From positions 434,001-498,000 of the forward strand of contig NZ_FWXV01000001.1 in NCBI RefSeq assembly GCF_900176515.1: a stretch of 64,000 bases of DNA, read 5' to 3'. Under the pieces are notes generated by a model. It worked only from the letters and a program-made list of their open reading frames with translations. It was not told the DNA's origin and searched no databases. The DNA comes from Kibdelosporangium aridum (GTDB lineage Bacteria > Actinomycetota > Actinomycetes > Mycobacteriales > Pseudonocardiaceae). Within the stretch, counting starts at the first letter, position 1, and each line of letters opens with the position of its first letter. Positions 1 through 64,000 of this stretch are shown here, piece by piece. A program made the translations under genes and the position numbers.

Positions 1-633
1 CGCGGTCACAGTGTCGATCCGCAGCGGGAGCTTGGGCAGGAACAAGATCTCGCCGGACGGCACCACCACCTTCGCCGGGTCGTCGCCTTCCAGTTGCACG
101 TCGTAACCCGCCTTGGTGTACAAGCGTTTCACCGCCGCCGCCGTCGCCGCGTCGAAAGTTCCGGACGTCGGCGAGCTGTAACCCAAGCCACGCAACGCTT
201 TCTGTAGCTGTTTGACGTCATCGCCCTTGGCTTCAAGGCCCAGCTTGCGGTACATCGGCACGACACCCGTCAGCACGAACACCGGACGGCCGCTGACCTC
301 CAAGGCGACGTCGCCCTGTTTGATCGTGGAGCCTGCGACGGGTGCCTTGGTGATCAGCTGGGTTCCCTCGACACCGCCGACAGTTCCGGTGAGCTGCAAC
401 GGGGTCGGCGTCCCGTAGGCCACGGTTCCCTGCGCCACCACGGTACTTTTCAACGTACGCCGCTCGACCGGCACGGTCACCAGCGACGCCGGGGGTGGTT
501 GGTGCGACGCGGCCGCGTCGGCAGGGGATTGGACGCGGGTGCCGACCAGCCAGCCGCCCGCGCCCGTCACCACAGCGACCGCCGCGATCAGCAGGACGAC
601 CCGCTTGGGGTTCGCCGCGAACGGACCGGGCAT
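1..633 (-). CDS. Efflux-adaptor-like protein with peptidoglycan-binding domain (C-terminus outside window)
   Basis: The 211 residues visible run off the left edge of the window. The N-terminus MPGPFAANPKRVVLL leads into one membrane anchor (about residues 11-30), then an extracytoplasmic region with the sequence style of HlyD/MFP periplasmic adaptors (VPVERRTLKSTVVAQGTV). Around residues 130-180 lies a PG_binding_1-like segment (KGDDVKQLQKALRGLGY). In actinobacteria this arrangement usually sits in front of an ABC MacB-type transporter, which would be off the left edge. The start is the ATG at 633. The family is inferred from sequence style and the exact partner is not visible. Confidence 0.75.
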   Translation of the reverse strand, partial: MPGPFAANPKRVVLLIAAVAVVTGAGGWLVGTRVQSPADAAASHQPPPASLVTVPVERRTLKSTVVAQGTVAYGTPTPLQLTGTVGGVEGTQLITKAPVAGSTIKQGDVALEVSGRPVFVLTGVVPMYRKLGLEAKGDDVKQLQKALRGLGYSSPTSGTFDAATAAAVKRLYTKAGYDVQLEGDDPAKVVVPSGEILFLPKLPLRIDTVTA

Positions 634-640
634 GTTCAAG

Positions 641-898
641 GCTCGTGCGTGTCCACCAACACTCGGCCGGTGCCATCGTGCCGCTCGGCCGCGCACGGGG
701 AGCGAAGGCGGCCTGCGATGGGCAGACCGAACCGGATGATCATGCCATCGGCCGGTCCCGCGGCGGGCCGACCACCAAGATCCACCTGATCTGTGCCGGG
801 TATGGCCCGTCGTTGTCGGTCGTCCTGTTGACCGGTGGCCAGGCCCACGACGCCACCCGGTTCACGATCTGCTGGCCGGGATCCGCTTCACGCTCTAG
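641..898 (+). pseudogene. Degenerate IS5-family transposase fragment
   Basis: The stretch reads like the middle of an IS5-type DDE transposase: VRVHQHSAGA, DHAIGRSRGGPTTKIHL, and GGQAHDATRF, the block that normally follows the first catalytic Asp. After DATRF the reading must shift to another frame to continue as LLAGIRFTL and stop at 898. There is no start, no DDE-complete core and no visible terminal inverted repeats, so it is a dead fragment. Its stop codon overlaps the stop of the convergent RidA gene. Confidence 0.75.
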
Positions 899-1317
899 AG
901 TCGCGCGATCATCTTGATCTCGACGAGCTGCTCGGGGAACGCCAGCCCGGTCACGCCCAGGATCGTGCTCGCGACCTGCGGATCCTCCCGGCCGTACGCC
1001 TCTTTGCGGACCGGCCCGGCGACCTGCATCGCGGTGGGCACGTCCAGTACGTACACGACTTCCTCGACGACGTTGGCCAGCGTCGCGCCGAACCGCTCGA
1101 GGATCTTCGCGGCGTTGACGTAGGTCTGGCGCATCTGATCGGCCATGTTGCCGAAGTCTGTGATCTTGCCGTGCTCGTCGACCGGTGCCTTCGCGATCAG
1201 TTCCGGGCCGTCGTTGGCGACCTGCCCGGACACGTAGATGGTGTCGCCGTGCTGGATCGCCTGCACGTAGCCGTAGGCCTCTTCCCACGGCAACCCGAAA
1301 CTCTCGGTCTTCGCCAT
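895..1317 (-). CDS. RidA family (YjgF/YER057c/UK114) protein
   Basis: The 140-residue protein has the usual length and pattern of the Rid family: an N-terminal segment ending in DTIYVSGQVAND, the central QMRQTYVNAAKILERFGATL helix, and a C-terminal LVEIKMIARL strand. RidA proteins form trimers and many hydrolyse reactive enamines or imines released by PLP enzymes. The catalytic Arg of classical RidA (usually in a C-terminal RVAVE-like motif) is not evident, so this may be one of the non-archetypal Rid subgroups. It is divergent from the GlxA-type regulator at 1428 and may be its target. Confidence 0.85.
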   Translation of the reverse strand: MAKTESFGLPWEEAYGYVQAIQHGDTIYVSGQVANDGPELIAKAPVDEHGKITDFGNMADQMRQTYVNAAKILERFGATLANVVEEVVYVLDVPTAMQVAGPVRKEAYGREDPQVASTILGVTGLAFPEQLVEIKMIARL

Positions 1318-1427
1318 GACTCTCTCCTCGATGGCAGTTGCGTTGAGTCACGACGTTATGCGGGCTGTGACGGCTCGAACAGCGGCGACGATGCCGTTCT
1401 GCGCAAGGATCGTGCCACTATGGCCGC

Positions 1428-2342
1428 ATGACGGCTCGGACGATCGCGATCGTGGCGATGCCGGGAGTGATCGCCCTGGACTACAGCATCGCCGCCAACA
1501 TCCTGGGTGACCAGCCCGGATACCGGTTGCTTGTGTGCGGCGAGGCGGCTGCGTCCGGTGGTGTGCGGATCGTCCCGTCGCACGACGTCACCGCGGTCGA
1601 CGAGGCCGACATCGTGGTGCTCCCCGGCTTCGACGACCCACACGTCCCGCCGCCGGACGCGTACCTCGACGCCATCGCTCGAGGGTTCGATCGGGGCGCG
1701 ACCATGGTTGGGATCTGTACCGGCACGTTCGCGTTGGCGGCCAGCGGGATCACCGCCGGACGCCAGGTGACGGCACACTGGCAGTACACCGCGCAGCTGC
1801 AGGAGTTGTACCCGTCGACCAAGGTGGTCGAGAACGTTCTCTTTGTGGAGGACGGAAATCTGCTCACGTCCGCGGGTGCGGGAGCGGGAATCGACTTGTG
1901 CCTGCACCTGATCCGCTCGGACTTCGGTGCCGACGCGGAACTGGCCGCGGGCAGGAGGTTCGTGGCCGCACCAGCCCGGCCGGGCCCGCAACCCCAGTAC
2001 GTCGACACGTTGACCCCACCGGGATCCGATCTGGCCGAGACCCGCTACTGGGCAATGGAAAACCTGAGCTTGCCGATCACCGTCGACGAATTGGCGCGGC
2101 GCAGTGCGATGGCCCGCCGGACGTTCATCCGCAGGTTCCGTGAGGAGACCGGGATGCCGCCGATGCGCTGGCTCACCCTGCAGCGGGTGCTGCTGGCGCG
2201 GCGGTTGCTGGAGACCTCGGACTGGCCGGTCGACCGGATCGCCGACCAGTCCGGGATGGGGACGGGAGCGAACTTCCGTGTGCTGTTCCGCCGGGAGACG
2301 GGCCTCGCGCCGAGCGAATACCGGCGTCTGCACCGGCGCTAG
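1428..2342 (+). CDS. GlxA-type transcriptional regulator (DJ-1/PfpI domain plus AraC DNA-binding domain)
   Basis: 304 residues. Residues about 5-165 form a DJ-1/PfpI-like sensor domain with the nucleophile-elbow sequence GICTGTFALA (Cys97). Residues about 205-300 form an AraC-type double helix-turn-helix (DELARRSAMARRTFIRRFREE, then VDRIADQSGMG and FRVLFRRETGLAPSEYR). Proteins of this layout regulate amine, arginine or other nitrogen metabolism. The divergent RidA gene is the obvious candidate target. ATG at 1428 is the chosen start. The effector cannot be read from the sequence. Confidence 0.9.
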   Translation: MTARTIAIVAMPGVIALDYSIAANILGDQPGYRLLVCGEAAASGGVRIVPSHDVTAVDEADIVVLPGFDDPHVPPPDAYLDAIARGFDRGATMVGICTGTFALAASGITAGRQVTAHWQYTAQLQELYPSTKVVENVLFVEDGNLLTSAGAGAGIDLCLHLIRSDFGADAELAAGRRFVAAPARPGPQPQYVDTLTPPGSDLAETRYWAMENLSLPITVDELARRSAMARRTFIRRFREETGMPPMRWLTLQRVLLARRLLETSDWPVDRIADQSGMGTGANFRVLFRRETGLAPSEYRRLHRR

Positions 2343-2388
2343 ATTGTCGGACCCCAGAATTGTCAGAGCACTGTGCCATGCTCGCGAC

Positions 2389-2688
2389 ATGGTCATCACG
2401 TTCGACGCCGAGGTGTGGGAGTGGGACGCGCGGCGAACCGACAGCTGGACGTTCGTGAGTCTGCCCGAGGACGTCTCCGAGGACATCAAGGAGCTCTCGG
2501 CCGGTCCAAGACGGGGGTTCGGTTCGGTCAGGGTACGGGTCACGGTCGGCGGCACCTCGTGGGCGACCTCGATCTTTCCCAGCAAGGACGGGGTGTTCGT
2601 GCTGCCCGTGAAGCGCGCCGTGCGCAAAGCCGAAGAGCTCGACGTCGGTGACGTCGCCACCGTGACCGTCGAGCTCGTCGATTTCTAG
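2389..2688 (+). CDS. DUF1905-type small protein
   Basis: A 99-residue protein starting MVITFDAEVWEWDARR. It matches the DUF1905 pattern: an N-terminal F..E.W.W....W.FV.LP strand pair, then GFGSVRVRVTVGGTSWATSIFP, GVFVLPVKRAVRKAE, and the closing DVGDVATVTVELVD. The fold is a small beta-barrel of unknown biochemical role. The ATG at 2389 is preferred because upstream in-frame sequence lies inside the GlxA gene. It follows that gene by 46 bp on the same strand. Confidence 0.8.
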   Translation: MVITFDAEVWEWDARRTDSWTFVSLPEDVSEDIKELSAGPRRGFGSVRVRVTVGGTSWATSIFPSKDGVFVLPVKRAVRKAEELDVGDVATVTVELVDF

Positions 2689-2700
2689 ACCGGCGACCGG

Positions 2701-3543
2701 CTAGAGGCCCCAGAACTTGGCGAGCTCGGCGGCCGCGCACACACCGACGTCCAGCATGTACGGCCCCGCGCGCCCACAACCTGGAGCGACCGGCTGTCCG
2801 TGGCCCATCCCTTGGATAGTCCGGGTCTGCACTGGTGCGCCCACGTTCGTCCACTGCTCAGCGCTCTCACGCTGGTTCATGACGGCCACGGTGTAGTCGG
2901 CGGTGCCGTGCCAGATGCTGACACCAGGCCGTACGGCCGTGAACGAGCTCGCCGCCCGCACCTTGTCACCCCACTGCTGCGCAGTCAGGTTCTTGCCGGG
3001 GTTCATGCAGGTGAACGCCTCGAACATGGCAGTGGCACACCCAAACGGAATGCCGGCGACAACGCCACCACCCGCGAACAGATCCGGGTAGGTCGCGAGC
3101 ATCACGGACGTCATCGCACCACCGGCGGACAGCCCCGTGACGTACACACGACGCGCGTCCCCATTGGTGTCGGCGAGAGCGCGACGCGCCATCTGGGCGA
3201 TCGATTCGGCCTCGCCGGAACCACGGCTGATGTCGTTGGCCTGGAACCAGTTGAAGCACTTGTTGAGGTTGTTGGCGGTGACTTGTTGCGGCACAACGAG
3301 AGTGAACCGCAGGGAGTCGGCAAGACCGGTCCAGCCCGCGTTCTGCCCGTAGGTCGCGTCCTGGGCACACCCGTGGAGTGCGACGACGACCGGCCGTCCG
3401 GCCGGAAGCCCATCGGGAACGTATTCGTACATTTGCAGCGCGCCAGGGTTGCTGCCGAATCCGGTGACTGGCCTGAGCGTCGCGGCATTGGCTGGTGCTG
3501 CCAGGAATGTCAGGGCCAGCAGCACGGTGAGGAAAATCTTCAC
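2701..3543 (-). CDS. Secreted PHB-depolymerase / feruloyl-esterase-like alpha/beta hydrolase
   Basis: 280 residues, starting at a GTG preceded by AAGGAGG five bases upstream. A signal peptide covers residues 1-20 (cleavage after APANA). The mature part is a type 1 extracellular PHB-depolymerase/LpqC-like esterase: VVVALHGCAQDA oxyanion-hole strand, GLSAGGAM nucleophile elbow (Ser139), HGTADYTV for the acid residue, and GMGHGQPV for the His. The family degrades short-chain polyhydroxybutyrate or feruloyl esters outside the cell. No separate substrate-binding domain is present. It is divergent from a second secreted hydrolase at 3685. Confidence 0.85.
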   Translation of the reverse strand: MKIFLTVLLALTFLAAPANAATLRPVTGFGSNPGALQMYEYVPDGLPAGRPVVVALHGCAQDATYGQNAGWTGLADSLRFTLVVPQQVTANNLNKCFNWFQANDISRGSGEAESIAQMARRALADTNGDARRVYVTGLSAGGAMTSVMLATYPDLFAGGGVVAGIPFGCATAMFEAFTCMNPGKNLTAQQWGDKVRAASSFTAVRPGVSIWHGTADYTVAVMNQRESAEQWTNVGAPVQTRTIQGMGHGQPVAPGCGRAGPYMLDVGVCAAAELAKFWGL

Positions 3544-3684
3544 GACCACCTCCTTGTGACCGTCGTCACTCGAAGGTAGGCCGCCCGGCGGGATGTTCCC
3601 ACGGTGCCGGGCACCACAATCAGCCGGGAGTTTGTGTGGCCCCAACAGATACCGCCGCGAGCGCCGGTGACCTACGGTCCGGCA

Positions 3685-4941
3685 ATGCGCCTCACTCTGG
3701 TCCTCGCCCTGATGATGTCCCTCGTCACGCCGGCCGCGGCACAAGCGAGCACCTGCGCTCCGGTCATCGTCCCCGGCGCAGAGCATGTGGAGCAGTCCTG
3801 TTTGGACGATCTGACCACAACCGGAACGTTGCGCACAGGCCATACCGTCCAAGCCGACTGGGCCGGGCTGACATCCGTGGGCTTGCCCGTGGTGGGCGCG
3901 GTCCCCGGCGTCCAGGTCGACGGATACTTCCCGGACACGTCCAAGACGAACACGGCACACGGCTGGAACCACGACTCCCAGTTCGTCCTCAGGCTGCCCG
4001 GCCGGTGGAACGGAGGACTGGTGGTGTCCGGTTCGCCGGGAGTCCGCAGGCAATACGCGAACGACCGGGCCGTCGCCGACCAAGTCCTGGCGGCCGGATA
4101 CGCCTTCGCCGCGACAGACAAGGGAAACACCGGAGCGGACTTCTTCACCGACGGCCGCGGCCCCGGCGATGCCCTGGCCGAGTGGAACACCCGCGTCACC
4201 CAGCTGACCCTGGCCGCGAAGCTGACCCTGAAGCTCCACTATGGACGATTTCCGGCGCGGACCATCGCAGCCGGCATCTCCAATGGTGGTTACCTCGTCC
4301 GCTGGCAACTGGAGAACGTGCCGTGGCTCTACGACGGCGGCGTCGATTGGGAGGGAACTCTCTGGCGCCCCGAAGGCGACAACCTGCTGACGTTCCTCCC
4401 GCCCGCGATCCGCGGTGACCGGGAGGAAATGGTGGCGGCAGGCTTCGACCCGGCCTCGGAATTCCTGTGGCCGTACCACAAACAGGTCTACTGGGACCTC
4501 ACCCAGCGGATCTACCGCACAGAACTCGACCCGGGTTATGAAGGCAGCGACGCCACCTACGACTACGCGTCCCGGCCGAAGTCAGTCCATCGAGCCGTCG
4601 CCCGGATCTCGCTGACCGGCCGGATCGGCAAACCTCTGCTCACCTTGCACGGAACGCTGGATGCCCTGCTGCCGATCAGCCGCGATTCCGACGTGTACCA
4701 CAGGATGATCGCCACGCAGGGACGCGCACATCTCCAGCGGTACTACCGGATCGAGGGCGGCAACCACGTCGACGGCCTGTACGACACGTACCCAGACCTG
4801 TTGCGCCCCATCGCCCCCTGCTTCACCACAGCGTTCACGGCACTGGAAGGCTGGCTTCGAGGAGTCCAGCCTCCGCCGTCGGCCACGCTCCCACGCCCGG
4901 CCGGGATCGACCTCGCCACCAGTTGCTCGCTGAAGGCCTGA
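3685..4941 (+). CDS. Secreted alpha/beta hydrolase, tannase/oligomer-hydrolase-like
   Basis: 418 residues from the ATG at 3685. Residues 1-21 are a signal peptide (RLTLVLALMMSLVTPAAA). The mature enzyme has a nucleophile elbow GISNGG (Ser199), an ATDKGNTGADFF stretch upstream of it, a C-terminal HGTLDALLPIS motif likely to hold the acid residue, and GGNHVDGLYD for the His. The layout recalls tannase/feruloyl esterases and 3-hydroxybutyrate-oligomer hydrolases. Its position divergent from a PHB-depolymerase-like gene favours a shared extracellular ester substrate, but this is inference. Confidence 0.75.
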   Translation: MRLTLVLALMMSLVTPAAAQASTCAPVIVPGAEHVEQSCLDDLTTTGTLRTGHTVQADWAGLTSVGLPVVGAVPGVQVDGYFPDTSKTNTAHGWNHDSQFVLRLPGRWNGGLVVSGSPGVRRQYANDRAVADQVLAAGYAFAATDKGNTGADFFTDGRGPGDALAEWNTRVTQLTLAAKLTLKLHYGRFPARTIAAGISNGGYLVRWQLENVPWLYDGGVDWEGTLWRPEGDNLLTFLPPAIRGDREEMVAAGFDPASEFLWPYHKQVYWDLTQRIYRTELDPGYEGSDATYDYASRPKSVHRAVARISLTGRIGKPLLTLHGTLDALLPISRDSDVYHRMIATQGRAHLQRYYRIEGGNHVDGLYDTYPDLLRPIAPCFTTAFTALEGWLRGVQPPPSATLPRPAGIDLATSCSLKA

Positions 4942-4943
4942 GC

Positions 4944-4974
4944 TTGACCTCAAGCGAACTTCACGGTGAAGACT
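4944..4974 (+). promoter_or_regulatory. MerR-type promoter with long spacer, probably leaderless
   Basis: The bases TTGACCTCAAG, a short gap, then CTTCACGGT resemble the operator-promoter of MerR-family regulators (TTGACCTCAAG...CTTGAGGT), with the right arm weaker. A -35 at 4944-4949 and a 19-bp spacer would put the -10 near 4969-4974 and transcription at about 4981, the A of the ATG. This fits the absence of a ribosome-binding site there. No merR gene is in the window. Confidence 0.4.
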
Positions 4975-4980
4975 GCACGC

Positions 4981-5790
4981 ATGACCATCTGGATCTGTGG
5001 AACGTGCGCAGTGGAACATCCCGACATCCCGCGACCACCGGCATCCTGCGAGATCTGCCTTGACGAAAGGCAGTACGTCCCGCAGGACGGCCAGATCTGG
5101 ACGACGCTGGAAGACCTGAACGCCACGCCGCACACCGTCCTGCACCACGAACCAGAACCCGGAATCCACCAACTCAACCGGGATCCCGGCTTCGGCATCG
5201 GGCAATGGTCCTACCTGGTCCAGACCCCGCAGGGAAACCTCCTCTGGGACCCGCCGAACCACCTCGACCCGGCCACCGCCGAAACGATCGAACAACTCGG
5301 CGGGATCGCGGTGATCGTCGCCAGCCACCCGCACATGTTCGGCTCCCAAGTCTCGTGGAGCCACCGTTTCGGCAAGGTGCCGGTCCTCGTCCACGCCGCG
5401 GACCGGCACTGGGTGCGGCGCGAGGACGACGTGATCAGGGAATGGAACGACACCGAGCAGATCCTTCCCGGCATCACCCTCATCACCGCGGGCGGCCACT
5501 TCCCGGGCTCGGCCGTCGCGCACATCGATTCAGGCGCGCTGCTCGCGGGCGACACCATTGTCCCGGCCGCGGCCACGGGCTGGGTCTCGTTCATGCGCAG
5601 TTACCCCAACAAGATCCCGCTCTCGGCTGGCCTGGTCCAACGGATCGCCGACCGGCTGGAGCCCTACGATTTCGACCGTCTCTACTGGTTGGCCGGGCCG
5701 CAACGCGTAGAGAACGCCAAGGCCGCGGTTAAACGCTCGGCACAGAGGTATATCTCTTGGGTGAGCGGCGAAAACGACCACCTCGGCTAG
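4981..5790 (+). CDS. Metallo-beta-lactamase-fold protein with N-terminal zinc ribbon
   Basis: 269 residues. The N-terminus holds a rubredoxin-like zinc or iron knuckle (Cys6, Cys9, Cys23, Cys26). The rest follows the MBL fold: SYLVQTPQGNLLWDPP, then ASHPHMFGS where the canonical HxHxDH would be, a later GGHFPGSAVAH, and ALLAGDTIVP for the metal-bridging Asp. The first metal motif lacks its Asp, as in a subgroup with SHPH-type motifs. The ATG at 4981 is chosen because it lies at the predicted transcription start. A GTG at 4966 would lie in the promoter. Its stop is followed by a 93-bp gap with no feature. Confidence 0.8.
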   Translation: MTIWICGTCAVEHPDIPRPPASCEICLDERQYVPQDGQIWTTLEDLNATPHTVLHHEPEPGIHQLNRDPGFGIGQWSYLVQTPQGNLLWDPPNHLDPATAETIEQLGGIAVIVASHPHMFGSQVSWSHRFGKVPVLVHAADRHWVRREDDVIREWNDTEQILPGITLITAGGHFPGSAVAHIDSGALLAGDTIVPAAATGWVSFMRSYPNKIPLSAGLVQRIADRLEPYDFDRLYWLAGPQRVENAKAAVKRSAQRYISWVSGENDHLG

Positions 5791-5883
5791 GTGTGTTCGA
5801 CGGCGTTCTGCTGGCCTTTACACCTCGTCGTCGGTGTGCTCTGCTTGATCGGCACGTTGTGACATGAGAGCTGGGGGGCGACC

Positions 5884-8800
5884 ATGGATACTGTCGTTGT
5901 TGTCGGGGCGGGTGCGGCCGGTGTGCTCGCGGCGGTCAGACTCCGTGAACAGGACCTCGAAGTCGTCATGGTCGACCCAGCCGAGAAGCCTGGGCACGGG
6001 GTGGCGTACAGCACGACCGATTCCCGTCACCTGCTCAACACCGCGGCTGGGAAGCTCAGTGCTCATCCGGACGACCCGGAGCATTTCGTTCGCTGGGCCA
6101 CCAAGGAACTGGGGCGCCCGGTCGGCTCCGGTGATTTCTTACCGCGCCGCCATTTCGGGCAGTATCTCAACGCGGTGGCCGCGGACATCACCCATGTGAG
6201 AGATCGAGTCACCGGGATCACGCGGAAAACAAACGGAGTTACGGTCGAACTGGCGACCGGGGAAGTGCTCGACGCCAAGGCGGCCGTGCTGGCCATCGGG
6301 CTCCCGGCACCGAACTGCGACTGGGCACCGGTGGGACTGCCTGGTTTCATCGAGAACCCTTGGGGCGCGGAGGTTACCGAGGACGGCGACGTGCTACTCG
6401 TCGGGTCCGGGCTGACCATGGTCGACATCGCGCTCCGACTCGACCGGCCACATCGGACGATCCACGTCGTCTCGAGAACGGGACTTCTGCCCCGGCGGCA
6501 CACCTCCGCAGGCAAACCCTCGACTGAGCAGATCAACGGACAGGACATCGACGAGATCTGGCAGCAGGCGTCGCGCGGCCGCGGCTGGCGGCAGGCCGTG
6601 GACACCCTGCGGCTGCAGGCGCCGCGAATCTGGGGACGTCTGCCGAAAGCCGAGCAGGAACGCTTCCTGAGCCACTACGCCCGTTACTGGAGCGTGTACC
6701 GGCACCGGATGGCGCCGGAAGCGGCCGACAACCTGAAAGCCATCAAGGACGCCGGACGGCTCAAGCTCCACAAAGGTGAAGTCGTGGCTGCCAATGGAAA
6801 CGAAGTCACGTTATCCGGTGGAGAAAGGCTCTCGGTCGCCTCGGTGGTCAACTGCACCGGTCCGTGCCTTGACTTCGGCCGAGACCCGCTGATCAAGCGC
6901 TTGTTCCAGCAGGGGCTGGCGAAGCCGGGACCGCACGGGCTCGGCCTGCGCACGAACACCGACGGCAAAGTGACCAGAGGCATCTGGGCAATCGGCGCGG
7001 CGCGAACCGGCATGGTGTGGGAGTCCACGGCGTTCCCGGAGATCCGGGCGCAGGCGACCGCGATCGCCAAGGCCATTGTGGACAGATCGGCCACGAAGCC
7101 GCGTGACCGCTACGGGCTGGCCCTCAGCACAAGCAAAGAAGCCGCCGGTCTCTTCACCGATGGCGTCGATCGGGTGCTGCGAGGCCAATGCGAGGCGCTC
7201 GACGACCTCGTGGCAGCCACCGACGTCGATCCGGCCTTCGCACTCGGACACGCGGCGATTGCCCTGCTGGGACTGGAATGGGACGTCCCGGTGGACGTCA
7301 GCGACCGGTTGCGGCAAGCCAGGACCTGTGCGAAGAACGCCGACAGCCGGGAACGCAGCTTCATCGCGGCCGTCGCGGCCCGTGCCGCGGACCTCAGGGC
7401 GGGTGGCAGGGCTCTGCTGCGGCACATCGAGGCATACCCACGGGACGCGTTCGCGGTGAACATCGCGGTCCCGACGATCTCGTTCGGCGGGATCACGAGT
7501 GACCGCGAAACGTGGGAGCTGGTGGAGAGCCTGGCCGGGGATTACGGCGACGACTGGTGGTATCTGGGCCAACTCGCCTTCGTCCGCCAGGAACAGGAAC
7601 GATGGGCAGAGGCCGAGGCGCTCTCCGCGCGGGCGCTCGCGGTCGAACCCGCGTCCGGGCACGCGGTGCACGCCCGCACACACGTGTTCTATGAGACAGG
7701 GGAACACAAATCCGGGCTCGAGTGGCTCAACGGCTGGATCGGTGACTGGGGCGACACCAGCGACGGCAAGGTGCACTTCACCTGGCACGCTGCTTTGCAC
7801 GAACTGATGCTGGGCGACGACGAAGCGGTCAGACGACGTTACGCCCGTGACCTCGCCCCGCCCGCGGTGAGCGGGCCGCGTGCACTCGTGGACTCGGCGT
7901 CCTTGCTGTGGCGGTGCGAGATGACCCGGCGCTGGGACGGCAAGGCCGGTGCGGAGGCGGTGCTGAATGCCTCGCCGCAGGACTGGCTCACCCAGCCGCA
8001 GACATCCTTCGCCGCGATGCACGCGGCTATCGCGTTGGCCGCGGCGAAGGACGGGGAGCGGCTCGAGGCCTTGCGCAGGTTCGCCGTCCGGCATGACTCC
8101 GAGGTGTATCGTCAGGTCGTCGCGCCGTTGTGCAGTGGCCTCGCGCATGTCGTCGCCGAAAGGTGGGATGCCGCTGTGTCCGAATTGAACAGTGTGCGGC
8201 CACTGGTGTATCGCCTCGGCGGCAGCGCCGCTCAACGCGAGGTCATCGAGGACACGTTCGTGCACGCGTTGGCCGAGGCCGGCCGGAACGAAGAAGCGGC
8301 GGACGTCCTGACGGCGAGGTCGGACCGCAGGCCGCCATCACCGCTGGAACGCGGGCGCCTTGCCGGGTTGCGCACGCCGGTGTCGACCGATATCCATTGG
8401 CAGCACACGACTGTCGGCAAGACCGCGCGTGGCGAGATCAAGGGACATCGCCCGATGGTCGTCTGGTTCACCGGTCTGTCCGGTGCGGGCAAGTCCACCA
8501 TCGCCGACATCTTGGAAAAACGGCTGAACGCCGAAGGGAAACACACCTACCTGCTCGACGGTGACAACGTCCGGCATGGCCTGAGCCGGGACCTGGGCTT
8601 CGGTGATTCCGACCGGCAGGAGAACGTCCGCCGTGTCGCGGAAGTCGCCGCGCTGATGGCTGACGCCGGCCTGATTGTGCTGGTGTCGTTCATCTCGCCG
8701 TTCTCGGCCGAACGAGAGCTGGCGCGTGGCCTTGTCGCCGAGGGCGAGTTCTGCGAAGTCTTCGTCGACACGCCTTTGGCCGTCGCGGAGGCACGCGACC

Positions 8801-8970
8801 CCAAGGGCCTCTACCGCAAAGCACGCAAGGGCGAGCTGAAGGACTTCACCGGTGTCGACTCGCCGTACGAACCACCGCAGCGGCCAGAGATCCGTATCGA
8901 CACGACCGTGCAGACGGCCGCGCAGGCCGCCGAGGCGATCCTGACCCAGCTGCGGGCCATGGGCGTGTAG
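5884..8970 (+). CDS. Three-domain fusion: FAD/NAD(P)-binding oxidoreductase, TTC38-like repeat domain, APS kinase
   Basis: 1028 residues, ATG preceded by a GA-rich ribosome site. Residues 1 to about 420 are an FAD/NAD(P)-binding protein of the FAD_NAD_binding_9 type: VVVGAGAAG (residues 5-13), [15 protein letters not shown], a second nucleotide motif [13 protein letters not shown], and a closing [16 protein letters not shown]. Residues about 430-830 resemble tetratricopeptide protein 38 ([40 protein letters not shown]). Residues about 850-1028 are a full adenylylsulfate kinase: P-loop GLSGAGKS (about 864-871), [15 protein letters not shown], and [15 protein letters not shown] kinase makes PAPS, the sulfate donor. 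No ATP sulfurylase or sulfotransferase is nearby, so the substrate is unknown. Confidence 0.85.
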
Positions 8971-8994
8971 TAACCGCCGGAGGGGCTTGGTTGA

Positions 8995-9837
8995 TCAGGT
9001 GGCGAAGCCGGTACGCCACGAAGGCCATTGGGGCGTCCAGCCCAGTTCCTCACGTGCGTAGTGGTTGTCGGCGCCCCGAGCCCAAGGCGTCCGTGGCGTG
9101 TCCGATATGGACGGTTTCGGGGCGCCGACAGCCTTGCAGAACGCAGGTGTCCAGTCGTAACCGGAGGCAGGCTCGTCGTCGCAGATGTTCACGGTTCCCG
9201 TCGGCCAATCCAGCGACGCTACGGCCGCAGTGGCCGCGTCGTCGATGTGCAGGAAGCTAGTCACGTCCGCCGTTGCTGGAAGTTCGCCACGGTGCGCTAG
9301 TTGCGCCATCAGACCGTCAACTGTGTACCAGGTGTCAGGCCCATACAACATGCCGTAGCGCAATATGACCCACTCGGCAGCTTCCTGCACGTTTGCTTCG
9401 AGCGTGGCCACCGCGCTCACTGTGTCGAGACGGGCGCCGGAGGATTCCAAGTCGAGCTGGATGTCCTCGGACGCGGGCGTGATCCCTGGTTCGTAGACCC
9501 AGCAGATGCTCTGGGCGATGATGCGCTGCACGCCCGCGTCGAGCGCGGCTTCCACGAGGTTGATGGTGCCTTGCTCGCGGATCCGCGCGTTCGCCGCGCG
9601 ATCACCGTCGCGCAGGTCGGTCAGCTGATGCATGACGACATCCGGCCTGGCCGCCCGGACCGCCCCGGCCAGTGCGGCGCGATCGTAGACATCCCCGACG
9701 GTGACCTGCGCGCCGAGCTCCTCGAGCAACGGGGACGGCCGTCTGGCCAATCCGATCACCTGATGTCCATGAGCGATCAGCAACTTGGTCGCTCGCCGTC
9801 CGATCACGCCAGCGGCACCGGCCAGGAAAATACGCAT
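8995..9837 (-). CDS. NAD-dependent epimerase/dehydratase family protein
   Basis: 280 residues from the ATG at 9837 (MRIFLAGAAGVIG). The GxxGxxG motif GAAGVIG is in the expected first loop. ARPDVVMHQLTDL follows, and the active-site region is unusual: the usual YxxxK is not obvious around SSAICWVYEP-like sequence, while VILRYGMLYGP and FLHIDDAATA are typical of extended SDRs. It converges on the fusion gene at 8970 and lies downstream of a kinase-like gene on the same strand. Substrate unknown, probably a nucleotide sugar or terpenoid-type ketone. Confidence 0.8.
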   Translation of the reverse strand: MRIFLAGAAGVIGRRATKLLIAHGHQVIGLARRPSPLLEELGAQVTVGDVYDRAALAGAVRAARPDVVMHQLTDLRDGDRAANARIREQGTINLVEAALDAGVQRIIAQSICWVYEPGITPASEDIQLDLESSGARLDTVSAVATLEANVQEAAEWVILRYGMLYGPDTWYTVDGLMAQLAHRGELPATADVTSFLHIDDAATAAVASLDWPTGTVNICDDEPASGYDWTPAFCKAVGAPKPSISDTPRTPWARGADNHYAREELGWTPQWPSWRTGFAT

Positions 9838-9909
9838 GCGTCCCACGTTAAGGCCGGCCCGCGGCGCGGCGTGGTCCAGTTGGGACTCGATTTCGAGAGC
9901 CACCCGGCC

Positions 9910-10758
9910 TCAGCTGCGCAGTACCTCGGTGATCACGTGCAGCGAGTTGGCAGTGATCACCGGGTTCGTGTCCCGATAGTAAGGTAGCTGGATCAACGAA
10001 ATCGACAATGCCCAGCCGCGACCCCGTTCCCACGTCGCCTCATCGACGTCCACAGTAGACCGGAAGATCGCCCGCGCCGAGCCGGTGAACAGGTTCCACG
10101 CCGGGATGAGGTCGACGGCGGGATCACCGACACCAAGCACCCCGAAGTCGATCACGGCGCGCAACCGGTTGTCCGCGACCAGGATGTTGCCCGGGCCGAG
10201 GTCAGCATGCGTCCATACGGGCGGCGCGGACCATTGCGGTGCCTGCAGAGCCGCCTCCCACGCCGCCGTGGCCGCCTCGGCGTCGATCATGTCCCGCGCC
10301 TGGTCTATCGCCTCGCGGGTCTCGCGATCGCGGTCCACCAGCGGCCCGCCGCGGTCCGACGCCGGGCCGGACGCGGGATCGATTCGCTGCAACGCGACCA
10401 CGAACTCAGCCAGGTCCCTGGCCACCAAGGGAAAGTCCCCGACAACCGGGTTTTCCCCGTCCAGCCAGCGCAACACCGACCAGTTCCACGGATATCCCTC
10501 ACCCGGCTCGCCTTGGCACACCGGAACGGGAATCGCCGTGGGCAACGGAGTCAGCCGCGGCAACCATTCCAGCTCACGCTGGACATCCCCGGCTGCGTCC
10601 GCCCGTCTGGGCAGCCGTACCACCATGTCGGAGCCGAGCCGGTAAAGGTCATTGACGGTGCCAAAGGACTTCACCGGCGTGATAGACCGATCGGCCCAAC
10701 CGGGGAACTGCGCGTGCAGCAGGCGCCGGACCAGATCCGGCGAGGTGTCGACGATCAC
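9910..10758 (-). CDS. Aminoglycoside-phosphotransferase-family kinase
   Basis: 282 residues from a GTG start. It has the protein-kinase-like fold of APH enzymes: MVVRLPRR nucleotide-binding Lys/Arg strand, catalytic loop THADLGPGNILV (HxDxxxxN), and the metal-binding VIDFGVLGVGDPAVDL. The substrate cannot be assigned. Such genes in actinomycetes often act on endogenous metabolites and do not necessarily confer drug resistance. It is followed on the same strand by the epimerase, with a 72-bp gap. Confidence 0.85.
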   Translation of the reverse strand: MIVDTSPDLVRRLLHAQFPGWADRSITPVKSFGTVNDLYRLGSDMVVRLPRRADAAGDVQRELEWLPRLTPLPTAIPVPVCQGEPGEGYPWNWSVLRWLDGENPVVGDFPLVARDLAEFVVALQRIDPASGPASDRGGPLVDRDRETREAIDQARDMIDAEAATAAWEAALQAPQWSAPPVWTHADLGPGNILVADNRLRAVIDFGVLGVGDPAVDLIPAWNLFTGSARAIFRSTVDVDEATWERGRGWALSISLIQLPYYRDTNPVITANSLHVITEVLRS

Positions 10759-11439
10759 GGCGATCGACGCTACCGCCCGGTTTTCTGTCGACCGAATGAT
10801 TTTCTGCCTGGGGGTGGACTGCCTTCAGGGAGGTCGAAATCCCGCAGCGACTGGATCAGATCACTGGTGACCTCGGTAAAACCGGGACTTTGCTCCCCAG
10901 TAAGACTCGGTTCGTCCCGGACATCGCCACCGCGGACGAACCCGACGACCTGTCAACCAAGGGCCGGTGTCGTTGCGAACAGACAATGCGATGCCGCCAC
11001 CGAACCTGCCGGCTGTTCCTCTACCCGAACTCCGGGTTCGAGAACACCGGCACCCCCAGCCTCGGCGGGCTCGCCCCAGCCCAGCTGGCACATCGATCGC
11101 GCGCTTGACTGTGGACGACTCGACGAAGTGGATCTTGCGAGCCGTCCGGCTGTCGGTGACCGCCGGTACGCTGGTGATCGGGGGGCCGACGGCCGCCCAC
11201 CGTGTCCGACCTGCGCAGTTCGGGCGAAATATCCGGTATGACCGGGTCGGTCGTGATCACGGTATCCTGGTCTTGGGATCTTGCGTGGGGCACGTCGACG
11301 GCGACGGGCCCGCATTGTGGTTTTCCGCAGTACGCGTGGTGGGGTTTAACGCCGCGAAGTGGGAGGCACACTTCCTTATGGTGGCGTCCGCGCATTCCTA
11401 AGCTTGTGGGTGTAAGAAGGTTCCCGGAAGAGAGCATTG
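10759..11439. other. 680-bp stretch without a convincing gene
   Basis: Several open frames cross this region on both strands, but none shows a family motif, consistent codon bias and a ribosome site together. The part just before 11440 includes the leader of the DedA gene. No hairpin with a T run, tRNA or repeat was recognised. It may hold a decayed gene or a long untranslated leader. Confidence 0.4.
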
Positions 11440-12168
11440 ATGTCTGCATACCTGCTAGCCGAGAACGCGCAGCAACCAGTCGGTGGTATGGCCGGATGGG
11501 CCGTCGAGCTGATGGACACACTTGGTGGTGTCGGTGCGGCGCTCGTGGTCGGGCTGGACAACCTTTTTCCGCCCATCCCCAGTGAATTGGTGCTGCCGCT
11601 GGCCGGCTTCTCCGCGAGCAAGGGCGTGTTCACGCTGGCCGGCGCCCTGTTCTGGACCACGTTGGGCTCCGTTGTCGGCGCGATCATCGTTTACCTGGCC
11701 GGGGTGTTACTCGGCCGGGAACGTACCCGCACGATTGTCGGTAAAATCCCGCTGGTCAAGGTGAGTGATTTCGACAAGACCGAGAAGTGGTTCGCAAAAC
11801 ACGGCACAAAAGCCGTATTCTTCGGCCGGATGATTCCGTTGTTTCGAAGTTTTATCTCGTTGCCTGCCGGTGTCGAGAAAATGAACTTCGCCAAATTTCT
11901 GGTGCTGACAGCCGCGGGCAGCCTGATGTGGAACACCATTTTCGTCGTGGCCGGCTACCAGCTCGGCGAGAACTGGCACCTGGTCGACCAGTACGCGGGT
12001 GTCTTCCAGAAGATCGTCATCGGCGCGGTCGCCGTGGCCGTGGTGCTGTTCGTCATCATGCGGATCCGCAAGAAGCGCAAGGGCGGCGGGGGTGACGGCG
12101 ACGAGGACGCCACGCAGGTGCTGCCGCGGGTCGAGCGTGACAGCGAAGTCACCCGTCCGATCCGATGA
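11440..12168 (+). CDS. DedA/VTT-domain membrane protein
   Basis: 242 residues. DedA signatures are clear: LDNLFPPIPSELVLPLAGF, then GSVVGAIIVYLAGVLLGRE, FGRMIPLFRSFISLPAGVEKMNF, and a final hydrophobic helix VIGAVAVAVVLFVIM before a basic tail (RIRKKRKGGGG). DedA proteins are integral membrane transporters or scramblases linked to undecaprenyl-phosphate recycling and membrane homeostasis. The ATG at 11440 has GGAAGAGAG upstream. An in-frame TTG one codon earlier is less likely. The acidic and basic cytoplasmic tail is longer than in E. coli homologues. Confidence 0.9.
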   Translation: MSAYLLAENAQQPVGGMAGWAVELMDTLGGVGAALVVGLDNLFPPIPSELVLPLAGFSASKGVFTLAGALFWTTLGSVVGAIIVYLAGVLLGRERTRTIVGKIPLVKVSDFDKTEKWFAKHGTKAVFFGRMIPLFRSFISLPAGVEKMNFAKFLVLTAAGSLMWNTIFVVAGYQLGENWHLVDQYAGVFQKIVIGAVAVAVVLFVIMRIRKKRKGGGGDGDEDATQVLPRVERDSEVTRPIR

Positions 12169-12190
12169 GGGCCTGGCTAGGGTTCGGGTC

Positions 12191-12685
12191 GTGCCAGAAA
12201 CCGAGCCGTGGTCTGTGGAGAAGTTCGTCGCAGGGTTGAACCGCAAGCGAATGGCCTCAGGAGTGCTGTTTTGCGACGACGAGGACCGTGTCCTGTTGGT
12301 CGAGCCCTCCTACAAGCCGGAGTGGGAGATCCCGGGCGGTTCGGTCGACGAGAACGAGGCACCGTGGGCGACGGCGACCCGCGAGCTGACCGAGGAACTC
12401 GGCATGAAGCGCGACCTGGGCAGGCTGCTGGTCGTCGACTACGTATTCCCGCAGGACGCCTGGCCGGAAGCGGTGATGTTCATCTTCGACGGCGGCATCC
12501 TCACGCAGTCCGAAGTGGACGCCATGGAGTTCGTCGACGGCGAGATCCTCTCGGCGGGCTTCTACGACCTCGCCGAAGCACGCAAGCGCCTCGCGCCGAG
12601 ACTGGCCAGACGCGTCGAGGCCGCGTTGCAAGCCCTGCGCCAGGGCACGACCGCGTTGTGCGAGCACGGACACCGCGTCGCCTAG
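12191..12685 (+). CDS. Nudix hydrolase
   Basis: 164 residues from a GTG at 12191, 22 bp after the DedA stop. The Nudix box is complete: GGSVDENEAPWATATREL followed by TEELGM, matching GX5EX7REUXEEXGU. Upstream MASGVLFCDDEDRVLLVEP and downstream VDYVFPQDAWPEA give the usual alpha-beta-alpha sandwich. It hydrolyses a nucleoside diphosphate linked to another moiety. Substrate unknown. Its TAG overlaps the stop codon of the convergent gene at 12682. Confidence 0.9.
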   Translation: MPETEPWSVEKFVAGLNRKRMASGVLFCDDEDRVLLVEPSYKPEWEIPGGSVDENEAPWATATRELTEELGMKRDLGRLLVVDYVFPQDAWPEAVMFIFDGGILTQSEVDAMEFVDGEILSAGFYDLAEARKRLAPRLARRVEAALQALRQGTTALCEHGHRVA

Positions 12686-13092
12686 GCAGAGTTGGCGAAC
12701 ACCAGCACAGCGGCCTGATCGCCCGCGCGAACCGGGATCCACGCCTCGGTGAGGTCGTCGAGACGGTCGAAGTCGAGGCTCAGCAGCACCCGGGACTCGA
12801 ACTCGATCTCGGCGACGAAGTACACCACCTTCTCCCGGATCAGCCGCTGCAGGTGGTCCAGGTCGTCCGCGCTCCACCGCTGCGGTGGCCGCCCGTCGAA
12901 CTTCGCGAAGAAGTCGACGAAGGGCGTCGCCCTGCCGACCACGACGAGGTAACCCTCAAGTGAGTTCTGCAGGCACGCCCGGCCACCACACCGGTTCTCG
13001 TACACCACACCCGTCGGCGCGGGCACGATCAGGCACAGCACCTCGGGGACCGCGTCATGCGGATTGAAATCGACGCGCACCTGCATGGACAT
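12682..13092 (-). CDS. Conserved hypothetical protein (possibly DUF6210-like)
   Basis: 136 residues beginning MSMQVRVDFNPHD. It contains no membrane segment or known catalytic motif. A Cys-rich turn ENRCGGRACLQNSLEGYLVVVG and a regular run of strands up to ESRVLLSLDFDRLDDLTEAWIPV suggest a small compact domain. I cannot name the family with confidence; DUF6210 is the nearest impression. It converges on the Nudix gene with overlapping stop codons. An alternative start is the ATG two codons downstream. Confidence 0.6.
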   Translation of the reverse strand: MSMQVRVDFNPHDAVPEVLCLIVPAPTGVVYENRCGGRACLQNSLEGYLVVVGRATPFVDFFAKFDGRPPQRWSADDLDHLQRLIREKVVYFVAEIEFESRVLLSLDFDRLDDLTEAWIPVRAGDQAAVLVFANSA

Positions 13093-13146
13093 AAGCGTAA
13101 CGCTCGTACTTCAAAGGCCTGGCGCGGTACGTCGTGTTTGCGGTAG

Positions 13147-14448
13147 ATGTGGTGTGTGGTCCAGATTGTGGACCGGTGGAACACGGTGTACTTCGATGGC
13201 CGTCTCTCCACTGGGGTACTCGACGAATTGCGTCAACTGGCTGATGCGTCGCCCGACGCGCTGGCATTGGCCGACCGGGCTTTCCGGTTGATGCGCGCTG
13301 CCAGGCTGGCGCCGACCGACGTCTCGGTCTTCACCGCGTGGCTGATCGGTTTCAGTGCGCCAAGAACGGTGCCGAGCGCGTGGTCAGGCACCGTCCCTCC
13401 GGTCACGATGGCGGGCAGGCACCGCGCCCTCGACGAATACGTGGCTCGAAACCCGTGGCACCGGCCCGAGGGCCAGGGCGTGTTCGTCGACATCGGCTGC
13501 GGATTCCCGCCGTTCACCACCATCGAGACCGCCAAGCGGCTGAAGGACTGGCGCGTTGTCGGGGTCGATCCGTCGTTCGGGCGGTATCTCGTGTACGACA
13601 AGCAAGGCGCGTACGCCTGCTACGACGACGACCTGCGCCTGCGCTACTACCAGGCGGGCAACTTCGACCCCGATCAGACCGCGACCAAGCGGCGCTTCCA
13701 GCAGATCCTCGAGCGGCTCAAGCCGGAACTGTCCGGTGACGAGGTCGCCGACGATGATGGCAGGCTGATCCGCGATCCCATGCGCCACTACGAAACCGGC
13801 AACCTCGAACTGCGCGGCGGCGGCATCGGCGAGTTCACAGTGGACGGTGGGGCCGATGTGATCAGGTGCATGAACGTGTTCATGTACTTCGACCACCCGT
13901 TCCGGGAGAAGGCGTTGGCGTGGGCCGAGCAACTGCTGCGGCCGGGCGGGCTGTTCGTCTGCGGCAGCAACTGGATCGACTCGGTCAGCTCGCGCTACAC
14001 GGTCTACCGCAAGGAAAAGGGCCACCTGGTGGCCAAGGAGTTCGCCTTCAGCATCGACAACATCCGGCCGATCGAACTCGCGCCGTGGTACGCGTTGCAC
14101 GACGACAACTTCGAAAACCTGGCGAACGCGCACGCGGTCGGCACAATTCGGACAGACACGCCGTTCCGCCGCCGGTTCGACGGCCGGCTTGACGCCTTGC
14201 TGGCCAACCTGAACATGTGCCCGCGCGGCGCGGACGGCTACCTCGGGCACGCACCCCCCGAAATGCCCGCGGAGGAACGCTCCCGGTGCAGTTCCATCCT
14301 CGCCGCCCAACTGGACGACGAAGGCTTCGTCACCGAGGCCGTGGATGTCCTGCGCCGATCCGGGTGGCACGCGTGGCGCAATCACGTCGGCCACGTCGCC
14401 ATGCGACCGGTGACACCACCCCCGCTTGCTCCTTCGTCTGTACTTTGA
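13147..14448 (+). CDS. Class I SAM-dependent methyltransferase
   Basis: 433 residues. Motif I GVFVDIGCGFPPFTT binds S-adenosylmethionine, followed by WRVVGVDPSFGRYLVY (acidic loop), a long insert, and ADVIRCMNVFMYFDHP with RPGGLFVCGSNW for motifs IV-V. The N-terminal 110 residues and C-terminal 100 residues are not part of the methyltransferase core. The C-terminus has three Cys (NMCP, RSRCSS). The substrate is unknown. An alternative GTG start lies three codons further in. The inositol monophosphatase gene follows by 5 bp. Confidence 0.85.
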   Translation: MWCVVQIVDRWNTVYFDGRLSTGVLDELRQLADASPDALALADRAFRLMRAARLAPTDVSVFTAWLIGFSAPRTVPSAWSGTVPPVTMAGRHRALDEYVARNPWHRPEGQGVFVDIGCGFPPFTTIETAKRLKDWRVVGVDPSFGRYLVYDKQGAYACYDDDLRLRYYQAGNFDPDQTATKRRFQQILERLKPELSGDEVADDDGRLIRDPMRHYETGNLELRGGGIGEFTVDGGADVIRCMNVFMYFDHPFREKALAWAEQLLRPGGLFVCGSNWIDSVSSRYTVYRKEKGHLVAKEFAFSIDNIRPIELAPWYALHDDNFENLANAHAVGTIRTDTPFRRRFDGRLDALLANLNMCPRGADGYLGHAPPEMPAEERSRCSSILAAQLDDEGFVTEAVDVLRRSGWHAWRNHVGHVAMRPVTPPPLAPSSVL

Positions 14449-14453
14449 CGCAG

Positions 14454-15236
14454 GTGAACACTGAGCTCATGCCGATCGCCACGCAGGCCGTGTCGTTGGC
14501 GAGGCGGATCATCCAAGAGCGGACGCCTGCCCACGTGGCCGCCAAGGGCGACCGGGACATGGTCACCGACGTCGACCTGGCGGTCGAGGAGGCCGTACGG
14601 GACTTCCTCGCCGCACAGACCCCGGAGATCGGGCTGCTCGGCGAGGAACACGGGCAGACCGGGGCGACCGAGCTCAACTGGGTACTCGACCCGATCGACG
14701 GAACCGCGAACTTCGCCCGCGGCATCCCGCTGTGCGCGGTGTCACTAGCCTTGGTCGACGGCAGCAAGCCCGTGCTCGCGGCCATCGATCTGCCCTTTAT
14801 GGACATCGGTTACACAGCGAGCTCCGGCAATGGCGCGTATGTCAACGGCGAGCCCATTGAATGCTCGTCGGTGCAGGAGCTGTCCGACGCGATGATCTCG
14901 ATCGGGGATTTCGCGACCGGTGGCGGCGCGGCCGAGAAGAACCGGATCCGGCTCGCGTTGCTGGCCGAGCTGGGTGCGAACGCCCAGCGTATCCGGATGA
15001 TCGGCACTGCCGCGATCGACATGGCCTGGGTCGCGCACGGCAAGCTGGACGCCACGATCAACCTGTCCAACCACCCGTGGGACACCATGGCCGGTGCGTT
15101 GATCGTGCGTGAGGCGGGTGGCGTGGTCGTCGACCACGACGGATCGGACCACTCGATGAATTCGGCGTTCACGATCGCACTGGCACCCGGCGTCTACACT
15201 GCGATCATGACGCGACTGGCGGACGCTCAGCGATGA
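14454..15236 (+). CDS. Inositol monophosphatase family protein
   Basis: 260 residues. The two metal-binding signatures are present: LGEEHGQTG with WVLDPIDGTANFARGIP (DPIDGT), and NHPWDTMAGALIVREAGG near the C-terminus (WD..AG). Family members dephosphorylate inositol phosphates, fructose-1,6-bisphosphate, histidinol phosphate or PAP. The GTG at 14454 is chosen as start, with an ATG at 14469 possible. The stop TGA overlaps the next ATG, so it is translationally coupled to the asparaginase gene. The nearby APS kinase fusion makes a PAP phosphatase role worth considering but it is not supported by position. Confidence 0.85.
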   Translation: MNTELMPIATQAVSLARRIIQERTPAHVAAKGDRDMVTDVDLAVEEAVRDFLAAQTPEIGLLGEEHGQTGATELNWVLDPIDGTANFARGIPLCAVSLALVDGSKPVLAAIDLPFMDIGYTASSGNGAYVNGEPIECSSVQELSDAMISIGDFATGGGAAEKNRIRLALLAELGANAQRIRMIGTAAIDMAWVAHGKLDATINLSNHPWDTMAGALIVREAGGVVVDHDGSDHSMNSAFTIALAPGVYTAIMTRLADAQR

Positions 15237-16216
15237 CGCGTCGAGTGGTGGTGTTCGGGCTTGGCGGGACCATCGCGATGACCGCCGGCGCGGGTGGTGG
15301 TGTTGTTCCCGCGCTGTCCGCGGAGCAACTCGTAGCGGCAGTTCCCGGCCTCGCCGAAACGGGCATCACCGTTGATGTGGTTGACTTCCGGCGGGTGCCG
15401 GGCGCCTCATTGTCCTTTGAGGACATCTATGACCTCGCCTCAGCCATCGAGCGGCAGCTGAGCGAAGGCGCGGACGGTGTCGTGATCACGCAAGGCACCG
15501 ACACCATCGAGGAGACCGCGTATCTGCTGGATCTCATGCACGAACGGAACGAACCGGTCGTGGTGACGGGAGCGATGCGTAATCCGACGCTGGCGGGCGC
15601 CGACGGTCCAGCCAACGTGCTGGCCGCGATCCAAACCGCAGCGTCAGAAGCAGCTCGTGAACTCGGCGTGGTCGTGGCGTTCGCCGACGAGATCCACGCC
15701 GCAGTGCGGGTACGCAAGACACACACCACGAGTGGGTACACGTTCCAGTCGGCCAACGGCGGGCCGCTGGGCTATGTCGTGGAAGGCACGCCCCGGATCG
15801 TCAACCGGCCCAATACCCGCGTCACGGTTCCGGTGCGAACTCGGGAACCTGTCGAAGTCGCCGTGATCCCGATGCTGTTGGGGGACAACGGAACCGTCCT
15901 CGAAGCGGTCGCCGGCCGGGTCGACGGGTTGGTCGTGGCGGCGTTCGGCGTCGGGCACGTTCCGGCCGCTGTAGCCGACATCCTCGGCGGGCTGGCCGAA
16001 CGGATGCCTGTCGTGCTGGCCTCTCGTACCGGTGCGGGCTCGACTCTGGAGCGGACGTACGCCTTTCCCGGCTCCGAATCGGACATGCTCAGTCGTGGCC
16101 TGATCCCGGCGGGTTTCCTCGACCAGCTGAAATCCCGGATCCTCTTGCACCACTTGCTCAGCACCGGTCACGACACCGCGAACATCGGCGAGGTGTTCCG
16201 CCGCGCGGGCGTCTAG
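15233..16216 (+). CDS. Asparaginase family protein
   Basis: 327 residues, the usual length. First catalytic Thr is in FGLGGTIAM (Thr13). The second triad part is GVVITQGTDTIEETAYLL, followed by VVTGAMRNPTLAGADGPANVL. The protein hydrolyses L-asparagine to aspartate and ammonia, or a related amide. There is no signal peptide, so it is cytoplasmic. It overlaps the preceding inositol monophosphatase by ATGA and ends overlapping the stop of the convergent MarR gene. Confidence 0.9.
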   Translation: MTRRVVVFGLGGTIAMTAGAGGGVVPALSAEQLVAAVPGLAETGITVDVVDFRRVPGASLSFEDIYDLASAIERQLSEGADGVVITQGTDTIEETAYLLDLMHERNEPVVVTGAMRNPTLAGADGPANVLAAIQTAASEAARELGVVVAFADEIHAAVRVRKTHTTSGYTFQSANGGPLGYVVEGTPRIVNRPNTRVTVPVRTREPVEVAVIPMLLGDNGTVLEAVAGRVDGLVVAAFGVGHVPAAVADILGGLAERMPVVLASRTGAGSTLERTYAFPGSESDMLSRGLIPAGFLDQLKSRILLHHLLSTGHDTANIGEVFRRAGV

Positions 16217-16704
16217 GGCCGTTCGCCGAGCGCTTCCTGCACGGCGGTGCACGGGTCCGCGTCCGGATCCTCGTAGTGGATACGGCTCGCGGCTCGTTGA
16301 GTCAGTTCCTGGAACACGGCCTGTTCGTCCGGGGCAAGCGCGGCGAGCATGGCTTGTTCGACAGCGCCGACTCGCCGCTCGGCTGCGGCGAGCACCTTGC
16401 GGCCGTGGTCGGTGGCGACAATCCGCCTGGCCCGGCGGTCGGCGGGATCGGGCTTGCGTTCGACAAGCCCGGCCGCCTCCAACGCGTCGATCAGGTATGT
16501 CATCACGGTCCGGTCGATGGACAGGTGGGCGGCGAGCGCGGCCTGTGTCGGCAGGTCCTCGTGTACCACAGTGGACAGGACGTGGTAACCGCGTGACCCG
16601 TGCGGGATGTCGTTCAGGACGTCCTCGACGCCGTCGTGCCATCGGCGCAGCACCACGGCGAGTGCCCACCCCAGATTCCTGGCTACGCGCTGGGCCATGG
16701 TCAC
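16213..16704 (-). CDS. MarR family transcriptional regulator
   Basis: 163 residues with the winged-helix layout of MarR: LPTQAALAAHLSIDRTVMTYLIDALEAAGLVERKPDPADRRARR spans the recognition helix and DxR wing, followed by long dimerisation helices. The GTG at 16704 is chosen because it overlaps the TGA of the upstream flavoenzyme gene (GTGA), which predicts translational coupling; an ATG two codons in is the alternative. It most likely controls the double flavoenzyme operon in response to a phenolic or other small ligand. Confidence 0.85.
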   Translation of the reverse strand: MTMAQRVARNLGWALAVVLRRWHDGVEDVLNDIPHGSRGYHVLSTVVHEDLPTQAALAAHLSIDRTVMTYLIDALEAAGLVERKPDPADRRARRIVATDHGRKVLAAAERRVGAVEQAMLAALAPDEQAVFQELTQRAASRIHYEDPDADPCTAVQEALGERP

Positions 16705-18962
16705 ACCCTACGGCTTTCTGACAAGGACAACGCGTCGGCCGCTGTCAGGTCGAAGTTCCTGTCGAACACGCCATCCGGGTCGTACTTGGCCTTGAGTTCA
16801 CGCAACCGGCACAACGTCTCATGGGGAAACGCGTCCAGCAAACGCTCCGGACTCGTGTCGGTCTCGAAACTCAGGTACATCCCATCCAGGTGCGGATACA
16901 CCTGCGCCCACAGCTCATCCATCCGCTGTTTGCGGCTGGGCGAGGTCGCGGCGATCAGGGAGAAGTTCTGGGTGCGGTGGGCGTACGCCGTCGCGTCCGA
17001 AGGCATGTCGTTGACCGCGCCACCAGCCGACCTGAACTGGACGACCAGCACGTCCGACGACTTGATCATCTTCTCGACGGCGGCCGCGACCTCCGGCGTG
17101 ATGTGGTCCACCAGTCCGCTGTGCGAGTCCGACAGCCCTTGCCCGCGATGCGCGTTACCCGCCGGGTAGACAACCGCGGCATACGGCACGACCTGCGCCT
17201 CCTCGGCGAGGATCGGACCCATTGTCAGGAACGGGCTCAAGGCCTGCTGAGCGGCCTCGACCTCGTCGCCCGCGTAGATGAGCGTGGCCTGTGCCACCGG
17301 CGGCTGGCCACGGCGAGCGGGGAGCAACGACAGGAAGCTGGTGACCTCCCGCGGCGCGTCCTCCACGAGCTTTCCCCACCGCTGCACCACATCAGCGGTG
17401 TCGGTGGCGTCCACGACCAGCACGGCGTGCACCACATTCGCCAGTTCGGTGGCCTCGATCTCGAACGCCGTGACAATGCCGAAGTTCCCGCCCGCGCCGC
17501 GCACGGCCCAGAACAAGTCGGGGTCGTTGTGCTGGTCGACGCGCTGGAACGTGCCGTCGGCGAGGACGATCTCGGCCGCGAGGACGTGGTCGATCGTCAG
17601 GCCGTAGATGCGCGCGAGATATCCGAGTCCAGCCGTGGTCGCCAGGCCACCGACGCCGACATCGCCGTAGTCGCCCGAACTGATGGCCAGCCCGTGCGGT
17701 GCCAGGGCTTGGGCGACGTTTCCCCACCGGGCGCCGGGTTCGACGCGAACCCGCCGCGCGGCCCGGTCCAGAACCTCGACCTTGTTCATCCGGCGGAGGT
17801 CGATCACGATCCCGCCGTCGTTCGTGGACCGTCCACTGAGGCCGTGGCCGCCGCTGCGAACAGCAAGGGGGACTTGCTGCCTGCGTGCGTATGCCAAGGC
17901 CTCGCGGACGTCGTCGACGTTCTCTGGCTGGATCACCAGTCCCGGCGAGCCTTTGTGCGAGTACGAGTGCCGGACCTGTTCGTAAGCCGGGTCACCCGGG
18001 CGCACCGACTTCGCCTGTAACTCCCGCGGGATCGCGTCCATCTTGTTCGGCCCGGTTTCGTTGGGTTCGGTGCCGCGTTCCTTGGCAACGGCCGCACGCA
18101 GCGCGGGCGCGACCTCCTCGCCGAAGGTCTGGATGGTCCTGGGGTTGTCGCCGCCGATGAAGAACGCGCTGAACCCGTGCTCCATGACCAAGGGGAGCAG
18201 CTCGTCGACCCAGTCCTCGGGCCTGCCGCGCAGGAACGTGTCCGAGTGGTCGTCGAAACTCGCCTGCATGATGTTGAGCAGCCGACGGATCTGACGCGGG
18301 TCACGGCCCGCGGCGGCCGCGGCTTCGTCGATCATCGCGTTGGCACTGGCGATGTCGCCTTCCCGCAGGTACTCCAAGGTCGGCAGCCACCCGTCGGCCT
18401 TGCTGCCGGTCAGTTTGAGCATCTTCGGCTTGTACGCGCCCAGCCAGATCGAGATGTCGTGCGCGGGCTTCGGGCCGTGCTTCATCCCGGGGAGCTGGTA
18501 GTGCTCGCCGTTGAAGCGGAACGCACCCCGCGTTTCCGCGTCCCAAACACCACGGAAGATGTCGATCGCCTCGGACAACGCCTCGATGCGTTCACCCGCG
18601 CTCTTGCGTCCGCCGCCCATACCGTGGACCGGGTCAACGAACCCGCCCGCGCCAATGCCCAGCTCAAAGCGCCCGTGGGAGAGCAGGTCGAGGCTCGCCG
18701 CGGCCCGGGCGAGCACCGCGGGTGGCCGCAACGGCAGGTTGAGCACGTTGCCCGAGACCAGGATCCGCTTGGTCCTGGCCGCGACCCAGCTCAGCAAGGT
18801 CCAGGTGTCCAGCAGGCCCACGTTGTACGGGTGGTCCTGGAAGGTCGCCGCGTCCAGCCCGGCCGCTTCGGTCAACTCGGCCAGACCCACCACGCCGTCC
18901 GGATCGCTCACCGAAGGCGTGATGAACGTACCCAACACCAGGTCATGACCGTAGTCCGTCAT
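16701..18962 (-). CDS. Fusion of a luciferase-like (LLM) oxidoreductase and a BBE-type FAD oxidase
   Basis: 753 residues. Residues 1 to about 295 are a bacterial-luciferase-like monooxygenase (LGTFITPSV, ERIEALSEAIDIFRGVWD, FRFNGEHYQLPG, and KADGWLPTLEYL), usually FMN- or F420-dependent. Residues about 320-753 are an FAD-linked oxidase: VPLAVRSGGHGLSGRS holds the His that attaches FAD, but the Cys of bicovalent BBE enzymes is replaced in SSGDYGDVGVGG. The C-terminal KYDPDGVFDRNF is a BBE tail. Start ATG at 18962. It is coupled to the MarR gene and probably is its target. Confidence 0.85.
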   Translation of the reverse strand: MTDYGHDLVLGTFITPSVSDPDGVVGLAELTEAAGLDAATFQDHPYNVGLLDTWTLLSWVAARTKRILVSGNVLNLPLRPPAVLARAAASLDLLSHGRFELGIGAGGFVDPVHGMGGGRKSAGERIEALSEAIDIFRGVWDAETRGAFRFNGEHYQLPGMKHGPKPAHDISIWLGAYKPKMLKLTGSKADGWLPTLEYLREGDIASANAMIDEAAAAAGRDPRQIRRLLNIMQASFDDHSDTFLRGRPEDWVDELLPLVMEHGFSAFFIGGDNPRTIQTFGEEVAPALRAAVAKERGTEPNETGPNKMDAIPRELQAKSVRPGDPAYEQVRHSYSHKGSPGLVIQPENVDDVREALAYARRQQVPLAVRSGGHGLSGRSTNDGGIVIDLRRMNKVEVLDRAARRVRVEPGARWGNVAQALAPHGLAISSGDYGDVGVGGLATTAGLGYLARIYGLTIDHVLAAEIVLADGTFQRVDQHNDPDLFWAVRGAGGNFGIVTAFEIEATELANVVHAVLVVDATDTADVVQRWGKLVEDAPREVTSFLSLLPARRGQPPVAQATLIYAGDEVEAAQQALSPFLTMGPILAEEAQVVPYAAVVYPAGNAHRGQGLSDSHSGLVDHITPEVAAAVEKMIKSSDVLVVQFRSAGGAVNDMPSDATAYAHRTQNFSLIAATSPSRKQRMDELWAQVYPHLDGMYLSFETDTSPERLLDAFPHETLCRLRELKAKYDPDGVFDRNFDLTAADALSLSESRRV

Positions 18963-19129
18963 TCCAACCCCACTAGTCCGACGCGAGATCATCTGTATAG
19001 AAGATGATATCTCCGACAACATAGTTGTCCGGCAGAACATTCCCGGACCAACCGGGCAGCGGACCGGAAGATCCAGGTCATCCCGTGATCACACTTCGCC
19101 ACGCTTGCGCAGCACGGAGTTTGTTGAGG

Positions 19130-19378
19130 GCGTGGGCATCGAGTTTGTTCAACGTCCCCTGGTCCACCGCTACCCAACGGGAAGTCGAGCCGCGTCTGCT
19201 GGCCCGCGTGTCCTCATTGGACTTTCTTGTGTCCTACGGCCTCGCGCCCGTCGGCCTCGCGTTGATCGCGTCAGCGATCGATGCTTTCGGTACCACTGCG
19301 GTTCTTGCCGCTTGCGCTGCGGTGTGCTTCGTGGCGGCTCTTGTGCCGAGTGCGCGGCATTTCAAGAGCAGCGCATAA
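19130..19378 (+). pseudogene. C-terminal remnant of an MFS transporter
   Basis: The frame ending at 19378 reads SSLFNVPWSTATQREVEPR, LLARVSSLDFLVSYGLAPVG, and then two hydrophobic helices up to ALVPSARHF. This is the last third of an EntS-like major facilitator protein, whose equivalent region is preceded by nine more helices. Upstream sequence shows only scrambled frames, so the gene has lost its 5-prime part. It lies between the LLM-BBE gene and the aromatic locus and may mark an old deletion endpoint. Confidence 0.65.
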
Positions 19379-19388
19379 CCCAAGCAGG

Positions 19389-20186
19389 TCAGCCGCTCGT
19401 GAGTGCCAGCCGCTTGGTGATCTCCGCGCCAGCCTTGCACACGTGCTCGATCAACCGGGGCTGATCCTCAGTGGAAATCCGTGAAGCGACAGCAGCCACG
19501 CTCACCGCGGCCACAACGGTCCCGGCTTCGTCCCGGATGGGTGCTGCCACACCGAGAACCTCCGCATCGACCTCGGCGCGCGTCACCGAATACCCAGCCT
19601 CACGGATCTCAGCCAGCCGCGCGAGCAGCTCATCCACGTCGGTGAGCGTGTTCGGGGTGAACCGCTGCAGCGGAGAGGCCTCCAGGACCTTGCGAGCTTC
19701 CTCCGGCGGCGTCCACGCGAGCAGCGCCAACGCCGACGCGCCCGCGTTGATCGGCAAAGTACTGCCGCGCTCGTACGAGATCCGGACCCGGTGCGTCTCG
19801 GACTCGGCGCGATCCAGGCAGACCACCAGGTCACCGACCCGGCGGGTCAGCAGCACCGTCTCGTGCGCGGTCGCCGCGAGCTCGGCCATGACCGGCGCGG
19901 ACACCTCGGACAGGCCGTAGGACCGACGAGCCAGCCTGGCCAGCTCGAGGATCCGCAAGCCGAGCCGGAACCCACCGCCCGGCGCTTCCTCAAGGAAGTG
20001 GTTGGCGACCAGGCTCTGCAGGTAGCGGTACGCGGTCGACTTGGCCACGCCCAGCCTGCTCGCGACTTCCATGCCCGAGATCACCGGGAGGTCGTCGCCG
20101 AACATGGCAAGGATGTCCAATGCCTTGTCGGCGGTCGAGTTGCGCTCGCGATAGCCCGATGAATCACGTCCAGCCATGCACAACAT
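19389..20186 (-). CDS. IclR family transcriptional regulator
   Basis: 265 residues. Residues about 18-75 form a winged helix-turn-helix (STADKALDILAMFG, then MEVASRLGVAKSTAYRYLQSL), and residues about 95-260 the IclR effector domain (ERGSTLPINAGASALALLA, GYSVTRAEVDAEVLGVAAPI). ATG at 20186 overlaps the stop of the aldehyde dehydrogenase gene (TAATG), so it is the last gene of the minus-strand operon; an ATG at 20177 is the alternative. It is the likely regulator of the aromatic locus through the inverted repeats at 23586-23625. Confidence 0.85.
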   Translation of the reverse strand: MLCMAGRDSSGYRERNSTADKALDILAMFGDDLPVISGMEVASRLGVAKSTAYRYLQSLVANHFLEEAPGGGFRLGLRILELARLARRSYGLSEVSAPVMAELAATAHETVLLTRRVGDLVVCLDRAESETHRVRISYERGSTLPINAGASALALLAWTPPEEARKVLEASPLQRFTPNTLTDVDELLARLAEIREAGYSVTRAEVDAEVLGVAAPIRDEAGTVVAAVSVAAVASRISTEDQPRLIEHVCKAGAEITKRLALTSG

Positions 20187-21646
20187 TATGCGTAGCTGAT
20201 GTGCACGGCCTTCGTCTCGGTGAAGCTCAGCAGCTCCTCGAGACATTCCTCCCGGCCGATCCCGGACGATTTGACCCCGCCGAACGGCGTGCCGACGTAG
20301 TGCGTCGACGAACCGTTGATCCACACGTAGCCCGCTTCCAGTGCGTTGGCGACGCGGTGCGCGCGGCGCAGGTCGTTGGTCCAGACCGACCCAGTGAGGC
20401 CGTATTCCACGGAGTTGGCGAGCCGTACGGCCTCGGCCTCGTCGCGGAACGACAGCACGCTCAGCACGGGCCCGAAGACCTCCTCCTGTGCGATCCGCAT
20501 GTCCGGCGTGACATCCGTGAACACGGTCGGCTCGACGGCCAGAGCCGTGCCTGGAACCGGGCTGCCACCCGCCGCGACGGAAGCGCCCTCGCCGCGGGCG
20601 ATCTCCAGGTAGCCGGTGACCTTGTCGAACTGGTCCTGGGACACCAGGGTGCCGACGTCGGTGGCCGGGTCGAACGGGTCGCCGACTCGCAACCCACCAG
20701 CCAGCCGGGCCACCTCGGCCACGACCTGCGGGCGGATGTCCTCGTGCACGACCAGTCGCGTGGTCGACCCGCACGATTGACCGGACCACGAGAAGTTCAT
20801 CCCGTGCACCACCGACTGTGCGACCTCCGCTGGGTCGGCGTCCGGGAAGGCGACCATCGCGTTCTTGCCGCCCAGTTCCAGCGTCACGTGCTTCACCGAG
20901 GTCTCGGCCGCGGCTCGCTGGATGATGAGGCCGGTTCGTGCGCTGCCGATGAACGCGATCCGGCGCACGTCAGGGTGCCGGACGATCGCGTCGCCGGTCG
21001 CGGGCCCGCTGCCGGTCAGGATCGACAGCACGCCCTCCGGCAGCAGGTCCGCGACCAGTTCGCCCAGTCGCAAGGCCGACAGCGGGGTCTGGTGCGGCGC
21101 CTTGAGAATCACGCTGTTGCCCGCGACCAGCGGTGCGGCGATCTTGCCCGCCGCGAACATGATCGGGTGGTTGTACGGGATGATCCTGGCGACCACGCCG
21201 ATCGGCTGGTGGGTGGTGAAGTGCAGCGCATCCGCGGTCACCGGGACCGTGTCACCGGTCAGCGCGCGGGCGATGTCGGCGAAGTACTCCAGCATTTCCG
21301 CGCCGCGGTGCACGTCGTCCTGCGCCAGCCGGATGATGTTACCACCGTCCAAAGTGTCCAGTGCGGCGAGCTCGGCGGCGTTTTCCCTGACCCGCGCGGC
21401 GATCTGGCGCACGATCGCGGCCCGTTCCGCGATGGGCGTGGCCGCCCACGCAGGGAAGCCTTGGGAGGCGGCGGTGACCGCCGCGTCGACCTCTTGGCTG
21501 CCCGCGTCCGGGACGTGGGCGATCACCTTGCCGGTGACCGGTGACGGGTTCTCGTAGGTCGTCTTCGCCGGGACGAGCTTGCCACCGATGAGCAGACGCC
21601 AGTCGTGCGCGAGCGTGTCGGCGGTGAGTGCGAGTGCGTCAGGCAT
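20186..21646 (-). CDS. Aldehyde dehydrogenase (NAD(P)-dependent)
   Basis: 486 residues, standard length. NAD-binding KAPHQTPLSALRLGEL and GSARTGLIIQRAA, general-base LELGGKNAMVAFPDAD, and nucleophile FSWSGQSCGSTTRLVV all match the superfamily. The Shine-Dalgarno AAGGAGATG precedes the start. In the context of an extradiol dioxygenase it could oxidise a hydroxymuconic-semialdehyde type ring-cleavage product or an aldehyde released later in the pathway. It follows the aldolase gene by 12 bp in the same operon. Confidence 0.85.
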   Translation of the reverse strand: MPDALALTADTLAHDWRLLIGGKLVPAKTTYENPSPVTGKVIAHVPDAGSQEVDAAVTAASQGFPAWAATPIAERAAIVRQIAARVRENAAELAALDTLDGGNIIRLAQDDVHRGAEMLEYFADIARALTGDTVPVTADALHFTTHQPIGVVARIIPYNHPIMFAAGKIAAPLVAGNSVILKAPHQTPLSALRLGELVADLLPEGVLSILTGSGPATGDAIVRHPDVRRIAFIGSARTGLIIQRAAAETSVKHVTLELGGKNAMVAFPDADPAEVAQSVVHGMNFSWSGQSCGSTTRLVVHEDIRPQVVAEVARLAGGLRVGDPFDPATDVGTLVSQDQFDKVTGYLEIARGEGASVAAGGSPVPGTALAVEPTVFTDVTPDMRIAQEEVFGPVLSVLSFRDEAEAVRLANSVEYGLTGSVWTNDLRRAHRVANALEAGYVWINGSSTHYVGTPFGGVKSSGIGREECLEELLSFTETKAVHISYA

Positions 21647-21658
21647 CGTTCATCTCCT

Positions 21659-22345
21659 TCATCTCCTTGTCTTGCGGGCCAAGTAGTTCCAGCCCGCTTC
21701 GATCTGGCTCGGTGGCCAGCATTCGGCCGTCTTCAACGCCACCTCGGCCGGGTCCGACCACCGCTTCGGTCCACCCGCGGCCATCGCGGTCAGCTGGATG
21801 CCGCACGCCCGGTCCAGCAACACCGCGTGCATCACGGCATGTGCGACATCCGTGCCCACCGCGACCAGACCGTGTTGCGGAATCAGACAGGCCCGCGCGT
21901 CGCCGAGTGTTTCGGCGAGGGACTCGCCCAGTTCTTGTGTCCGGATGAGACTTCCGGTTCGGGTGAACCGCGGGATGTCCGGTTCGGTGAACAGAACGCC
22001 GTCATGGTTGATCGCCCTGATCGGCACTTCAAGAGATGCGAACGCGCTCGCGGCCGTGGCGTGCGTGTGGATCACACAGTCCACATCGGAGCGTACTGCC
22101 ATGACACCCGTGTGGATCGGGTACTCGATATGCCGCTTTCCTTCCCCCTCAAGTACTTCACCGTCCCACGAGACCAGCAGCACGCGATCCGGCTCGACCT
22201 CCTCGAAGCCCCAGCCCGCGGCCTTCATCCAGATCCCGCGGCCCGCGCGGTCGCGAATGGACACATGGCCCCACACCATGTCGTCCTGCCCGGCGACGGC
22301 AAGGGCGTGATGCGCCCGGACCACGTCGGCGACCTGCTCATTCAT
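21659..22345 (-). CDS. Class II aldolase/adducin-family protein
   Basis: 228 residues. The metal-binding HTHATAASAFASLE and the later CLIPQHGLVAVG histidines are those of L-fuculose-phosphate-aldolase-like enzymes. Start ATG at 22345 with AGGAGGT upstream; it overlaps the transporter stop by ATGA. Members include true aldolases and aromatic decarboxylases such as 3,4-dihydroxyphthalate decarboxylase of Gram-positive phthalate catabolism. Both jobs would fit here. Which one cannot be decided from sequence alone. Confidence 0.8.
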   Translation of the reverse strand: MNEQVADVVRAHHALAVAGQDDMVWGHVSIRDRAGRGIWMKAAGWGFEEVEPDRVLLVSWDGEVLEGEGKRHIEYPIHTGVMAVRSDVDCVIHTHATAASAFASLEVPIRAINHDGVLFTEPDIPRFTRTGSLIRTQELGESLAETLGDARACLIPQHGLVAVGTDVAHAVMHAVLLDRACGIQLTAMAAGGPKRWSDPAEVALKTAECWPPSQIEAGWNYLARKTRR

Positions 22346-23538
22346 ACATTGACCTCCTGACGCCTTCTTCCGACGACCACCAGCACGGACACGATCACGG
22401 CGGCGCAGAGGGCGGTCGTGGCGAACGTGTAGAACACCGCGCGCGGGCCCAGACCCGCCGAGAGCACCCAGCCGCCGAGTGCCGGTGCCAGTACCGCGCC
22501 GGATCGTCCCATGCCGTTGGCCCAGCCGATCGCCGTGCCACGCAAGCGAACCGGGTAGGAATCCGCGACCGAGGCGATCACCAGGTTCAACGCGGAGTGC
22601 GCGCCCGCGCCGATCAAGGCGATCAGCGCCAGCAACAACACCATGCTGCTGGTGCCGATGGCCGTACCGAAGATGCCCGCGGAGGTGAGCAAGGCGCACA
22701 CCACAGCCATCGGCCGGGCGCCGTATCGGCGAGCGGCGGCGGCGAACAGGAACGACGCGACGACGGCCGCGATGTTGAGTGTCATCGAGAACTGCAGCGC
22801 CGAGCTCAACGGGTAACGAAGCTCCCGCATCAGCGTCGTCAGCCAGGTGTTCATTCCGTACCACGTCAACAGGTTCAGCACGGACGCGGCGGCGAACAGG
22901 ATCGAGGTCACCAGGAACGCGCGGGAGAACAGCGCGGTGATCCGCGGGCGTTCCGCGGTGCCGAGGAACTGCTGCGACTCAGGCAGTTTGGCCCAGCCGA
23001 GGATCAGGATCGCGACCGAGATCGCGCCGCCGATCAGGAACATCGGACGCCAGCCGTGGGTCGGCAGGATGGCCAGCCCCAGCAGGGACGCCGAGGTGCC
23101 GCCAAGGGGCACGCCGGCCATCAGGATCGTCACGGTCAGCGGGGTGCGGCCTTCGGGTGAGTACTCCTTGGCCAGTGCCAGCGCCGACGGGATGACCGCG
23201 CCCATCCCGAGCCCGGCCAGCAGCCGGAAAAGCCCGAGCTGCCAAGGCGCTTGGGCCAGCGCGCAGGCGAACGTCCACACCGTGAACACCACCGTCGACG
23301 CCAGCACGACGGTGCGGCGGCCGCGGGTGTCGGTGAGCCTGCCGCCGATCAGACTGCCGACGAGCATGCCCAGGTAGACGAGGCTGCCGATCTCACCGGC
23401 GCTCGAGGTGGTCAGTCCCCAGCCGGGTTCGGCGAGCAATTTGGGCAACAACGCGCCGTAGACGATCAAGTCGTATCCCTCGGCGACGACGACCGTCGCG
23501 CACAAGGCGACCACGGTCCACGAGCTGGTTTTAGACAT
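22342..23538 (-). CDS. MFS transporter, aromatic-acid:H+ symporter type
   Basis: 398 residues, about twelve membrane helices. The AAHS signatures are visible: VVVAEGYDLIVYGALLP in helix 1, GGRLTDTRGRR in the loop 2-3, and LAKEYSPEGRTP in the middle loop. Family members import benzoate, 4-hydroxybenzoate, gentisate or phenylpropionates. It is the first gene of the minus-strand operon. Its start faces the hydroxylase gene across the intergenic operator. It should bring the substrate of the pathway into the cell. Confidence 0.85.
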   Translation of the reverse strand: MSKTSSWTVVALCATVVVAEGYDLIVYGALLPKLLAEPGWGLTTSSAGEIGSLVYLGMLVGSLIGGRLTDTRGRRTVVLASTVVFTVWTFACALAQAPWQLGLFRLLAGLGMGAVIPSALALAKEYSPEGRTPLTVTILMAGVPLGGTSASLLGLAILPTHGWRPMFLIGGAISVAILILGWAKLPESQQFLGTAERPRITALFSRAFLVTSILFAAASVLNLLTWYGMNTWLTTLMRELRYPLSSALQFSMTLNIAAVVASFLFAAAARRYGARPMAVVCALLTSAGIFGTAIGTSSMVLLLALIALIGAGAHSALNLVIASVADSYPVRLRGTAIGWANGMGRSGAVLAPALGGWVLSAGLGPRAVFYTFATTALCAAVIVSVLVVVGRRRQEVNV

Positions 23539-23585
23539 CAGGACTCCCTCGACCTTGACGTCCCCCTGACCTCCGTTGACGGTAG

Positions 23586-23625
23586 AGTCCTGAAATTCGA
23601 AAAACAAGTCCTTGTATTCAGGACT
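23586..23625. promoter_or_regulatory. Inverted-repeat operator between divergent aromatic operons (probable IclR site)
   Basis: AGTCCTGAA at 23586-23594 is repeated as its exact reverse complement TTCAGGACT at 23617-23625. A third half-like copy, AGTCCTTGT, lies between them near 23608, and another CAGGACT sits at 23539-23545 just upstream of the transporter start. Placement between the divergent starts at 23538 and 23664 suits control of both operons by the IclR regulator. The assignment to IclR is inference from context. Confidence 0.5.
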
Positions 23626-23663
23626 AGCCGGGGTTACCGTCGAGACACCGGAAGGAGGAGGCC

Positions 23664-25220
23664 GTGCTGACACGACAGTTCGACATCGCGGTAGCCGGTG
23701 CGGGGCCGGTGGGGATGACCGCGGCCGCGTTACTGGTTCGGATGGGTTTGGACGTGGTCGTGCTCGAACGCAACGCCACCACCAGCGACGAGCCGAAGGC
23801 GATCAGCATCGACGACGAGGCCCTGCGCATCTACCAGGCGGCGGGTCTGCAGGAACGGCTGCTGGACATCATCGTTCCGGGCACCGGTACGCGGTACTAC
23901 AACGCTTCGGGACGCCCGGTTTTCCAGGCCCGCGCGGCTAGGCCGTACCGCCTCGGGCACCCGTTCAAGAACCCGTTCGCGCAGCCCGATCTTGAGCGCG
24001 AGCTCATGGCGCACCTGCGTTCGCACAGCAACGCGACGGTCATGATGGGCACCGAGCTGCTCGCGTTCACACAGGACGCCGACGGTGTCGAGCTGAAGTG
24101 CCGCGACGGGCTGGTGCGTGCGCGCTACCTGCTCGGATGCGACGGCGGACGGTCCACTGTCCGTGAGTACCAAGGCATCGGCATGACCGGCGAAAGTTAC
24201 TCCGACGTGTGGCTGGTCGCGGACGTGCTCGGCGATCCGCATGACGAGCGCTACGGCATGCACCACGGCGACCCGGACCGTCCGCACGTGATCATCCCGG
24301 GACGCGACGGTCGCTGCCGATACGAGTTCCTGCTGCACCCGGGCGAGGGCGAAGCCGGCGTACGGCCGCCGTTCTCACTGGTCAAGAGCTTGCTCGCGCC
24401 GTTCAGGACGCTGGAGCCCGCGGAAGTCGAGCGCGTGGTCACTTATCGCTTCAACGCCGTGGTGGCCGACGAATGGCGGCACGGCAGGACGTTCCTGCTC
24501 GGCGATGCCGCGCACATGATGCCGCCGTTCGCGGGGCAGGGCCTCAACTCGGGTATCCGGGACGCGGCCAATCTGGCATGGAAGATCGCCGATGTGCTCG
24601 CGGGCAGGCTCGACGAGTCGGCTTTGGACAGCTACGAGGCCGAGCGCAGGCCGCACGCCGAGGCGACGGTCCGGCTCTCGGTCAGGTGGGGGGAGGTCGT
24701 GATGACCACGAATCCCCGGTTCGCCGAGCGGCGGGACGCGTTGATCGACCGTGTGCTGTCCACACAGGATGGACGTAGTTTCCTTGAGGAGATGCGCTAC
24801 CGGCCGCGCCAGGTCTACCGGTCCGGTCTGGTGTCTCGTGGTGGCGGTGAAGTAGTCGGCCAACCAAGGGTTTTCGACACGGCGACCAGCCGGATCGTGA
24901 TGCTCGACGACATCCTTGGCGCCGGGTGGGCGCTGATCGGAGTCGGGGTCGACTTGGACTGCTATCTCGGCGCGGTCGGTGCGACCTCGCCCGTTGCGCC
25001 CAGCGTTTTCCACGTCCCCGTGGACGATCGGTTGCCCGTCGGGGATGTGCGTGTGCTCGTCGACGTGGACGGCGGTCTGGACCTCGAGTTCGCGCCGTAC
25101 CGCGGCAAGTTCGTGTTGCTGCGGCCCGACAGGTTCGTGGCCGCCGCTTGGGAGCCTGGCGACCCGCCCGCTCTCGCTTCGGATCTCTCCTGGTCCCTGG
25201 ACCGAAAGGCAGTGTCATGA
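23664..25220 (+). CDS. FAD-dependent aromatic hydroxylase (MhpA-like)
   Basis: 518 residues from a GTG with GGAAGGAGG upstream. Group A flavoprotein monooxygenase: GAGPVGMTAAALL (FAD Rossmann), LLGCDGGRSTVR (DG motif), and TFLLGDAAHMMPPFAGQGLNSGIRD (GD motif). The C-terminal thioredoxin-like extension is typical of 3-(3-hydroxyphenyl)propionate hydroxylase and its relatives. It inserts one oxygen next to a phenol hydroxyl to give a catechol-like substrate for the next gene. Its TGA overlaps the ATG of the dioxygenase gene. Confidence 0.85.
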   Translation: MLTRQFDIAVAGAGPVGMTAAALLVRMGLDVVVLERNATTSDEPKAISIDDEALRIYQAAGLQERLLDIIVPGTGTRYYNASGRPVFQARAARPYRLGHPFKNPFAQPDLERELMAHLRSHSNATVMMGTELLAFTQDADGVELKCRDGLVRARYLLGCDGGRSTVREYQGIGMTGESYSDVWLVADVLGDPHDERYGMHHGDPDRPHVIIPGRDGRCRYEFLLHPGEGEAGVRPPFSLVKSLLAPFRTLEPAEVERVVTYRFNAVVADEWRHGRTFLLGDAAHMMPPFAGQGLNSGIRDAANLAWKIADVLAGRLDESALDSYEAERRPHAEATVRLSVRWGEVVMTTNPRFAERRDALIDRVLSTQDGRSFLEEMRYRPRQVYRSGLVSRGGGEVVGQPRVFDTATSRIVMLDDILGAGWALIGVGVDLDCYLGAVGATSPVAPSVFHVPVDDRLPVGDVRVLVDVDGGLDLEFAPYRGKFVLLRPDRFVAAAWEPGDPPALASDLSWSLDRKAVS

Positions 25221-26131
25221 CCAAACCTGTCCGCGTGACCCTCCCCGAGACGGGAGCAGCCGGTGCGTTGCGGGACACGGCCGTGTCGCACATCGGTTTC
25301 CGCGTGCCGGACGTGCCGGCCGCAGTTCAGTTCTACGCGACGGTCCTCGGACTCGTTGTGCAGGACGAACTCCCGGACGGTGGAGCGCGACTTGGCTGGG
25401 GCACCGGGCATCACGTCGTGGACCTGATCCCCGGTGAGAAGGCGCTCGACCACATCGCCTTCGAGGTGCGTGACGCTGGTGGACTCGACGCCATCGCGGC
25501 CCGGCTGTCGTCCTGCACCGAACTGGACGAGTCTTATGTGGACCACCCGCTGGGCAAGGTCCGCGGAATCAGCACGACCGACCCGGACGGCAACACAGTG
25601 CACTTCCACAGTGCGGTCTACCGTCAGGGTGAGAACGCCGCGGACACCGGACGCAGGCCGATCAAATACCAGCACGTGACACTGGCCACCTCGGACGTCG
25701 CCCGGATGGCCGAGTTCTACGTCGGCACAGTGGGTTTCCGCATCTCCGACCAGCTGGCCGACGGCGGATTCGCGTGGCTGCGCAGCAACCGTGACCACCA
25801 CACCTTGGCGGTTGTCGGAAGTGGACAGCGCGGCCTCGACCACTACTCCTACGACCTGGCGGAGTGGGAGGACTTCAAGGCGTGGTGCGACCGCCTGACC
25901 GACATCGGCGTGGACGTCGTCTGGGGCCCGGGACGGCATGGGCCCGGCAACAACCTGTTCGTGTTCTTCGACGACCCGGCGGGCAACCACATCGAGCTCT
26001 CGGCCGAGATGGAGAAGTTTCACGACGACCGGGTGGAATACGTGCCGCGCAGGTGGGAACCGGTGCCCAACAGCGTGAACCTATGGGGCGGGCAGCTGGC
26101 GAAGTGGCGCCACACCTCGGAAGGGAAGTGA
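25217..26131 (+). CDS. Extradiol ring-cleavage dioxygenase of the VOC superfamily
   Basis: 304 residues, two vicinal-oxygen-chelate modules. Module 1 carries VSHIGFRVPD, module 2 carries IKYQHVTLATSD with the first metal His, GLDHYSYDLAEW with the second, and NHIELSAEMEKF with the Glu. This is the HHE facial triad of type I catechol 2,3-dioxygenases. It would perform meta-cleavage of the catechol made by the upstream hydroxylase. Start ATG at 25217 overlaps that gene by four bases. Confidence 0.85.
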   Translation: MTKPVRVTLPETGAAGALRDTAVSHIGFRVPDVPAAVQFYATVLGLVVQDELPDGGARLGWGTGHHVVDLIPGEKALDHIAFEVRDAGGLDAIAARLSSCTELDESYVDHPLGKVRGISTTDPDGNTVHFHSAVYRQGENAADTGRRPIKYQHVTLATSDVARMAEFYVGTVGFRISDQLADGGFAWLRSNRDHHTLAVVGSGQRGLDHYSYDLAEWEDFKAWCDRLTDIGVDVVWGPGRHGPGNNLFVFFDDPAGNHIELSAEMEKFHDDRVEYVPRRWEPVPNSVNLWGGQLAKWRHTSEGK

Positions 26132-26134
26132 GTC

Positions 26135-26950
26135 GTGCCGTACGCCAGCTACACCTACCAAGGCGCCGACCGAGTCGGCCGGGTCGACGGCGACACCCTG
26201 ATCCCGTTGGACTTGGCATCCCTGGGTTCCGCGGATGCCTTGCAGGCGGCGACCGAGCTTTCCGCACAGGCGGTCGCGGTGTCCGATGTCCATCTGCGCC
26301 CAGTGATCCCTCGCCCGGACAAGATCATCTGCGTCGGGCTGAACTACCACGCGCATGTCGGCGAGACAGGGCGTGAACTGCCGACCTACCCGGTGATGTT
26401 CACGAAGTTCGCCGGCAGCCTGATCGGCCCGCACGACGACATCGTCCTGCCGCCGGAGTCCGCGCAAGTGGACTATGAGGCGGAACTGACCGTCGTGATC
26501 GGCCGAGCGGGCCGCCGGATCCCGGTGGAGAAGGCATACGACCACGTCCTGGGCTACACGGTCGCCAACGACATCACCATGCGGGATTACCAATACAAGA
26601 CCCACCAGTGGTTGCAAGGCAAAACGTGGGACAACTCGACACCGTTGGGCCCGTACCTCGTGCTGCCGCAGGAGGTGGACCTGACGGCCGCGGGCGTACG
26701 GACCCGGCTGGGCGACAGGGTTCTGCAGGAGTCGGACACGTCCAAGCTGATCTTCGACATCCCCGCCCTGATCTCGACGATCTCGCAGTTCACCACGCTG
26801 CTGCCGGGAGACCTGATCCTGACCGGAACGCCCGGCGGCGTCGGCTACCGCCGCGACCCCCAGCTCTTCCTGCAGGACGGCGACGTGATCACCGTCGAGG
26901 TCGACGGGGTCGGCACCCTGACAAATCGAGTAGTCAGCGAGCAGCCATAG
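26135..26950 (+). CDS. Fumarylacetoacetate hydrolase family protein
   Basis: 271 residues, GTG start three bases after the dioxygenase stop. Conserved FAH core: IICVGLNYHAH, PVMFTKFAGSLIGP, VDYEAELTVVIG (metal Glu-Glu), YTVANDITMRDYQ, KTWDNSTPLGPYLV, and LLPGDLILTGTPGGVG. FAH-fold enzymes of catechol pathways act as 2-hydroxypentadienoate hydratases, oxaloacrotonate decarboxylases or C-C hydrolases. Which step it does here is not decidable from the sequence, but it is the natural last enzyme of this three-gene operon. Confidence 0.85.
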   Translation: MPYASYTYQGADRVGRVDGDTLIPLDLASLGSADALQAATELSAQAVAVSDVHLRPVIPRPDKIICVGLNYHAHVGETGRELPTYPVMFTKFAGSLIGPHDDIVLPPESAQVDYEAELTVVIGRAGRRIPVEKAYDHVLGYTVANDITMRDYQYKTHQWLQGKTWDNSTPLGPYLVLPQEVDLTAAGVRTRLGDRVLQESDTSKLIFDIPALISTISQFTTLLPGDLILTGTPGGVGYRRDPQLFLQDGDVITVEVDGVGTLTNRVVSEQP

Positions 26951-26961
26951 CCGGGACACTC

Positions 26962-27303
26962 GTGATAGCACCCGATGGCAGTGTGATCCGGGAGTTGAGC
27001 CGGTTCGACAACGACGCCGATCTCTATCGGTATCCGTTGGCGTTGTTGACAATGCCCAATGGGCGAACGGGAGTCGTGCATTGCCCCGAAGACAGCGGTC
27101 AGCTGGACATCGAGGACGCACTGCATGACGTGGGCACCGGTGACGTGCTGGCCGAATGGCCTGAGCTGGCGACGGGGGAGGCGAAATCCTCTCTGGTCGG
27201 GGATGGCTGGTTCTCAGGTCCGGCGACGATCGCGGTCGATCCGGTGAACTCGAGGTTCGCGCACACCGACGGTTCGGCGGTTACGGTCATTCAACTCGGG
27301 TGA
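26962..27303 (+). pseudogene. Truncated hypothetical protein fragment
   Basis: Frame in which a GTG at 26962 opens a 113-residue reading (VIAPDGSVIRELSR, YPLALLTMPNGRTGVVHCPE, ending FAHTDGSAVTVIQLG). It looks like the N-terminal part of a larger actinobacterial hypothetical protein with beta-propeller-like repeats (short DGS/DPVNSR turns) joined abruptly to its end. No ribosome site is visible. It could be a real short gene or the product of a deletion. It lies between the FAH gene and the NTPase gene. Confidence 0.4.
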
Positions 27304-27321
27304 AAACCCTAGAATCGGCCG

Positions 27322-29604
27322 GTGCGCCCGGAGGATGAACCCGATCCCGTAAACCTCGACGAATGGGCTGTGACGCGGGAAACGCTGTCCGCTTTGCTCT
27401 ACGAAGCGCTGCGGCAGCCGGAGATCGAGGCCGCGCTGGCCGAATCGGACATCACGGATCTCGAGGCCGGTCAGGCCGTGCTCGACGACCAGACGGTCCT
27501 TGCCCGGGTCCGGATGGAGCTGGATGAGGCGCGCCGCGGCCGGCATGAGACCAATACGTTCGGCGCCGGGAAGGACAGCACCGGTCGGTCCCGGCTGTCG
27601 TTGCGGGAGATCCGGCAGTTGCTGGTCGTGTTCCTGCTCGGGGTCGGATACCTGTCGTTGATGCGGGCGACGTGGGCGGACCTGGCATTCGTCGATCACG
27701 TTCTGGTGGTGATCGGGTTCGTCGCGACGATCGCCATCTCCGCGAGGATGGCCATCGCGCGGGTGCCTGAGATCCTGACCTACTTCGGTTTCGACGAACC
27801 GGAGGGCGTGGCCGACGACACCCTTGGGCTTGGCGAGCGGCGGAATGTCGTTCTGGTGACGTTGGTTGTGCCGGAGTTGATGCGGTACATCGAACGTCGC
27901 CGTACACGGGAGTACAGCACTACGTTGCGTTCCCGGCAGGTGACCAATCTCTATATCGACGACGAAGTCGACGTCGTCATCACCGAACCGGCGGAACGGC
28001 TTGTCCGTGCGCTCAAACGAGCGGGCTCCGGGGCGATTGCCTTGGCCGGGCAACGAGGAACCGGTAAGACCACCGCCATCCAAGCGATCCTGCAGGGGCG
28101 TTTCCAGTCACCGGACGGGCCTCCCTCGCTGACCGTCGTGGCGGCCGCCCCGGCCCTGTACGAAGCGCGTGATTTCGTGCTGCACTTGCATGCCTTGCTG
28201 TGCCACGCGGTTGTCGGCAAGATCGACGATCTGGTGCACAAGCGCCGCGAGGAATCGTGGGACAGCAAGGCAGAAGCGTGGGCCCGCACCGTGGCCATCC
28301 TGATCTCGATGGGCATGATCGCAGCCGCGGTGTTCGGCGGCAGTCAACTTTTAGGCATGACGGTCCCTGCGTTTCTGGAGGAACTCAGGCGGTCCGCAGT
28401 CGCGGTATGGAACGGATTCCCGGAAGCTGTCCCAGGCGTTTTCTTCGGCGGGTCGATACTGCGCGGGATCGTCCTCGTGGCCAGTGTGTTGGTCGCGGCG
28501 TACACCGTCAGGCTCGCGTTCTCCATACTGGTCGGCGTCTTGGAAGCGTTGCGCTGGGTGTGGCGCAGAATCAGCAGGCGCAGCCGGGACCCGCTGCGGG
28601 CCCTGAAAACGGAAGCGAAGGACCAGCTGCAGCGGATCCGCTTCCTGCAGACGTTCACCTCCGGCTGGTCCGGCAAGATCAGCACGCCGTTGAAGGGCGA
28701 GGCCGGCCGGACCTGGCAGGCCCAGCGTGCCGAGCAGCAGCTGACACACCCCGAAGTGGTCGAGAAGTTCCGGCAGTTCGCGCAGCGCAGTGCACAGGTT
28801 TTCATCCGGCACGGTGTGATCGACCGGATCGTGATCGCGATCGACGAGCTCGACAAGATCGGTGAGCCGGAGAAGGCGCACGAGTTCGTCAACGACATCA
28901 AAGGCGTTTTCGGTGTTCCCGGTTGTCTTTTCCTTGTCTCCGTGTCCGACGACGCCTTCACCACGTTCGAACAGCGTGGGATCGCCGTGCGGGACGCCTT
29001 CGACAGCGCGTTCGCCGAAATGATCCGGATGGAGCACTTCACGCTGGACGAAAGCAGGCATTGGATCGGCCGCCGCCTGCCCGGCGCGCCCGAGCAATTC
29101 ACCGTCCTGTGCCATTGCATGTCTGGTGGTCTGCCGCGTGACCTGCGGCGGTGCGTCGTGGAAATGCTCGACGTGTCCTTCGATCTCTACAACCCGCCGC
29201 TGTCCGCGGTCGTCGCCAGGATGGTCCGGCACGAGGTTGTGAAGAAAGCCCACGCGTTCGCCGGGACGGCCCGGGCGCAGGAAGTCGCCGACGGGCTTTC
29301 GGACCTGATGGCCGACCTGCTCACCGCACGGTCGGTGACCACGGCGGGGGAGATGATCGAACTCGCCGGCAGCCTGAGCAAGACCGACGAGAGCTATCCC
29401 CGGTTACGCGCGCAGAGCAGCACGTTTCTGCTGTTCTGCGCCACGGTCCTTGAGGTGTTCACCGACGAGCTGGACGAGGAGGCGTTGCGGGACACCAAGG
29501 TTGAGACGCTGGCAACGGTCCGTCAGCAGATGGCGGTCGAGCCACAGGTCGCCAGGCGTTTGCTGCTCACGTTCCGGAAAGAGCAAGGACTGGAGCTAGG
29601 CTGA
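27322..29604 (+). CDS. KAP-like membrane P-loop NTPase
   Basis: 760 residues from a GTG at 27322. Walker A GQRGTGKTT is at residues about 243-250 and Walker B IVIAIDEL at about 503-510. Two hydrophobic helices lie before Walker A (about 94-112 and 125-145). More lie between Walker A and B (about 323-342 and 382-407). Membrane helices inserted inside the NTPase domain are the hallmark of KAP NTPases. A ring or scaffold at the membrane is the usual interpretation; some KAP proteins occur in anti-phage islands. Nothing else defence-like adjoins it. Confidence 0.7.
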   Translation: MRPEDEPDPVNLDEWAVTRETLSALLYEALRQPEIEAALAESDITDLEAGQAVLDDQTVLARVRMELDEARRGRHETNTFGAGKDSTGRSRLSLREIRQLLVVFLLGVGYLSLMRATWADLAFVDHVLVVIGFVATIAISARMAIARVPEILTYFGFDEPEGVADDTLGLGERRNVVLVTLVVPELMRYIERRRTREYSTTLRSRQVTNLYIDDEVDVVITEPAERLVRALKRAGSGAIALAGQRGTGKTTAIQAILQGRFQSPDGPPSLTVVAAAPALYEARDFVLHLHALLCHAVVGKIDDLVHKRREESWDSKAEAWARTVAILISMGMIAAAVFGGSQLLGMTVPAFLEELRRSAVAVWNGFPEAVPGVFFGGSILRGIVLVASVLVAAYTVRLAFSILVGVLEALRWVWRRISRRSRDPLRALKTEAKDQLQRIRFLQTFTSGWSGKISTPLKGEAGRTWQAQRAEQQLTHPEVVEKFRQFAQRSAQVFIRHGVIDRIVIAIDELDKIGEPEKAHEFVNDIKGVFGVPGCLFLVSVSDDAFTTFEQRGIAVRDAFDSAFAEMIRMEHFTLDESRHWIGRRLPGAPEQFTVLCHCMSGGLPRDLRRCVVEMLDVSFDLYNPPLSAVVARMVRHEVVKKAHAFAGTARAQEVADGLSDLMADLLTARSVTTAGEMIELAGSLSKTDESYPRLRAQSSTFLLFCATVLEVFTDELDEEALRDTKVETLATVRQQMAVEPQVARRLLLTFRKEQGLELG

Positions 29605-29643
29605 AGGCGTTCTCCGCGGAACAGGCACGCGCTGGGGGAAACA

Positions 29644-32600
29644 GTGACGGCAGTCGAGTTCGGTCTGCTCGGCGCGATCGAGGCGCGCATCGACGGCCAG
29701 CAGATCGAGCTGGGTCATGCGCGGCAACGACATGTCCTTGCTGCGCTGCTCGTCGACGCCGACCGGTTGGTGCCCATCGCGGATCTTGCCGCCCGCATCT
29801 GGGGTGAGCAGACGCCACACAGCGGTCTCACGCCCCTGTACGGCTATCTGTCCCGGCTAAGACATGTGCTCGCACCCGCCGAGCGGAGTGTCCGGATTGT
29901 CCGGCAACCGGGCGGATACATGGCCGCGGTCAACCCAGCGAACGTTGACCTGCACCGTTTCCGGCAGCTGATGGCACGCGCACGAAGCACCGACGAGCCG
30001 ACGCGGGCGATGGGTTTGTTCCATGAGGCGTTGGCGTTGTGGCGCGGCGAACCGTTCGCGAGTTTCGACAATCCGTGGTTCAACAGCCAGCGCGTGGCGT
30101 TGTTGCGGGAACGGGAGTCCGCTGAGTTCGACTTGCGTGACCTGCGACTGCGTTGCGGCCAGCACGCCGAGGTCCTGACCGAGGTGAGTGGGGCCTTCGA
30201 GGCAGACCCGTTGAACGAGCGCGTGGCCGGTCAGTTGATGCTCGCGCTGTACCGGCAAGGCCAGTCGGCTGAGGCGTTGACGTGTTACGACCGGATGCGC
30301 TCCCGGCTGGCCGACGAGCTGGGCGTGCCGCCGAGTCCGCAGCTGCAGCGGCTCTACCAGCGGATTCTTGAGGCCGACCCGGAACTCGTGCCGACCGCGC
30401 TGCCTGCCTCCGGTGAGCGGGCGCCCGCTGTGCAAGCAAGGGCTTGGTCGGCGCCGGCGTTGCTGCCGCCGAGCGTTCCCGACTTCACCGGCCGGATGGC
30501 CGAGATCGCCTCGCTGTGCAAGCACTTGACCGACGACTGGGGCTCGGCATCGTCCGTCACCACGATCGTCGGCATGGGCGGTATCGGGAAGACCGCGCTG
30601 AGCGTGCACGTCGCCCAGAACACGGGCGCGTCCTACACCGACGGCCAGCTCTGGGCGAACCTTCGTGGCGCCAGCGACACCCCGGCGAAGTCCACCGATG
30701 TGCTCGCGCGATTCCTGCGTGCGCTGGGTGTTCCGGATCGGGCGATTCCCGCCGACCCGGATGAGCGCATGGAGACGTACCGCACGCTGGTGAACGGCCG
30801 GAAGATCCTGATCGTGCTGGACGACGCCGCCTCCGAGGAACAGGTCCGGCCGCTGCTGCCAGGGACTCCGACGTGCGCGGTGGTGATCACCAGCCGCGCC
30901 AGGCTGGTCGGGCTGGAAGGCGCGCACCGCATCGACCTCGACGTGTTCGCCACCGACGAGGCCATCGACCTGTTCACCCAGATCGTCGGCGAAGACCGGG
31001 TCACGCCTGAACTCTCGGCGGCGACCGAGATCGTCGAACTCTGCGGCGGACTGCCGCTGGCTGTCCGGATCGCGGGCGCACGCCTGGCAGCCAGACCCGC
31101 GTGGCGGTTGGCGCACCTCGCCGAGATGCTCAGCGACGAACGTCGCCGGCTGGACCAGCTTTCAGCGGGTGATCTTGCGGTCCGCGCCTCACTCGCGTTG
31201 AGCTACCGAGGCCTCGATGATTTGCCGCGCAGGCTCTTTCGTCTGCTCGGACTGTTCAGCGCGCCGGATTTCCCACCATGGCTGGCGTCCATGGTGCTGG
31301 AGTGCCCGGTGCACGAGGCCACTGAGTACGCCGAGGCGTTGGTCGACGCCCAGCTTCTCGCCACGTCCGGCACGGATGCCGCGGGGCAGTACCGATACCG
31401 GTTCCACGACCTGGTCAGGTTGTTCGCGGCGGAACGCGCCGCCGATGAGGAGACCGCGGAAAGCCGGACCCGTGCACTGGAACAGGGGATGGGTGGCTGG
31501 CTCGGACTTGCTGAGCGGATGTCGGCGTTGGTGCCCGGTCCGTGTTTCGCGCCGATCGCCAGCCCGGCGCCCCGCCCGCCGACGGACCATCTGCTCGAGG
31601 ACTTCCGGCCGGAGTGGGCGGCGAACTGGTTCGACGCGGAGCGGGGCGCGCTGTTGTCGACTGTCCGCCAGGCCTGTCGCCTCGGCATGACGGACTTCGC
31701 GTTCGACCTGGCGCAGCGGATGGAGAAGTACTTCGACGTCCGCGGGATGTACACCGACTGGATCGCGCTCAACACCCAGGTGATGGCGCTGTGCCAGGAA
31801 TCCGGCAACGCGTTGGGCGAAGCGGTCATGCTTCGCGGCCTCATCGACGTCACGACCTGGGCCGACGTCTCGCACGAAGACGCGATGGCACGTCAGTACG
31901 ACGAATCGCTCAGGCTCAGGGAGATGTTCACCGAACTTGGCCTGCCCCAAGGAGTCGCGGACGCGGCACTGATGGGTTCGTGGTCGTTGACCGCGAACGC
32001 CGCCTACACCGATGCGATCACCTTGGCCGACGAGGCACTGCGGCTCGCGACCGAGTCCGGGCATCTCGGGGGTCAGGCCAGGGCTGAGCTATCGCTTGCT
32101 CTGGCGTACTTCGAGAACCGGGACGTGCTGGTCGCGATCGGCCACGCCGACAACGCACTCGTCAAGGCCCGTGAACTCGGCAACACCCGATGCATCGCCA
32201 CCGCCTTGCAGTTCGCCGGGATCGGTTACCGCGTGATCGGCGACTTCGACGTCAGCAAACAGATGCTGGACGAGTCGCTCGAGCTCTCCCGGTCCTCTCG
32301 CGACTACTACACCGAGGTGCTCACGTTGCTGGCGTTGGCACGGTTGTACTTCAACACCGGTGACCCCGAGGCACGTCCGACCGCCGAGGCGGCGATTTCG
32401 CTCAGTCGCGACTACAACATGAGCCACCACCTCGGCGAGGCGCTGGAGATCCTCGGCTCGATCGAAATCGCCGACGGCCGCCCGGCCAAGGCCATTCCGT
32501 ACCTCGAGGAGTCCGTCGCGCTCTGGCGCACCCGCGGCTGGCATTCCTTCCACGCGACCGCGCTGACCAGCCTCGGCAAGGCGTACACGGACGTCGACCC

Positions 32601-32700
32601 GCGGGCCGCGCGGGCGGCGTTCCGTGCCGCGCATGATCTTTTCGTCCAGGTCGGGAACATCGACCAGGCGACCGAAGTCGCCCGGCTCGCGGAGTTATAG
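29644..32700 (+). CDS. SARP-type regulator with BTAD, NB-ARC and TPR domains
   Basis: 1018 residues, GTG start. Residues 1-90: OmpR-like winged helix (FGLLGAIEARIDGQQIELG, WGEQTPHSG). About 95-240: bacterial transcriptional activation domain (RLRCGQHAEVLTEVSGAF, ADELGVPPSPQLQRLYQRIL). P-loop GMGGIGKT at about 310-317 opens an NB-ARC domain (LIVLDDAASEEQVRPLLPG, LPLAVRIAGARLA). Residues about 690-1018 are tetratricopeptide-like helices. Such AfsR/DnrI relatives activate specialised-metabolism genes. Its stop overlaps the end of the convergent transporter pseudogene. Confidence 0.9.
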   Translation: MTAVEFGLLGAIEARIDGQQIELGHARQRHVLAALLVDADRLVPIADLAARIWGEQTPHSGLTPLYGYLSRLRHVLAPAERSVRIVRQPGGYMAAVNPANVDLHRFRQLMARARSTDEPTRAMGLFHEALALWRGEPFASFDNPWFNSQRVALLRERESAEFDLRDLRLRCGQHAEVLTEVSGAFEADPLNERVAGQLMLALYRQGQSAEALTCYDRMRSRLADELGVPPSPQLQRLYQRILEADPELVPTALPASGERAPAVQARAWSAPALLPPSVPDFTGRMAEIASLCKHLTDDWGSASSVTTIVGMGGIGKTALSVHVAQNTGASYTDGQLWANLRGASDTPAKSTDVLARFLRALGVPDRAIPADPDERMETYRTLVNGRKILIVLDDAASEEQVRPLLPGTPTCAVVITSRARLVGLEGAHRIDLDVFATDEAIDLFTQIVGEDRVTPELSAATEIVELCGGLPLAVRIAGARLAARPAWRLAHLAEMLSDERRRLDQLSAGDLAVRASLALSYRGLDDLPRRLFRLLGLFSAPDFPPWLASMVLECPVHEATEYAEALVDAQLLATSGTDAAGQYRYRFHDLVRLFAAERAADEETAESRTRALEQGMGGWLGLAERMSALVPGPCFAPIASPAPRPPTDHLLEDFRPEWAANWFDAERGALLSTVRQACRLGMTDFAFDLAQRMEKYFDVRGMYTDWIALNTQVMALCQESGNALGEAVMLRGLIDVTTWADVSHEDAMARQYDESLRLREMFTELGLPQGVADAALMGSWSLTANAAYTDAITLADEALRLATESGHLGGQARAELSLALAYFENRDVLVAIGHADNALVKARELGNTRCIATALQFAGIGYRVIGDFDVSKQMLDESLELSRSSRDYYTEVLTLLALARLYFNTGDPEARPTAEAAISLSRDYNMSHHLGEALEILGSIEIADGRPAKAIPYLEESVALWRTRGWHSFHATALTSLGKAYTDVDPRAARAAFRAAHDLFVQVGNIDQATEVARLAEL

Positions 32701-33937
32701 CCAGCCAGGAGCGACGAAGATGATCCACGTCGCCGTCGGCGCGATCGCGCACATGCTGAACCCCCACACCATCAGGCGCCGGAAGACCCGGTCACGCTCG
32801 GCCTCCGGTGAGTTGGCCACGACAAGAGACGAGCGCTCCGATCAGGCAGATGATGATGGCCGCGAGCAAAGGCGCACCGATCGTGGTGACCGCGTTGCCC
32901 AGCCAGTCGATCGTCCCGACGCGTTCCATCAACGACACGTACGTGACGATGCCGCAGATCAGCAGCACAGTCGGCCAGGCGACCTGACCGACAGCGGCCT
33001 TGGCTGAACTCGGGCACACAATGGACAGCAGCGCCGCGACGGTCAGTGCGGTGAAACCAACGTCGAGGCCGAACGCCAGCGCACCGACCGCGAGGCCGGC
33101 CAGCCCGATCAGCGTGCAGATTCCCTCACGGGTCAACGGCTTCGGCCGCTCGACTGTCTCATCGCGGCTGCCCGGTTCGATGGAGTCCCCGCAACCGGTG
33201 CCGGGCTTCCGTTCGGCAGCCTCCTCGGTTGCCGTCGACACGAGGCCCTCGGTCCGGGTGACGTCTTCGACGTGCGCGGAAACCGGTGTGGCGACCGCGG
33301 CTCGTGCAGGGGTCAAGCTGATCGCGGTTGCCTTGCGGCGCATCAGTTCCCGGCCGCCGAAGATGAAGAAGACGATGACCGACAGCGTCAGGTTGAACAG
33401 GAACGACGACACGAACAGCAGGCTCGGGTTGCTCGGCAGGTTGTTGCGCCCCACGACTCCGTTGACGATGCTGCCGAAGATGCTCATCGGGGAGAAGCCA
33501 CCTGCGCTGGCCCCGTTGATGATCAGCAGTCCCATCAGGACCGGGTTGATCCGGTAACGCGCGGCGAAGCCCATGCCGATCGGCGCGATGATGGCCACCG
33601 CCGCGGGAACCACGGCCCCGACTGCGGTGAGTACCGCGGTGACAAGGAACATCACCCACGGGATGAGGGCGATTCGCCCGCCGACAGCCCGAACTGCGAC
33701 TTGGACCAGCCAGTCGACCGTGCCGTTGCCTTTGGCGATGGCGATGGCGAACAGCAACGTGACGCCGACCAGAATGATGAAGAGGTCACCGGGGAAGCCG
33801 GCGACGATGTCGTCGGTGCTCTCCCCGACGAACGCGGTGCCCACCACGAACGCGGCCACGAAGGCCAACGCTCCCATGTGGACGGGTAAGACCGTGGCTG
33901 TCAGGAACACCAACGCGAGTGTCACGACCGTGATCAT
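32695..33937 (-). pseudogene. SLC13/DASS-type transporter with internal out-of-frame deletion
   Basis: From the ATG at 33937 (MITVVTLALVFLTATVLP) about 380 residues of a multi-helix SLC13-type anion transporter follow, up to GAPLLAAIIICLIGALVS. The reading then leaves the family and stops at 32794. In the next frame the true C-terminus continues from LVVANSPEAERDRVFRR, then LMVWGFSMCAIAPTATW, to a stop at 32695. The missing part would hold a pair of helices and the second SNT-type substrate/sodium motif, about 50 residues. Frame and length are both broken, so the protein is very likely non-functional. Upstream of the glyoxylate genes, divergent. Confidence 0.75.
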
Positions 33938-34083
33938 TTCCGTAAAACGAGTATTACGCGCGTCACATATGCGCGTCAACCGCCTCGACGAGACCAGTCC
34001 TGAGGTCTACGCTTTCGACTAGCGACATTGTATTTCCACATTATGGATTTGTTATCAGAGTTCACTGAGCGTGCGGAGGACTC

Positions 34084-35250
34084 ATGACCTACGCGTCCGG
34101 TCGTCACTTCCTACAGATCCCAGGGCCCACCAACGTTCCCGACCCGGTGCTGCGGGCGATGTCGGCGCCGACGATCGACCACCGGGGGCCCGAATTCGCC
34201 GAACTGGGCCGGGAACTGTTGCGGGACATCAAGCCGGTGTTCGGCACGACAGGCCCAGTGATCATGTATCCCGCGACCGGAACCGGTGCGTGGGAAGCGG
34301 CTCTGGTCAACACGCTGAGCCCGGGCGACAAGGTGCTGTGCTTCGAGACCGGCCACTTCGCCACCCTCTGGCAGGAGATGGCCCATGGCTTCGGTCTCGA
34401 GGTCGACTTCGTGCTCGGCGACTGGCGGCACGGGGCGAGCCCGGAGATCGTCGCGGAGAAACTCGCCGCCGACACCGCGCATGAGATCAAGGCAGTGTGC
34501 GTGGTGCACAACGAAACCTCCACGGGTGTCACCAGCCGGGTCGGCGACATCCGGGCGGCGATCGACGACGCCGATCACCCTGCGCTGCTGTTGGTCGACA
34601 CGATCTCGTCGCTGGGGTCCATCGACTACCGGCACGACGAGTGGAAGGTCGACGTCACGGTCGCCGGATCGCAGAAGGGACTCATGCTGCCGCCAGGCAT
34701 GAGTTTCAACGCGGTCAGCGAGAAAGCGTTGGCAGCGAGCAAAACCGCCCGTCTGCCGCGGACGTTCTGGGACTGGCAGCCGATGCTCGCCGCCAACGAG
34801 CGCGGCTTGTTCCCGTACACACCCAACACAAACCTGATGTACGGGCTCAAGGAAGCCTTGCGCCTGCTCTACGAGGAAGGCCTGCCGAACGTCTTCGCCC
34901 GCCATGCCCGGCATGCGGCGGCCACCAGGGCAGCGGTACGCGGCTGGGGCTTGGAGGTGTTGTGCCTCGACGAGCGTGAGCACTCCGGGTCCTTGACCGC
35001 GGTGCTTGTGCCAGAGGGTGTCGACGCGGACAAAGTGCGGGCCGTCATCCTCGACCGGTTTGACATGTCGTTGGGTGCGGGTCTGGGCAAACTGGCTGGG
35101 AAGGTGTTCCGGATCGGCCATCTCGGCGCCTTCAACGATCTCACGCTCGCCGGCACGCTCGCCGGTGTCCACATGGGACTGGTGTTGTCCGGGGTCCGGA
35201 TCGACGCGCGGGGGATGGACGCCGCGCTGGAGGTGCTGCAGTCCGACTGA
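34084..35250 (+). CDS. Serine-glyoxylate aminotransferase-type PLP enzyme
   Basis: 388 residues, class V aminotransferase. Substrate-binding start FLQIPGPTNVPDPVLRAM, HNETSTGVTSRV, LLVDTISSLGSIDYR (PLP Asp), and VTVAGSQKGLMLPPGM with the Schiff-base Lys. Enzymes of this group transfer an amino group between serine and glyoxylate (or alanine and glyoxylate), giving hydroxypyruvate and glycine. Position next to a glycolate-oxidase-like gene and glycerate kinase supports this. It is 38 bp upstream of the chimeric oxidase gene. Confidence 0.85.
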   Translation: MTYASGRHFLQIPGPTNVPDPVLRAMSAPTIDHRGPEFAELGRELLRDIKPVFGTTGPVIMYPATGTGAWEAALVNTLSPGDKVLCFETGHFATLWQEMAHGFGLEVDFVLGDWRHGASPEIVAEKLAADTAHEIKAVCVVHNETSTGVTSRVGDIRAAIDDADHPALLLVDTISSLGSIDYRHDEWKVDVTVAGSQKGLMLPPGMSFNAVSEKALAASKTARLPRTFWDWQPMLAANERGLFPYTPNTNLMYGLKEALRLLYEEGLPNVFARHARHAAATRAAVRGWGLEVLCLDEREHSGSLTAVLVPEGVDADKVRAVILDRFDMSLGAGLGKLAGKVFRIGHLGAFNDLTLAGTLAGVHMGLVLSGVRIDARGMDAALEVLQSD

Positions 35251-35288
35251 CCGAACCTGTTCGCAACGACGCGAGAGGAATGACCACA

Positions 35289-37679
35289 ATGACCGCCGAG
35301 CTCAGCCACGGTACGCGGCTGGACGAGGTACTGCGTTCACGAGTGACAGGTGAGGTGGCGTTCGACGACTACACCCGCCACCTGTTCTCGAGGGACGCGA
35401 GCATGTACTCGATCATGCCGCTCGGGGTTGTGTTTCCACGAAACGAGAACGACACCGCGGAGGTGGTCCGCACCGCCGCCGAGTTCGGTGTCCCCGTCGT
35501 CCCGCGCGGCGCGGGAACCAGTCTCGCCGGTCAGACCGTCGGTCCCGGCCTGGTACTCGACTTCTCCCGGCACATGAACAAGACCTTCGACCTCGCGAAG
35601 TTCGTTGTCGGCGCGGAAGGCACGCTGGTTGTCGTCACGCGAGCAGTGGTCGATCTCGTTCCCAGGCCTAAGAAGACGGTCTACGCGATCGGGCACTTCG
35701 AGTCGACGCACGCCGCGATCTCGGCGACTGAGGACGCGCTGTCGTGCGATCCACATCAGGTCGAGCTGATGGACAAGACGATCCTCGACCTGTCCCGGCA
35801 GAAGATCGAGTACGCCGACTTGGGCAACCACCTCGTGGGGGATCCCGCCGCGCTGCTGTTCGTCTCGTTCGCTGGGGACAACGAGACCGAGCTCGTCGCG
35901 AAGCTCGACCGGGTGGCTGCGTTATGGAAGCAGAATGGCCACGGCTACCACACGGTGAAGGCCGTCACGACGGCCGAACAGGCCGCGTTGCTGAAGGTCC
36001 GCAAGTCGAGCCTTGGGTTGCTGATGGCAGCGGGGGAGGGGACCCGGCGTCCGCTGGCGTTCATCGAGGACACCGCGGTGGAGCCTGTTCACCTGGCCGA
36101 ATACACCCAGCGGTTCAAGCAGATCCTGGACGCCAACGGGCTGGAGGCGGGGTTCTACGGGCACTGCTCGGTTGGCTGCCTGCACATCCGGCCCTTCATC
36201 GACTTGACTGATCCATCCCAAGTGGACACGATGCGCCGGGTCGCACGGCAGATCAAGGACCTGGTGGCCGAATACGGCGGCGTCAACTCCAGCGAGCACG
36301 GCGATGGCCTGGCGCGCAGCGAGTTCAACCGGGAGATCTTCGGTGACTCGCTGTACGAGGCCATGCGTGAGGTCAAGCGCTTGTTCGATCCCATGGGCGT
36401 GCTGAACCCCGGCAAGATCGTCGACGCGCCCCCGATGACCGAAAACCTGCGCGACCGGGATGCCCTGCCGCCAGCACCCGTACTGCGGACAGTGCTGCAG
36501 TTCGAAGTCGTCGGCGGTGGGATGCGCGACGCGGCCGACCGGTGCATGAACATCGGCCTGTGCCGCGAGACCACCGCAGGCGTCATGTGCCCGTCGTATC
36601 AGGTGACGTTGCAGGAGGAGCACTCCACCAGGGGCCGGGCCAACGCGCTGGTGAAAGCACTGTCCGAACCGGACCCGCACAAAGCGCTCGCCGACGACCG
36701 GCTGCACGAGATCCTCGACCTGTGCCTGATGTGCAAGGCATGCAAGAGCGAGTGCCCGATGAGCGTGGACATGGCCGCACTCAAGGCGGAGACCCTGCAC
36801 CACCACCATGAGGTGCACGGTATTCCGTTGCGGTCCCGTATCTTCGGCACGATCCGCTTTCTCAACCGGATGGGCTCGGCCACGGCACCCCTGTCGAACA
36901 TCCCCGGGCGAGTGCGTTTCCTGCGCAGGATCATGCAACGAGCCGTCGGCATCACCGCCGAGCGTCCGCTGCCGAAGTTCGTCCGTGACAACCTCGTACG
37001 GTGGAACGGGAAACGTGCCACGGCGAAAGGTGCGGCTGGCACAGTCAACTGGCTGGCGGACTCGTTCACGACCTACACCGAACCGCAGATCGGCAAGGCC
37101 GCGATCGAGTTGCTTGAGGCGGCAGGCTGGGCCGTGCGACTGGCCAGCGGTGGTTGTTGCGGACGCTCAAGCCTGTCGAAAGGCCTGCTGGACGACGCCA
37201 AGAAGAAGGCAGCCGGTCTGGTGGCGGATGTCGAGGCCGCACGGCCGGTGCTGGAAGCCCTCGGGTCGACCGTCGTCCACGTTGGACCGTCGGGAGCCGG
37301 GCAGACGGTGAAGGCGGCCAATCAGTTGATCGTCGCAGGCACGATCGAATTGGTCGCCGAAGCCTTGGTCTTCCTTGCGGCACATCACGTGAACGCACAG
37401 GCTGCGGTCGAGGTACTCGCTGGCGGGCTGGCGGGCAGCCGCATCCTTGAGCGCAAGGCGGCAGGGATGATCGCGGGTGACTACTCGCCAGGCTTCCGGG
37501 TCGACCTGCACCACAAGGACTTGGGAATCGCACTGTCGGCGGCTCGGGAAGCCGGCGTGGCGATCCCGCTCGGCGCTGTCGTGGCCCAATTGATGGGTGC
37601 GCTGCGTGCCCGTGGCCACGGCGCGAAAGACCACTCGGCGCTGCGGTTGCTGGTCGACGAACTATCCGGGGTGAGCTGA
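35289..37679 (+). CDS. Chimera: FAD/FeS oxidase (glycolate/D-lactate dehydrogenase type) joined to C-terminal part of tartronate-semialdehyde reductase
   Basis: 796 residues, continuous frame. Residues 1 to about 645 match FAD-binding and [4Fe-4S] oxidases: GVPVVPRGAGTSLAGQTV, the CLMCKACKSECP cluster motif, CMNIGLCRETTAGVMCPSY, and a final GGCCGRSSLSKGLLDDAKKKA. From about residue 649 the sequence becomes EAARPVLEALGS, GPSGAGQTVKAANQLIVAG, and GMIAGDYSPGFRVDLHHKDL, the C-terminal domain of GarR/GlxR-type reductases including their catalytic Lys. The oxidase lacks the last roughly 200 residues of its family and the reductase lacks its NAD-binding Rossmann domain. A deletion between two former neighbours explains this. 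Start could also be the ATG at 35280. Confidence 0.8.
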   Translation: MTAELSHGTRLDEVLRSRVTGEVAFDDYTRHLFSRDASMYSIMPLGVVFPRNENDTAEVVRTAAEFGVPVVPRGAGTSLAGQTVGPGLVLDFSRHMNKTFDLAKFVVGAEGTLVVVTRAVVDLVPRPKKTVYAIGHFESTHAAISATEDALSCDPHQVELMDKTILDLSRQKIEYADLGNHLVGDPAALLFVSFAGDNETELVAKLDRVAALWKQNGHGYHTVKAVTTAEQAALLKVRKSSLGLLMAAGEGTRRPLAFIEDTAVEPVHLAEYTQRFKQILDANGLEAGFYGHCSVGCLHIRPFIDLTDPSQVDTMRRVARQIKDLVAEYGGVNSSEHGDGLARSEFNREIFGDSLYEAMREVKRLFDPMGVLNPGKIVDAPPMTENLRDRDALPPAPVLRTVLQFEVVGGGMRDAADRCMNIGLCRETTAGVMCPSYQVTLQEEHSTRGRANALVKALSEPDPHKALADDRLHEILDLCLMCKACKSECPMSVDMAALKAETLHHHHEVHGIPLRSRIFGTIRFLNRMGSATAPLSNIPGRVRFLRRIMQRAVGITAERPLPKFVRDNLVRWNGKRATAKGAAGTVNWLADSFTTYTEPQIGKAAIELLEAAGWAVRLASGGCCGRSSLSKGLLDDAKKKAAGLVADVEAARPVLEALGSTVVHVGPSGAGQTVKAANQLIVAGTIELVAEALVFLAAHHVNAQAAVEVLAGGLAGSRILERKAAGMIAGDYSPGFRVDLHHKDLGIALSAAREAGVAIPLGAVVAQLMGALRARGHGAKDHSALRLLVDELSGVS

Positions 37680-38770
37680 TGAAAGTTGTCCTGGCACCTG
37701 ACAAGTTCAAGGGTTCGCTGTCGGCTCCGCTTGTCGCGGCCCACCTCGCGACCGGCATCCACGCCGGTTCACCGGACACAGAGGTGGTCAGCCTGCCCGT
37801 CGCGGACGGCGGCGACGGGTTCCTGGACGCCGCCCTGGCGGCTGGCTATCAGGAAATCACTGTCCCGGCAGAAGGTCCGACAGGCAAGCCGATCCTCGCG
37901 CGATACGGCGAACGCGACCATGTAGCCGTCATAGAACTGGCTGACACGGCCGGTCTACAAGCGTTGCCTGACGGCACGCCCGCGCCCATGACAGCGTCGA
38001 GTTACGGCACCGGGCTCGTGATAAGGGCAGCACTGGATGCGGGGTGCCGCAGCATTCTGATCGGACTGGGCGGAAGTGCTTGCACGGACGGCGGCGCAGG
38101 TCTGTTGGAAGCGCTGGGCGCCACGCTGCACGGGGCCGGGCGGGGTGGTGGCGGTCTGCTCAGCCTGACGGGTGTTGACCTGTCACAGTTGCATCCTGCG
38201 TTGCCGACGACCGAGATCACCGTCGCCTCCGACGTCGACAACCCCTTGCTTGGGGACACGGGCGCGGCCGCTGTGTACGGTCCGCAAAAGGGCGCGTCAC
38301 CAGAGGAAGTCGCCCTGCTCGACACCGCGTTGGCTGTCTGGGCCAGGCATCTCGGGACGGACCTCGCGAACGCGCCAGGTGCGGGCGCGGCCGGAGGCGT
38401 CGGTTATGGCCTGATGGCCGCGCTGGGAGCGACCATGCGGCCGGGTATCGAGATCGTGCTCGACATGACCGACTTCGACAAAGCCCTTGCCGACGCCCAA
38501 CTCGTGGTCACCGGCGAGGGATCGTTGGACGAACAGACCCTGCACGGCAAAGCCGTTGCCGGAGTCGCCGCGCGAGCGCGGGCAGCCGAGGTGCCGGTCT
38601 TCGCCGTCGCAGGGCGCTCGACGCTCGATTCCGGCCAGCTCCGGACCATCGGGATCACGTCAGCCTTCACCCTTGCCGACATCGAATCCGACCTGGACAT
38701 GTGCATGACCAGACCGGGACCGATCCTGGAACACATCGGCAGGCAGATCGCTCAACGAGTTCGCCGGTAG
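37679..38770 (+). CDS. glxK: Glycerate kinase
   Basis: 363 residues. Family signatures: VVLAPDKFKGSLSA at the N-terminus, VADGGDGFLDA, GLGGSACTDGGAGLLEALGA, and VTGEGSLDEQTLHGKAVAGVAARAR. The enzyme phosphorylates D-glycerate, here from glyoxylate via tartronate semialdehyde or from serine via hydroxypyruvate. Start ATG overlaps the preceding TGA (TGATG). Intact, in contrast to the two damaged genes of this locus. Its end overlaps the convergent ARPP-like gene by about 19 bp. Confidence 0.9.
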   Translation: MKVVLAPDKFKGSLSAPLVAAHLATGIHAGSPDTEVVSLPVADGGDGFLDAALAAGYQEITVPAEGPTGKPILARYGERDHVAVIELADTAGLQALPDGTPAPMTASSYGTGLVIRAALDAGCRSILIGLGGSACTDGGAGLLEALGATLHGAGRGGGGLLSLTGVDLSQLHPALPTTEITVASDVDNPLLGDTGAAAVYGPQKGASPEEVALLDTALAVWARHLGTDLANAPGAGAAGGVGYGLMAALGATMRPGIEIVLDMTDFDKALADAQLVVTGEGSLDEQTLHGKAVAGVAARARAAEVPVFAVAGRSTLDSGQLRTIGITSAFTLADIESDLDMCMTRPGPILEHIGRQIAQRVRR

Positions 38771-39882
38771 CGGGCCAGGACGTCCTCGCGCAGCAATGCC
38801 CCGAACCCCGCGGACTCCAGGCGCATGCCGAGTTGTGCCTCCGTCACGCCGAGTGCCGACGCGGTCGTCGGCAGGTGCCAGTCGTGCACAGCGAGGTGGG
38901 TGAGCAGGTGGCCACGGCGGACCTGGTTCTCCGACAGCCGGAAGGTCTTCAGGTACGCCGTGCGGCCGCGTTGATCGGTGATCACCTCACCGATGTGGTT
39001 TTCCTGCTTGAGCTGGAAACCAGGCAGGAACCGGGTCAACGTGTAGTCGCCCATCCGGTACACGCGGCGCATGTCGTACTTGGCGTCGAGCAGGCCTGCG
39101 GCCATGGCCGAAGAATGGAACTGCGGCCAGGCGAGTTGCTGCCGGGTGGCTTCGGCTCGCAAGTCGGCCAGTGTCTGAACATGGCTTTCGTTCAGGCGCA
39201 CCTGGAACTGCGGCACGGGCGAGGCGAACATCGCGTACTGGTAGACCAGTTCGCCGTAGAGATCCTGGATCAGGGTCGCGTGCAGCGCCCGGTAGTCGTC
39301 CGGATGCGGTACGACGAACGCAGCCGCCAGCGCGTCGGCCACGTAGACCAGCACCCCGCACTGCCCGGGGTGGATTTCGAAGATGCGCAACGCGTCTCCG
39401 AGGCCTTCCACCTCGGCCCCGGAGTACGCCTCCTCGACACGGGGCGAAAGGCCGTTGCGGATCGCACGCTGTGACCACTCGTCCCACACGATCTGCGGCC
39501 CGCCGAAGTGCAACGCCAGATATCCCTCGACAGCGAGATGCATCGGCAGGAAGCGCAGCCGCTTCTTGTCCGCGCGCCGCGCCATCCTGCGGTGGAAGTG
39601 CAGGCGCAGGCACGCGGACGGTGAGCCCTCGGTGATTTCTGTGCCGTACGCGGCAGCGGGAGTGCCGTCGGTTGACCACGTCGCAACGAACCCATGCGGG
39701 ATGTAGGACATGTATGCGGTGCGGCGATGGACTTTCACGATGCCGATGGAGTCACCGTAAACGTGCGCGTGCAGCCGCAAGGTCTCGATCGGCTCGTCGC
39801 GCACGAGCGGCACCAGCCGGACACCGCCCCACACCTGGGAAGGCCGGACGGACAGGCCGGTCAGGTCGAGTGTGGCCATCAT
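38752..39882 (-). CDS. ARPP-like protein coupled to a TROVE-type vWA protein
   Basis: 376 residues, no signal or membrane segment. Conserved-looking stretches are VWGGVRLVPLVRDEPIE, FHRRMARRADKKRLRFLPMH, EIHPGQCGVLVYVADALAAAF and EVITDQRGRTAYLKTFRLSE. I read it as an ARPP-family protein (ARG- and phosphatase-associated domain), a group found beside TROVE and vWA genes, but the name is a recollection and not a search. ATG at 39882 overlaps the stop of the vWA gene (ATGATG), so the pair is translationally coupled. The C-terminal helices may be DNA- or protein-binding. Confidence 0.55.
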   Translation of the reverse strand: MMATLDLTGLSVRPSQVWGGVRLVPLVRDEPIETLRLHAHVYGDSIGIVKVHRRTAYMSYIPHGFVATWSTDGTPAAAYGTEITEGSPSACLRLHFHRRMARRADKKRLRFLPMHLAVEGYLALHFGGPQIVWDEWSQRAIRNGLSPRVEEAYSGAEVEGLGDALRIFEIHPGQCGVLVYVADALAAAFVVPHPDDYRALHATLIQDLYGELVYQYAMFASPVPQFQVRLNESHVQTLADLRAEATRQQLAWPQFHSSAMAAGLLDAKYDMRRVYRMGDYTLTRFLPGFQLKQENHIGEVITDQRGRTAYLKTFRLSENQVRRGHLLTHLAVHDWHLPTTASALGVTEAQLGMRLESAGFGALLREDVLARYRRTR

Positions 39883-41267
39883 CCCTCCAGGAATCGGGCG
39901 ATCCGGTCGTCGAAGTGGGCTTTCAGCTCGGCAAGGCCGGTGTGGCCTTCGGTGAACCGGGCGAACTCCACCAAGGCGGGCACGTCCTCGGCGTCCCGCA
40001 CACCGACCGTGGGCACGTGCCCGATTTTCTTCACGTCGAAGGTGTCCGCGTCGTACTCGGGGTTGAGGTGCACGACAATGACCTCGTGCTCGGGATCCAG
40101 CCGGGTCCGCCAGACCCGCAGGACCTCGGAAGCCATTCCGCCCGGCGCGTTGTCCCAGCCATCGGACACGATGAGCAGCCTGTCCGGGTTGTGCTCCAAC
40201 GCGTCGAGCACCCGCTCACCCAGCGGTGTCACACCGCGTGGGTACACCAGCAGTGCGTCGGTCCGCCCGGACGTCCACAGTGGAACATAGCTGTCCGCCA
40301 TCGCCTCGCACAGGTAGTGGCAGGCCAGCGCGACCGCCAAGGGCCGCCTGCGCTTCTGCCTGGATCCGAACGCCGAAAAGCTGTCGTCCAGCACCGCGGC
40401 GACCCGGCCCCACCGATGACCGGCAGCAACCTTCGCAGCGGCAGCGCGCAGGGCACGTGTCAGCTCGGCGCGTCGCTCAACGCGCTCGGTCACCGGCAAG
40501 GACAGAACATAGGACGACAGTCGTGTCAACGGCATCGATCCCAGGTCCACGCCGAGGTCGATCTTGCTTCGACGGGCGGATTCCTGCAGCCGCAAGCGTT
40601 CCACCCGGGTCATCCGGGGCTCGATGCGTTCGAGGAAGGTGGCCCGGTCAATGTTGTGTTTGGCAGCAAAGCCTTCCGCGACCGTGTACGGCAGGTCGTA
40701 GATGGATGCCTGCTCGTAGTGAGCGCGCCGCCACGATTCCAGGATCGGCGTCGCATAACGGGTTTTACCGGCGAACAGGAATGGACCGAGCTCGTCGCCG
40801 TCCGGCTTGACATGCGCGTGCCGCACCGCCTGCTTGAGGGGTGTGCGGTACTTCACGGCGTCGAACGCCGGATCGGGCCGGTGCGACAACCAGTCCCGGA
40901 TGATCGCCCTGGTCCGTCGATTGTTCACACGCGACTGTCGCAGCCTGCGGAACAGCTCGTACACCCGTTGCGGCGCGACAAGACGCAGGCGACGGCCGAT
41001 GAGCTGCCCCTCAAGGCGCTTCTGGTCGTCGTCGGCATCGGCGGCGGTGACCAGCAGGCGATGCGCGATCAACGTGGCGTTGTGGTCGTTGATGTCCAGC
41101 GCCAATGTCGCGGCGTACAGGTCGCGGTAGTTGCCGATCATGTACTCATGCAGGAAGTCCAGCGAGAACCGCTGGGCACTGGCCGCACTGTGGAACTCAC
41201 GCTGACCGCTCGACGTGATCGCCGCGTTGACGAACATGAGCATGTCCTCAGCGGTGACGCGGTCCAT
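39879..41267 (-). CDS. TROVE/Ro60-like protein with a von Willebrand factor A domain
   Basis: 462 residues from an ATG with GGAGG upstream. The first 280 residues are helical (LALDINDHNATLIAHRLL, YTVAEGFAAKHNI). From about 285 comes a vWA domain whose MIDAS motif DxSxS is complete at residues 294-298 (DDSFS), with a Thr in SGRTDALLVYP and SDGWDN as the second Asp. Ro60 has the same order: helical ring for RNA binding, then vWA. Bacterial Ro60 orthologues work in RNA quality control and repair. The relationship here is inferred from layout and motifs. Confidence 0.6.
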   Translation of the reverse strand: MDRVTAEDMLMFVNAAITSSGQREFHSAASAQRFSLDFLHEYMIGNYRDLYAATLALDINDHNATLIAHRLLVTAADADDDQKRLEGQLIGRRLRLVAPQRVYELFRRLRQSRVNNRRTRAIIRDWLSHRPDPAFDAVKYRTPLKQAVRHAHVKPDGDELGPFLFAGKTRYATPILESWRRAHYEQASIYDLPYTVAEGFAAKHNIDRATFLERIEPRMTRVERLRLQESARRSKIDLGVDLGSMPLTRLSSYVLSLPVTERVERRAELTRALRAAAAKVAAGHRWGRVAAVLDDSFSAFGSRQKRRRPLAVALACHYLCEAMADSYVPLWTSGRTDALLVYPRGVTPLGERVLDALEHNPDRLLIVSDGWDNAPGGMASEVLRVWRTRLDPEHEVIVVHLNPEYDADTFDVKKIGHVPTVGVRDAEDVPALVEFARFTEGHTGLAELKAHFDDRIARFLEG

Positions 41268-41414
41268 CCATTCCTCCCCCAAACCAGGCGCCGGCCGGGG
41301 AATGGGAGCACGAGCAGCTAAACAACGCTTCAGAGGCGGGTTCCGGAAGTCGCGCCGAAGTCCCACGGCCGGCCCGCGAACGGTAGCAGCAGCCGTGATC
41401 GCACGCGAGCCGAA

Positions 41415-41684
41415 TTACGCTGGTAGTTGCGAGTGTTCGTCGGCATCCGTGCACAGCGAGGCGATGTAGTCCAGTGAGATGTCCAGAGCGTCTGCGATCG
41501 CCGCGACGGTGAAGAACGAGGGGCTCGGAATGCGGCCTGCCTCGATCTTGCGCAACGTCTCATGCGACAGGCCTGTCTCGCCGGCCAGCTGCACCAGGCT
41601 CATCGAGCCACGCGCCGCGCGCAACACTGCGGCAAGTTGCTTGCCGCGTTCCCGTTCCTGGGGTGTCAGGGGAGCCCGCACCAT
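41415..41684 (-). CDS. Small HTH (XRE-type) regulator
   Basis: 89 residues, nearly all one Cro/C1-type helix-turn-helix: LAAVLRAARGSMSLVQLAGETGLSHETLRKIEAG then SFFTVAAIADALDISLDYIA. The phrase ETLRKIEAG is the recognition helix. No effector domain is present. It lies 148 bp upstream, in transcript order, of the vWA/ARPP pair on the same strand, so it could control that pair, but no operator was identified. Confidence 0.85.
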   Translation of the reverse strand: MVRAPLTPQERERGKQLAAVLRAARGSMSLVQLAGETGLSHETLRKIEAGRIPSPSFFTVAAIADALDISLDYIASLCTDADEHSQLPA

Positions 41685-41715
41685 GGATCAACGGTAACCC
41701 AGATCATGAAGCGAG

Positions 41716-41874
41716 TCACCTCAAGACTGTGATGTGCTCAAGAACATCCTCGAAGACGTCGATGTCACCGAAGTTCATGGTGATGTCGCCGATCGACACC
41801 AAAGGCTCAGCGGACGCCGGACTGCCGATGAGGATGGTGGTGCAAGCCGCGGCGACAACCAGCGTTCTACGCAT
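41716..41874 (-). CDS. 52-residue secreted peptide precursor
   Basis: A 52-codon gene starting at the ATG 41874, with AGGGAG six bases upstream. Residues 1-22 are a signal peptide (RRTLVVAAACTTILIG, cleavage after SPASA). The mature 30-residue acidic peptide begins EPLVSIGDITMNFGDI and has no Cys. Its length and composition are unlike a chaplin or rodlin. It could be a signalling peptide, an anionic antimicrobial or a shell component. There is no recognised homologue. Confidence 0.55.
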   Translation of the reverse strand: MRRTLVVAAACTTILIGSPASAEPLVSIGDITMNFGDIDVFEDVLEHITVLR

Positions 41875-42402
41875 ATGGACTCCCTGCGAGAAAAACGGAT
41901 AGTCCCTCCAGCAAACACGGCTGGCGCCGAGCTGATCAATCGGCCGGGCAGGTGCGTTGTCACTCCACTCTGGACACGCTGGGCCAGCAAATCTGCGCGG
42001 TAATGGGCTGATCGGTGGCTCAACTGGGTGAGCGCCGAGCTGCACTGTCAAATGTGGACGGTCGGTACGGCGGATAGTACTACGGACGGTGTTGATAAAC
42101 TAGTGACGAAAATGCAGGAAGACGGGCTGGGAAGGGGAAGTGTCGCGAAGTGGAAGTGGCTGCAGCGTGAATCGCAAACGAGTCTTGTCCGGTGTGCAGG
42201 TTGACTCCTGGTGCGGCAGCGCAGGGGCTTTCCGTGTAGCGGCGCGGGGTGACTCGTCTGGTCTGGCGGCTTGCTGGTGAAGTAACGCGGCGTGGCGGTT
42301 CCGGCGTCCACTGCAGACCCTCAACGCCATGGCGTAGACATAGGAGAAGGCCCGCGCCAAAGGGCAACGCGGGCCTTCCAGGGGGCGGGAGAAACGGAGA
42401 AA
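41875..42402. other. 528-bp intergenic stretch, leader of the peptide gene plus terminator of the protease gene
   Basis: Contains the leader and presumed promoter of the secreted-peptide gene (right part of 41875-41960), an AT-richer stretch around 42070-42120 that may be another promoter, and the hairpin at 42347-42377. Short frames inside (for example 30 codons from 42113) have no ribosome site or homology, so none is called. Confidence 0.5.
42347..42377 (-). terminator. Hairpin terminator of the metalloprotease-like gene
   Basis: AAGGCCCGCG (42347-42356) pairs perfectly with CGCGGGCCTT (42368-42377) across an 11-base loop. It begins 26 bases beyond the stop at 42403. There is no T run, as is common in actinobacteria, so termination would rest on the GC-rich stem. 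Confidence 0.55.
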
Positions 42403-42957
42403 CTACTGCCTCGCGTCCGGTGATCCGCGCAACGTGCAGATCGACGGCGCCATTACCTCCTGTGGGCTGCCCCAGCCGGCGCAACGGTAGGTCGAGTGGC
42501 CGTACCAGTTGTGACCGAACTCGTGTGCGGCAAGCAAAGCGTCGTCACCGACGCCGCCCATGTACAACGCGATGCGCTGGCCGCGGCCCCAGTTGCAGCC
42601 GACGATCCGGCCGCCGCCACCGCAGTCGGTGATGTAGCTGTTGCGGCACTCCACCGGTGTGCCGCCGCCTTCGGTCAGGCCTTGCCACGCCGCCGCGCCC
42701 CGCCTGATCGCGGAAGCGTGCTGCGAGCAGGAGGCGGTGATGTAGTAGCTGCGCCGGGTCGGCACCGGCCACGCCTGGATCTCCACGTCGTCGGCCAGCG
42801 CCTTGGGCAGCGAGCTGGCTTCGACTTCGACGGCCGTGGTGGCGTGTGCTTCGTTCTCGTCATGGCCGAGATCGACTTGGACGGCCGGGCCCATGACTGC
42901 CAAGGCGACACCGGCTGTGGCTGCCAAGCCATATCTGAACAACAGCTTTTTCAGCAT
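42403..42957 (-). CDS. Secreted metalloprotease-like protein with atypical zinc motif
   Basis: 184 residues. Hydrophobic residues 5-23 form a signal peptide or anchor. The mature part has six Cys (77, 104, 112, 121, 159, 174), suggesting three disulfides. HEFGHNWYGHS at residues 145-155 contains HExxH (His145, Glu146, His149), but the Gly and third His sit at 153 and 154, one place off the metzincin HExxHxxGxxH/D. VMAPS at 168-172 could be the Met-turn. Snapalysin-like (M7) relationship is plausible; the altered motif makes catalytic activity uncertain. Confidence 0.65.
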   Translation of the reverse strand: MLKKLLFRYGLAATAGVALAVMGPAVQVDLGHDENEAHATTAVEVEASSLPKALADDVEIQAWPVPTRRSYYITASCSQHASAIRRGAAAWQGLTEGGGTPVECRNSYITDCGGGGRIVGCNWGRGQRIALYMGGVGDDALLAAHEFGHNWYGHSTYRCAGWGSPQEVMAPSICTLRGSPDARQ

Positions 42958-43184
42958 GAATAGTGTCCTTCACTTGCAGGGGAGTGACGGCGAGGGTAAA
43001 CCTCACCAAGTGGACATCCGCAACGTAAACCCCTAACGGGGACTGCATCAATACGACGATAGTAGGTATTAGGACTCGGCAATATCTATATCTGAATATG
43101 ATTCAGGTTCAACGGCTTGGCCGATGACATCAGGTGCGCACTGGAGAACGATGGACACCCGGCGCTTGCTTGGGAGGAGCAACG

Positions 43185-44378
43185 ATGGCGGAGGCGTATC
43201 CCTTTGGTGCGGCGGACAGTATCGACCCACATCCGCGATATGCGGCGTTGCGGCAGGAAAGCGGGCTCGGCCTGATCAAGACCCGGTGGGGCGGCACGGC
43301 TTGGCTGGCCACCCGGTATCAGGACGTCAAACTGGTACTGGGTGATCCGCGGTTCTCCCGTGAGCTGGCCGCTGGCCGCGACGAGGTCGCCCGGCCGAGG
43401 CCGTCGATCGACTCACCCGACCAGATCATCAGCATGGACCCGCCCAATCACACCCGCCTGCGTCGCCTGGTGGCCAAGGCTTTCACCGCGCATCGCGTCG
43501 AACAGCTCCGGCCGCGCGTGACCGAGATGGTCGACGACCTGATCGATCGCATGGATGTCCCGTCGCGGACTGCCGATCTGGCCACAGCGTTGGCGTGGCC
43601 GCTGCCGATGATGGTGATCAGCGAAATGCTTGGGGTTCCCGAGGCTGACCGCGACAACTTCCGCCGGTGGACCGAGCTGGTGCTCGCACTCGGCGGCGAG
43701 ACCACACTTGAGGAAATGGTCGATGCGCGGGCGAGGCTCAACGCGTATCTCGCCGAACTGATCGCGCAGCGCCGCGTGAGTCCCACCGCTGATCTGCTGT
43801 CCGACCTGGTCGCCGCCCGCGACGAAGGCGATCGGCTGTCTGAGGAGGAACTGGTCCGGCTCGGCGTCACACTGCTGATCGCAGGCCACGAGACCACCGC
43901 CAACCAGATCGGCAACTTCGTGTTCGTGTTGCTGGACAACGACCGCGCCGGCTGGCGGCAGTTGATGGCTGATCCCGCGTCAGTGCCGACCGCCGTCGAG
44001 GAACTGCTGCGGTACGTCCCGATGGCCGCGACCGCCGACTTCGCCCGGGTGGCCAGGGAGGATGTCGAGGTCGGCGGACAGCTTGTCCGTGCGGGGGAGG
44101 CGGTGCTCGTGCAAGTCCACGCCGCCAACCGGGACAGCACGGTTTTCCGCCATCCCGACCACCTTGACCTGGCCCGTACACACAATCCGCACATCGCGTT
44201 CGGGTTCGGCGTGCACTACTGCCTCGGAGTCTCGTTGGCGCGGCTGGAATTGCGGATCGTGCTTTCCGCGTTGCTTGAGCGGTTTCCTGACCTGCGGCTT
44301 GGCGTGCCCGCCGAGGAAGTGCCGTGGCGGACCGATCGCCTCGTGCGCGGGGTGCGGTCGTTGCCGGTCGCTTGGTGA
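43185..44378 (+). CDS. Cytochrome P450
   Basis: 397 residues from an ATG preceded by GGGAGGAG. All signatures are present: LLIAGHETTANQIGNF (I-helix oxygen-binding), the ELLR of the K-helix ExxR, and FGFGVHYCLGVSLARLELRIV with heme-ligand Cys346. It belongs to the soluble class I bacterial type, so it needs a ferredoxin and reductase from elsewhere. Substrate unknown. Its stop is one base from the stop of the convergent SARP regulator, but the two do not share a promoter. Confidence 0.9.
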   Translation: MAEAYPFGAADSIDPHPRYAALRQESGLGLIKTRWGGTAWLATRYQDVKLVLGDPRFSRELAAGRDEVARPRPSIDSPDQIISMDPPNHTRLRRLVAKAFTAHRVEQLRPRVTEMVDDLIDRMDVPSRTADLATALAWPLPMMVISEMLGVPEADRDNFRRWTELVLALGGETTLEEMVDARARLNAYLAELIAQRRVSPTADLLSDLVAARDEGDRLSEEELVRLGVTLLIAGHETTANQIGNFVFVLLDNDRAGWRQLMADPASVPTAVEELLRYVPMAATADFARVAREDVEVGGQLVRAGEAVLVQVHAANRDSTVFRHPDHLDLARTHNPHIAFGFGVHYCLGVSLARLELRIVLSALLERFPDLRLGVPAEEVPWRTDRLVRGVRSLPVAW

Positions 44379-44379
44379 T

Positions 44380-47097
44380 CTACCGAAGCGCCAAGGCAAT
44401 CGGGTCGGGGGCTTCGGTGCCTGCTTTGAATTCGGCGTCGTATGTCTCCGCGCCGAGAGCTGCCCGTACTAGCTCGGCGGTTTGCAGGTGCGCTCCGCCG
44501 AACAGGCCGATCGGAACCACGCCGGTTCGCTGACGCATCTGCCCTGCGGCGCCGAGCAGCCGGGCTGAGTGCGGGAAGTGGCCGTTCGCGGCGTTCGCCC
44601 AGGCCAGTGCTTCGACTGCCCACAGTGGACCCCAGCGGTCGCCGAACTCGTGTTGCCTGCGCAGGGCTTCACGGAGCAGGTCGACGGCTTTGCCGGGGTC
44701 ACCGTGGCGCAGCTCGGTCAGCCCGCCACACCACACAGCCCACGAGGACGACCATGGCGCGTCTTGCTTCTCAGCTTCAGCGAGGCAGACCGACCTGGCG
44801 TCCTCGGCGCTGGCGGCGTCGGACAGCAAAATGACCCCGATGGCCCAGAACAGCGTCGCCATGTAGCTGTCGCCAATGGTGATCGCTTCTGTGCGGGCAC
44901 GGTCAAGCAATGCGATGCACGACGGGTCGGCCTCGACGAGCATCGTGTAGATACCCTCGGCGAACAGGGTTGCGGGGGTCGGCTCCTGCGTCCGGCAGAT
45001 GCCGATGAGTTCGTCGGCTGCCTGAAGATCGCCTTGCATAGTCGCGATCCAGGTCTGCAGCGCGATCGCATTTGTCCTCTGTGGACTTCTCGCCGGGTGG
45101 TGGCTGATCGTCTTTGCCAGCCAGTGCCTGCCTTCGCTGACGTTCCCGCTGAAGAAACAGCACCGGCTCAGGTTCGTGGCCATCTCCAGTGCCTCTTCGG
45201 TGCCAAGGCCCGCATCGAGCGCCGCCCGGATGTTCGGCATCTCTTGCTGCAACAGGTGCTGCCACTCGAGTTCCCGCGGACTGCACCAGTTGTGTGTGAC
45301 TCCGTAGCGGACAAGGCACTGGTAGAACTGCCGATGCGCGTCCTTCACGGCCTCCGTTTCGCCGAGTTCGTCGAGCTTCTGGGCGCCGTACTCGCGCAGT
45401 GTCTCCAGCAGCGAGTACCGCGTGCGGTCGAGGTCGGTCACCGCGGTCACGATCGACTTGCTGACCAGTCCGGCGAGCAGGTCGACGATGTCCTCGGAGC
45501 GGATCTCGCCACCAGCGCACACGGCCTCGGCCGCGACGAGTTCGAAGCCGCCGGCGAACACCGATACCCGTGCCCAGAGCAAGCGCTCGGCCGGTGAACA
45601 CAGGGCGTGGCTCCAGTCCAGGACCCCGCGCAGCGTGATCTGGTGGCCCGGCCGGGCCAGCAGCCGGAACCGATCGTCGATGCGGTCAAGGATGTCGTTG
45701 AGGGACAGCGAACTCAGCCGGACCGCGGCGAGCTCGATCGCCAGCGGGATCCCGTCCAGCCGTTGGCACAACCGGCGCACGGTGTGGAGATTCTCCGGCG
45801 TGGTCTGGAAATTCGGGGCGGACGCAGTCGCCCGTTCGATGAACATCTGGACGGCTTCGTCCTCGGTGAGCGGCGGCAACGGCAACAGGTTCTCGCCCTG
45901 CACGCCCAATTGCTGACGACTGGCCGCGAGTACGCGCAGCCCAGGCGCCGAACGCAGCAGCGTGGTGATCAACGTGGCGACCGGGCCGACAACGTGTTCA
46001 CAGTTGTCCACGACAAGTAGCAGTTCCTTGTCATGCAGGTGGTCGACCAGCACGTCCAGCCGCGGCTTGGCCGAGTGGTCCTTGACGCCCAGCGCGTCCG
46101 CCACGGCCCGGTCGAGCAGGTGCGAGTCGGTCAACGACACCAGATCCGCCAGCCATACGCCGTCTGGGAAGACCTGACCTGCCGCGACTCGCATCGCGAA
46201 CCGCGTCTTGCCGACCCCGCCGACCCCGGTCACGGTGACCAGCCGATGGCACGCCAGCAGCTGTTTGGCCTGCTCAAGGTGGGTGCCGCGGCCGACGAAC
46301 GAGGTCAGCTCGGCCGGTAGGTTGCCTGACCTGACCACCGGCGCCGCCACGGTGTCCGCAGGGTCGGCAGCCAGCACACGGGCATGGACTTCGCGCAGTT
46401 CAGGACAGGGATCGACACCCAGCTCATCGGCCAGTTTGGCCTGGACCGTGCGGTAGCACTCCAACGCCTCGCTCTGCCGTCCGGCGCGGTAGAGCGCGAG
46501 GATCCGCTGCGCCCAGTACCGCTCCCGCAGCGGGTACGCGGTCGTCAGCTCCTGCAGTTCGGGCAGGACGTCCTGGTGCCTGCCCAGCTTCAGATCGATG
46601 TCCAGGCGCAGTTCGACGGCGGCCAGCCTGCGCTCGACAAGCGCGGGCACGACGTCCGAACGCAGTACCTCCGACGGCACGTCGGACAGCGGGTCACCCC
46701 GCCACAGGCCCAAAGCCTCACGTGACAACGCGAAAGCCTTCTTCACCTCGCCTGCCGCGAAGGCCGTTTTCGCCTGCGCGGTCAGCAGGTAGAACCGGAA
46801 CAGGTCGACTGAGTCGTCGTCCACCTCGATGACGTAGCCCTCTGGCCGCGTCCTGATCGGCGCGGCCTCCCCCAAGGCCCGCCGCAATCGCATGACGTAG
46901 TTCTGCAAGGTGTTGCGGGCACCAGACGGCGGGTTTTCGCCCCACAGCCGCGTCAGCAACGTCTCTGACGACACCACCCGGTTGGCGTCCACCAGCAGTG
47001 ACGCGAGCAGCACACGGTGTTTCGCCGCGTTGATGGTGACCGGTTCGCTGCCTGAACGCACCTCCAGTGCACCGAGCAGCCCGAATTGATAGTTCAC
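44380..47097 (-). CDS. SARP-type regulator with BTAD and NB-ARC domains
   Basis: 905 residues from a GTG at 47097 with GGGGGAG upstream. OmpR-like DNA-binding part (FGLLGALEVRSG, WGENPPSGARNTLQNYVMRLRRAL), then BTAD (DVLPELQELTTAYPLRERYWAQRIL, ADELGVDPCPELREVHARVL). NB-ARC P-loop GVGGVGKT at about 291-298, LVVDNCEHV for Walker B, and LPLAIELAAVRLS. The remainder, about residues 560-905, is helical without clear TPR phase. It is a second large activator in this window; it may control the adjacent P450 or distant clusters. Confidence 0.9.
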   Translation of the reverse strand: MNYQFGLLGALEVRSGSEPVTINAAKHRVLLASLLVDANRVVSSETLLTRLWGENPPSGARNTLQNYVMRLRRALGEAAPIRTRPEGYVIEVDDDSVDLFRFYLLTAQAKTAFAAGEVKKAFALSREALGLWRGDPLSDVPSEVLRSDVVPALVERRLAAVELRLDIDLKLGRHQDVLPELQELTTAYPLRERYWAQRILALYRAGRQSEALECYRTVQAKLADELGVDPCPELREVHARVLAADPADTVAAPVVRSGNLPAELTSFVGRGTHLEQAKQLLACHRLVTVTGVGGVGKTRFAMRVAAGQVFPDGVWLADLVSLTDSHLLDRAVADALGVKDHSAKPRLDVLVDHLHDKELLLVVDNCEHVVGPVATLITTLLRSAPGLRVLAASRQQLGVQGENLLPLPPLTEDEAVQMFIERATASAPNFQTTPENLHTVRRLCQRLDGIPLAIELAAVRLSSLSLNDILDRIDDRFRLLARPGHQITLRGVLDWSHALCSPAERLLWARVSVFAGGFELVAAEAVCAGGEIRSEDIVDLLAGLVSKSIVTAVTDLDRTRYSLLETLREYGAQKLDELGETEAVKDAHRQFYQCLVRYGVTHNWCSPRELEWQHLLQQEMPNIRAALDAGLGTEEALEMATNLSRCCFFSGNVSEGRHWLAKTISHHPARSPQRTNAIALQTWIATMQGDLQAADELIGICRTQEPTPATLFAEGIYTMLVEADPSCIALLDRARTEAITIGDSYMATLFWAIGVILLSDAASAEDARSVCLAEAEKQDAPWSSSWAVWCGGLTELRHGDPGKAVDLLREALRRQHEFGDRWGPLWAVEALAWANAANGHFPHSARLLGAAGQMRQRTGVVPIGLFGGAHLQTAELVRAALGAETYDAEFKAGTEAPDPIALALR

Positions 47098-47391
47098 GTT
47101 CTCCCCCGGAATCGCGTCCGTACTCGTCCACAATGGCCGTCGGATCCGTCGGACGTGACCAGGACGTTACCGGCAGGTGAGCAGCGGGGGCCATCATCCT
47201 TTCGTTGTAAAACGCAGTCGCTCGATCGGGCAGTGGGATGACTCTGATGTGACCCGGTTCGCCGGGGGTACCGGGGTCACATCAGCCCGCACCGATCGTG
47301 CTCGGCGATATCGGCACGATTTCATGAACTTTCATCGCTTTCGCGGTGCGGGCTGGCAGGATCGACTGGTCCACATCTCGAGGGGAATGCG

Positions 47392-48552
47392 ATGGAACCG
47401 CTGCTGACGGTCCGACGGCCACAGCCGCCTCCGTTGCGGCGCAGGGGTTTTCTGCGGGTATTTCTACCCACGGCACTGGCGGCTCTGCTCGGCCTCGGGA
47501 CCTTGATGGCCACTGGCACAGCGGCGTTGCCGTTCCAGACACTGACGGTGTTACAGGGGAAGATGGCGTCGAAGGAGGACTTCTTCAACGACGCGCAGGT
47601 GCAGGAAATCCTTTTGCGCCACCACATCCGGGTCCACGTCACGGCGATGGGCTCGCGTGACGTCGCGACCACCGGCCTGGACGGCTACGACTTCGTCTTC
47701 CCGTCCGGTCAGCCGACTGCCGAGCTGATCCAACGGCGTACCACGGGAAATCCCGACGTGAAACCGCACCGCCCGGTGTTGACGAGTCCGCTTGTGCTGG
47801 CGACCTACCGTTCTTACGCGGAGGAACTCGAGCGCAGTGGGATCGCGGTCGCACGGCAAGGCAATACGCTTTACTACGACCTCAGATTCGCCGAACTGGT
47901 CAAGGCGATGCGGCGTGGGGACAAGTGGTCGGGCGACAGAAACCACAATCCGATCACGGTGCACACATCCAGTGTCTGCACCTCCAACGGAGGCGGTAAC
48001 TACCTCGGTCTGTTGGCGTACATCGAAAACGGCGGCAAGCCGGTCGCGACCGACGAGGAGGTCGACAGAGTCGCGGAGGCGGTCACGCCGCTCATCCGGG
48101 CGGCCGGACTGCCGCTGAAGTCCCCGAAACAGACGTATTTCGCCGAGGACGGCCAGGCGACCGCGCCGATCAGCGTCCTGTACGAGCACCAGTACCTGCA
48201 GTACCAGGCCAATCGCACGCGAACGACCGGACGAGTCGATGACAGACGGGTTCTGTTGTACCCGGATACCGGGCTGATGACCGAGCCAGGTTTCATCTCG
48301 CTCAACCCCGAGGGCCGGCGGCTGGGCACGCTGCTGGAGACCGATCCCGACCTGCGCAGGCGAGCGGTGGAACTGGGTTTCCGGGTGGTCGCGGCCGATG
48401 ACGTGCCCAACACGCCCACATTGGCCGAGCAGTTGGCGAAGGCGGGCGTGCCGGTCCCGGAGGATGAAAACGGCGATACCAAGGCCTTGTTGCCCGCGAG
48501 CATTGACCTGTTCGAACGGCTCATCGTGCGTGTGGGCCAGTGCCTGTCATGA
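47392..48552 (+). CDS. Membrane-tethered substrate-binding-like protein
   Basis: 386 residues, ATG with GAGGGGA upstream. Residues about 18-45 hold one membrane helix (RVFLPTALAALLGLGTLM). The outside part resembles a periplasmic-binding fold: MASKEDFFNDAQVQEILL, AMGSRDVATTGLDGYDFVF, and later VLYEHQYLQYQANR with RVLLYPDTGLMTEPGFISLN. Actinobacterial relatives are paired with a small membrane protein, as here. No permease or ATPase is adjacent, so transport is doubtful. Its TGA overlaps the next ATG. No name is certain. Confidence 0.6.
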   Translation: MEPLLTVRRPQPPPLRRRGFLRVFLPTALAALLGLGTLMATGTAALPFQTLTVLQGKMASKEDFFNDAQVQEILLRHHIRVHVTAMGSRDVATTGLDGYDFVFPSGQPTAELIQRRTTGNPDVKPHRPVLTSPLVLATYRSYAEELERSGIAVARQGNTLYYDLRFAELVKAMRRGDKWSGDRNHNPITVHTSSVCTSNGGGNYLGLLAYIENGGKPVATDEEVDRVAEAVTPLIRAAGLPLKSPKQTYFAEDGQATAPISVLYEHQYLQYQANRTRTTGRVDDRRVLLYPDTGLMTEPGFISLNPEGRRLGTLLETDPDLRRRAVELGFRVVAADDVPNTPTLAEQLAKAGVPVPEDENGDTKALLPASIDLFERLIVRVGQCLS

Positions 48553-49298
48553 CGTCGGAAGGTTCCATGGCCATTCTCGACGACCAGTGGTGGGGGCAAT
48601 GGTGGCCGTGGCTGCTGTTGTGGTTCGCCACCGTCACACTCATTGCCACAGCTGCGTACCAGGTCGTGCGCGCGCAGCGTCGCGGGCGGATACCGCCGCA
48701 CACCCACGGCAGCGTGTTCTACCTCGACGAGAAGTACGTCATGAACCTGTACCAGATGTACGGCGGGAAATACCGCGCCGCACTGAGCCAGGAAGTCGAG
48801 GAAAGGTCCACCACGAGCCGGGAGACCGAACTGGCGGCCGACGGCGGGCCCGGCCGGATCACCACCAAGCGTGGCAAGCAGGACGAGGTCTTCCGGCGCT
48901 GGGTCGAGACCACCGAAGCCATCACGATCTTCCGGATCGTGATGGACGTTCTCGAACGCGCGGGCGACATCGTGCACGTGGACCTGCGGGCCGGTGCGGT
49001 CACCGGGGACCACGCGCTGTCCGCGGCGCTGGACATGGTCGACGGCAGGGCCCCGGCTCAGGTGGCGTTGAGCGAAGTCGACGCGTTCGTGTCGGTTCGA
49101 GGAAAGTTCCGGATCGACGAGGAAGACGACAAAACGATCACCCTCGCCGCGGGGCATCTGCGATTTCGCTGTGCCAAGTCATATCTCGAAGACCCGGACT
49201 GGCTCAGCGACTCGTTCCCCGCCCGCTGCCTGGCCCGTCCGCAGCAACTGACCTCGGACGGCCTGCTGCTCGTGCACCCGATCGCCCTGTTCCGTTAG
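48549..49298 (+). CDS. Hypothetical protein with one membrane helix
   Basis: 249 residues from the ATG at 48549, four bases inside the previous gene. Trp-rich N-terminus (DDQWWGQWWPWLLLWF) precedes a single membrane helix. SVFYLDEKYVMNLYQMYGG begins a cytoplasmic or extracytoplasmic domain reaching residue 249, with strands such as IVHVDLRAGAVTG and VSVRGKFRIDEEDDKTITLAAG. This part could belong to a DUF6414-like family (an impression only). Coupling to the preceding gene implies a two-protein membrane complex. Confidence 0.6.
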   Translation: MTSEGSMAILDDQWWGQWWPWLLLWFATVTLIATAAYQVVRAQRRGRIPPHTHGSVFYLDEKYVMNLYQMYGGKYRAALSQEVEERSTTSRETELAADGGPGRITTKRGKQDEVFRRWVETTEAITIFRIVMDVLERAGDIVHVDLRAGAVTGDHALSAALDMVDGRAPAQVALSEVDAFVSVRGKFRIDEEDDKTITLAAGHLRFRCAKSYLEDPDWLSDSFPARCLARPQQLTSDGLLLVHPIALFR

Positions 49299-50311
49299 CC
49301 TGCCGGCTTCCAGCCCAGTTCCGGGCCGAGTTTCGTGGCGATGTCGGTGAGGATCTGCACGTAGTCCTCGTGCTCGAAGGTGAACGGCAGCGCGAACGCG
49401 ACCTCGTGAACCTCACGGAACGCGGGGTCGTTGTAGAGCTGCTCGGCGATCTGCGCCGACGAGCCGATGATGTCGCGCGCGAACATCACCCTTGCCGGGC
49501 CCTGCGGCGTCGACGTCCGAGGCGTCCGCTTTTCCACGTAGGCCTCGTACTTCGCGCGCTGCTCCGGCGTGGCGGTGTCGGTCGGGATAACCACAAGCCC
49601 TTGCGAGACACGGGATTGCCCGACGTCAGGGTGATGCGCGCGGTACGCGTTGACCAGCGCGAGCTGGAGCTCCGCGAAATCCTCGACCTCCGTGGCCCTG
49701 ACCACGTTGCTGATCAGCAGGTTCATTCGGTTTTCGGCCGCCCATCGCGCGGATCGCGTGCTGCCGCCGCCGTACCACATCCGGTCGATCAGGCCGGGGG
49801 AGTGCGGCTGAACACGGTCCGAGAACTCCTCGATCCCGACGGTCGCCGCCTCGCCTGCCTGCTCGCCCCTGATGAAGTCCAGCAGCCTGGTGACCCGGGC
49901 GTAGCTGAAATCCTCGATGTCACCGGTGTCCGGGTAGAGGGACGCTTTGACCGTTTCATACCGCATCGGCGGGCCGACGCTGACGCCTGGGTTGAGCCGC
50001 CCGCCGGTCAGGATGTCGACCGTGGCGAGGTCCTCGGCCAGCCGCAGCGGGTTCTCCCAGCCCAGCGGGATGACCGCGGTGCCGAGGCTGATCCGGCTGG
50101 TGCGCTGCGAAGCCGCCGCGAGGAAGGCTACCGGTGACGAGATGCCGTACTGCAGGTGCCGGTGGCGGACCCACGCGCTGTCGAAGCCCAGTTGCTCGCC
50201 GAGTGCGATGACGTCCAAAGTCGACTCATGTCCGGGCCGCGGGTTGTGCTCGTCGAACAGGCCGATGGTCAGGAAACCCAGTTTGCGCAGTGACTGCGTA
50301 GGCAACGGCAC
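49295..50311 (-). CDS. LLM-class flavin-dependent oxidoreductase
   Basis: 338 residues, GTG start. Luciferase-like TIM barrel: LGFLTIGLFDEHNP, LGEQLGFDSAWVRHRHLQYG, TSRISLGTAVIPLGWENPLRLAEDLATVDILTGGR, and MFARDIIGSSAQIAEQL. It would use FMN or F420. Substrate unknown. Its stop overlaps the end of the hypothetical membrane protein gene at 49298, so the two are convergent. Confidence 0.85.
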   Translation of the reverse strand: MPLPTQSLRKLGFLTIGLFDEHNPRPGHESTLDVIALGEQLGFDSAWVRHRHLQYGISSPVAFLAAASQRTSRISLGTAVIPLGWENPLRLAEDLATVDILTGGRLNPGVSVGPPMRYETVKASLYPDTGDIEDFSYARVTRLLDFIRGEQAGEAATVGIEEFSDRVQPHSPGLIDRMWYGGGSTRSARWAAENRMNLLISNVVRATEVEDFAELQLALVNAYRAHHPDVGQSRVSQGLVVIPTDTATPEQRAKYEAYVEKRTPRTSTPQGPARVMFARDIIGSSAQIAEQLYNDPAFREVHEVAFALPFTFEHEDYVQILTDIATKLGPELGWKPAG

Positions 50312-50326
50312 GGGATCGGTTCCTTC

Positions 50327-50767
50327 CTAGCCGATGGATGACCACCTGGGGAACATCGCAGATTGGCCAACATACTGACCATCTTCGTTGAGAAGGTTCC
50401 ACAAGGTGAGATCCTCGACCTGGAAAAGTCGGCCGGATTTCGCCACCCGGATGCCCCGATAGCCCGTGATGAAGCCGTTCTCACTGACGGTGTCCAGCAG
50501 GTGCTGCCGATCCTCCCGGTTGTCCGGCAGTGCCGACAGGCGGGACGGGAGCGTGACGAACTCCTCCCAGTCGTATTCGAAACACCTCTGCGCGGTCTTG
50601 TTGGCGTAGATGAAGACCGGGTCGGGATCGGTGTTGTGCGCCAGCAGCACGAACGGTGCTTCTTCGTAGAGCCACTCAGCGTCGTCACTGGGCAGGGGAT
50701 AGCCGACGAGCTTGCCGTGGCTCAGGTTCAGCAGCCGGGCAAAGGCTTGATCACGCCGAATGTCCAC
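50327..50767 (-). CDS. MEKHLA-domain protein
   Basis: 146 residues, GTG start at 50767. MEKHLA signatures are visible: the LYEEAPFVLLAHNTDPDPVF start, CFEYDWEEFVTLPSRLSALP, GYRGIRVAKSGRLFQVEDLTLWNLL, and the closing GQSAMF. The domain is PAS-like and is found free in bacteria and attached to HD-Zip III proteins in plants. It probably binds a small ligand. It sits directly upstream of the LLM oxidoreductase on the same strand, with a 15-bp gap. Confidence 0.8.
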   Translation of the reverse strand: MDIRRDQAFARLLNLSHGKLVGYPLPSDDAEWLYEEAPFVLLAHNTDPDPVFIYANKTAQRCFEYDWEEFVTLPSRLSALPDNREDRQHLLDTVSENGFITGYRGIRVAKSGRLFQVEDLTLWNLLNEDGQYVGQSAMFPRWSSIG

Positions 50768-50845
50768 ATCGCACTCTAACCCGGTGTGAACACTTTCCCG
50801 CTGTGTCCGATGACATTGTCGTACCCCGTTGGCAGGCTGTTGGCC

Positions 50846-51445
50846 ATGAGTGCATCGGACCAGAAGACAGAACTGCGACGCTACCTGCAGATCGCCCGCG
50901 ACGCCCTGGTGTGGAAGCTGGACGGACTGGGCGAGTACGACATCCGCCGTCCGGTGACCACGACAGGGACGAACCTGCTCGGCCTGGTCAAACACGTGAC
51001 CGCGTGCGAGCTGGGCTACTTCGGCTGGACGTTCGGGCGGCCGTTCGACGAGCGGCTGCCGTGGTCGGAGCAGGGCGCCGAGCTCAATTCGGACATGTGG
51101 GCGACCGAGGACGAGTCGAGGGAAGAGATCGTCTCGCTGTACCGGCGGATCTGGGCCCACTCGGACGTGACCTTCGAGACCTTCGACCTCGACTCGGTGG
51201 GGCGTGTGCCGCACTGGCCCGCGGAGCGCGCCGAAATCACCCTGCACAAGGCCCTCGTCCACATGATCGCCGAGACGCACAGGCACGCGGGGCACGCCGA
51301 CATCGTCCGCGAGACGATCGACGGGGCGGCCGGCCACACCACGGCCTACTCCAACCTGGCCTCGGAAGATGGGGCGTGGTGGGCCGAATATCGTCAGCGC
51401 CTCGAACACAGCGCGCGAGCAGCGGCAGAGCGCTGGGAGAATTGA
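50846..51445 (+). CDS. DinB-like putative metal-dependent hydrolase/thiol transferase
   Basis: 199 residues, four-helix DinB fold. The metal-binding histidines are the H of LVKHVTACELGYF, and the pair in HMIAETHRHAGHADIVRE. In mycothiol-using actinobacteria such proteins include mycothiol- or bacillithiol-dependent transferases. The gene is followed three bases later by a Xi-class thiol transferase, which strengthens a thiol-chemistry role. The ATG at 50846 is chosen because it starts at the first family-like segment (MSASDQKTELRRYL). Confidence 0.85.
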   Translation: MSASDQKTELRRYLQIARDALVWKLDGLGEYDIRRPVTTTGTNLLGLVKHVTACELGYFGWTFGRPFDERLPWSEQGAELNSDMWATEDESREEIVSLYRRIWAHSDVTFETFDLDSVGRVPHWPAERAEITLHKALVHMIAETHRHAGHADIVRETIDGAAGHTTAYSNLASEDGAWWAEYRQRLEHSARAAAERWEN

Positions 51446-51448
51446 GCC

Positions 51449-52435
51449 ATGGCTGACGACGGCGACTACAAGCGCGACCAGAACTACATCACCACCAGGA
51501 TCACGGCCGACGGGCGCGACGGCTACCCCGTCGAACCCGGCAGGTATCGCCTGGTCATCGCACGTGCGTGCCCGTGGGCCAACCGGGCCGCGATCGTGCG
51601 CAGGCTGCTCGGCCTTGAAGATGTGTTGTCGATGGGCATCGCCGGGCCGGTGCACGACGAGCGAAGCTGGACATTCGACCTCGACCCGGGCGGAAAGGAC
51701 CCCGTGCTGGGGATCGAGCGGCTGCAGGAAGCGTTCTTCAAGCGCGACCCCGAATATCCACGAGGGATCACGGTTCCCGCGATCGTGGACATCCCGACCG
51801 GGCAGGTCGTGACCAACGACTTCAACCAGATCACCATCGACATGTCCGGCGAATGGGCCAAGTACCACCGCCCCGGCGCCCCAGCGCTGTACCCAGAGCA
51901 CTTGCGGGACGAGATCGACGAGGTGAACGCCAAGGTGTTCGCCGACGTCAACAACGGCGTGTACCGCTGCGGCTTCGCCAGCACGCAGGAGGCATACGAA
52001 GCCGCGTACGAACGGCTCTTCGCCCGCCTCGACTGGTTGTCCGACCGTTTGGCGAACCAGCGCTACCTCGTGGGCGACACGATCACCGAGGCCGATATCA
52101 GGCTGTTCACCACTCTGGCCCGCTTCGACGCGGTGTACCACGGCCACTTCAAGTGCAACCGGCAGAAGCTGGCGGAGATGCCGGTGCTGTGGGCGTACGT
52201 GCGCGATCTGTTCCAGACCCCGGGCTTCGGCGACACGATCCACTTCCCGCAGATCAAGGAGCACTACTACGTGGTGCACCGGACGATCAACCCGACCGGC
52301 ATCGTCCCAGTAGGACCGGACGAGTCCGGGTGGTTGACCCCGCACGGCCGGGAAGAGCTGGGCGGCAAGCCTTTCGGCGACGGAACACCGCCCGGCCCGC
52401 CGCTCGACGCCGAACGCGTCCCCAGCCCAGCGTGA
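51449..52435 (+). CDS. Xi-class glutathione-S-transferase-like enzyme (hydroquinone reductase type)
   Basis: 328 residues, ATG start. Catalytic Cys41 is in the Xi-class motif ARACPWANRAAIVRRL. Also seen are VPAIVDIPTGQVVTNDFNQI, the ITEADIRLFTTLARFDAVYHGHFKCN C-terminal domain, and GFGDTIHFPQIKEHYY. Xi enzymes reduce glutathionyl-hydroquinones; in glutathione-free actinobacteria the thiol is presumably mycothiol, which is inference. Together with the DinB gene it makes a two-gene operon. Confidence 0.9.
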   Translation: MADDGDYKRDQNYITTRITADGRDGYPVEPGRYRLVIARACPWANRAAIVRRLLGLEDVLSMGIAGPVHDERSWTFDLDPGGKDPVLGIERLQEAFFKRDPEYPRGITVPAIVDIPTGQVVTNDFNQITIDMSGEWAKYHRPGAPALYPEHLRDEIDEVNAKVFADVNNGVYRCGFASTQEAYEAAYERLFARLDWLSDRLANQRYLVGDTITEADIRLFTTLARFDAVYHGHFKCNRQKLAEMPVLWAYVRDLFQTPGFGDTIHFPQIKEHYYVVHRTINPTGIVPVGPDESGWLTPHGREELGGKPFGDGTPPGPPLDAERVPSPA

Positions 52436-52437
52436 GC

Positions 52438-52562
52438 TCAGGCCTCGGCGGTGAACGTCGTCGAGTGCCAGCCGGTCGTGCCATCGGGGATCGGCGGGAC
52501 ACGCTGATCGGTCTGCGTGTATCCCGCCTTGTCGGTGGCGCGGCACTCGACGGGACACGTGC
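52438..52562 (-). pseudogene. C-terminal scrap of a sulfite-oxidase-type molybdoenzyme
   Basis: The reading ECRATDKAGYTQTD, then a VPPIPDGTTGWHSTTFTAEA end and a TGA at 52438, is the last beta-strand pair of the Mo-co dimerisation domain of sulfite-oxidase-like enzymes. Nothing upstream in any frame continues it, so only about 40 codons are left. No start is present. Confidence 0.6.
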
Positions 52563-52637
52563 GGCGCACCGACCTCATTGGACACTCAGGTCAGTGTGAT
52601 CGTTCGTTCCACCCGCGCGGGCGGCGACGCAAGGGGA

Positions 52638-52931
52638 TCATCCTTCCTCGGTCGTGCCTTCCTCGGCGGACACCAGCGACTCGATGCTTTCGAAGAAAGC
52701 CTTGATCCCTGGCAGGTTCGCGCCTTTGGCACGGGACGCGGCGAAGTCCGCCGAACTGCGCCACTCGACGATGTCGAGCCATTCGTTGTCCGGCAGCCGG
52801 ACCAAGCGCGCGCTCAAGAAGCCTTCCCGGTCGGCCTTGAAGTCCGCGATCATCGCCTGCCTGCTGGCGAGCAACTGGTCCACTTTGTCCGGCGCGACCC
52901 GGAACCGGGTCAGCTCCACCGTCGTGGTCAT
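52638..52931 (-). CDS. Antibiotic-biosynthesis-monooxygenase (ABM) domain protein
   Basis: 97 residues from the ATG at 52931 (GGAGGGG upstream). The ABM dimeric alpha-beta fold is read from VELTRFRVAPDKVDQLLASRQ, REGFLSARLVRLPDNEWLDIVEW and SSADFAASRAKGANLPGIKAFFE. ABM proteins include cofactor-free quinone-forming monooxygenases and heme oxygenases; many have unknown substrates. The promoter carries the first copy of the shared operator, 15 bases upstream. Confidence 0.8.
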   Translation of the reverse strand: MTTTVELTRFRVAPDKVDQLLASRQAMIADFKADREGFLSARLVRLPDNEWLDIVEWRSSADFAASRAKGANLPGIKAFFESIESLVSAEEGTTEEG

Positions 52932-52946
52932 CTCCACCCCTCCAGT

Positions 52947-52965
52947 TAGTCAATATCGATGACTA
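52947..52965. promoter_or_regulatory. Operator copy 1 of the GTCA-N7-TGAC repeat
   Basis: TAGTCA, seven bases, TGACTA: a perfect 6-bp inverted repeat spanning 19 bp. It lies 15 bases upstream of the ABM gene on the minus strand. The same arrangement occurs at 53648, 55321 and 56067. Confidence 0.6.
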
Positions 52966-53012
52966 TATATTTCCGGCGTGTCAGGTTCAAATGGTGCTCG
53001 CCGCCGGGCGGA

Positions 53013-53627
53013 TCACTTGCGGGTGATCCGGTAGCCGAGCACCTCGCGGATGTGCACCTCGATGAAGTCACGCAGGTGGACGCTGCGTCCCATCTCGGCG
53101 AAGAAGTCGAGCATCGCCTGGTCCGGCTGCTCGGTCACGTGCACGATGCGCCACCGGTTGACCGGTTCGGTCTCGTCGCCCTCGACCCAGTGCTCGACGT
53201 GGAAGAGCGGTTGGCGGGTGTCCGCGACAAGGTGGCGACCGTCGGGTGTGGTGTAGTCGGGCGCGCCGATGAAGTAGACGGACTGTTTGGCGTGGTCGAG
53301 CTGAACATGCTCGATGATCAGGTCGAATTCGCTGGGGTTGAGCCATAGGCGCTGTTCGGACGCGCGTGTGAACACATCGGGGTCGTCGGACTGCCACTTC
53401 TTGGCACTGCCCGGCTTGACGACCGACGGGAGGTAGATGTCGGGAGCGGAGGCCTTCCGGATCTCCATATCCCACAAGTTCGTCCTGGTGTACCGCAGGT
53501 CGTCCTCGACGTCGTAGTGGTCCCTCAGCACCTGGTTCACGTTCACCGGTGGCAGGTCGATCGCGGTGTTGCGCGGATCGGCCCATGCCCGGTCGAACTC
53601 CGTGACCAGGTCCACTGTCGCGGTCAT
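53013..53627 (-). CDS. Hypothetical protein, paralogue of the protein at 56116
   Basis: 204 residues from the ATG at 53627 with AGGAG upstream. No signal or membrane helix. It shares its plan with the protein at 56116: a leading EFDRAWADPRNTAIDLPPVNVN, LWDMEIRKASAPDIYLP, VKPGSAKKWQSDD, YTTPDGRHLVADTRQPLFHVEH, and a C-terminal VHVTEQPDQAMLDF. I do not recognise the family. Hydrophilic and His/Glu-rich ends suggest a soluble enzyme or binding protein. Confidence 0.6.
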   Translation of the reverse strand: MTATVDLVTEFDRAWADPRNTAIDLPPVNVNQVLRDHYDVEDDLRYTRTNLWDMEIRKASAPDIYLPSVVKPGSAKKWQSDDPDVFTRASEQRLWLNPSEFDLIIEHVQLDHAKQSVYFIGAPDYTTPDGRHLVADTRQPLFHVEHWVEGDETEPVNRWRIVHVTEQPDQAMLDFFAEMGRSVHLRDFIEVHIREVLGYRITRK

Positions 53628-53647
53628 GTCGTCGTCTCCTAACGTGA

Positions 53648-53666
53648 TAGTCACTAAATCTTACTA
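53648..53666. promoter_or_regulatory. Operator copy 2 of the GTCA-N7-TGAC repeat
   Basis: TAGTCA, seven bases, TTACTA, one mismatch in the right arm. It lies 20 bases upstream of the minus-strand gene starting at 53627, and 155 bases upstream of the BBE oxidase on the other strand, so it could serve both. Confidence 0.55.
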
Positions 53667-53820
53667 ACTGGGCTAGGCGTCGGGTTATTCCCGGGCAACC
53701 AGCGGATGAGCGCGGCCATTGGAACAACTGGCCTGCTGGGACAGGTTTCCGGAGAGTGGGACATGACAGGGTGAGTACCTTCATGGGAAGTGCTGTCACC
53801 CAAGGAAAGGCACTCTCCCC

Positions 53821-55269
53821 ATGACACTCGATCGTCGACGGTTCCTGCAGACCGCCGGTCTCGGTGTCGTCGCCGCAACCACATCCCTGCCGGCCTTTGC
53901 GGCGGCCCACCCGAAAGCCGAGCCCGATTGGGCGGCTCTGCGCGGCAAGCTCAGTGGCCAGTTGTTCCTCCCGGCCGACTCCGGCTACAACGACGCGAAG
54001 CTGGGCTTCTTCACCATGTACGACCGGCACCGTCCGGCCGCGGTGGCCAGGTGCACGCGTCAGGAAGACGTCCAGGCCTGCATCGAAACCGCCGTGACCA
54101 ACGCCTTCCCGCTCGCCGCGAGGTCCGGAGGCCACAGTTACGCCGGATACTCCACGCTGGATCGTGGGCTTGTCATCGACGTCAGCCGGATGAACTCGGT
54201 CGAGGTCCGTCCCGATGGCACGGTCGTCGTTGGGGCGGGCGCCAGATTGTTCGACGTCTACAACGCGGTAGCCAAGGCGGGTCGGTTACTTCCGGGCGGA
54301 ACCTGTCCCTCAGTGGGCATCGCCGGGTTGACGTTGGGCGGTGGGATTGGCGTGATCGGCCGCAAATACGGGCTGACGTGTGACCGCCTCACCAACGCCC
54401 GCATCGTCACTCCGGACGGCACCATCAGAGACGCGGCGTCGAGTCCGGACCTGTTCTGGGCGTTGAGAGGCGGGGGTGGCGGCAATTTCGGCATCGTCAC
54501 TTCTTTCACGTTCCAGACCGCGCCGAGCCACGACTTCACCACCTTCAACCTGTCGTTCCCGTCCGGTGCTTCCGCCGCCGTGGTCAACGCCTGGCAGACG
54601 TGGTGCCAAGAGGTCCCCGACGAGCTCTGGTCGCAGCTCAGCGTCAGCGGCAACACCCAGGTCGAAGGCACGTTCGCCGGACCGGCCAATCAGGTGCAGG
54701 GCTTGCTGGACACGTTCGTCCGGCGAGTCGGCAGTCAGCCCACGAGCCGGGACGTCCGTGAGAGGTCCTATTTCGACGCGATGGTGTCGTTTGCGCACTG
54801 TGAACCGTCCAATGGTGGCTGTACTCCGAGTTGGAACGGCGGTGGCGGCGGGCTCGGCCGGGGAACGTATGTCGCGACGTCCCGGATCTTGACCAAGCAG
54901 ATCGCCGACCCGCAGGCGTTCGTGCGGCTGCTGTCGAGCGTTCCCGGAATGCTGACGTTGCTCGATTCCTTCGGTGGCGCGATTGCCCGCGGCGACTCGG
55001 CTTTCTCGCATCGCACGGCGATCGCCAGCATCCAGCTGATCAAGTGGGTGAACAACGGTGACGAGGCCGGGGCGCGAGCGGCGGTGAATCCAGTCCGTGA
55101 CGAACTCGGCCGCATGTTCGGTGAGTCGGCCTACGTCAACTACATCGATCCACAGATGCCGAACTGGGCCAACGCCTACTACGGGCCGAACCTGTCCCGG
55201 TTGCGCGCCATCGCCGCCAAGTACGACCCCGGCAAGGTGTTCCGGTATGGGCAGAGCCTGCACGTGTGA
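53821..55269 (+). CDS. TAT-exported BBE-type FAD oxidase
   Basis: 482 residues. Twin-arginine signal DRRRFLQTAGLGVVA, cleavage near residues 27-30. FAD_binding_4 domain with His105 in RSGGHSYAGYS and Cys162 in LPGGTCPSVGIAGLTLGGG, the pair that attaches FAD bicovalently in berberine-bridge enzymes. C-terminal KYDPGKVFRYGQSL is the BBE tail. Such enzymes oxidise sugars, alcohols or alkaloids and pass electrons to oxygen. It is exported already folded. The locus also contains an FMN reductase and an ABM protein. Confidence 0.85.
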   Translation: MTLDRRRFLQTAGLGVVAATTSLPAFAAAHPKAEPDWAALRGKLSGQLFLPADSGYNDAKLGFFTMYDRHRPAAVARCTRQEDVQACIETAVTNAFPLAARSGGHSYAGYSTLDRGLVIDVSRMNSVEVRPDGTVVVGAGARLFDVYNAVAKAGRLLPGGTCPSVGIAGLTLGGGIGVIGRKYGLTCDRLTNARIVTPDGTIRDAASSPDLFWALRGGGGGNFGIVTSFTFQTAPSHDFTTFNLSFPSGASAAVVNAWQTWCQEVPDELWSQLSVSGNTQVEGTFAGPANQVQGLLDTFVRRVGSQPTSRDVRERSYFDAMVSFAHCEPSNGGCTPSWNGGGGGLGRGTYVATSRILTKQIADPQAFVRLLSSVPGMLTLLDSFGGAIARGDSAFSHRTAIASIQLIKWVNNGDEAGARAAVNPVRDELGRMFGESAYVNYIDPQMPNWANAYYGPNLSRLRAIAAKYDPGKVFRYGQSLHV

Positions 55270-55320
55270 GCCAGCTAACAGGTCACGCGGGACTAATCCG
55301 AAGATGGTCCAAGTTCGGAA

Positions 55321-55339
55321 CTGTCAGAGAAAGTGACTT
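55321..55339. promoter_or_regulatory. Operator copy 3 of the GTCA-N7-TGAC repeat
   Basis: CTGTCA, seven bases, TGACTT. The GTCA/TGAC core and spacing are those of copies 1, 2 and 4; the outer bases differ. It is 33 bases upstream of the FMN reductase start. Confidence 0.5.
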
Positions 55340-55372
55340 CTTGAGCGAAAATAGTCCACAGGAGAGACCGTC

Positions 55373-55927
55373 ATGACGTACCGCGTCGGTTACATCGTCG
55401 GCAGCTTGTCCCAGCGTTCGATCAACCGGAAGCTGGCGAAGGCGTTGACCAAGATCGCGCCGCACGACCTCGAGCTGGTCGAGATCCCGATCGGCGACCT
55501 GCCGCTGTACAACCATGACTTCGACGCGGACTACCCCGAGGTCGCCAAGCAGCTCAAGCAGGACATCGAAACAAGTGACGCCATCCTGGTCGACACGCCG
55601 GAGTACAACCGGTCGATCCCCGGCGCGCTGAAGAACGCGATCGACTGGGCGAGCCGCCCGTGGGGCACCAACTCGTTCAACGGCAAGCCCGCCGCGGTGA
55701 TCGGCGCTTCGGGTGGCTCGATCTCCACTGCTGTCGCACAGCAGCAGCTGAAGAGCATCCTGTTGTTCAGCAACGCGGCGGTGCTCGGTCAGCCGGAGGC
55801 GTACATCCAGTTCGCCGAGGGACTGATCACTGACGACGGTGAGGTCATCAATGAAACGACCGCCGAGTTCCTCGCCTTGTTCCTGAACGCTTTCGCCACG
55901 CACATCAAGCGCAACCTCGGAAGCTGA
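55373..55927 (+). CDS. NADPH-dependent FMN reductase family protein
   Basis: 184 residues, ATG with a ribosome site ACAGGAGA. Flavodoxin-like fold: GSLSQRSINRKLAKAL (phosphate loop), DLPLYNHDFDADYP, DTPEYNRSIPGALKNAIDW and KPAAVIGASGGSISTAVAQQQLK. It reduces FMN or quinones with NADPH. It could feed reduced flavin to the ABM or to other redox enzymes of this regulon. The gene ends in a strong hairpin terminator. Confidence 0.85.
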   Translation: MTYRVGYIVGSLSQRSINRKLAKALTKIAPHDLELVEIPIGDLPLYNHDFDADYPEVAKQLKQDIETSDAILVDTPEYNRSIPGALKNAIDWASRPWGTNSFNGKPAAVIGASGGSISTAVAQQQLKSILLFSNAAVLGQPEAYIQFAEGLITDDGEVINETTAEFLALFLNAFATHIKRNLGS

Positions 55928-55938
55928 CTTCGTACCCG

Positions 55939-55967
55939 GGAAGGGCGCCGCGATCCGGCGCCCTTCC
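55939..55967 (+). terminator. Strong hairpin terminator of the FMN reductase gene
   Basis: GGAAGGGCGCCG (55939-55950) pairs with CGGCGCCCTTCC (55956-55967), 12 bp and a five-base loop, starting 12 bases past the stop. It separates this unit from the gene at 56116. Confidence 0.8.
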
Positions 55968-56066
55968 TCGTGCCTTGGCGGGTTTGTGCCAATGAAAGCC
56001 CTGGTCAACGATCTTTGTGAGCTACGAGTCATTGGCTGGCAACGGGTTTGCGGTTAACGTTGCTGA

Positions 56067-56085
56067 TAGTCAGGGTCGTTGACCA
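56067..56085. promoter_or_regulatory. Operator copy 4 of the GTCA-N7-TGAC repeat
   Basis: TAGTCA, seven bases, TGACCA, one base from a perfect repeat. It lies 30 bases upstream of the ATG at 56116. Confidence 0.55.
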
Positions 56086-56115
56086 CCGGCGGCCCGTCGG
56101 GGACAGGAGCCGGGC

Positions 56116-56745
56116 ATGGCGACGGAACTGGCGCAGGACTACGCGGCGGAGTTTCACCGGGAGTGGACCGCCGCGGAGAACACTCCGGTCGAGTTCCCGC
56201 CGATGGACGTGAACGCCCTTGTCAAGCGGCATTTCCGGCTCGGCCGCGAGCTCGTGGTCACCAAGAACATGGTGTGGGACTTGTTGGTGCGCAAGGCGCA
56301 CGCGATGGAGGTCTACCTCCCCGGGCGGATCAAGCCGGGCTCGATCCGCACCTATCCGACCGAAGAGTCCGACTTCATCCGGGTGTCCGACCAGCCCGTG
56401 TGGACTGACGACACCGTCTACACGCAAGTGATCCAGCGCGTGTTCGTGGATGAGGAGCGGCGCGCGGTGCTCCACCTCGGCACAGCCCACATGACCACAC
56501 CGGACGGTGAGTACGTGTGGGCCGGTCTTGATCAGCCGCTGTACCACGTCGAATGGGTCGTGACCGGTACCGAGATGCGGCCTTTCCTGCGGCGGCGGAT
56601 GGTCCACCTGACCGACGCCCCTGACACGCGGCTTGCCTGGTATTTCGCGCGGCTGATGCGGGAGAAGCCGATGGTCGACTCGTTGGAGATCTACCTGCGC
56701 AAGCAGTGGGGCGTGGACATGACGCACGTTCCGCTGAGCGCCTAG
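56116..56745 (+). CDS. Hypothetical protein, paralogue of the protein at 53013
   Basis: 209 residues. It matches the 204-residue protein at 53013 in order and character: EFHREWTAAENTPVEFPPMDVN, MVWDLLVRKAHAMEVYLPGR, IKPGSIRTYPTEESDF, HMTTPDGEYVWAGLDQPLYHVEW, and a similar C-terminus. Identity is modest by eye, so they diverged long ago or were acquired separately. No family name is recognised. The stop overlaps the stop of the convergent GntR gene. Confidence 0.6.
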   Translation: MATELAQDYAAEFHREWTAAENTPVEFPPMDVNALVKRHFRLGRELVVTKNMVWDLLVRKAHAMEVYLPGRIKPGSIRTYPTEESDFIRVSDQPVWTDDTVYTQVIQRVFVDEERRAVLHLGTAHMTTPDGEYVWAGLDQPLYHVEWVVTGTEMRPFLRRRMVHLTDAPDTRLAWYFARLMREKPMVDSLEIYLRKQWGVDMTHVPLSA

Positions 56746-57392
56746 ACAAAGACTTCGGGATGACGGGAGAGTTCCACCCTGGTCCGCCGGATGTGCATCT
56801 GCAGCACCTGTTCCGCCGAAGTGTGGTCACGGTCGCGCAGCGCCTGGATCAGCAGCCGGTGCTCGGCACCGATGATCCAGTTGCGCTGTGACCCGGCGAG
56901 TCTGGTGAACGCCCGGCGGTAGTGCTGGGTGGTGTCCCACAGCCGCGCCACGATCGAGGCGAGTTCCTCGGCGTTGTGGTGTTTGTAGACCGTCCAATGC
57001 AGACGCCGGTCGAGTACCAGGAAGTCCTCGACGTCCGGGCTGCGTTCGATCGTGTCCTGCAGCTGGTCCATCTCGTCGATGTCCTCGTCGGTCAGGTGCG
57101 GCGCGGACTCGGTGAGCAGCAACGGTTCCAGGCGTTCACGCATTCGGTAGATCAGGTCGCACTCGCGCATGTCCATCCTGGTCACCCACGCGCCTTGGTT
57201 GGCGCGCAACGTGATCAAGCCCTGCGAGGCCACAATGCGCAGCGCCTCGCGGACGGGCAGGCGACTGGTCTGCAGCTGTTCGGCGAGCTCGTCCTGGATG
57301 ATCCGCGTTCCGGGCGCCAGCTGACCGGTCAGGATGCGTTCACGCAACTGATCGGCGATCCGCTGACTCGCCACGCCGGCGCCCTCGGACAC
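56742..57392 (-). CDS. GntR-family (FCD-type) transcriptional regulator
   Basis: 216 residues from a GTG with a GA-rich ribosome site. Winged helix IADQLRERILTGQLAPGTRIIQDELAEQLQTSRLPVREALRIVASQGL, then an FCD effector domain with metal-binding acidic and His residues (DRRLHWTVYKHHN, IIGAEHRLLIQALRDRD). It is transcribed after the VOC gene. Its likely targets are the two palindromes at 57915 and 57978, hence the VOC and E1/E2 genes. Confidence 0.85.
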   Translation of the reverse strand: MSEGAGVASQRIADQLRERILTGQLAPGTRIIQDELAEQLQTSRLPVREALRIVASQGLITLRANQGAWVTRMDMRECDLIYRMRERLEPLLLTESAPHLTDEDIDEMDQLQDTIERSPDVEDFLVLDRRLHWTVYKHHNAEELASIVARLWDTTQHYRRAFTRLAGSQRNWIIGAEHRLLIQALRDRDHTSAEQVLQMHIRRTRVELSRHPEVFV

Positions 57393-57403
57393 AGCTTCCC
57401 CCT

Positions 57404-57904
57404 CTATCGGAAGGCCTCTGGATGGTGGTCGAACGCCTTTCCGTTCGGATAGGACACTAGCTCACACTGCAGGCCCCACGGCGAGAGGAAGTACACCCAG
57501 CGCTGTCCCCCGCTCGGCCCTTTGCTGACCGTCGGCTCGCCGAGAACGCGCAGCCCACGGCGGTGCAGGTCGGCGACCGCGGCGTCAAGGTCCTCGACGT
57601 ACAGCGCGATGTGGTGCCCGCCGACATCGCTGTTGCGCGGCGGTTCGGTGTCCTGGTCGGGAGCCTCGTACTCGAAGATCTCGAAGATCGCCTGCCCGCC
57701 GAGCCGGAAGAAGTGCAGCTTCCGCATCACCGTGCGGTCGTCCACGTTGAGGTGCTCGCTCATCCATGTGCCGTCGTCCTGGTAGGGCCCGAGTGTGTAC
57801 ATGTACTCGCAGCCGAGCACGTCGACGAAGAACTCCCTGGCTTGGTCGAGGTCGGGCACGGTCAGCCCGATGTGGTCGACGCGGCTAAGTCCCGGGATGG
57901 GCAT
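57404..57904 (-). CDS. VOC-family (glyoxalase/dioxygenase-like) protein
   Basis: 166 residues from an ATG with TTGGAGGT upstream. One VOC unit: LSRVDHIGLTVPDLDQAREFFVDVLG at the start, EDLDAAVADLHRRGL in the middle and WGLQCELVSYPNGKAF at the end. GGHHIALYV carries further metal-type His. Functions in the family include glyoxalase I, extradiol cleavage and isomerisation. Linked to a 2-oxoacid dehydrogenase by the shared regulator, it may prepare or repair the substrate or a by-product of that enzyme. Confidence 0.75.
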   Translation of the reverse strand: MPIPGLSRVDHIGLTVPDLDQAREFFVDVLGCEYMYTLGPYQDDGTWMSEHLNVDDRTVMRKLHFFRLGGQAIFEIFEYEAPDQDTEPPRNSDVGGHHIALYVEDLDAAVADLHRRGLRVLGEPTVSKGPSGGQRWVYFLSPWGLQCELVSYPNGKAFDHHPEAFR

Positions 57905-57914
57905 CGACACCTCC

Positions 57915-57928
57915 AAATGTATCCATTC
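57915..57928. promoter_or_regulatory. GntR operator site A (VOC side)
   Basis: AAATGTATCCATTC, an imperfect copy of the perfect palindrome at 57978, near the VOC start at 57904. It probably controls the VOC-GntR operon. Confidence 0.45.
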
Positions 57929-57974
57929 GGCTTGATTTCGTCCTCGCTTTCTCGGATAGTACTCCACGAGACGC

Positions 57975-57994
57975 TCAAAATGGATCCATTTGGA
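57975..57994. promoter_or_regulatory. GntR operator site B (E1 side)
   Basis: The core AAATGGATCCATTT (57978-57991) is a perfect 14-bp palindrome, extended with one mismatch to 20 bp. It lies immediately upstream of the E1 ATG at 58001. FCD-type GntR regulators bind palindromes of this size. Confidence 0.55.
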
Positions 57995-58000
57995 GCTCAG

Positions 58001-60172
58001 ATGGCTACCCGTGAACCCCTGTCCGCTTCGTCGCCGCTGACTGCGCTGAGCACTACGGCGGCTGACTGGGACGACGCCGATCCCGGCCTGCTGCTGCGCC
58101 TGCTCGGCCAGGCGTCCTGGATCCGGTCGTTCGAGGAGTACGTGCTCGAACTGGCCGGGGAAGGGCTGGTGCACGGCCCCGCGCACTCCAGCATCGGGCA
58201 GGAGGGCGGTGCGGTCGGCTCGATCGTGCCGCTGCGCACCGACGACTTCGTCAATGGATCCCACCGCGGCCACCACCAGTTCCTGGCCAAGGCATTCGGC
58301 CACGTCATGCCGGGCAAAACCGACGGCTTGCCGGAACTGACCGACGACGTGCGGACCGTGCTACGCCGGACGCTGGCTGAGATCTGTGGCCTGGCCGACG
58401 GCTACTGCCGTGGCCGGGGCGGATCCATGCACCTGCAGTGGCGTGAAGCAGGCGCGATGGGCACCAACGCGATCGTCGGCGGTGGCGTGCCGCAGGCCGC
58501 TGGATTCGCGTTCAACCAACGTCGCGCGGGCACCGACGCGGTGACGGTCACCTACTTCGGCGACGGTGCCGTGAACATCGGCTCGGTCCTTGAGACGTTC
58601 AACCTGGCCGCGGCCTGGAAGCTGCCGCTGTGCTTCTTCATCGAGAACAACCTGTACGCGGTGTCGACGCCGGTCGACGAGGCGACGGCCGAACCGAGGC
58701 TCGCCGCGCGGGGGCTGGGGTTCAACATCCCGAGCTGGCGGGTCGACGGAATGGATCCATTGGCCGTCCACCTGGCGATGACCGAGGCCCTCGAGCACAT
58801 GCGGGCCGGGAACGGCCCGACGATCATCGAAGCCGAGGTCTACCGGTACTTCCACCAGAACGGGCCGTACCCGGGCAGCGCGTTCGGCTACCGGACCAAA
58901 GCCGAGGAGAAGGCCTGGCGCGAGCGTGACCCGCTGGAGCTGTTGCGGTCCCACGTGATCCGGCGCGGCATCGCCTCGGCGGACGAGATCGCCGCCGCAC
59001 ACGACGAAGTGGTCAAGACACTGCGCGAGATCGGCGACTCGTTCCTGGAGGCCGACCCGGCAGGCAAGCGGCGGATCAAGGAATCCGCCTGGCCGGACGT
59101 CAGTTTCGTGGACGTCGGTGTCCGAGGTGATCTGTCCGAATTGGACGGAAGCAGGTACGAGGAAGCGGACACGTACTCGGGAACGTTGGGGGAGCGCAAG
59201 TTCGTCGACGCCATCAGCGACGTGCTGGCCCGCCGGATGGAGACCGACGAACGGATCGTCATCCTCGGTGAGGACGTCAACCGGCTCAAAGGCGGCACGA
59301 ACGGCGCGACGAAACGCCCGCTCGAACTGTTCCCCGACCGGGTTCTGGGCACGCCGATCAGCGAGAACGCGTTCGCCGGGCTGGGTGGCGGGATGGCCAT
59401 CGACGGCCGCGGCCGACCGGTCGTCGAGTTCATGTACGCCGACTTCATGTGGGTCGCCGCCGATCAGTTGTTCAACCAGATCGCCAAGGCGCGGCACATG
59501 TTCGGCGGGCAGGGGAGTGTCCCCTTCGTCCTGCGCAGCAAGCTGGCGGCGGGCACGGGATACGGCTCCCAGCACTCGATGGATCCGGCCGGGGTGCTGA
59601 CCACGGCGGCAGGCCTGCGCGTTGTGGCGCCGTCCAACCCGTTCGACTACGTGGGTCTGATGAACACCGCTTTGGCGTGCGAAGACCCCGTTGTGGTGCT
59701 GGAACACGTGGACCTCTACACATCCACCGGAACCGGGCCGATCGACGACCTGGACTACCGGATCCCGGTAGGGAAAGCCGCTCTGCGGTCGCAGGGTGAC
59801 GACGTCACGGTCATCTCGTACCTGTCGATGGTCGGGCATTGCCTGGAAGCGCTCGGTCAGGTGCCCGAGATCAGCGCGGACCTGATCGACCTGCGCTGGC
59901 TCGACCGGGCGAGCCTGGACTGGGACACGATCGAGGCCAGCGTGAAGAAGACCAACAAGGTGCTCATTGTGGAGCAAGGCGCGATCGGCACGTCGTACGG
60001 CGGACGGCTCGCCGACGAGATCCAGCGTCGCCTGTTCGACTGGCTGGACGCGCCGGTCGAACGGGTCACCGGCGGCGAGGCGTCGCCGAGCATCAGCAAG
60101 GTGCTTGAACGCGCGGCGGTCGCGCGCACCGAGGAAGTCGTCACCGCGTTGCGTCGCATCGCCGCGTACTGA
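58001..60172 (+). CDS. Fused E1 (alpha plus beta) of a 2-oxoacid dehydrogenase
   Basis: 723 residues, ATG at 58001; an in-frame ATG at 57980 is inside the operator and less likely. Residues 1 to about 340 are E1-alpha: HQFLAKAFGHVMPG, CRGRGGSMHLQ, and the TPP motif GDGAVN (about residue 187) ending in ENNLYAVSTP. Residues about 395-723 are E1-beta: AISDVLARRMETDERIVILGEDVNRLKGG, ISENAFAGLGGGMAIDG, EFMYADFMW, and VVVLEHVDLY. Together these make TPP-dependent decarboxylation of a 2-oxoacid or acetoin. Usual genes are separate; fusion is known in some groups. No E3 is in the window. Confidence 0.85.
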   Translation: MATREPLSASSPLTALSTTAADWDDADPGLLLRLLGQASWIRSFEEYVLELAGEGLVHGPAHSSIGQEGGAVGSIVPLRTDDFVNGSHRGHHQFLAKAFGHVMPGKTDGLPELTDDVRTVLRRTLAEICGLADGYCRGRGGSMHLQWREAGAMGTNAIVGGGVPQAAGFAFNQRRAGTDAVTVTYFGDGAVNIGSVLETFNLAAAWKLPLCFFIENNLYAVSTPVDEATAEPRLAARGLGFNIPSWRVDGMDPLAVHLAMTEALEHMRAGNGPTIIEAEVYRYFHQNGPYPGSAFGYRTKAEEKAWRERDPLELLRSHVIRRGIASADEIAAAHDEVVKTLREIGDSFLEADPAGKRRIKESAWPDVSFVDVGVRGDLSELDGSRYEEADTYSGTLGERKFVDAISDVLARRMETDERIVILGEDVNRLKGGTNGATKRPLELFPDRVLGTPISENAFAGLGGGMAIDGRGRPVVEFMYADFMWVAADQLFNQIAKARHMFGGQGSVPFVLRSKLAAGTGYGSQHSMDPAGVLTTAAGLRVVAPSNPFDYVGLMNTALACEDPVVVLEHVDLYTSTGTGPIDDLDYRIPVGKAALRSQGDDVTVISYLSMVGHCLEALGQVPEISADLIDLRWLDRASLDWDTIEASVKKTNKVLIVEQGAIGTSYGGRLADEIQRRLFDWLDAPVERVTGGEASPSISKVLERAAVARTEEVVTALRRIAAY

Positions 60173-60194
60173 GTCGTTCAAGGGAGACATGATC

Positions 60195-61583
60195 ATGGCG
60201 ACGCTGCTGCGCGTGCCCGAAGTCGCGACCGGCTCGACGTCGGCCTTGTTGACCGAGTGGCTGGTGGCCGAGAACGCCCGGTTCGCCGCGGGCGACCCGC
60301 TTGTCGTGCTGGAGACCGACAAGGCCGCGGTGGAGGTCGAGGCCGAAGTGGACGCCGTGCTGCTGCGGGCCTTGGTGCCCGGCGGGACGAATGTGGAGAC
60401 AGGTTCCCCGATCGCGCTGCTCGGCTCCGAGGCCGAGGCTGGTGACGTGGACAAGCTGCTCGCCGAGCTCGGCGTCGGCGCCACATCTGCTGAAGAGGCC
60501 GGTCCGGAGCCCGCTCAGCGCGAGCGGGTCTTCGCCAGTCCGTTGGCGCGCAAGCTGCTCAAGGAAGCCGGGATGACTCCGGACCAAGTCACCGGTACCG
60601 GCCCGGACGGCCGGATCGTGCGCCGGGATGTGGACAAGGCGATCGAGGCCAAGTCGGCCGAGCCCAAGTCGACTGGGCCCAGTTCGATTGCGCGCAACTC
60701 AGTTGAGTCCAGGCCGGTTGACGCCAAGCGGGTTGGACCCCAGTCGGTTGGGGCCGAGCCGGTTGGGGCCCAGTCCGTTGACGCTCATCCGGTTGGTGCC
60801 CAGTCCGTTAACGCTCATCCGGTTGAACCCCAGTCGGTTGGCGCCCAGCCGATTGAATCCCAGCCGGTTGAACCCCAGTCGGTGGGGGTCAAGCCAGCGC
60901 CGGGCCATGGCGAGCAGATCCCGCTCACTCGGATGCGCCGGGCGATCGCGCGCAGGCTCACCGAAAGCAAACGGGACATCCCGCACTTCTACGTCCGCCG
61001 GACCGCCCGGATCGACGCATTGCTGGTGCTGCGCAAGCAACTCAACGAGGTCTCACCGGCGAAGATCTCCGTCAACGACCTCGTCGTGCGCGCCGTCGGC
61101 GTCGCCCACACGCAGGTGCCCGATGCCAACGTCATCTGGACCGGCGACGGCATGACCCGATACTCCACTGTGGACGTCGGGATCGCCGTCGCGTCCAGCC
61201 GCGGCCTCGTCACGCCTGTGCTGCGCGGTGTCGAGCAGAGCTCACCGAGTGCGATCTCCCGTCAGGTCAAGGAATTCGCGCGGCAGGCGGACGAGGGCAA
61301 ACTGCGTCAGTCCGATCTGGAAGGCGGCACGATCACCGTCAGCAACCTCGGCATGTACGGCGTCGACGAGTTCTCCGCGATCATCAATCCTCCCCAGTCG
61401 ACCATCTTGGCGGTCGGCGCGGGCCGTCAGGCCCCTGTCGTCGTCGACGGCGAAGTCCGGGTGGAGACCCAGATGACGCTGACTTTGTCCGTCGACCACC
61501 GGGCCATCGACGGAGCGTTGGCGGCCCAGTGGATGGCAGCCGTGGTCACAGCGCTTGAGGAGCCACTTCGACTGGTGGCTTGA
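60195..61583 (+). CDS. Dihydrolipoamide acyltransferase E2 with a repetitive linker
   Basis: 462 residues. Lipoyl domain with Lys43 in LETDKAAVEV, an E1/E3-binding domain around 110-150 (FASPLARKLLKEAGMTPDQV, GTGPDGRIVRRDVDKAI), a linker of pentapeptide repeats at about 170-230, and the catalytic domain ending LSVDHRAIDGALAAQWM with His-Asp. The ATG at 60195 is chosen for spacing to the ribosome site AAGGGA; an ATG at 60189 is possible. It follows the E1 gene by 22 bp. The 3-prime end overlaps the convergent MFS gene by 38 bp. Confidence 0.85.
   Translation: MATLLRVPEVATGSTSALLTEWLVAENARFAAGDPLVVLETDKAAVEVEAEVDAVLLRALVPGGTNVETGSPIALLGSEAEAGDVDKLLAELGVGATSAEEAGPEPAQRERVFASPLARKLLKEAGMTPDQVTGTGPDGRIVRRDVDKAIEAKSAEPKSTGPSSIARNSVESRPVDAKRVGPQSVGAEPVGAQSVDAHPVGAQSVNAHPVEPQSVGAQPIESQPVEPQSVGVKPAPGHGEQIPLTRMRRAIARRLTESKRDIPHFYVRRTARIDALLVLRKQLNEVSPAKISVNDLVVRAVGVAHTQVPDANVIWTGDGMTRYSTVDVGIAVASSRGLVTPVLRGVEQSSPSAISRQVKEFARQADEGKLRQSDLEGGTITVSNLGMYGVDEFSAIINPPQSTILAVGAGRQAPVVVDGEVRVETQMTLTLSVDHRAIDGALAAQWMAAVVTALEEPLRLVA
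60702..60881 (+). repeat. 15-bp tandem repeat in the E2 linker (about 12 copies)
   Basis: Twelve 15-bp units in a row, most starting GTTG and ending CAGTCG, CATCCG or similar. Translated as five-residue units of the form V-[GDE]-[AP]-[QHE]-[SP]. Units 5-6 and 7-8 are near-identical 30-bp duplications (two mismatches), and units 9-12 repeat related pairs, which suggests repeat slippage. The repeat keeps the reading frame, so it alters linker length only. Confidence 0.85.
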
Positions 61584-62907
61584 CCGCGTACTGCCGTGAC
61601 AGGTTCCGGTACGGCCTGGACCGCAGCGCGATGACGGTCGTGATGATGCCGAGGAAGCCGACCATGATGAAGACGAGGGCGATGCCGCGGTCGGGTCCGG
61701 TGCCGAACCAGTTGCCGATCAGGTCGGCGCCCGAGCCGGTGGTCATGAACGGGATGACCAGGAACTCCGCGATCGGGCTGATCAGGAACGCGGTCAACGG
61801 GGACGCGGCCTGCTCGACGCTTTGCGCGAAGCCGAAGACCCGGCCTTGCCTTTCGTAGGGCACGACCTTCTGCAGGATGGTCTGTTCGGCGGCCTCGGCG
61901 GCCGGGATCAGCAGCAAGTAGATGAACAACCCGGCGGTCAGCAGTGCGATCGACGGCTGGATCGGGAAGCCCAGCGTGATCGTCCAGAGCACGAGGTTCA
62001 CCAGCAGCAGGGTGCGGACCGGGTTGCTGCCCAGCCCGGTCCTGGCGATCAGCAGACCGCCGAGGATCATCGCCGAGCTCAGCCCGCCCCACAGGAAACC
62101 CCAGACCTCGACGGACACGAGCGACAAGCCGTAAGCGTCAAGCAACGCCATGAACGCGCCGCCGAGGAAGTTGTTGAAGGTGGCGAAGAGGATGAGCGCC
62201 ATCAGGCCGGGAATGCCCCTGATGATCTTCACCGTGCCGCGGACGTCGACCCGTTTCGGCTCGTCGGAACCCTCCGATGCGACGATCCTGGGAACGCGGG
62301 TGATGATGACGTCGAGGCTCGCCAACGTCAGCACGGCGATGCCGCCGATCAGGACGTACGTCATGCCGCCCTGCGCGACGAGCACACCACTGATGACGGA
62401 TGTGACCAGCATCGACACACCCGCCGTCGTACCGGTCAAGCCGTTGGCCCGGTCTCGCTGCCCTTCCTCGATCAGCGCGGTGACCATGGTCGGCAGCGTG
62501 ATGGTGCGGATGTTGCCGACGATCACGCCGAACATCAGCACGACCACCAGCGTCCACAGATATGGACTCGTCGCGTCCTTGAACGTGCCTTCGGGCGCGG
62601 CCAGGTAGATGACGAACGCGATCACGTAGAACACCAACGACCCGACGCCGGACAGCAGCATCATGGTTTTCTTGTCGTGGTGGTCGACGAGACTGCCGAA
62701 CCAGATGCCTGTCGCCGCCGTGAAAACCAGGAACAGACCGGCGAGCACACCGGTCGCGAAGACCGACCGGGTCTCCAAGTACACGTAGAACGTGATGGCG
62801 AACCACACGGTGTAGTTGGTGACCGAGACGAGCAACGTGTTGCTCAGTAGTCGCAGGAACGTGCGTGCCCCTGGCGCACGCAAGTCCAGGCGTTGTTTGG
62901 GTGCCAT
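61546..62907 (-). CDS. MFS exporter
   Basis: 453 residues with about twelve membrane helices. N-terminal FLRLLSNTLLVSVTNYTVWF, the IWFGSLVDHHDKKTMMLLSG loop 2-3, DRANGLTGTTAGVSMLVT, and a C-terminal LLIPAAEAAEQTILQKVVPYERQGRVFGF typical of the multidrug-efflux/EntS type. Substrate unknown. Overlap of 38 bp with the end of E2 on the opposite strand means there is no shared terminator. The ATG start is near the divergent lipoprotein gene. Confidence 0.85.
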   Translation of the reverse strand: MAPKQRLDLRAPGARTFLRLLSNTLLVSVTNYTVWFAITFYVYLETRSVFATGVLAGLFLVFTAATGIWFGSLVDHHDKKTMMLLSGVGSLVFYVIAFVIYLAAPEGTFKDATSPYLWTLVVVLMFGVIVGNIRTITLPTMVTALIEEGQRDRANGLTGTTAGVSMLVTSVISGVLVAQGGMTYVLIGGIAVLTLASLDVIITRVPRIVASEGSDEPKRVDVRGTVKIIRGIPGLMALILFATFNNFLGGAFMALLDAYGLSLVSVEVWGFLWGGLSSAMILGGLLIARTGLGSNPVRTLLLVNLVLWTITLGFPIQPSIALLTAGLFIYLLLIPAAEAAEQTILQKVVPYERQGRVFGFAQSVEQAASPLTAFLISPIAEFLVIPFMTTGSGADLIGNWFGTGPDRGIALVFIMVGFLGIITTVIALRSRPYRNLSRQYAVKPPVEVAPQAL

Positions 62908-63011
62908 CGTGTCACAGTATGTAGCATTTGTCCGGTCTCGCCACCGGATTAACCGGATGTGACAAATCCCGACTTCGAGACGGGGCCTTGCGAATCGGGG
63001 ACGATGTCGGC

Positions 63012-64000
63012 ATGCGTTTGCTCCTGGTGTGCCTGCTGGTGGCGGCGGTGGCCGGATGCGGCCCGGAAGTGTCCGCGTTCAGCCGGATCGAGCTGCCGGG
63101 ACAGCCCGTTCTGGTGACCGCGATGGGCGACTCGCTGTTGGTCGGCGTACGCCGTGACGGCCAACCAGTCGTGCCAGGACTGATCCGGATCGGACGGGAC
63201 GGCGCGGTCAGCGAGATCCCGGTCCGCCCGGAAAGTCCGTACGGGATGCTGGCGAAGTGGTACGCGATCGACTCGGACGGGACGCAGATCCTGGCCGTCG
63301 GCGGCGAACGCGGTGGGGCGCACGCGAATGTGCGGTGGTCGGTGTGGACCGGAACGCAGGCGGGGATCGCCGAGAAGCTCCAAGGCTTCAGCACGTTCGG
63401 CGGCTGGGGCGCCGGTGAACTGGTCGGCGCGGCGATCACGCCCGCAGGCCCACTGGTGATCGGCTCATGGCAGAGCGCGAAGGCCGGCCTGGACATCGCA
63501 GTGTGGACGGCCCAAGAGGACACATGGACCCGCCAGGACTCCGCGGGAACCGTTCTGGAAAGCAACCGGGACACACTGGGGTTCGCCAACAGTGTTACGC
63601 CGTACAAGCAAGGGATTCTGGTCGCGGGCATGCAGTTGGCGGGCGGGCGCCAGATTCCGGCCGTGTGGCAATCGAGCAATGGCAATACCGGGTGGACAGT
63701 GACTCCGCTGCCGGACGCCGGCCAGATCGCTGTGGCTTCAGGGATCCGGTGCTGGGGTTCGGTGTGCGGTGTCGCCGGGTCGGTCGACGGAACGTTGGCG
63801 CTGTGGCGGTTGACCGATGGCACATGGAAGCGAGTGCCGAGTCTGCCAGCGATTCCGGTCAAGGACAGCGACAAACTGGCCGCGCCGATCGACGAGAACA
63901 TGACGCAGGTGTTGTCCGAGAACGGACAAGTGAAGATCGTCCGAGCCGACGGCGACAAGTGGACAGCCGATGCGGTGCCCGGTCCAAGTGGGACGGTGAC
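63012..64000 (+). CDS. Lipoprotein of unknown function (3-prime end outside window)
   Basis: The ATG at 63012 opens a frame that reaches the right edge, 329 codons visible. LLLVCLLVAAVAGCG is a signal with lipobox VAGC (Cys16). The mature part has repeated strand-turn-strand units (LRIGRDGAVSEIPV, AVWTAQEDTWTRQD, ALWRLTDGTWKRV), suggesting a beta-propeller-like surface protein. No enzyme motif is visible. The frame is the one with a signal peptide; the antisense frame across the same DNA has none. Confidence 0.7.
   Translation, partial: MRLLLVCLLVAAVAGCGPEVSAFSRIELPGQPVLVTAMGDSLLVGVRRDGQPVVPGLIRIGRDGAVSEIPVRPESPYGMLAKWYAIDSDGTQILAVGGERGGAHANVRWSVWTGTQAGIAEKLQGFSTFGGWGAGELVGAAITPAGPLVIGSWQSAKAGLDIAVWTAQEDTWTRQDSAGTVLESNRDTLGFANSVTPYKQGILVAGMQLAGGRQIPAVWQSSNGNTGWTVTPLPDAGQIAVASGIRCWGSVCGVAGSVDGTLALWRLTDGTWKRVPSLPAIPVKDSDKLAAPIDENMTQVLSENGQVKIVRADGDKWTADAVPGPSGTV

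Follow-up and report, generated by a model that had tools for sequence, protein, structure and literature searches.

Does a long open frame that carries two known domains mark a new fusion enzyme, or can it be what is left of a broken gene pair? The question is raised by positions 35280-37679 of the window (the whole stretch of DNA that was analysed, 64,000 nucleotides in length), a single frame of 799 amino acids without a stop, in which an FAD/FeS 2-hydroxyacid oxidase runs into the second half of a GarR-type tartronate-semialdehyde reductase. Automatic annotation would call such a frame one oxidoreductase.

Layout of the chimeric frame

The Pfam matches within the frame came in the order FAD_binding_4, FAD-oxidase_C, Fer4_8 and NAD_binding_11, the last at residues 672-788. 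FAD-oxidase_C and the 4Fe-4S domain were present, and the FAD_binding_4 domain was incomplete, matching positions 1-66 of a profile of 139, while the match extends over positions 1-138 in the oxidase of genome G283 (locus L149) and over 3-136 in a paralogue on contig C26 of the window genome. Pfam did not find the C-terminal Cys-rich domain (CCG) in the chimera, and it is present in the L149 oxidase and the C26 paralogue; nor did it find the NAD_binding_2 Rossmann domain, which is present in the L149 GarR and in a paralogue on contig C25. The NCBIfam model for tartronate-semialdehyde reductase, TIGR01505, matched residues 648-797 to profile positions 139-288 of 291, scoring 165 bits, below the cut-off of 340.75, a threshold that the intact G283 GarR also just fails to reach (327.5). 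The NAD_binding_11 part retains the motif VKAANQ, the Lys of which we take to be the catalytic residue of GarR.

A preliminary description of this DNA had described an oxidase that ends early and continues in frame, near 37225-37240, into a reductase that has lost its NAD-binding half. Pfam, TIGR01505 and the alignment to L149 agree on this layout. Against the separate genes of L149, oxidase identity extends to ...DDAKKKAAGLV and reductase identity begins at DVEAARPVLEALGS, which maps the join to 37220-37230. The absence of NAD_binding_2 and the start of the TIGR01505 match at profile position 139 bear out the loss of the NAD-binding half. The second ATG of the frame, at 35289, aligns with the start of the L149 oxidase protein and is preceded by a plausible ribosome site (judged by eye), in agreement with the extent of 35289-37679 given earlier. 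The early end of the oxidase stood as well; what the preliminary description overlooked is that the oxidase is also broken by a second in-frame deletion (Table 1, scar b) and that the transporter next to it carries an out-of-frame one (scar a).

Table 1. Features of the block and of the chimeric frame, with positions in the window
Feature	Positions	Strand	Basis or remark
Block between two conserved convergent genes	32691..38764	.	Flank alignment to G004, G001 and G007
MatC-type dicarboxylate transporter with an out-of-frame loss of 155 bp near 32826 (scar a)	32792..33979	-	Alignment to relatives
Class-V aminotransferase, apparently intact	34084..35250	+	L149 homologue BhcA-like, below cut-off
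Chimeric open frame, 799 codons	35280..37679	+	Start probably at 35289; damaged FAD/FeS 2-hydroxyacid oxidase continuing in frame into GarR C-terminal half
Oxidase N-terminus, to mid FAD_binding_4, ends ...LDFSRHMNK	35289..35585	+	Pfam and L149 alignment
In-frame deletion within FAD domain (scar b)	35586..35595	+	Alignment to relatives
Rest of oxidase: FAD-oxidase_C, Fer4_8, GGCCGRSS motif; last ~180 codons (CCG domain in L149) missing	35596..37220	+	
In-frame oxidase-reductase join (scar c)	37220..37230	+	Alignment to relatives
GarR C-terminal half (NAD_binding_11); NAD_binding_2 half missing	37227..37679	+	Pfam, NCBIfam, L149 alignment
Glycerate kinase, apparently intact	37679..38770	+	Start overlaps reductase stop (TGATG)

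With regard to the identity of the oxidase, the intact L149 protein matches chains of glycolate oxidase and D-lactate dehydrogenase among solved structures. The best NCBIfam model for the window oxidase was the YdiJ D-2-hydroxyglutarate dehydrogenase, with a score that falls below the cut-off, as does that of the intact L149 protein.

The order oxidase, reductase, glycerate kinase, claimed earlier for related loci, was found in genomes G003 (L040) and G002 (L041), where separate genes for the aminotransferase, oxidase, GarR and glycerate kinase follow one another in this sequence. The G283 cluster holds a divergent transporter followed by genes for the aminotransferase, oxidase, a fumarylacetoacetate-hydrolase (FAH)-family protein, hydroxypyruvate isomerase, GarR, glyoxylate carboligase and glycerate kinase; the FAH-family gene lies at L149 11751-12488, between the oxidase and hydroxypyruvate isomerase genes. 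In a further locus, L146 of genome G111, the orthologous oxidase matches in frame 2 and then in frame 3 at about 4432-4446, and looks frameshifted or mis-sequenced. Within the block of the window the oxidase, the reductase and the transporter are damaged, and the aminotransferase and glycerate kinase look whole.

Deletion scars and constraint

The three lesions of the block were mapped by alignment to relatives. Compared with several relatives, scars a, b and c are deletions that each fall at the same point. At scar b, 435 bp are missing relative to L047-L049, 426 bp relative to L149 and 420 bp relative to G002 and G003, a loss of 140-145 codons that make up the second half of the oxidase FAD domain. 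A similar TCGACCT stretch stands at both break points in several relatives, a pair that fits, as would be expected, a deletion between short repeats. Scar c takes ~180 oxidase codons, including the CCG domain, and ~142 GarR codons, including the NAD domain. The missing DNA comes to ~934 bp against G003, 1,378 bp against G002 (these being sums from BLAST ends) and 2,528 bp against G283, and the size of the lost piece would therefore depend on the ancestral gene order (~0.93, 1.38 or 2.5 kb on the G003, G002 or G283 arrangement, respectively). Scar a lacks 155 bp, out of frame, relative to L047, L048, L049, L050 and L149, and a detached C-terminal remnant of the transporter lies at ~32701-32826. 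Also inside the transporter, window 33117-33335 is 57 bp longer than L047, and most relatives do not align there. Among 390 family genomes we found no intact copy close enough to give exact scar sizes; for the glycerate kinase, the best relative is ~70% identical.

The preliminary description had attributed the chimera to the loss of DNA between the oxidase and reductase genes. That loss is supported by the alignments, and the account proves incomplete, in that the oxidase and the transporter are separately broken and paralogues with complete domains exist elsewhere in the genome.

We then compared the constraint on the kept parts of the frame with that on intact genes. Omega between the window and its relatives was 0.09-0.15 for oxidase residues 113-400, 0.12-0.17 for the FeS part and 0.10-0.20 for the reductase part, and the highest values in pairs of intact genes were 0.139, 0.171 and 0.183, respectively; for the intact aminotransferase of the window, omega was 0.08-0.13. 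At near-invariant columns the window oxidase was changed at 3 of 218, one of these being a Lys to Glu change adjoining an FeS cysteine motif. Among 89 other oxidases, no such column was changed in 51, one in 22, two in 8, three in 5, four in 2 and six in 1, such that 8 of the 89 had three or more. This count leaves out residues 84-112, where three columns bordering scar b looked misaligned; with these residues included, 6 of 230 columns were changed in the window, the highest of 90 sequences. Hence there was no clear relaxation of constraint, since omega was not clearly raised in the window frame, and this result implies that the deletions are recent, or that the protein is kept, or that the assembly is wrong. 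We infer that the window deletions are recent.

The chromosomal site and the origin of the block

The block is flanked by a regulator gene with BTAD, NB-ARC and TPR domains (29644-32700) and by a convergent ARPP-2 gene (38752-39882), the last codons of which differ from those of congener G001 at the block border. The DNA on both sides (window 29519-32690 and 38765-42160) matched contig C20 of congener G004 at ~92% identity, and the two flanks lie 34 bp apart there; in G001 they lie ~150 bp apart. Protein comparison with eight L149 proteins revealed no block gene at the G004 or G001 site, and one weak oxidase match in G001 (E 5e-4, 26% identity) was located in the flank. At the site in congener G007, relics of three block genes were found within ~400 bp (L139 ~3261-3662), in block order and orientation, with E values of 2e-15 to 3e-19. 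They correspond to transporter residues 367-400 (85% identical to L149), GarR residues 15-75 (57%) and glycerate kinase residues 314-357 (59%). In a control of 200 single-base shuffles of the G007 site, scored by count alone, 10 gave any match at E<=0.01, a limit far above the E values of the relics. The window lacks the half of GarR from which the relic derives, and also part of the transporter piece, which spans the position of scar a. A fourth G007 match, to the FAH-family protein (42%), was discounted as a relic, as it sits in a flank common with window 26603-26921.

A simple recent insertion in the window strain alone, as might be read from the empty G004 and G001 sites, was rejected in view of the G007 relics. 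Judging from these relics, the block would have been present at the site before G007 split from the window lineage, unless there were two separate entries. Because G004 (flank identity to the window mostly 91-94%) is closer than the relic-bearing G007 (82-90%), its empty site is best read as a loss, if the relic is shared. Four other stretches of the window (19046-26965, 27326-28971, 29025-29518 and 47285-49296) are also absent from the otherwise ~92% identical G004 contig, and gene content in this region thus varies between close relatives. Outside the block, window 43188-44378 is 73% identical to DNA just upstream of a glyoxylate cluster in G005 (L038 2456-3637), and has many other matches in the genus.

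Where the block came from was approached with a tree of the oxidase, the only block gene so analyzed, built from the kept columns of 89 relatives (>58% identity, of 109 distinct). Six Amycolatopsis-type sequences formed a group with the window oxidase (support 0.84), and this group lay inside a clade of ten (support 1.0) that includes Pseudonocardia but not the G002 and G003 oxidases. These results suggest that the block was probably gained horizontally from outside the genus, from an Amycolatopsis- or Pseudonocardia-like donor. However, the next branch (0.86) is Actinocrispum L072, which is probably of the same genus, and its position weakens the case for gain from outside. A mobile-element origin was not supported: no repeat pair was found at the block ends, there was no Rfam match in 32000-39500, and no mobility genes were found by Pfam among the block genes and the two flanking genes scanned.

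It is also conceivable, although unlikely, that there was no horizontal gain, the genus having long carried the block at this site and most of its members having lost it by descent, a history that is compatible with decay in the window. The G007 relic at the site, the loss that G004 must have undergone if the relic is shared, the Actinocrispum branch and the presence of a similar cluster elsewhere in G002 and G003 all favor such a history. Nevertheless, the site itself holds ~4.2 kb in G002 and G003 without a match to any of the eight L149 proteins, and a support of 1.0 places the window oxidase with another genus.

Competing accounts and comparison with known systems

The preliminary description left the question of a second garR copy, and one was found. 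Seven NAD_binding_11 matches occur in the window genome, that of the window included, and one GarR with both NAD domains lies on contig C25, between a xylose-isomerase-type barrel protein and a thiamine-pyrophosphate enzyme that are Hyi-like and Gcl-like, respectively, by likeness to L149 proteins. A transporter, an aminotransferase and a 933-amino acid oxidase are encoded on contig C26; this oxidase has complete FAD, FeS and CCG domains and is 67% identical to that of the window. Further glycerate kinase matches were found on C25 and C19. The functions of the block thus appear to be duplicated elsewhere in the genome by paralogues with complete domains, and the chimera does not imply that the pathway has been lost.

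The lost domains are those that bind FAD and NAD. With the CCG domain, all of the NAD domain and half of the FAD domain gone, the product of the chimera would not be expected to work as an oxidase or as a reductase. Altogether, we favor, with a probability of about 0.84, the interpretation that the chimera is a fusion pseudogene made by deletion, within a redundant and probably acquired glyoxylate-to-glycerate block that is eroding also in relatives. According to this model, a block of divergent transporter, aminotransferase, FAD/FeS oxidase, GarR and glycerate kinase entered before the window genome, G004 and G007 parted, and would then have been eroded by simple deletions lineage by lineage, such that it is gone in G004, reduced to a ~400 bp relic in G007 and marked by three deletions in the window. 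One of the latter would have shortened the oxidase in frame, one joined it to the second half of GarR and one frameshifted the transporter. The frame may have stayed open because neither of the in-gene deletions broke it, for which the chance is 1 in 9, and because too little time has passed for stops to appear.

An error of assembly or consensus, in which the genes are intact and three pieces were dropped by the assembler, is improbable. It would account for three lesions in ~5 kb without stops and without a clear rise in omega, and the window genome is a draft of 12.27 Mb in 40 contigs. However, the relic of the same block in G007 is a precedent for erosion, and no gene-internal deletion was noticed elsewhere when the window was compared with G004 (17.8 kb aligned), or contig C26 with G001 (13.9 kb) and G006 (12.5 kb). 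This comparison covered part of the gaps, apart from those inside alignments and an 824 bp gap seen against G006 only (L042 15349-15818); a stretch of 396 bp that is missing near window 27122 relative to G004 falls between listed open frames. Neither the flanks nor the examined part of C26 lend support to a general deletion fault of the assembly.

We also searched for the same fusion elsewhere. In 146 loci, which overlap in part, include the window's own genome and represent fewer genomes than loci, and with frames cut by a locus end excluded, the FeS part was present in 133 open frames and the reductase part in 18; the two occurred together in the window's own frame (L142) only. The motif FGPD[PT]S, located in the part of the FAD domain that scar b removes, was present in 122 of 133 frames carrying the oxidase core (the window's own fragment excluded) and GCCG[ML]A in 131 of 133, and the window frame has neither. 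An unbroken match across the join was found in the window alone among eight genomes of the genus. When the join was used as a query against the family, matches were obtained in 279 of 297 genomes and, among the matches listed, only the window fully covers both sides. Six rows, taken from a set with further partly spanning ones (e.g. G142, G262 and G222), appeared to cross the join (G275, G111, G314, G279, G285 and G134). On inspection none of the six was a fusion: each held one gene, for a reductase with an NAD motif of its own or for an oxidase that continues into GCEPSC. A conserved fusion enzyme, which the preliminary description had named as the finding that would speak against damage, was therefore rejected, as no second case occurred among the rows checked. 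Among the papers listed in a literature search, seen as titles and abstract openings, no title concerned such a fusion or this cluster.

These results bear on the possibility that selection keeps the fusion as an electron-transfer or scaffold protein composed of an FeS core and a helical GarR domain. A frame that is open across 799 codons after two in-frame deletions, low omega and a plausible ribosome site before 35289 (by eye) are what such a protein would present, but it would have to work with its CCG and NAD domains gone and its FAD domain halved. Furthermore, there is no second case among the rows checked, the adjoining transporter is frameshifted, complete-domain paralogues exist and the congener G007 keeps scraps only, all of which make a selected fusion very improbable. 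That a newly made protein is expressed, with the oxidase FeS core and the helical dimerisation half of GarR serving electron transfer or the binding of pathway enzymes, we regard as less probable still.

A long intact frame with two known domains thus need not represent a new fusion enzyme, and two frame-keeping deletions can mask a broken gene pair. Most likely, the chimera reflects ordinary gene decay, caught in stages, with the window, G007 (scraps) and G004 (nothing) forming a small series in the loss of one block within the genus.

Finally, the block was compared with known systems. The genes that it has in common with the glyoxylate-to-glycerate cluster of G283 share order and orientation; unlike that cluster, the window has no FAH-family, Hyi or Gcl genes and carries three deletion scars, and the G002 and G003 clusters likewise have no Gcl between GarR and the kinase. 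The oxidase resembles the single-chain FAD/FeS 2-hydroxyacid oxidases of actinobacteria, with their GlcD plus GlcF-like layout, in its FAD-oxidase_C and Fer4_8 domains and GGCCGRSS motif, and is ~84-86% identical to Amycolatopsis-type oxidases across the kept parts, but it differs from this type in the loss of 140-145 codons of the FAD domain and ~180 C-terminal codons. Similarly, the window shares with GarR/GlxR (TIGR01505) the NAD_binding_11 half, which is 85% identical to the G283 protein, but not the NAD_binding_2 half.
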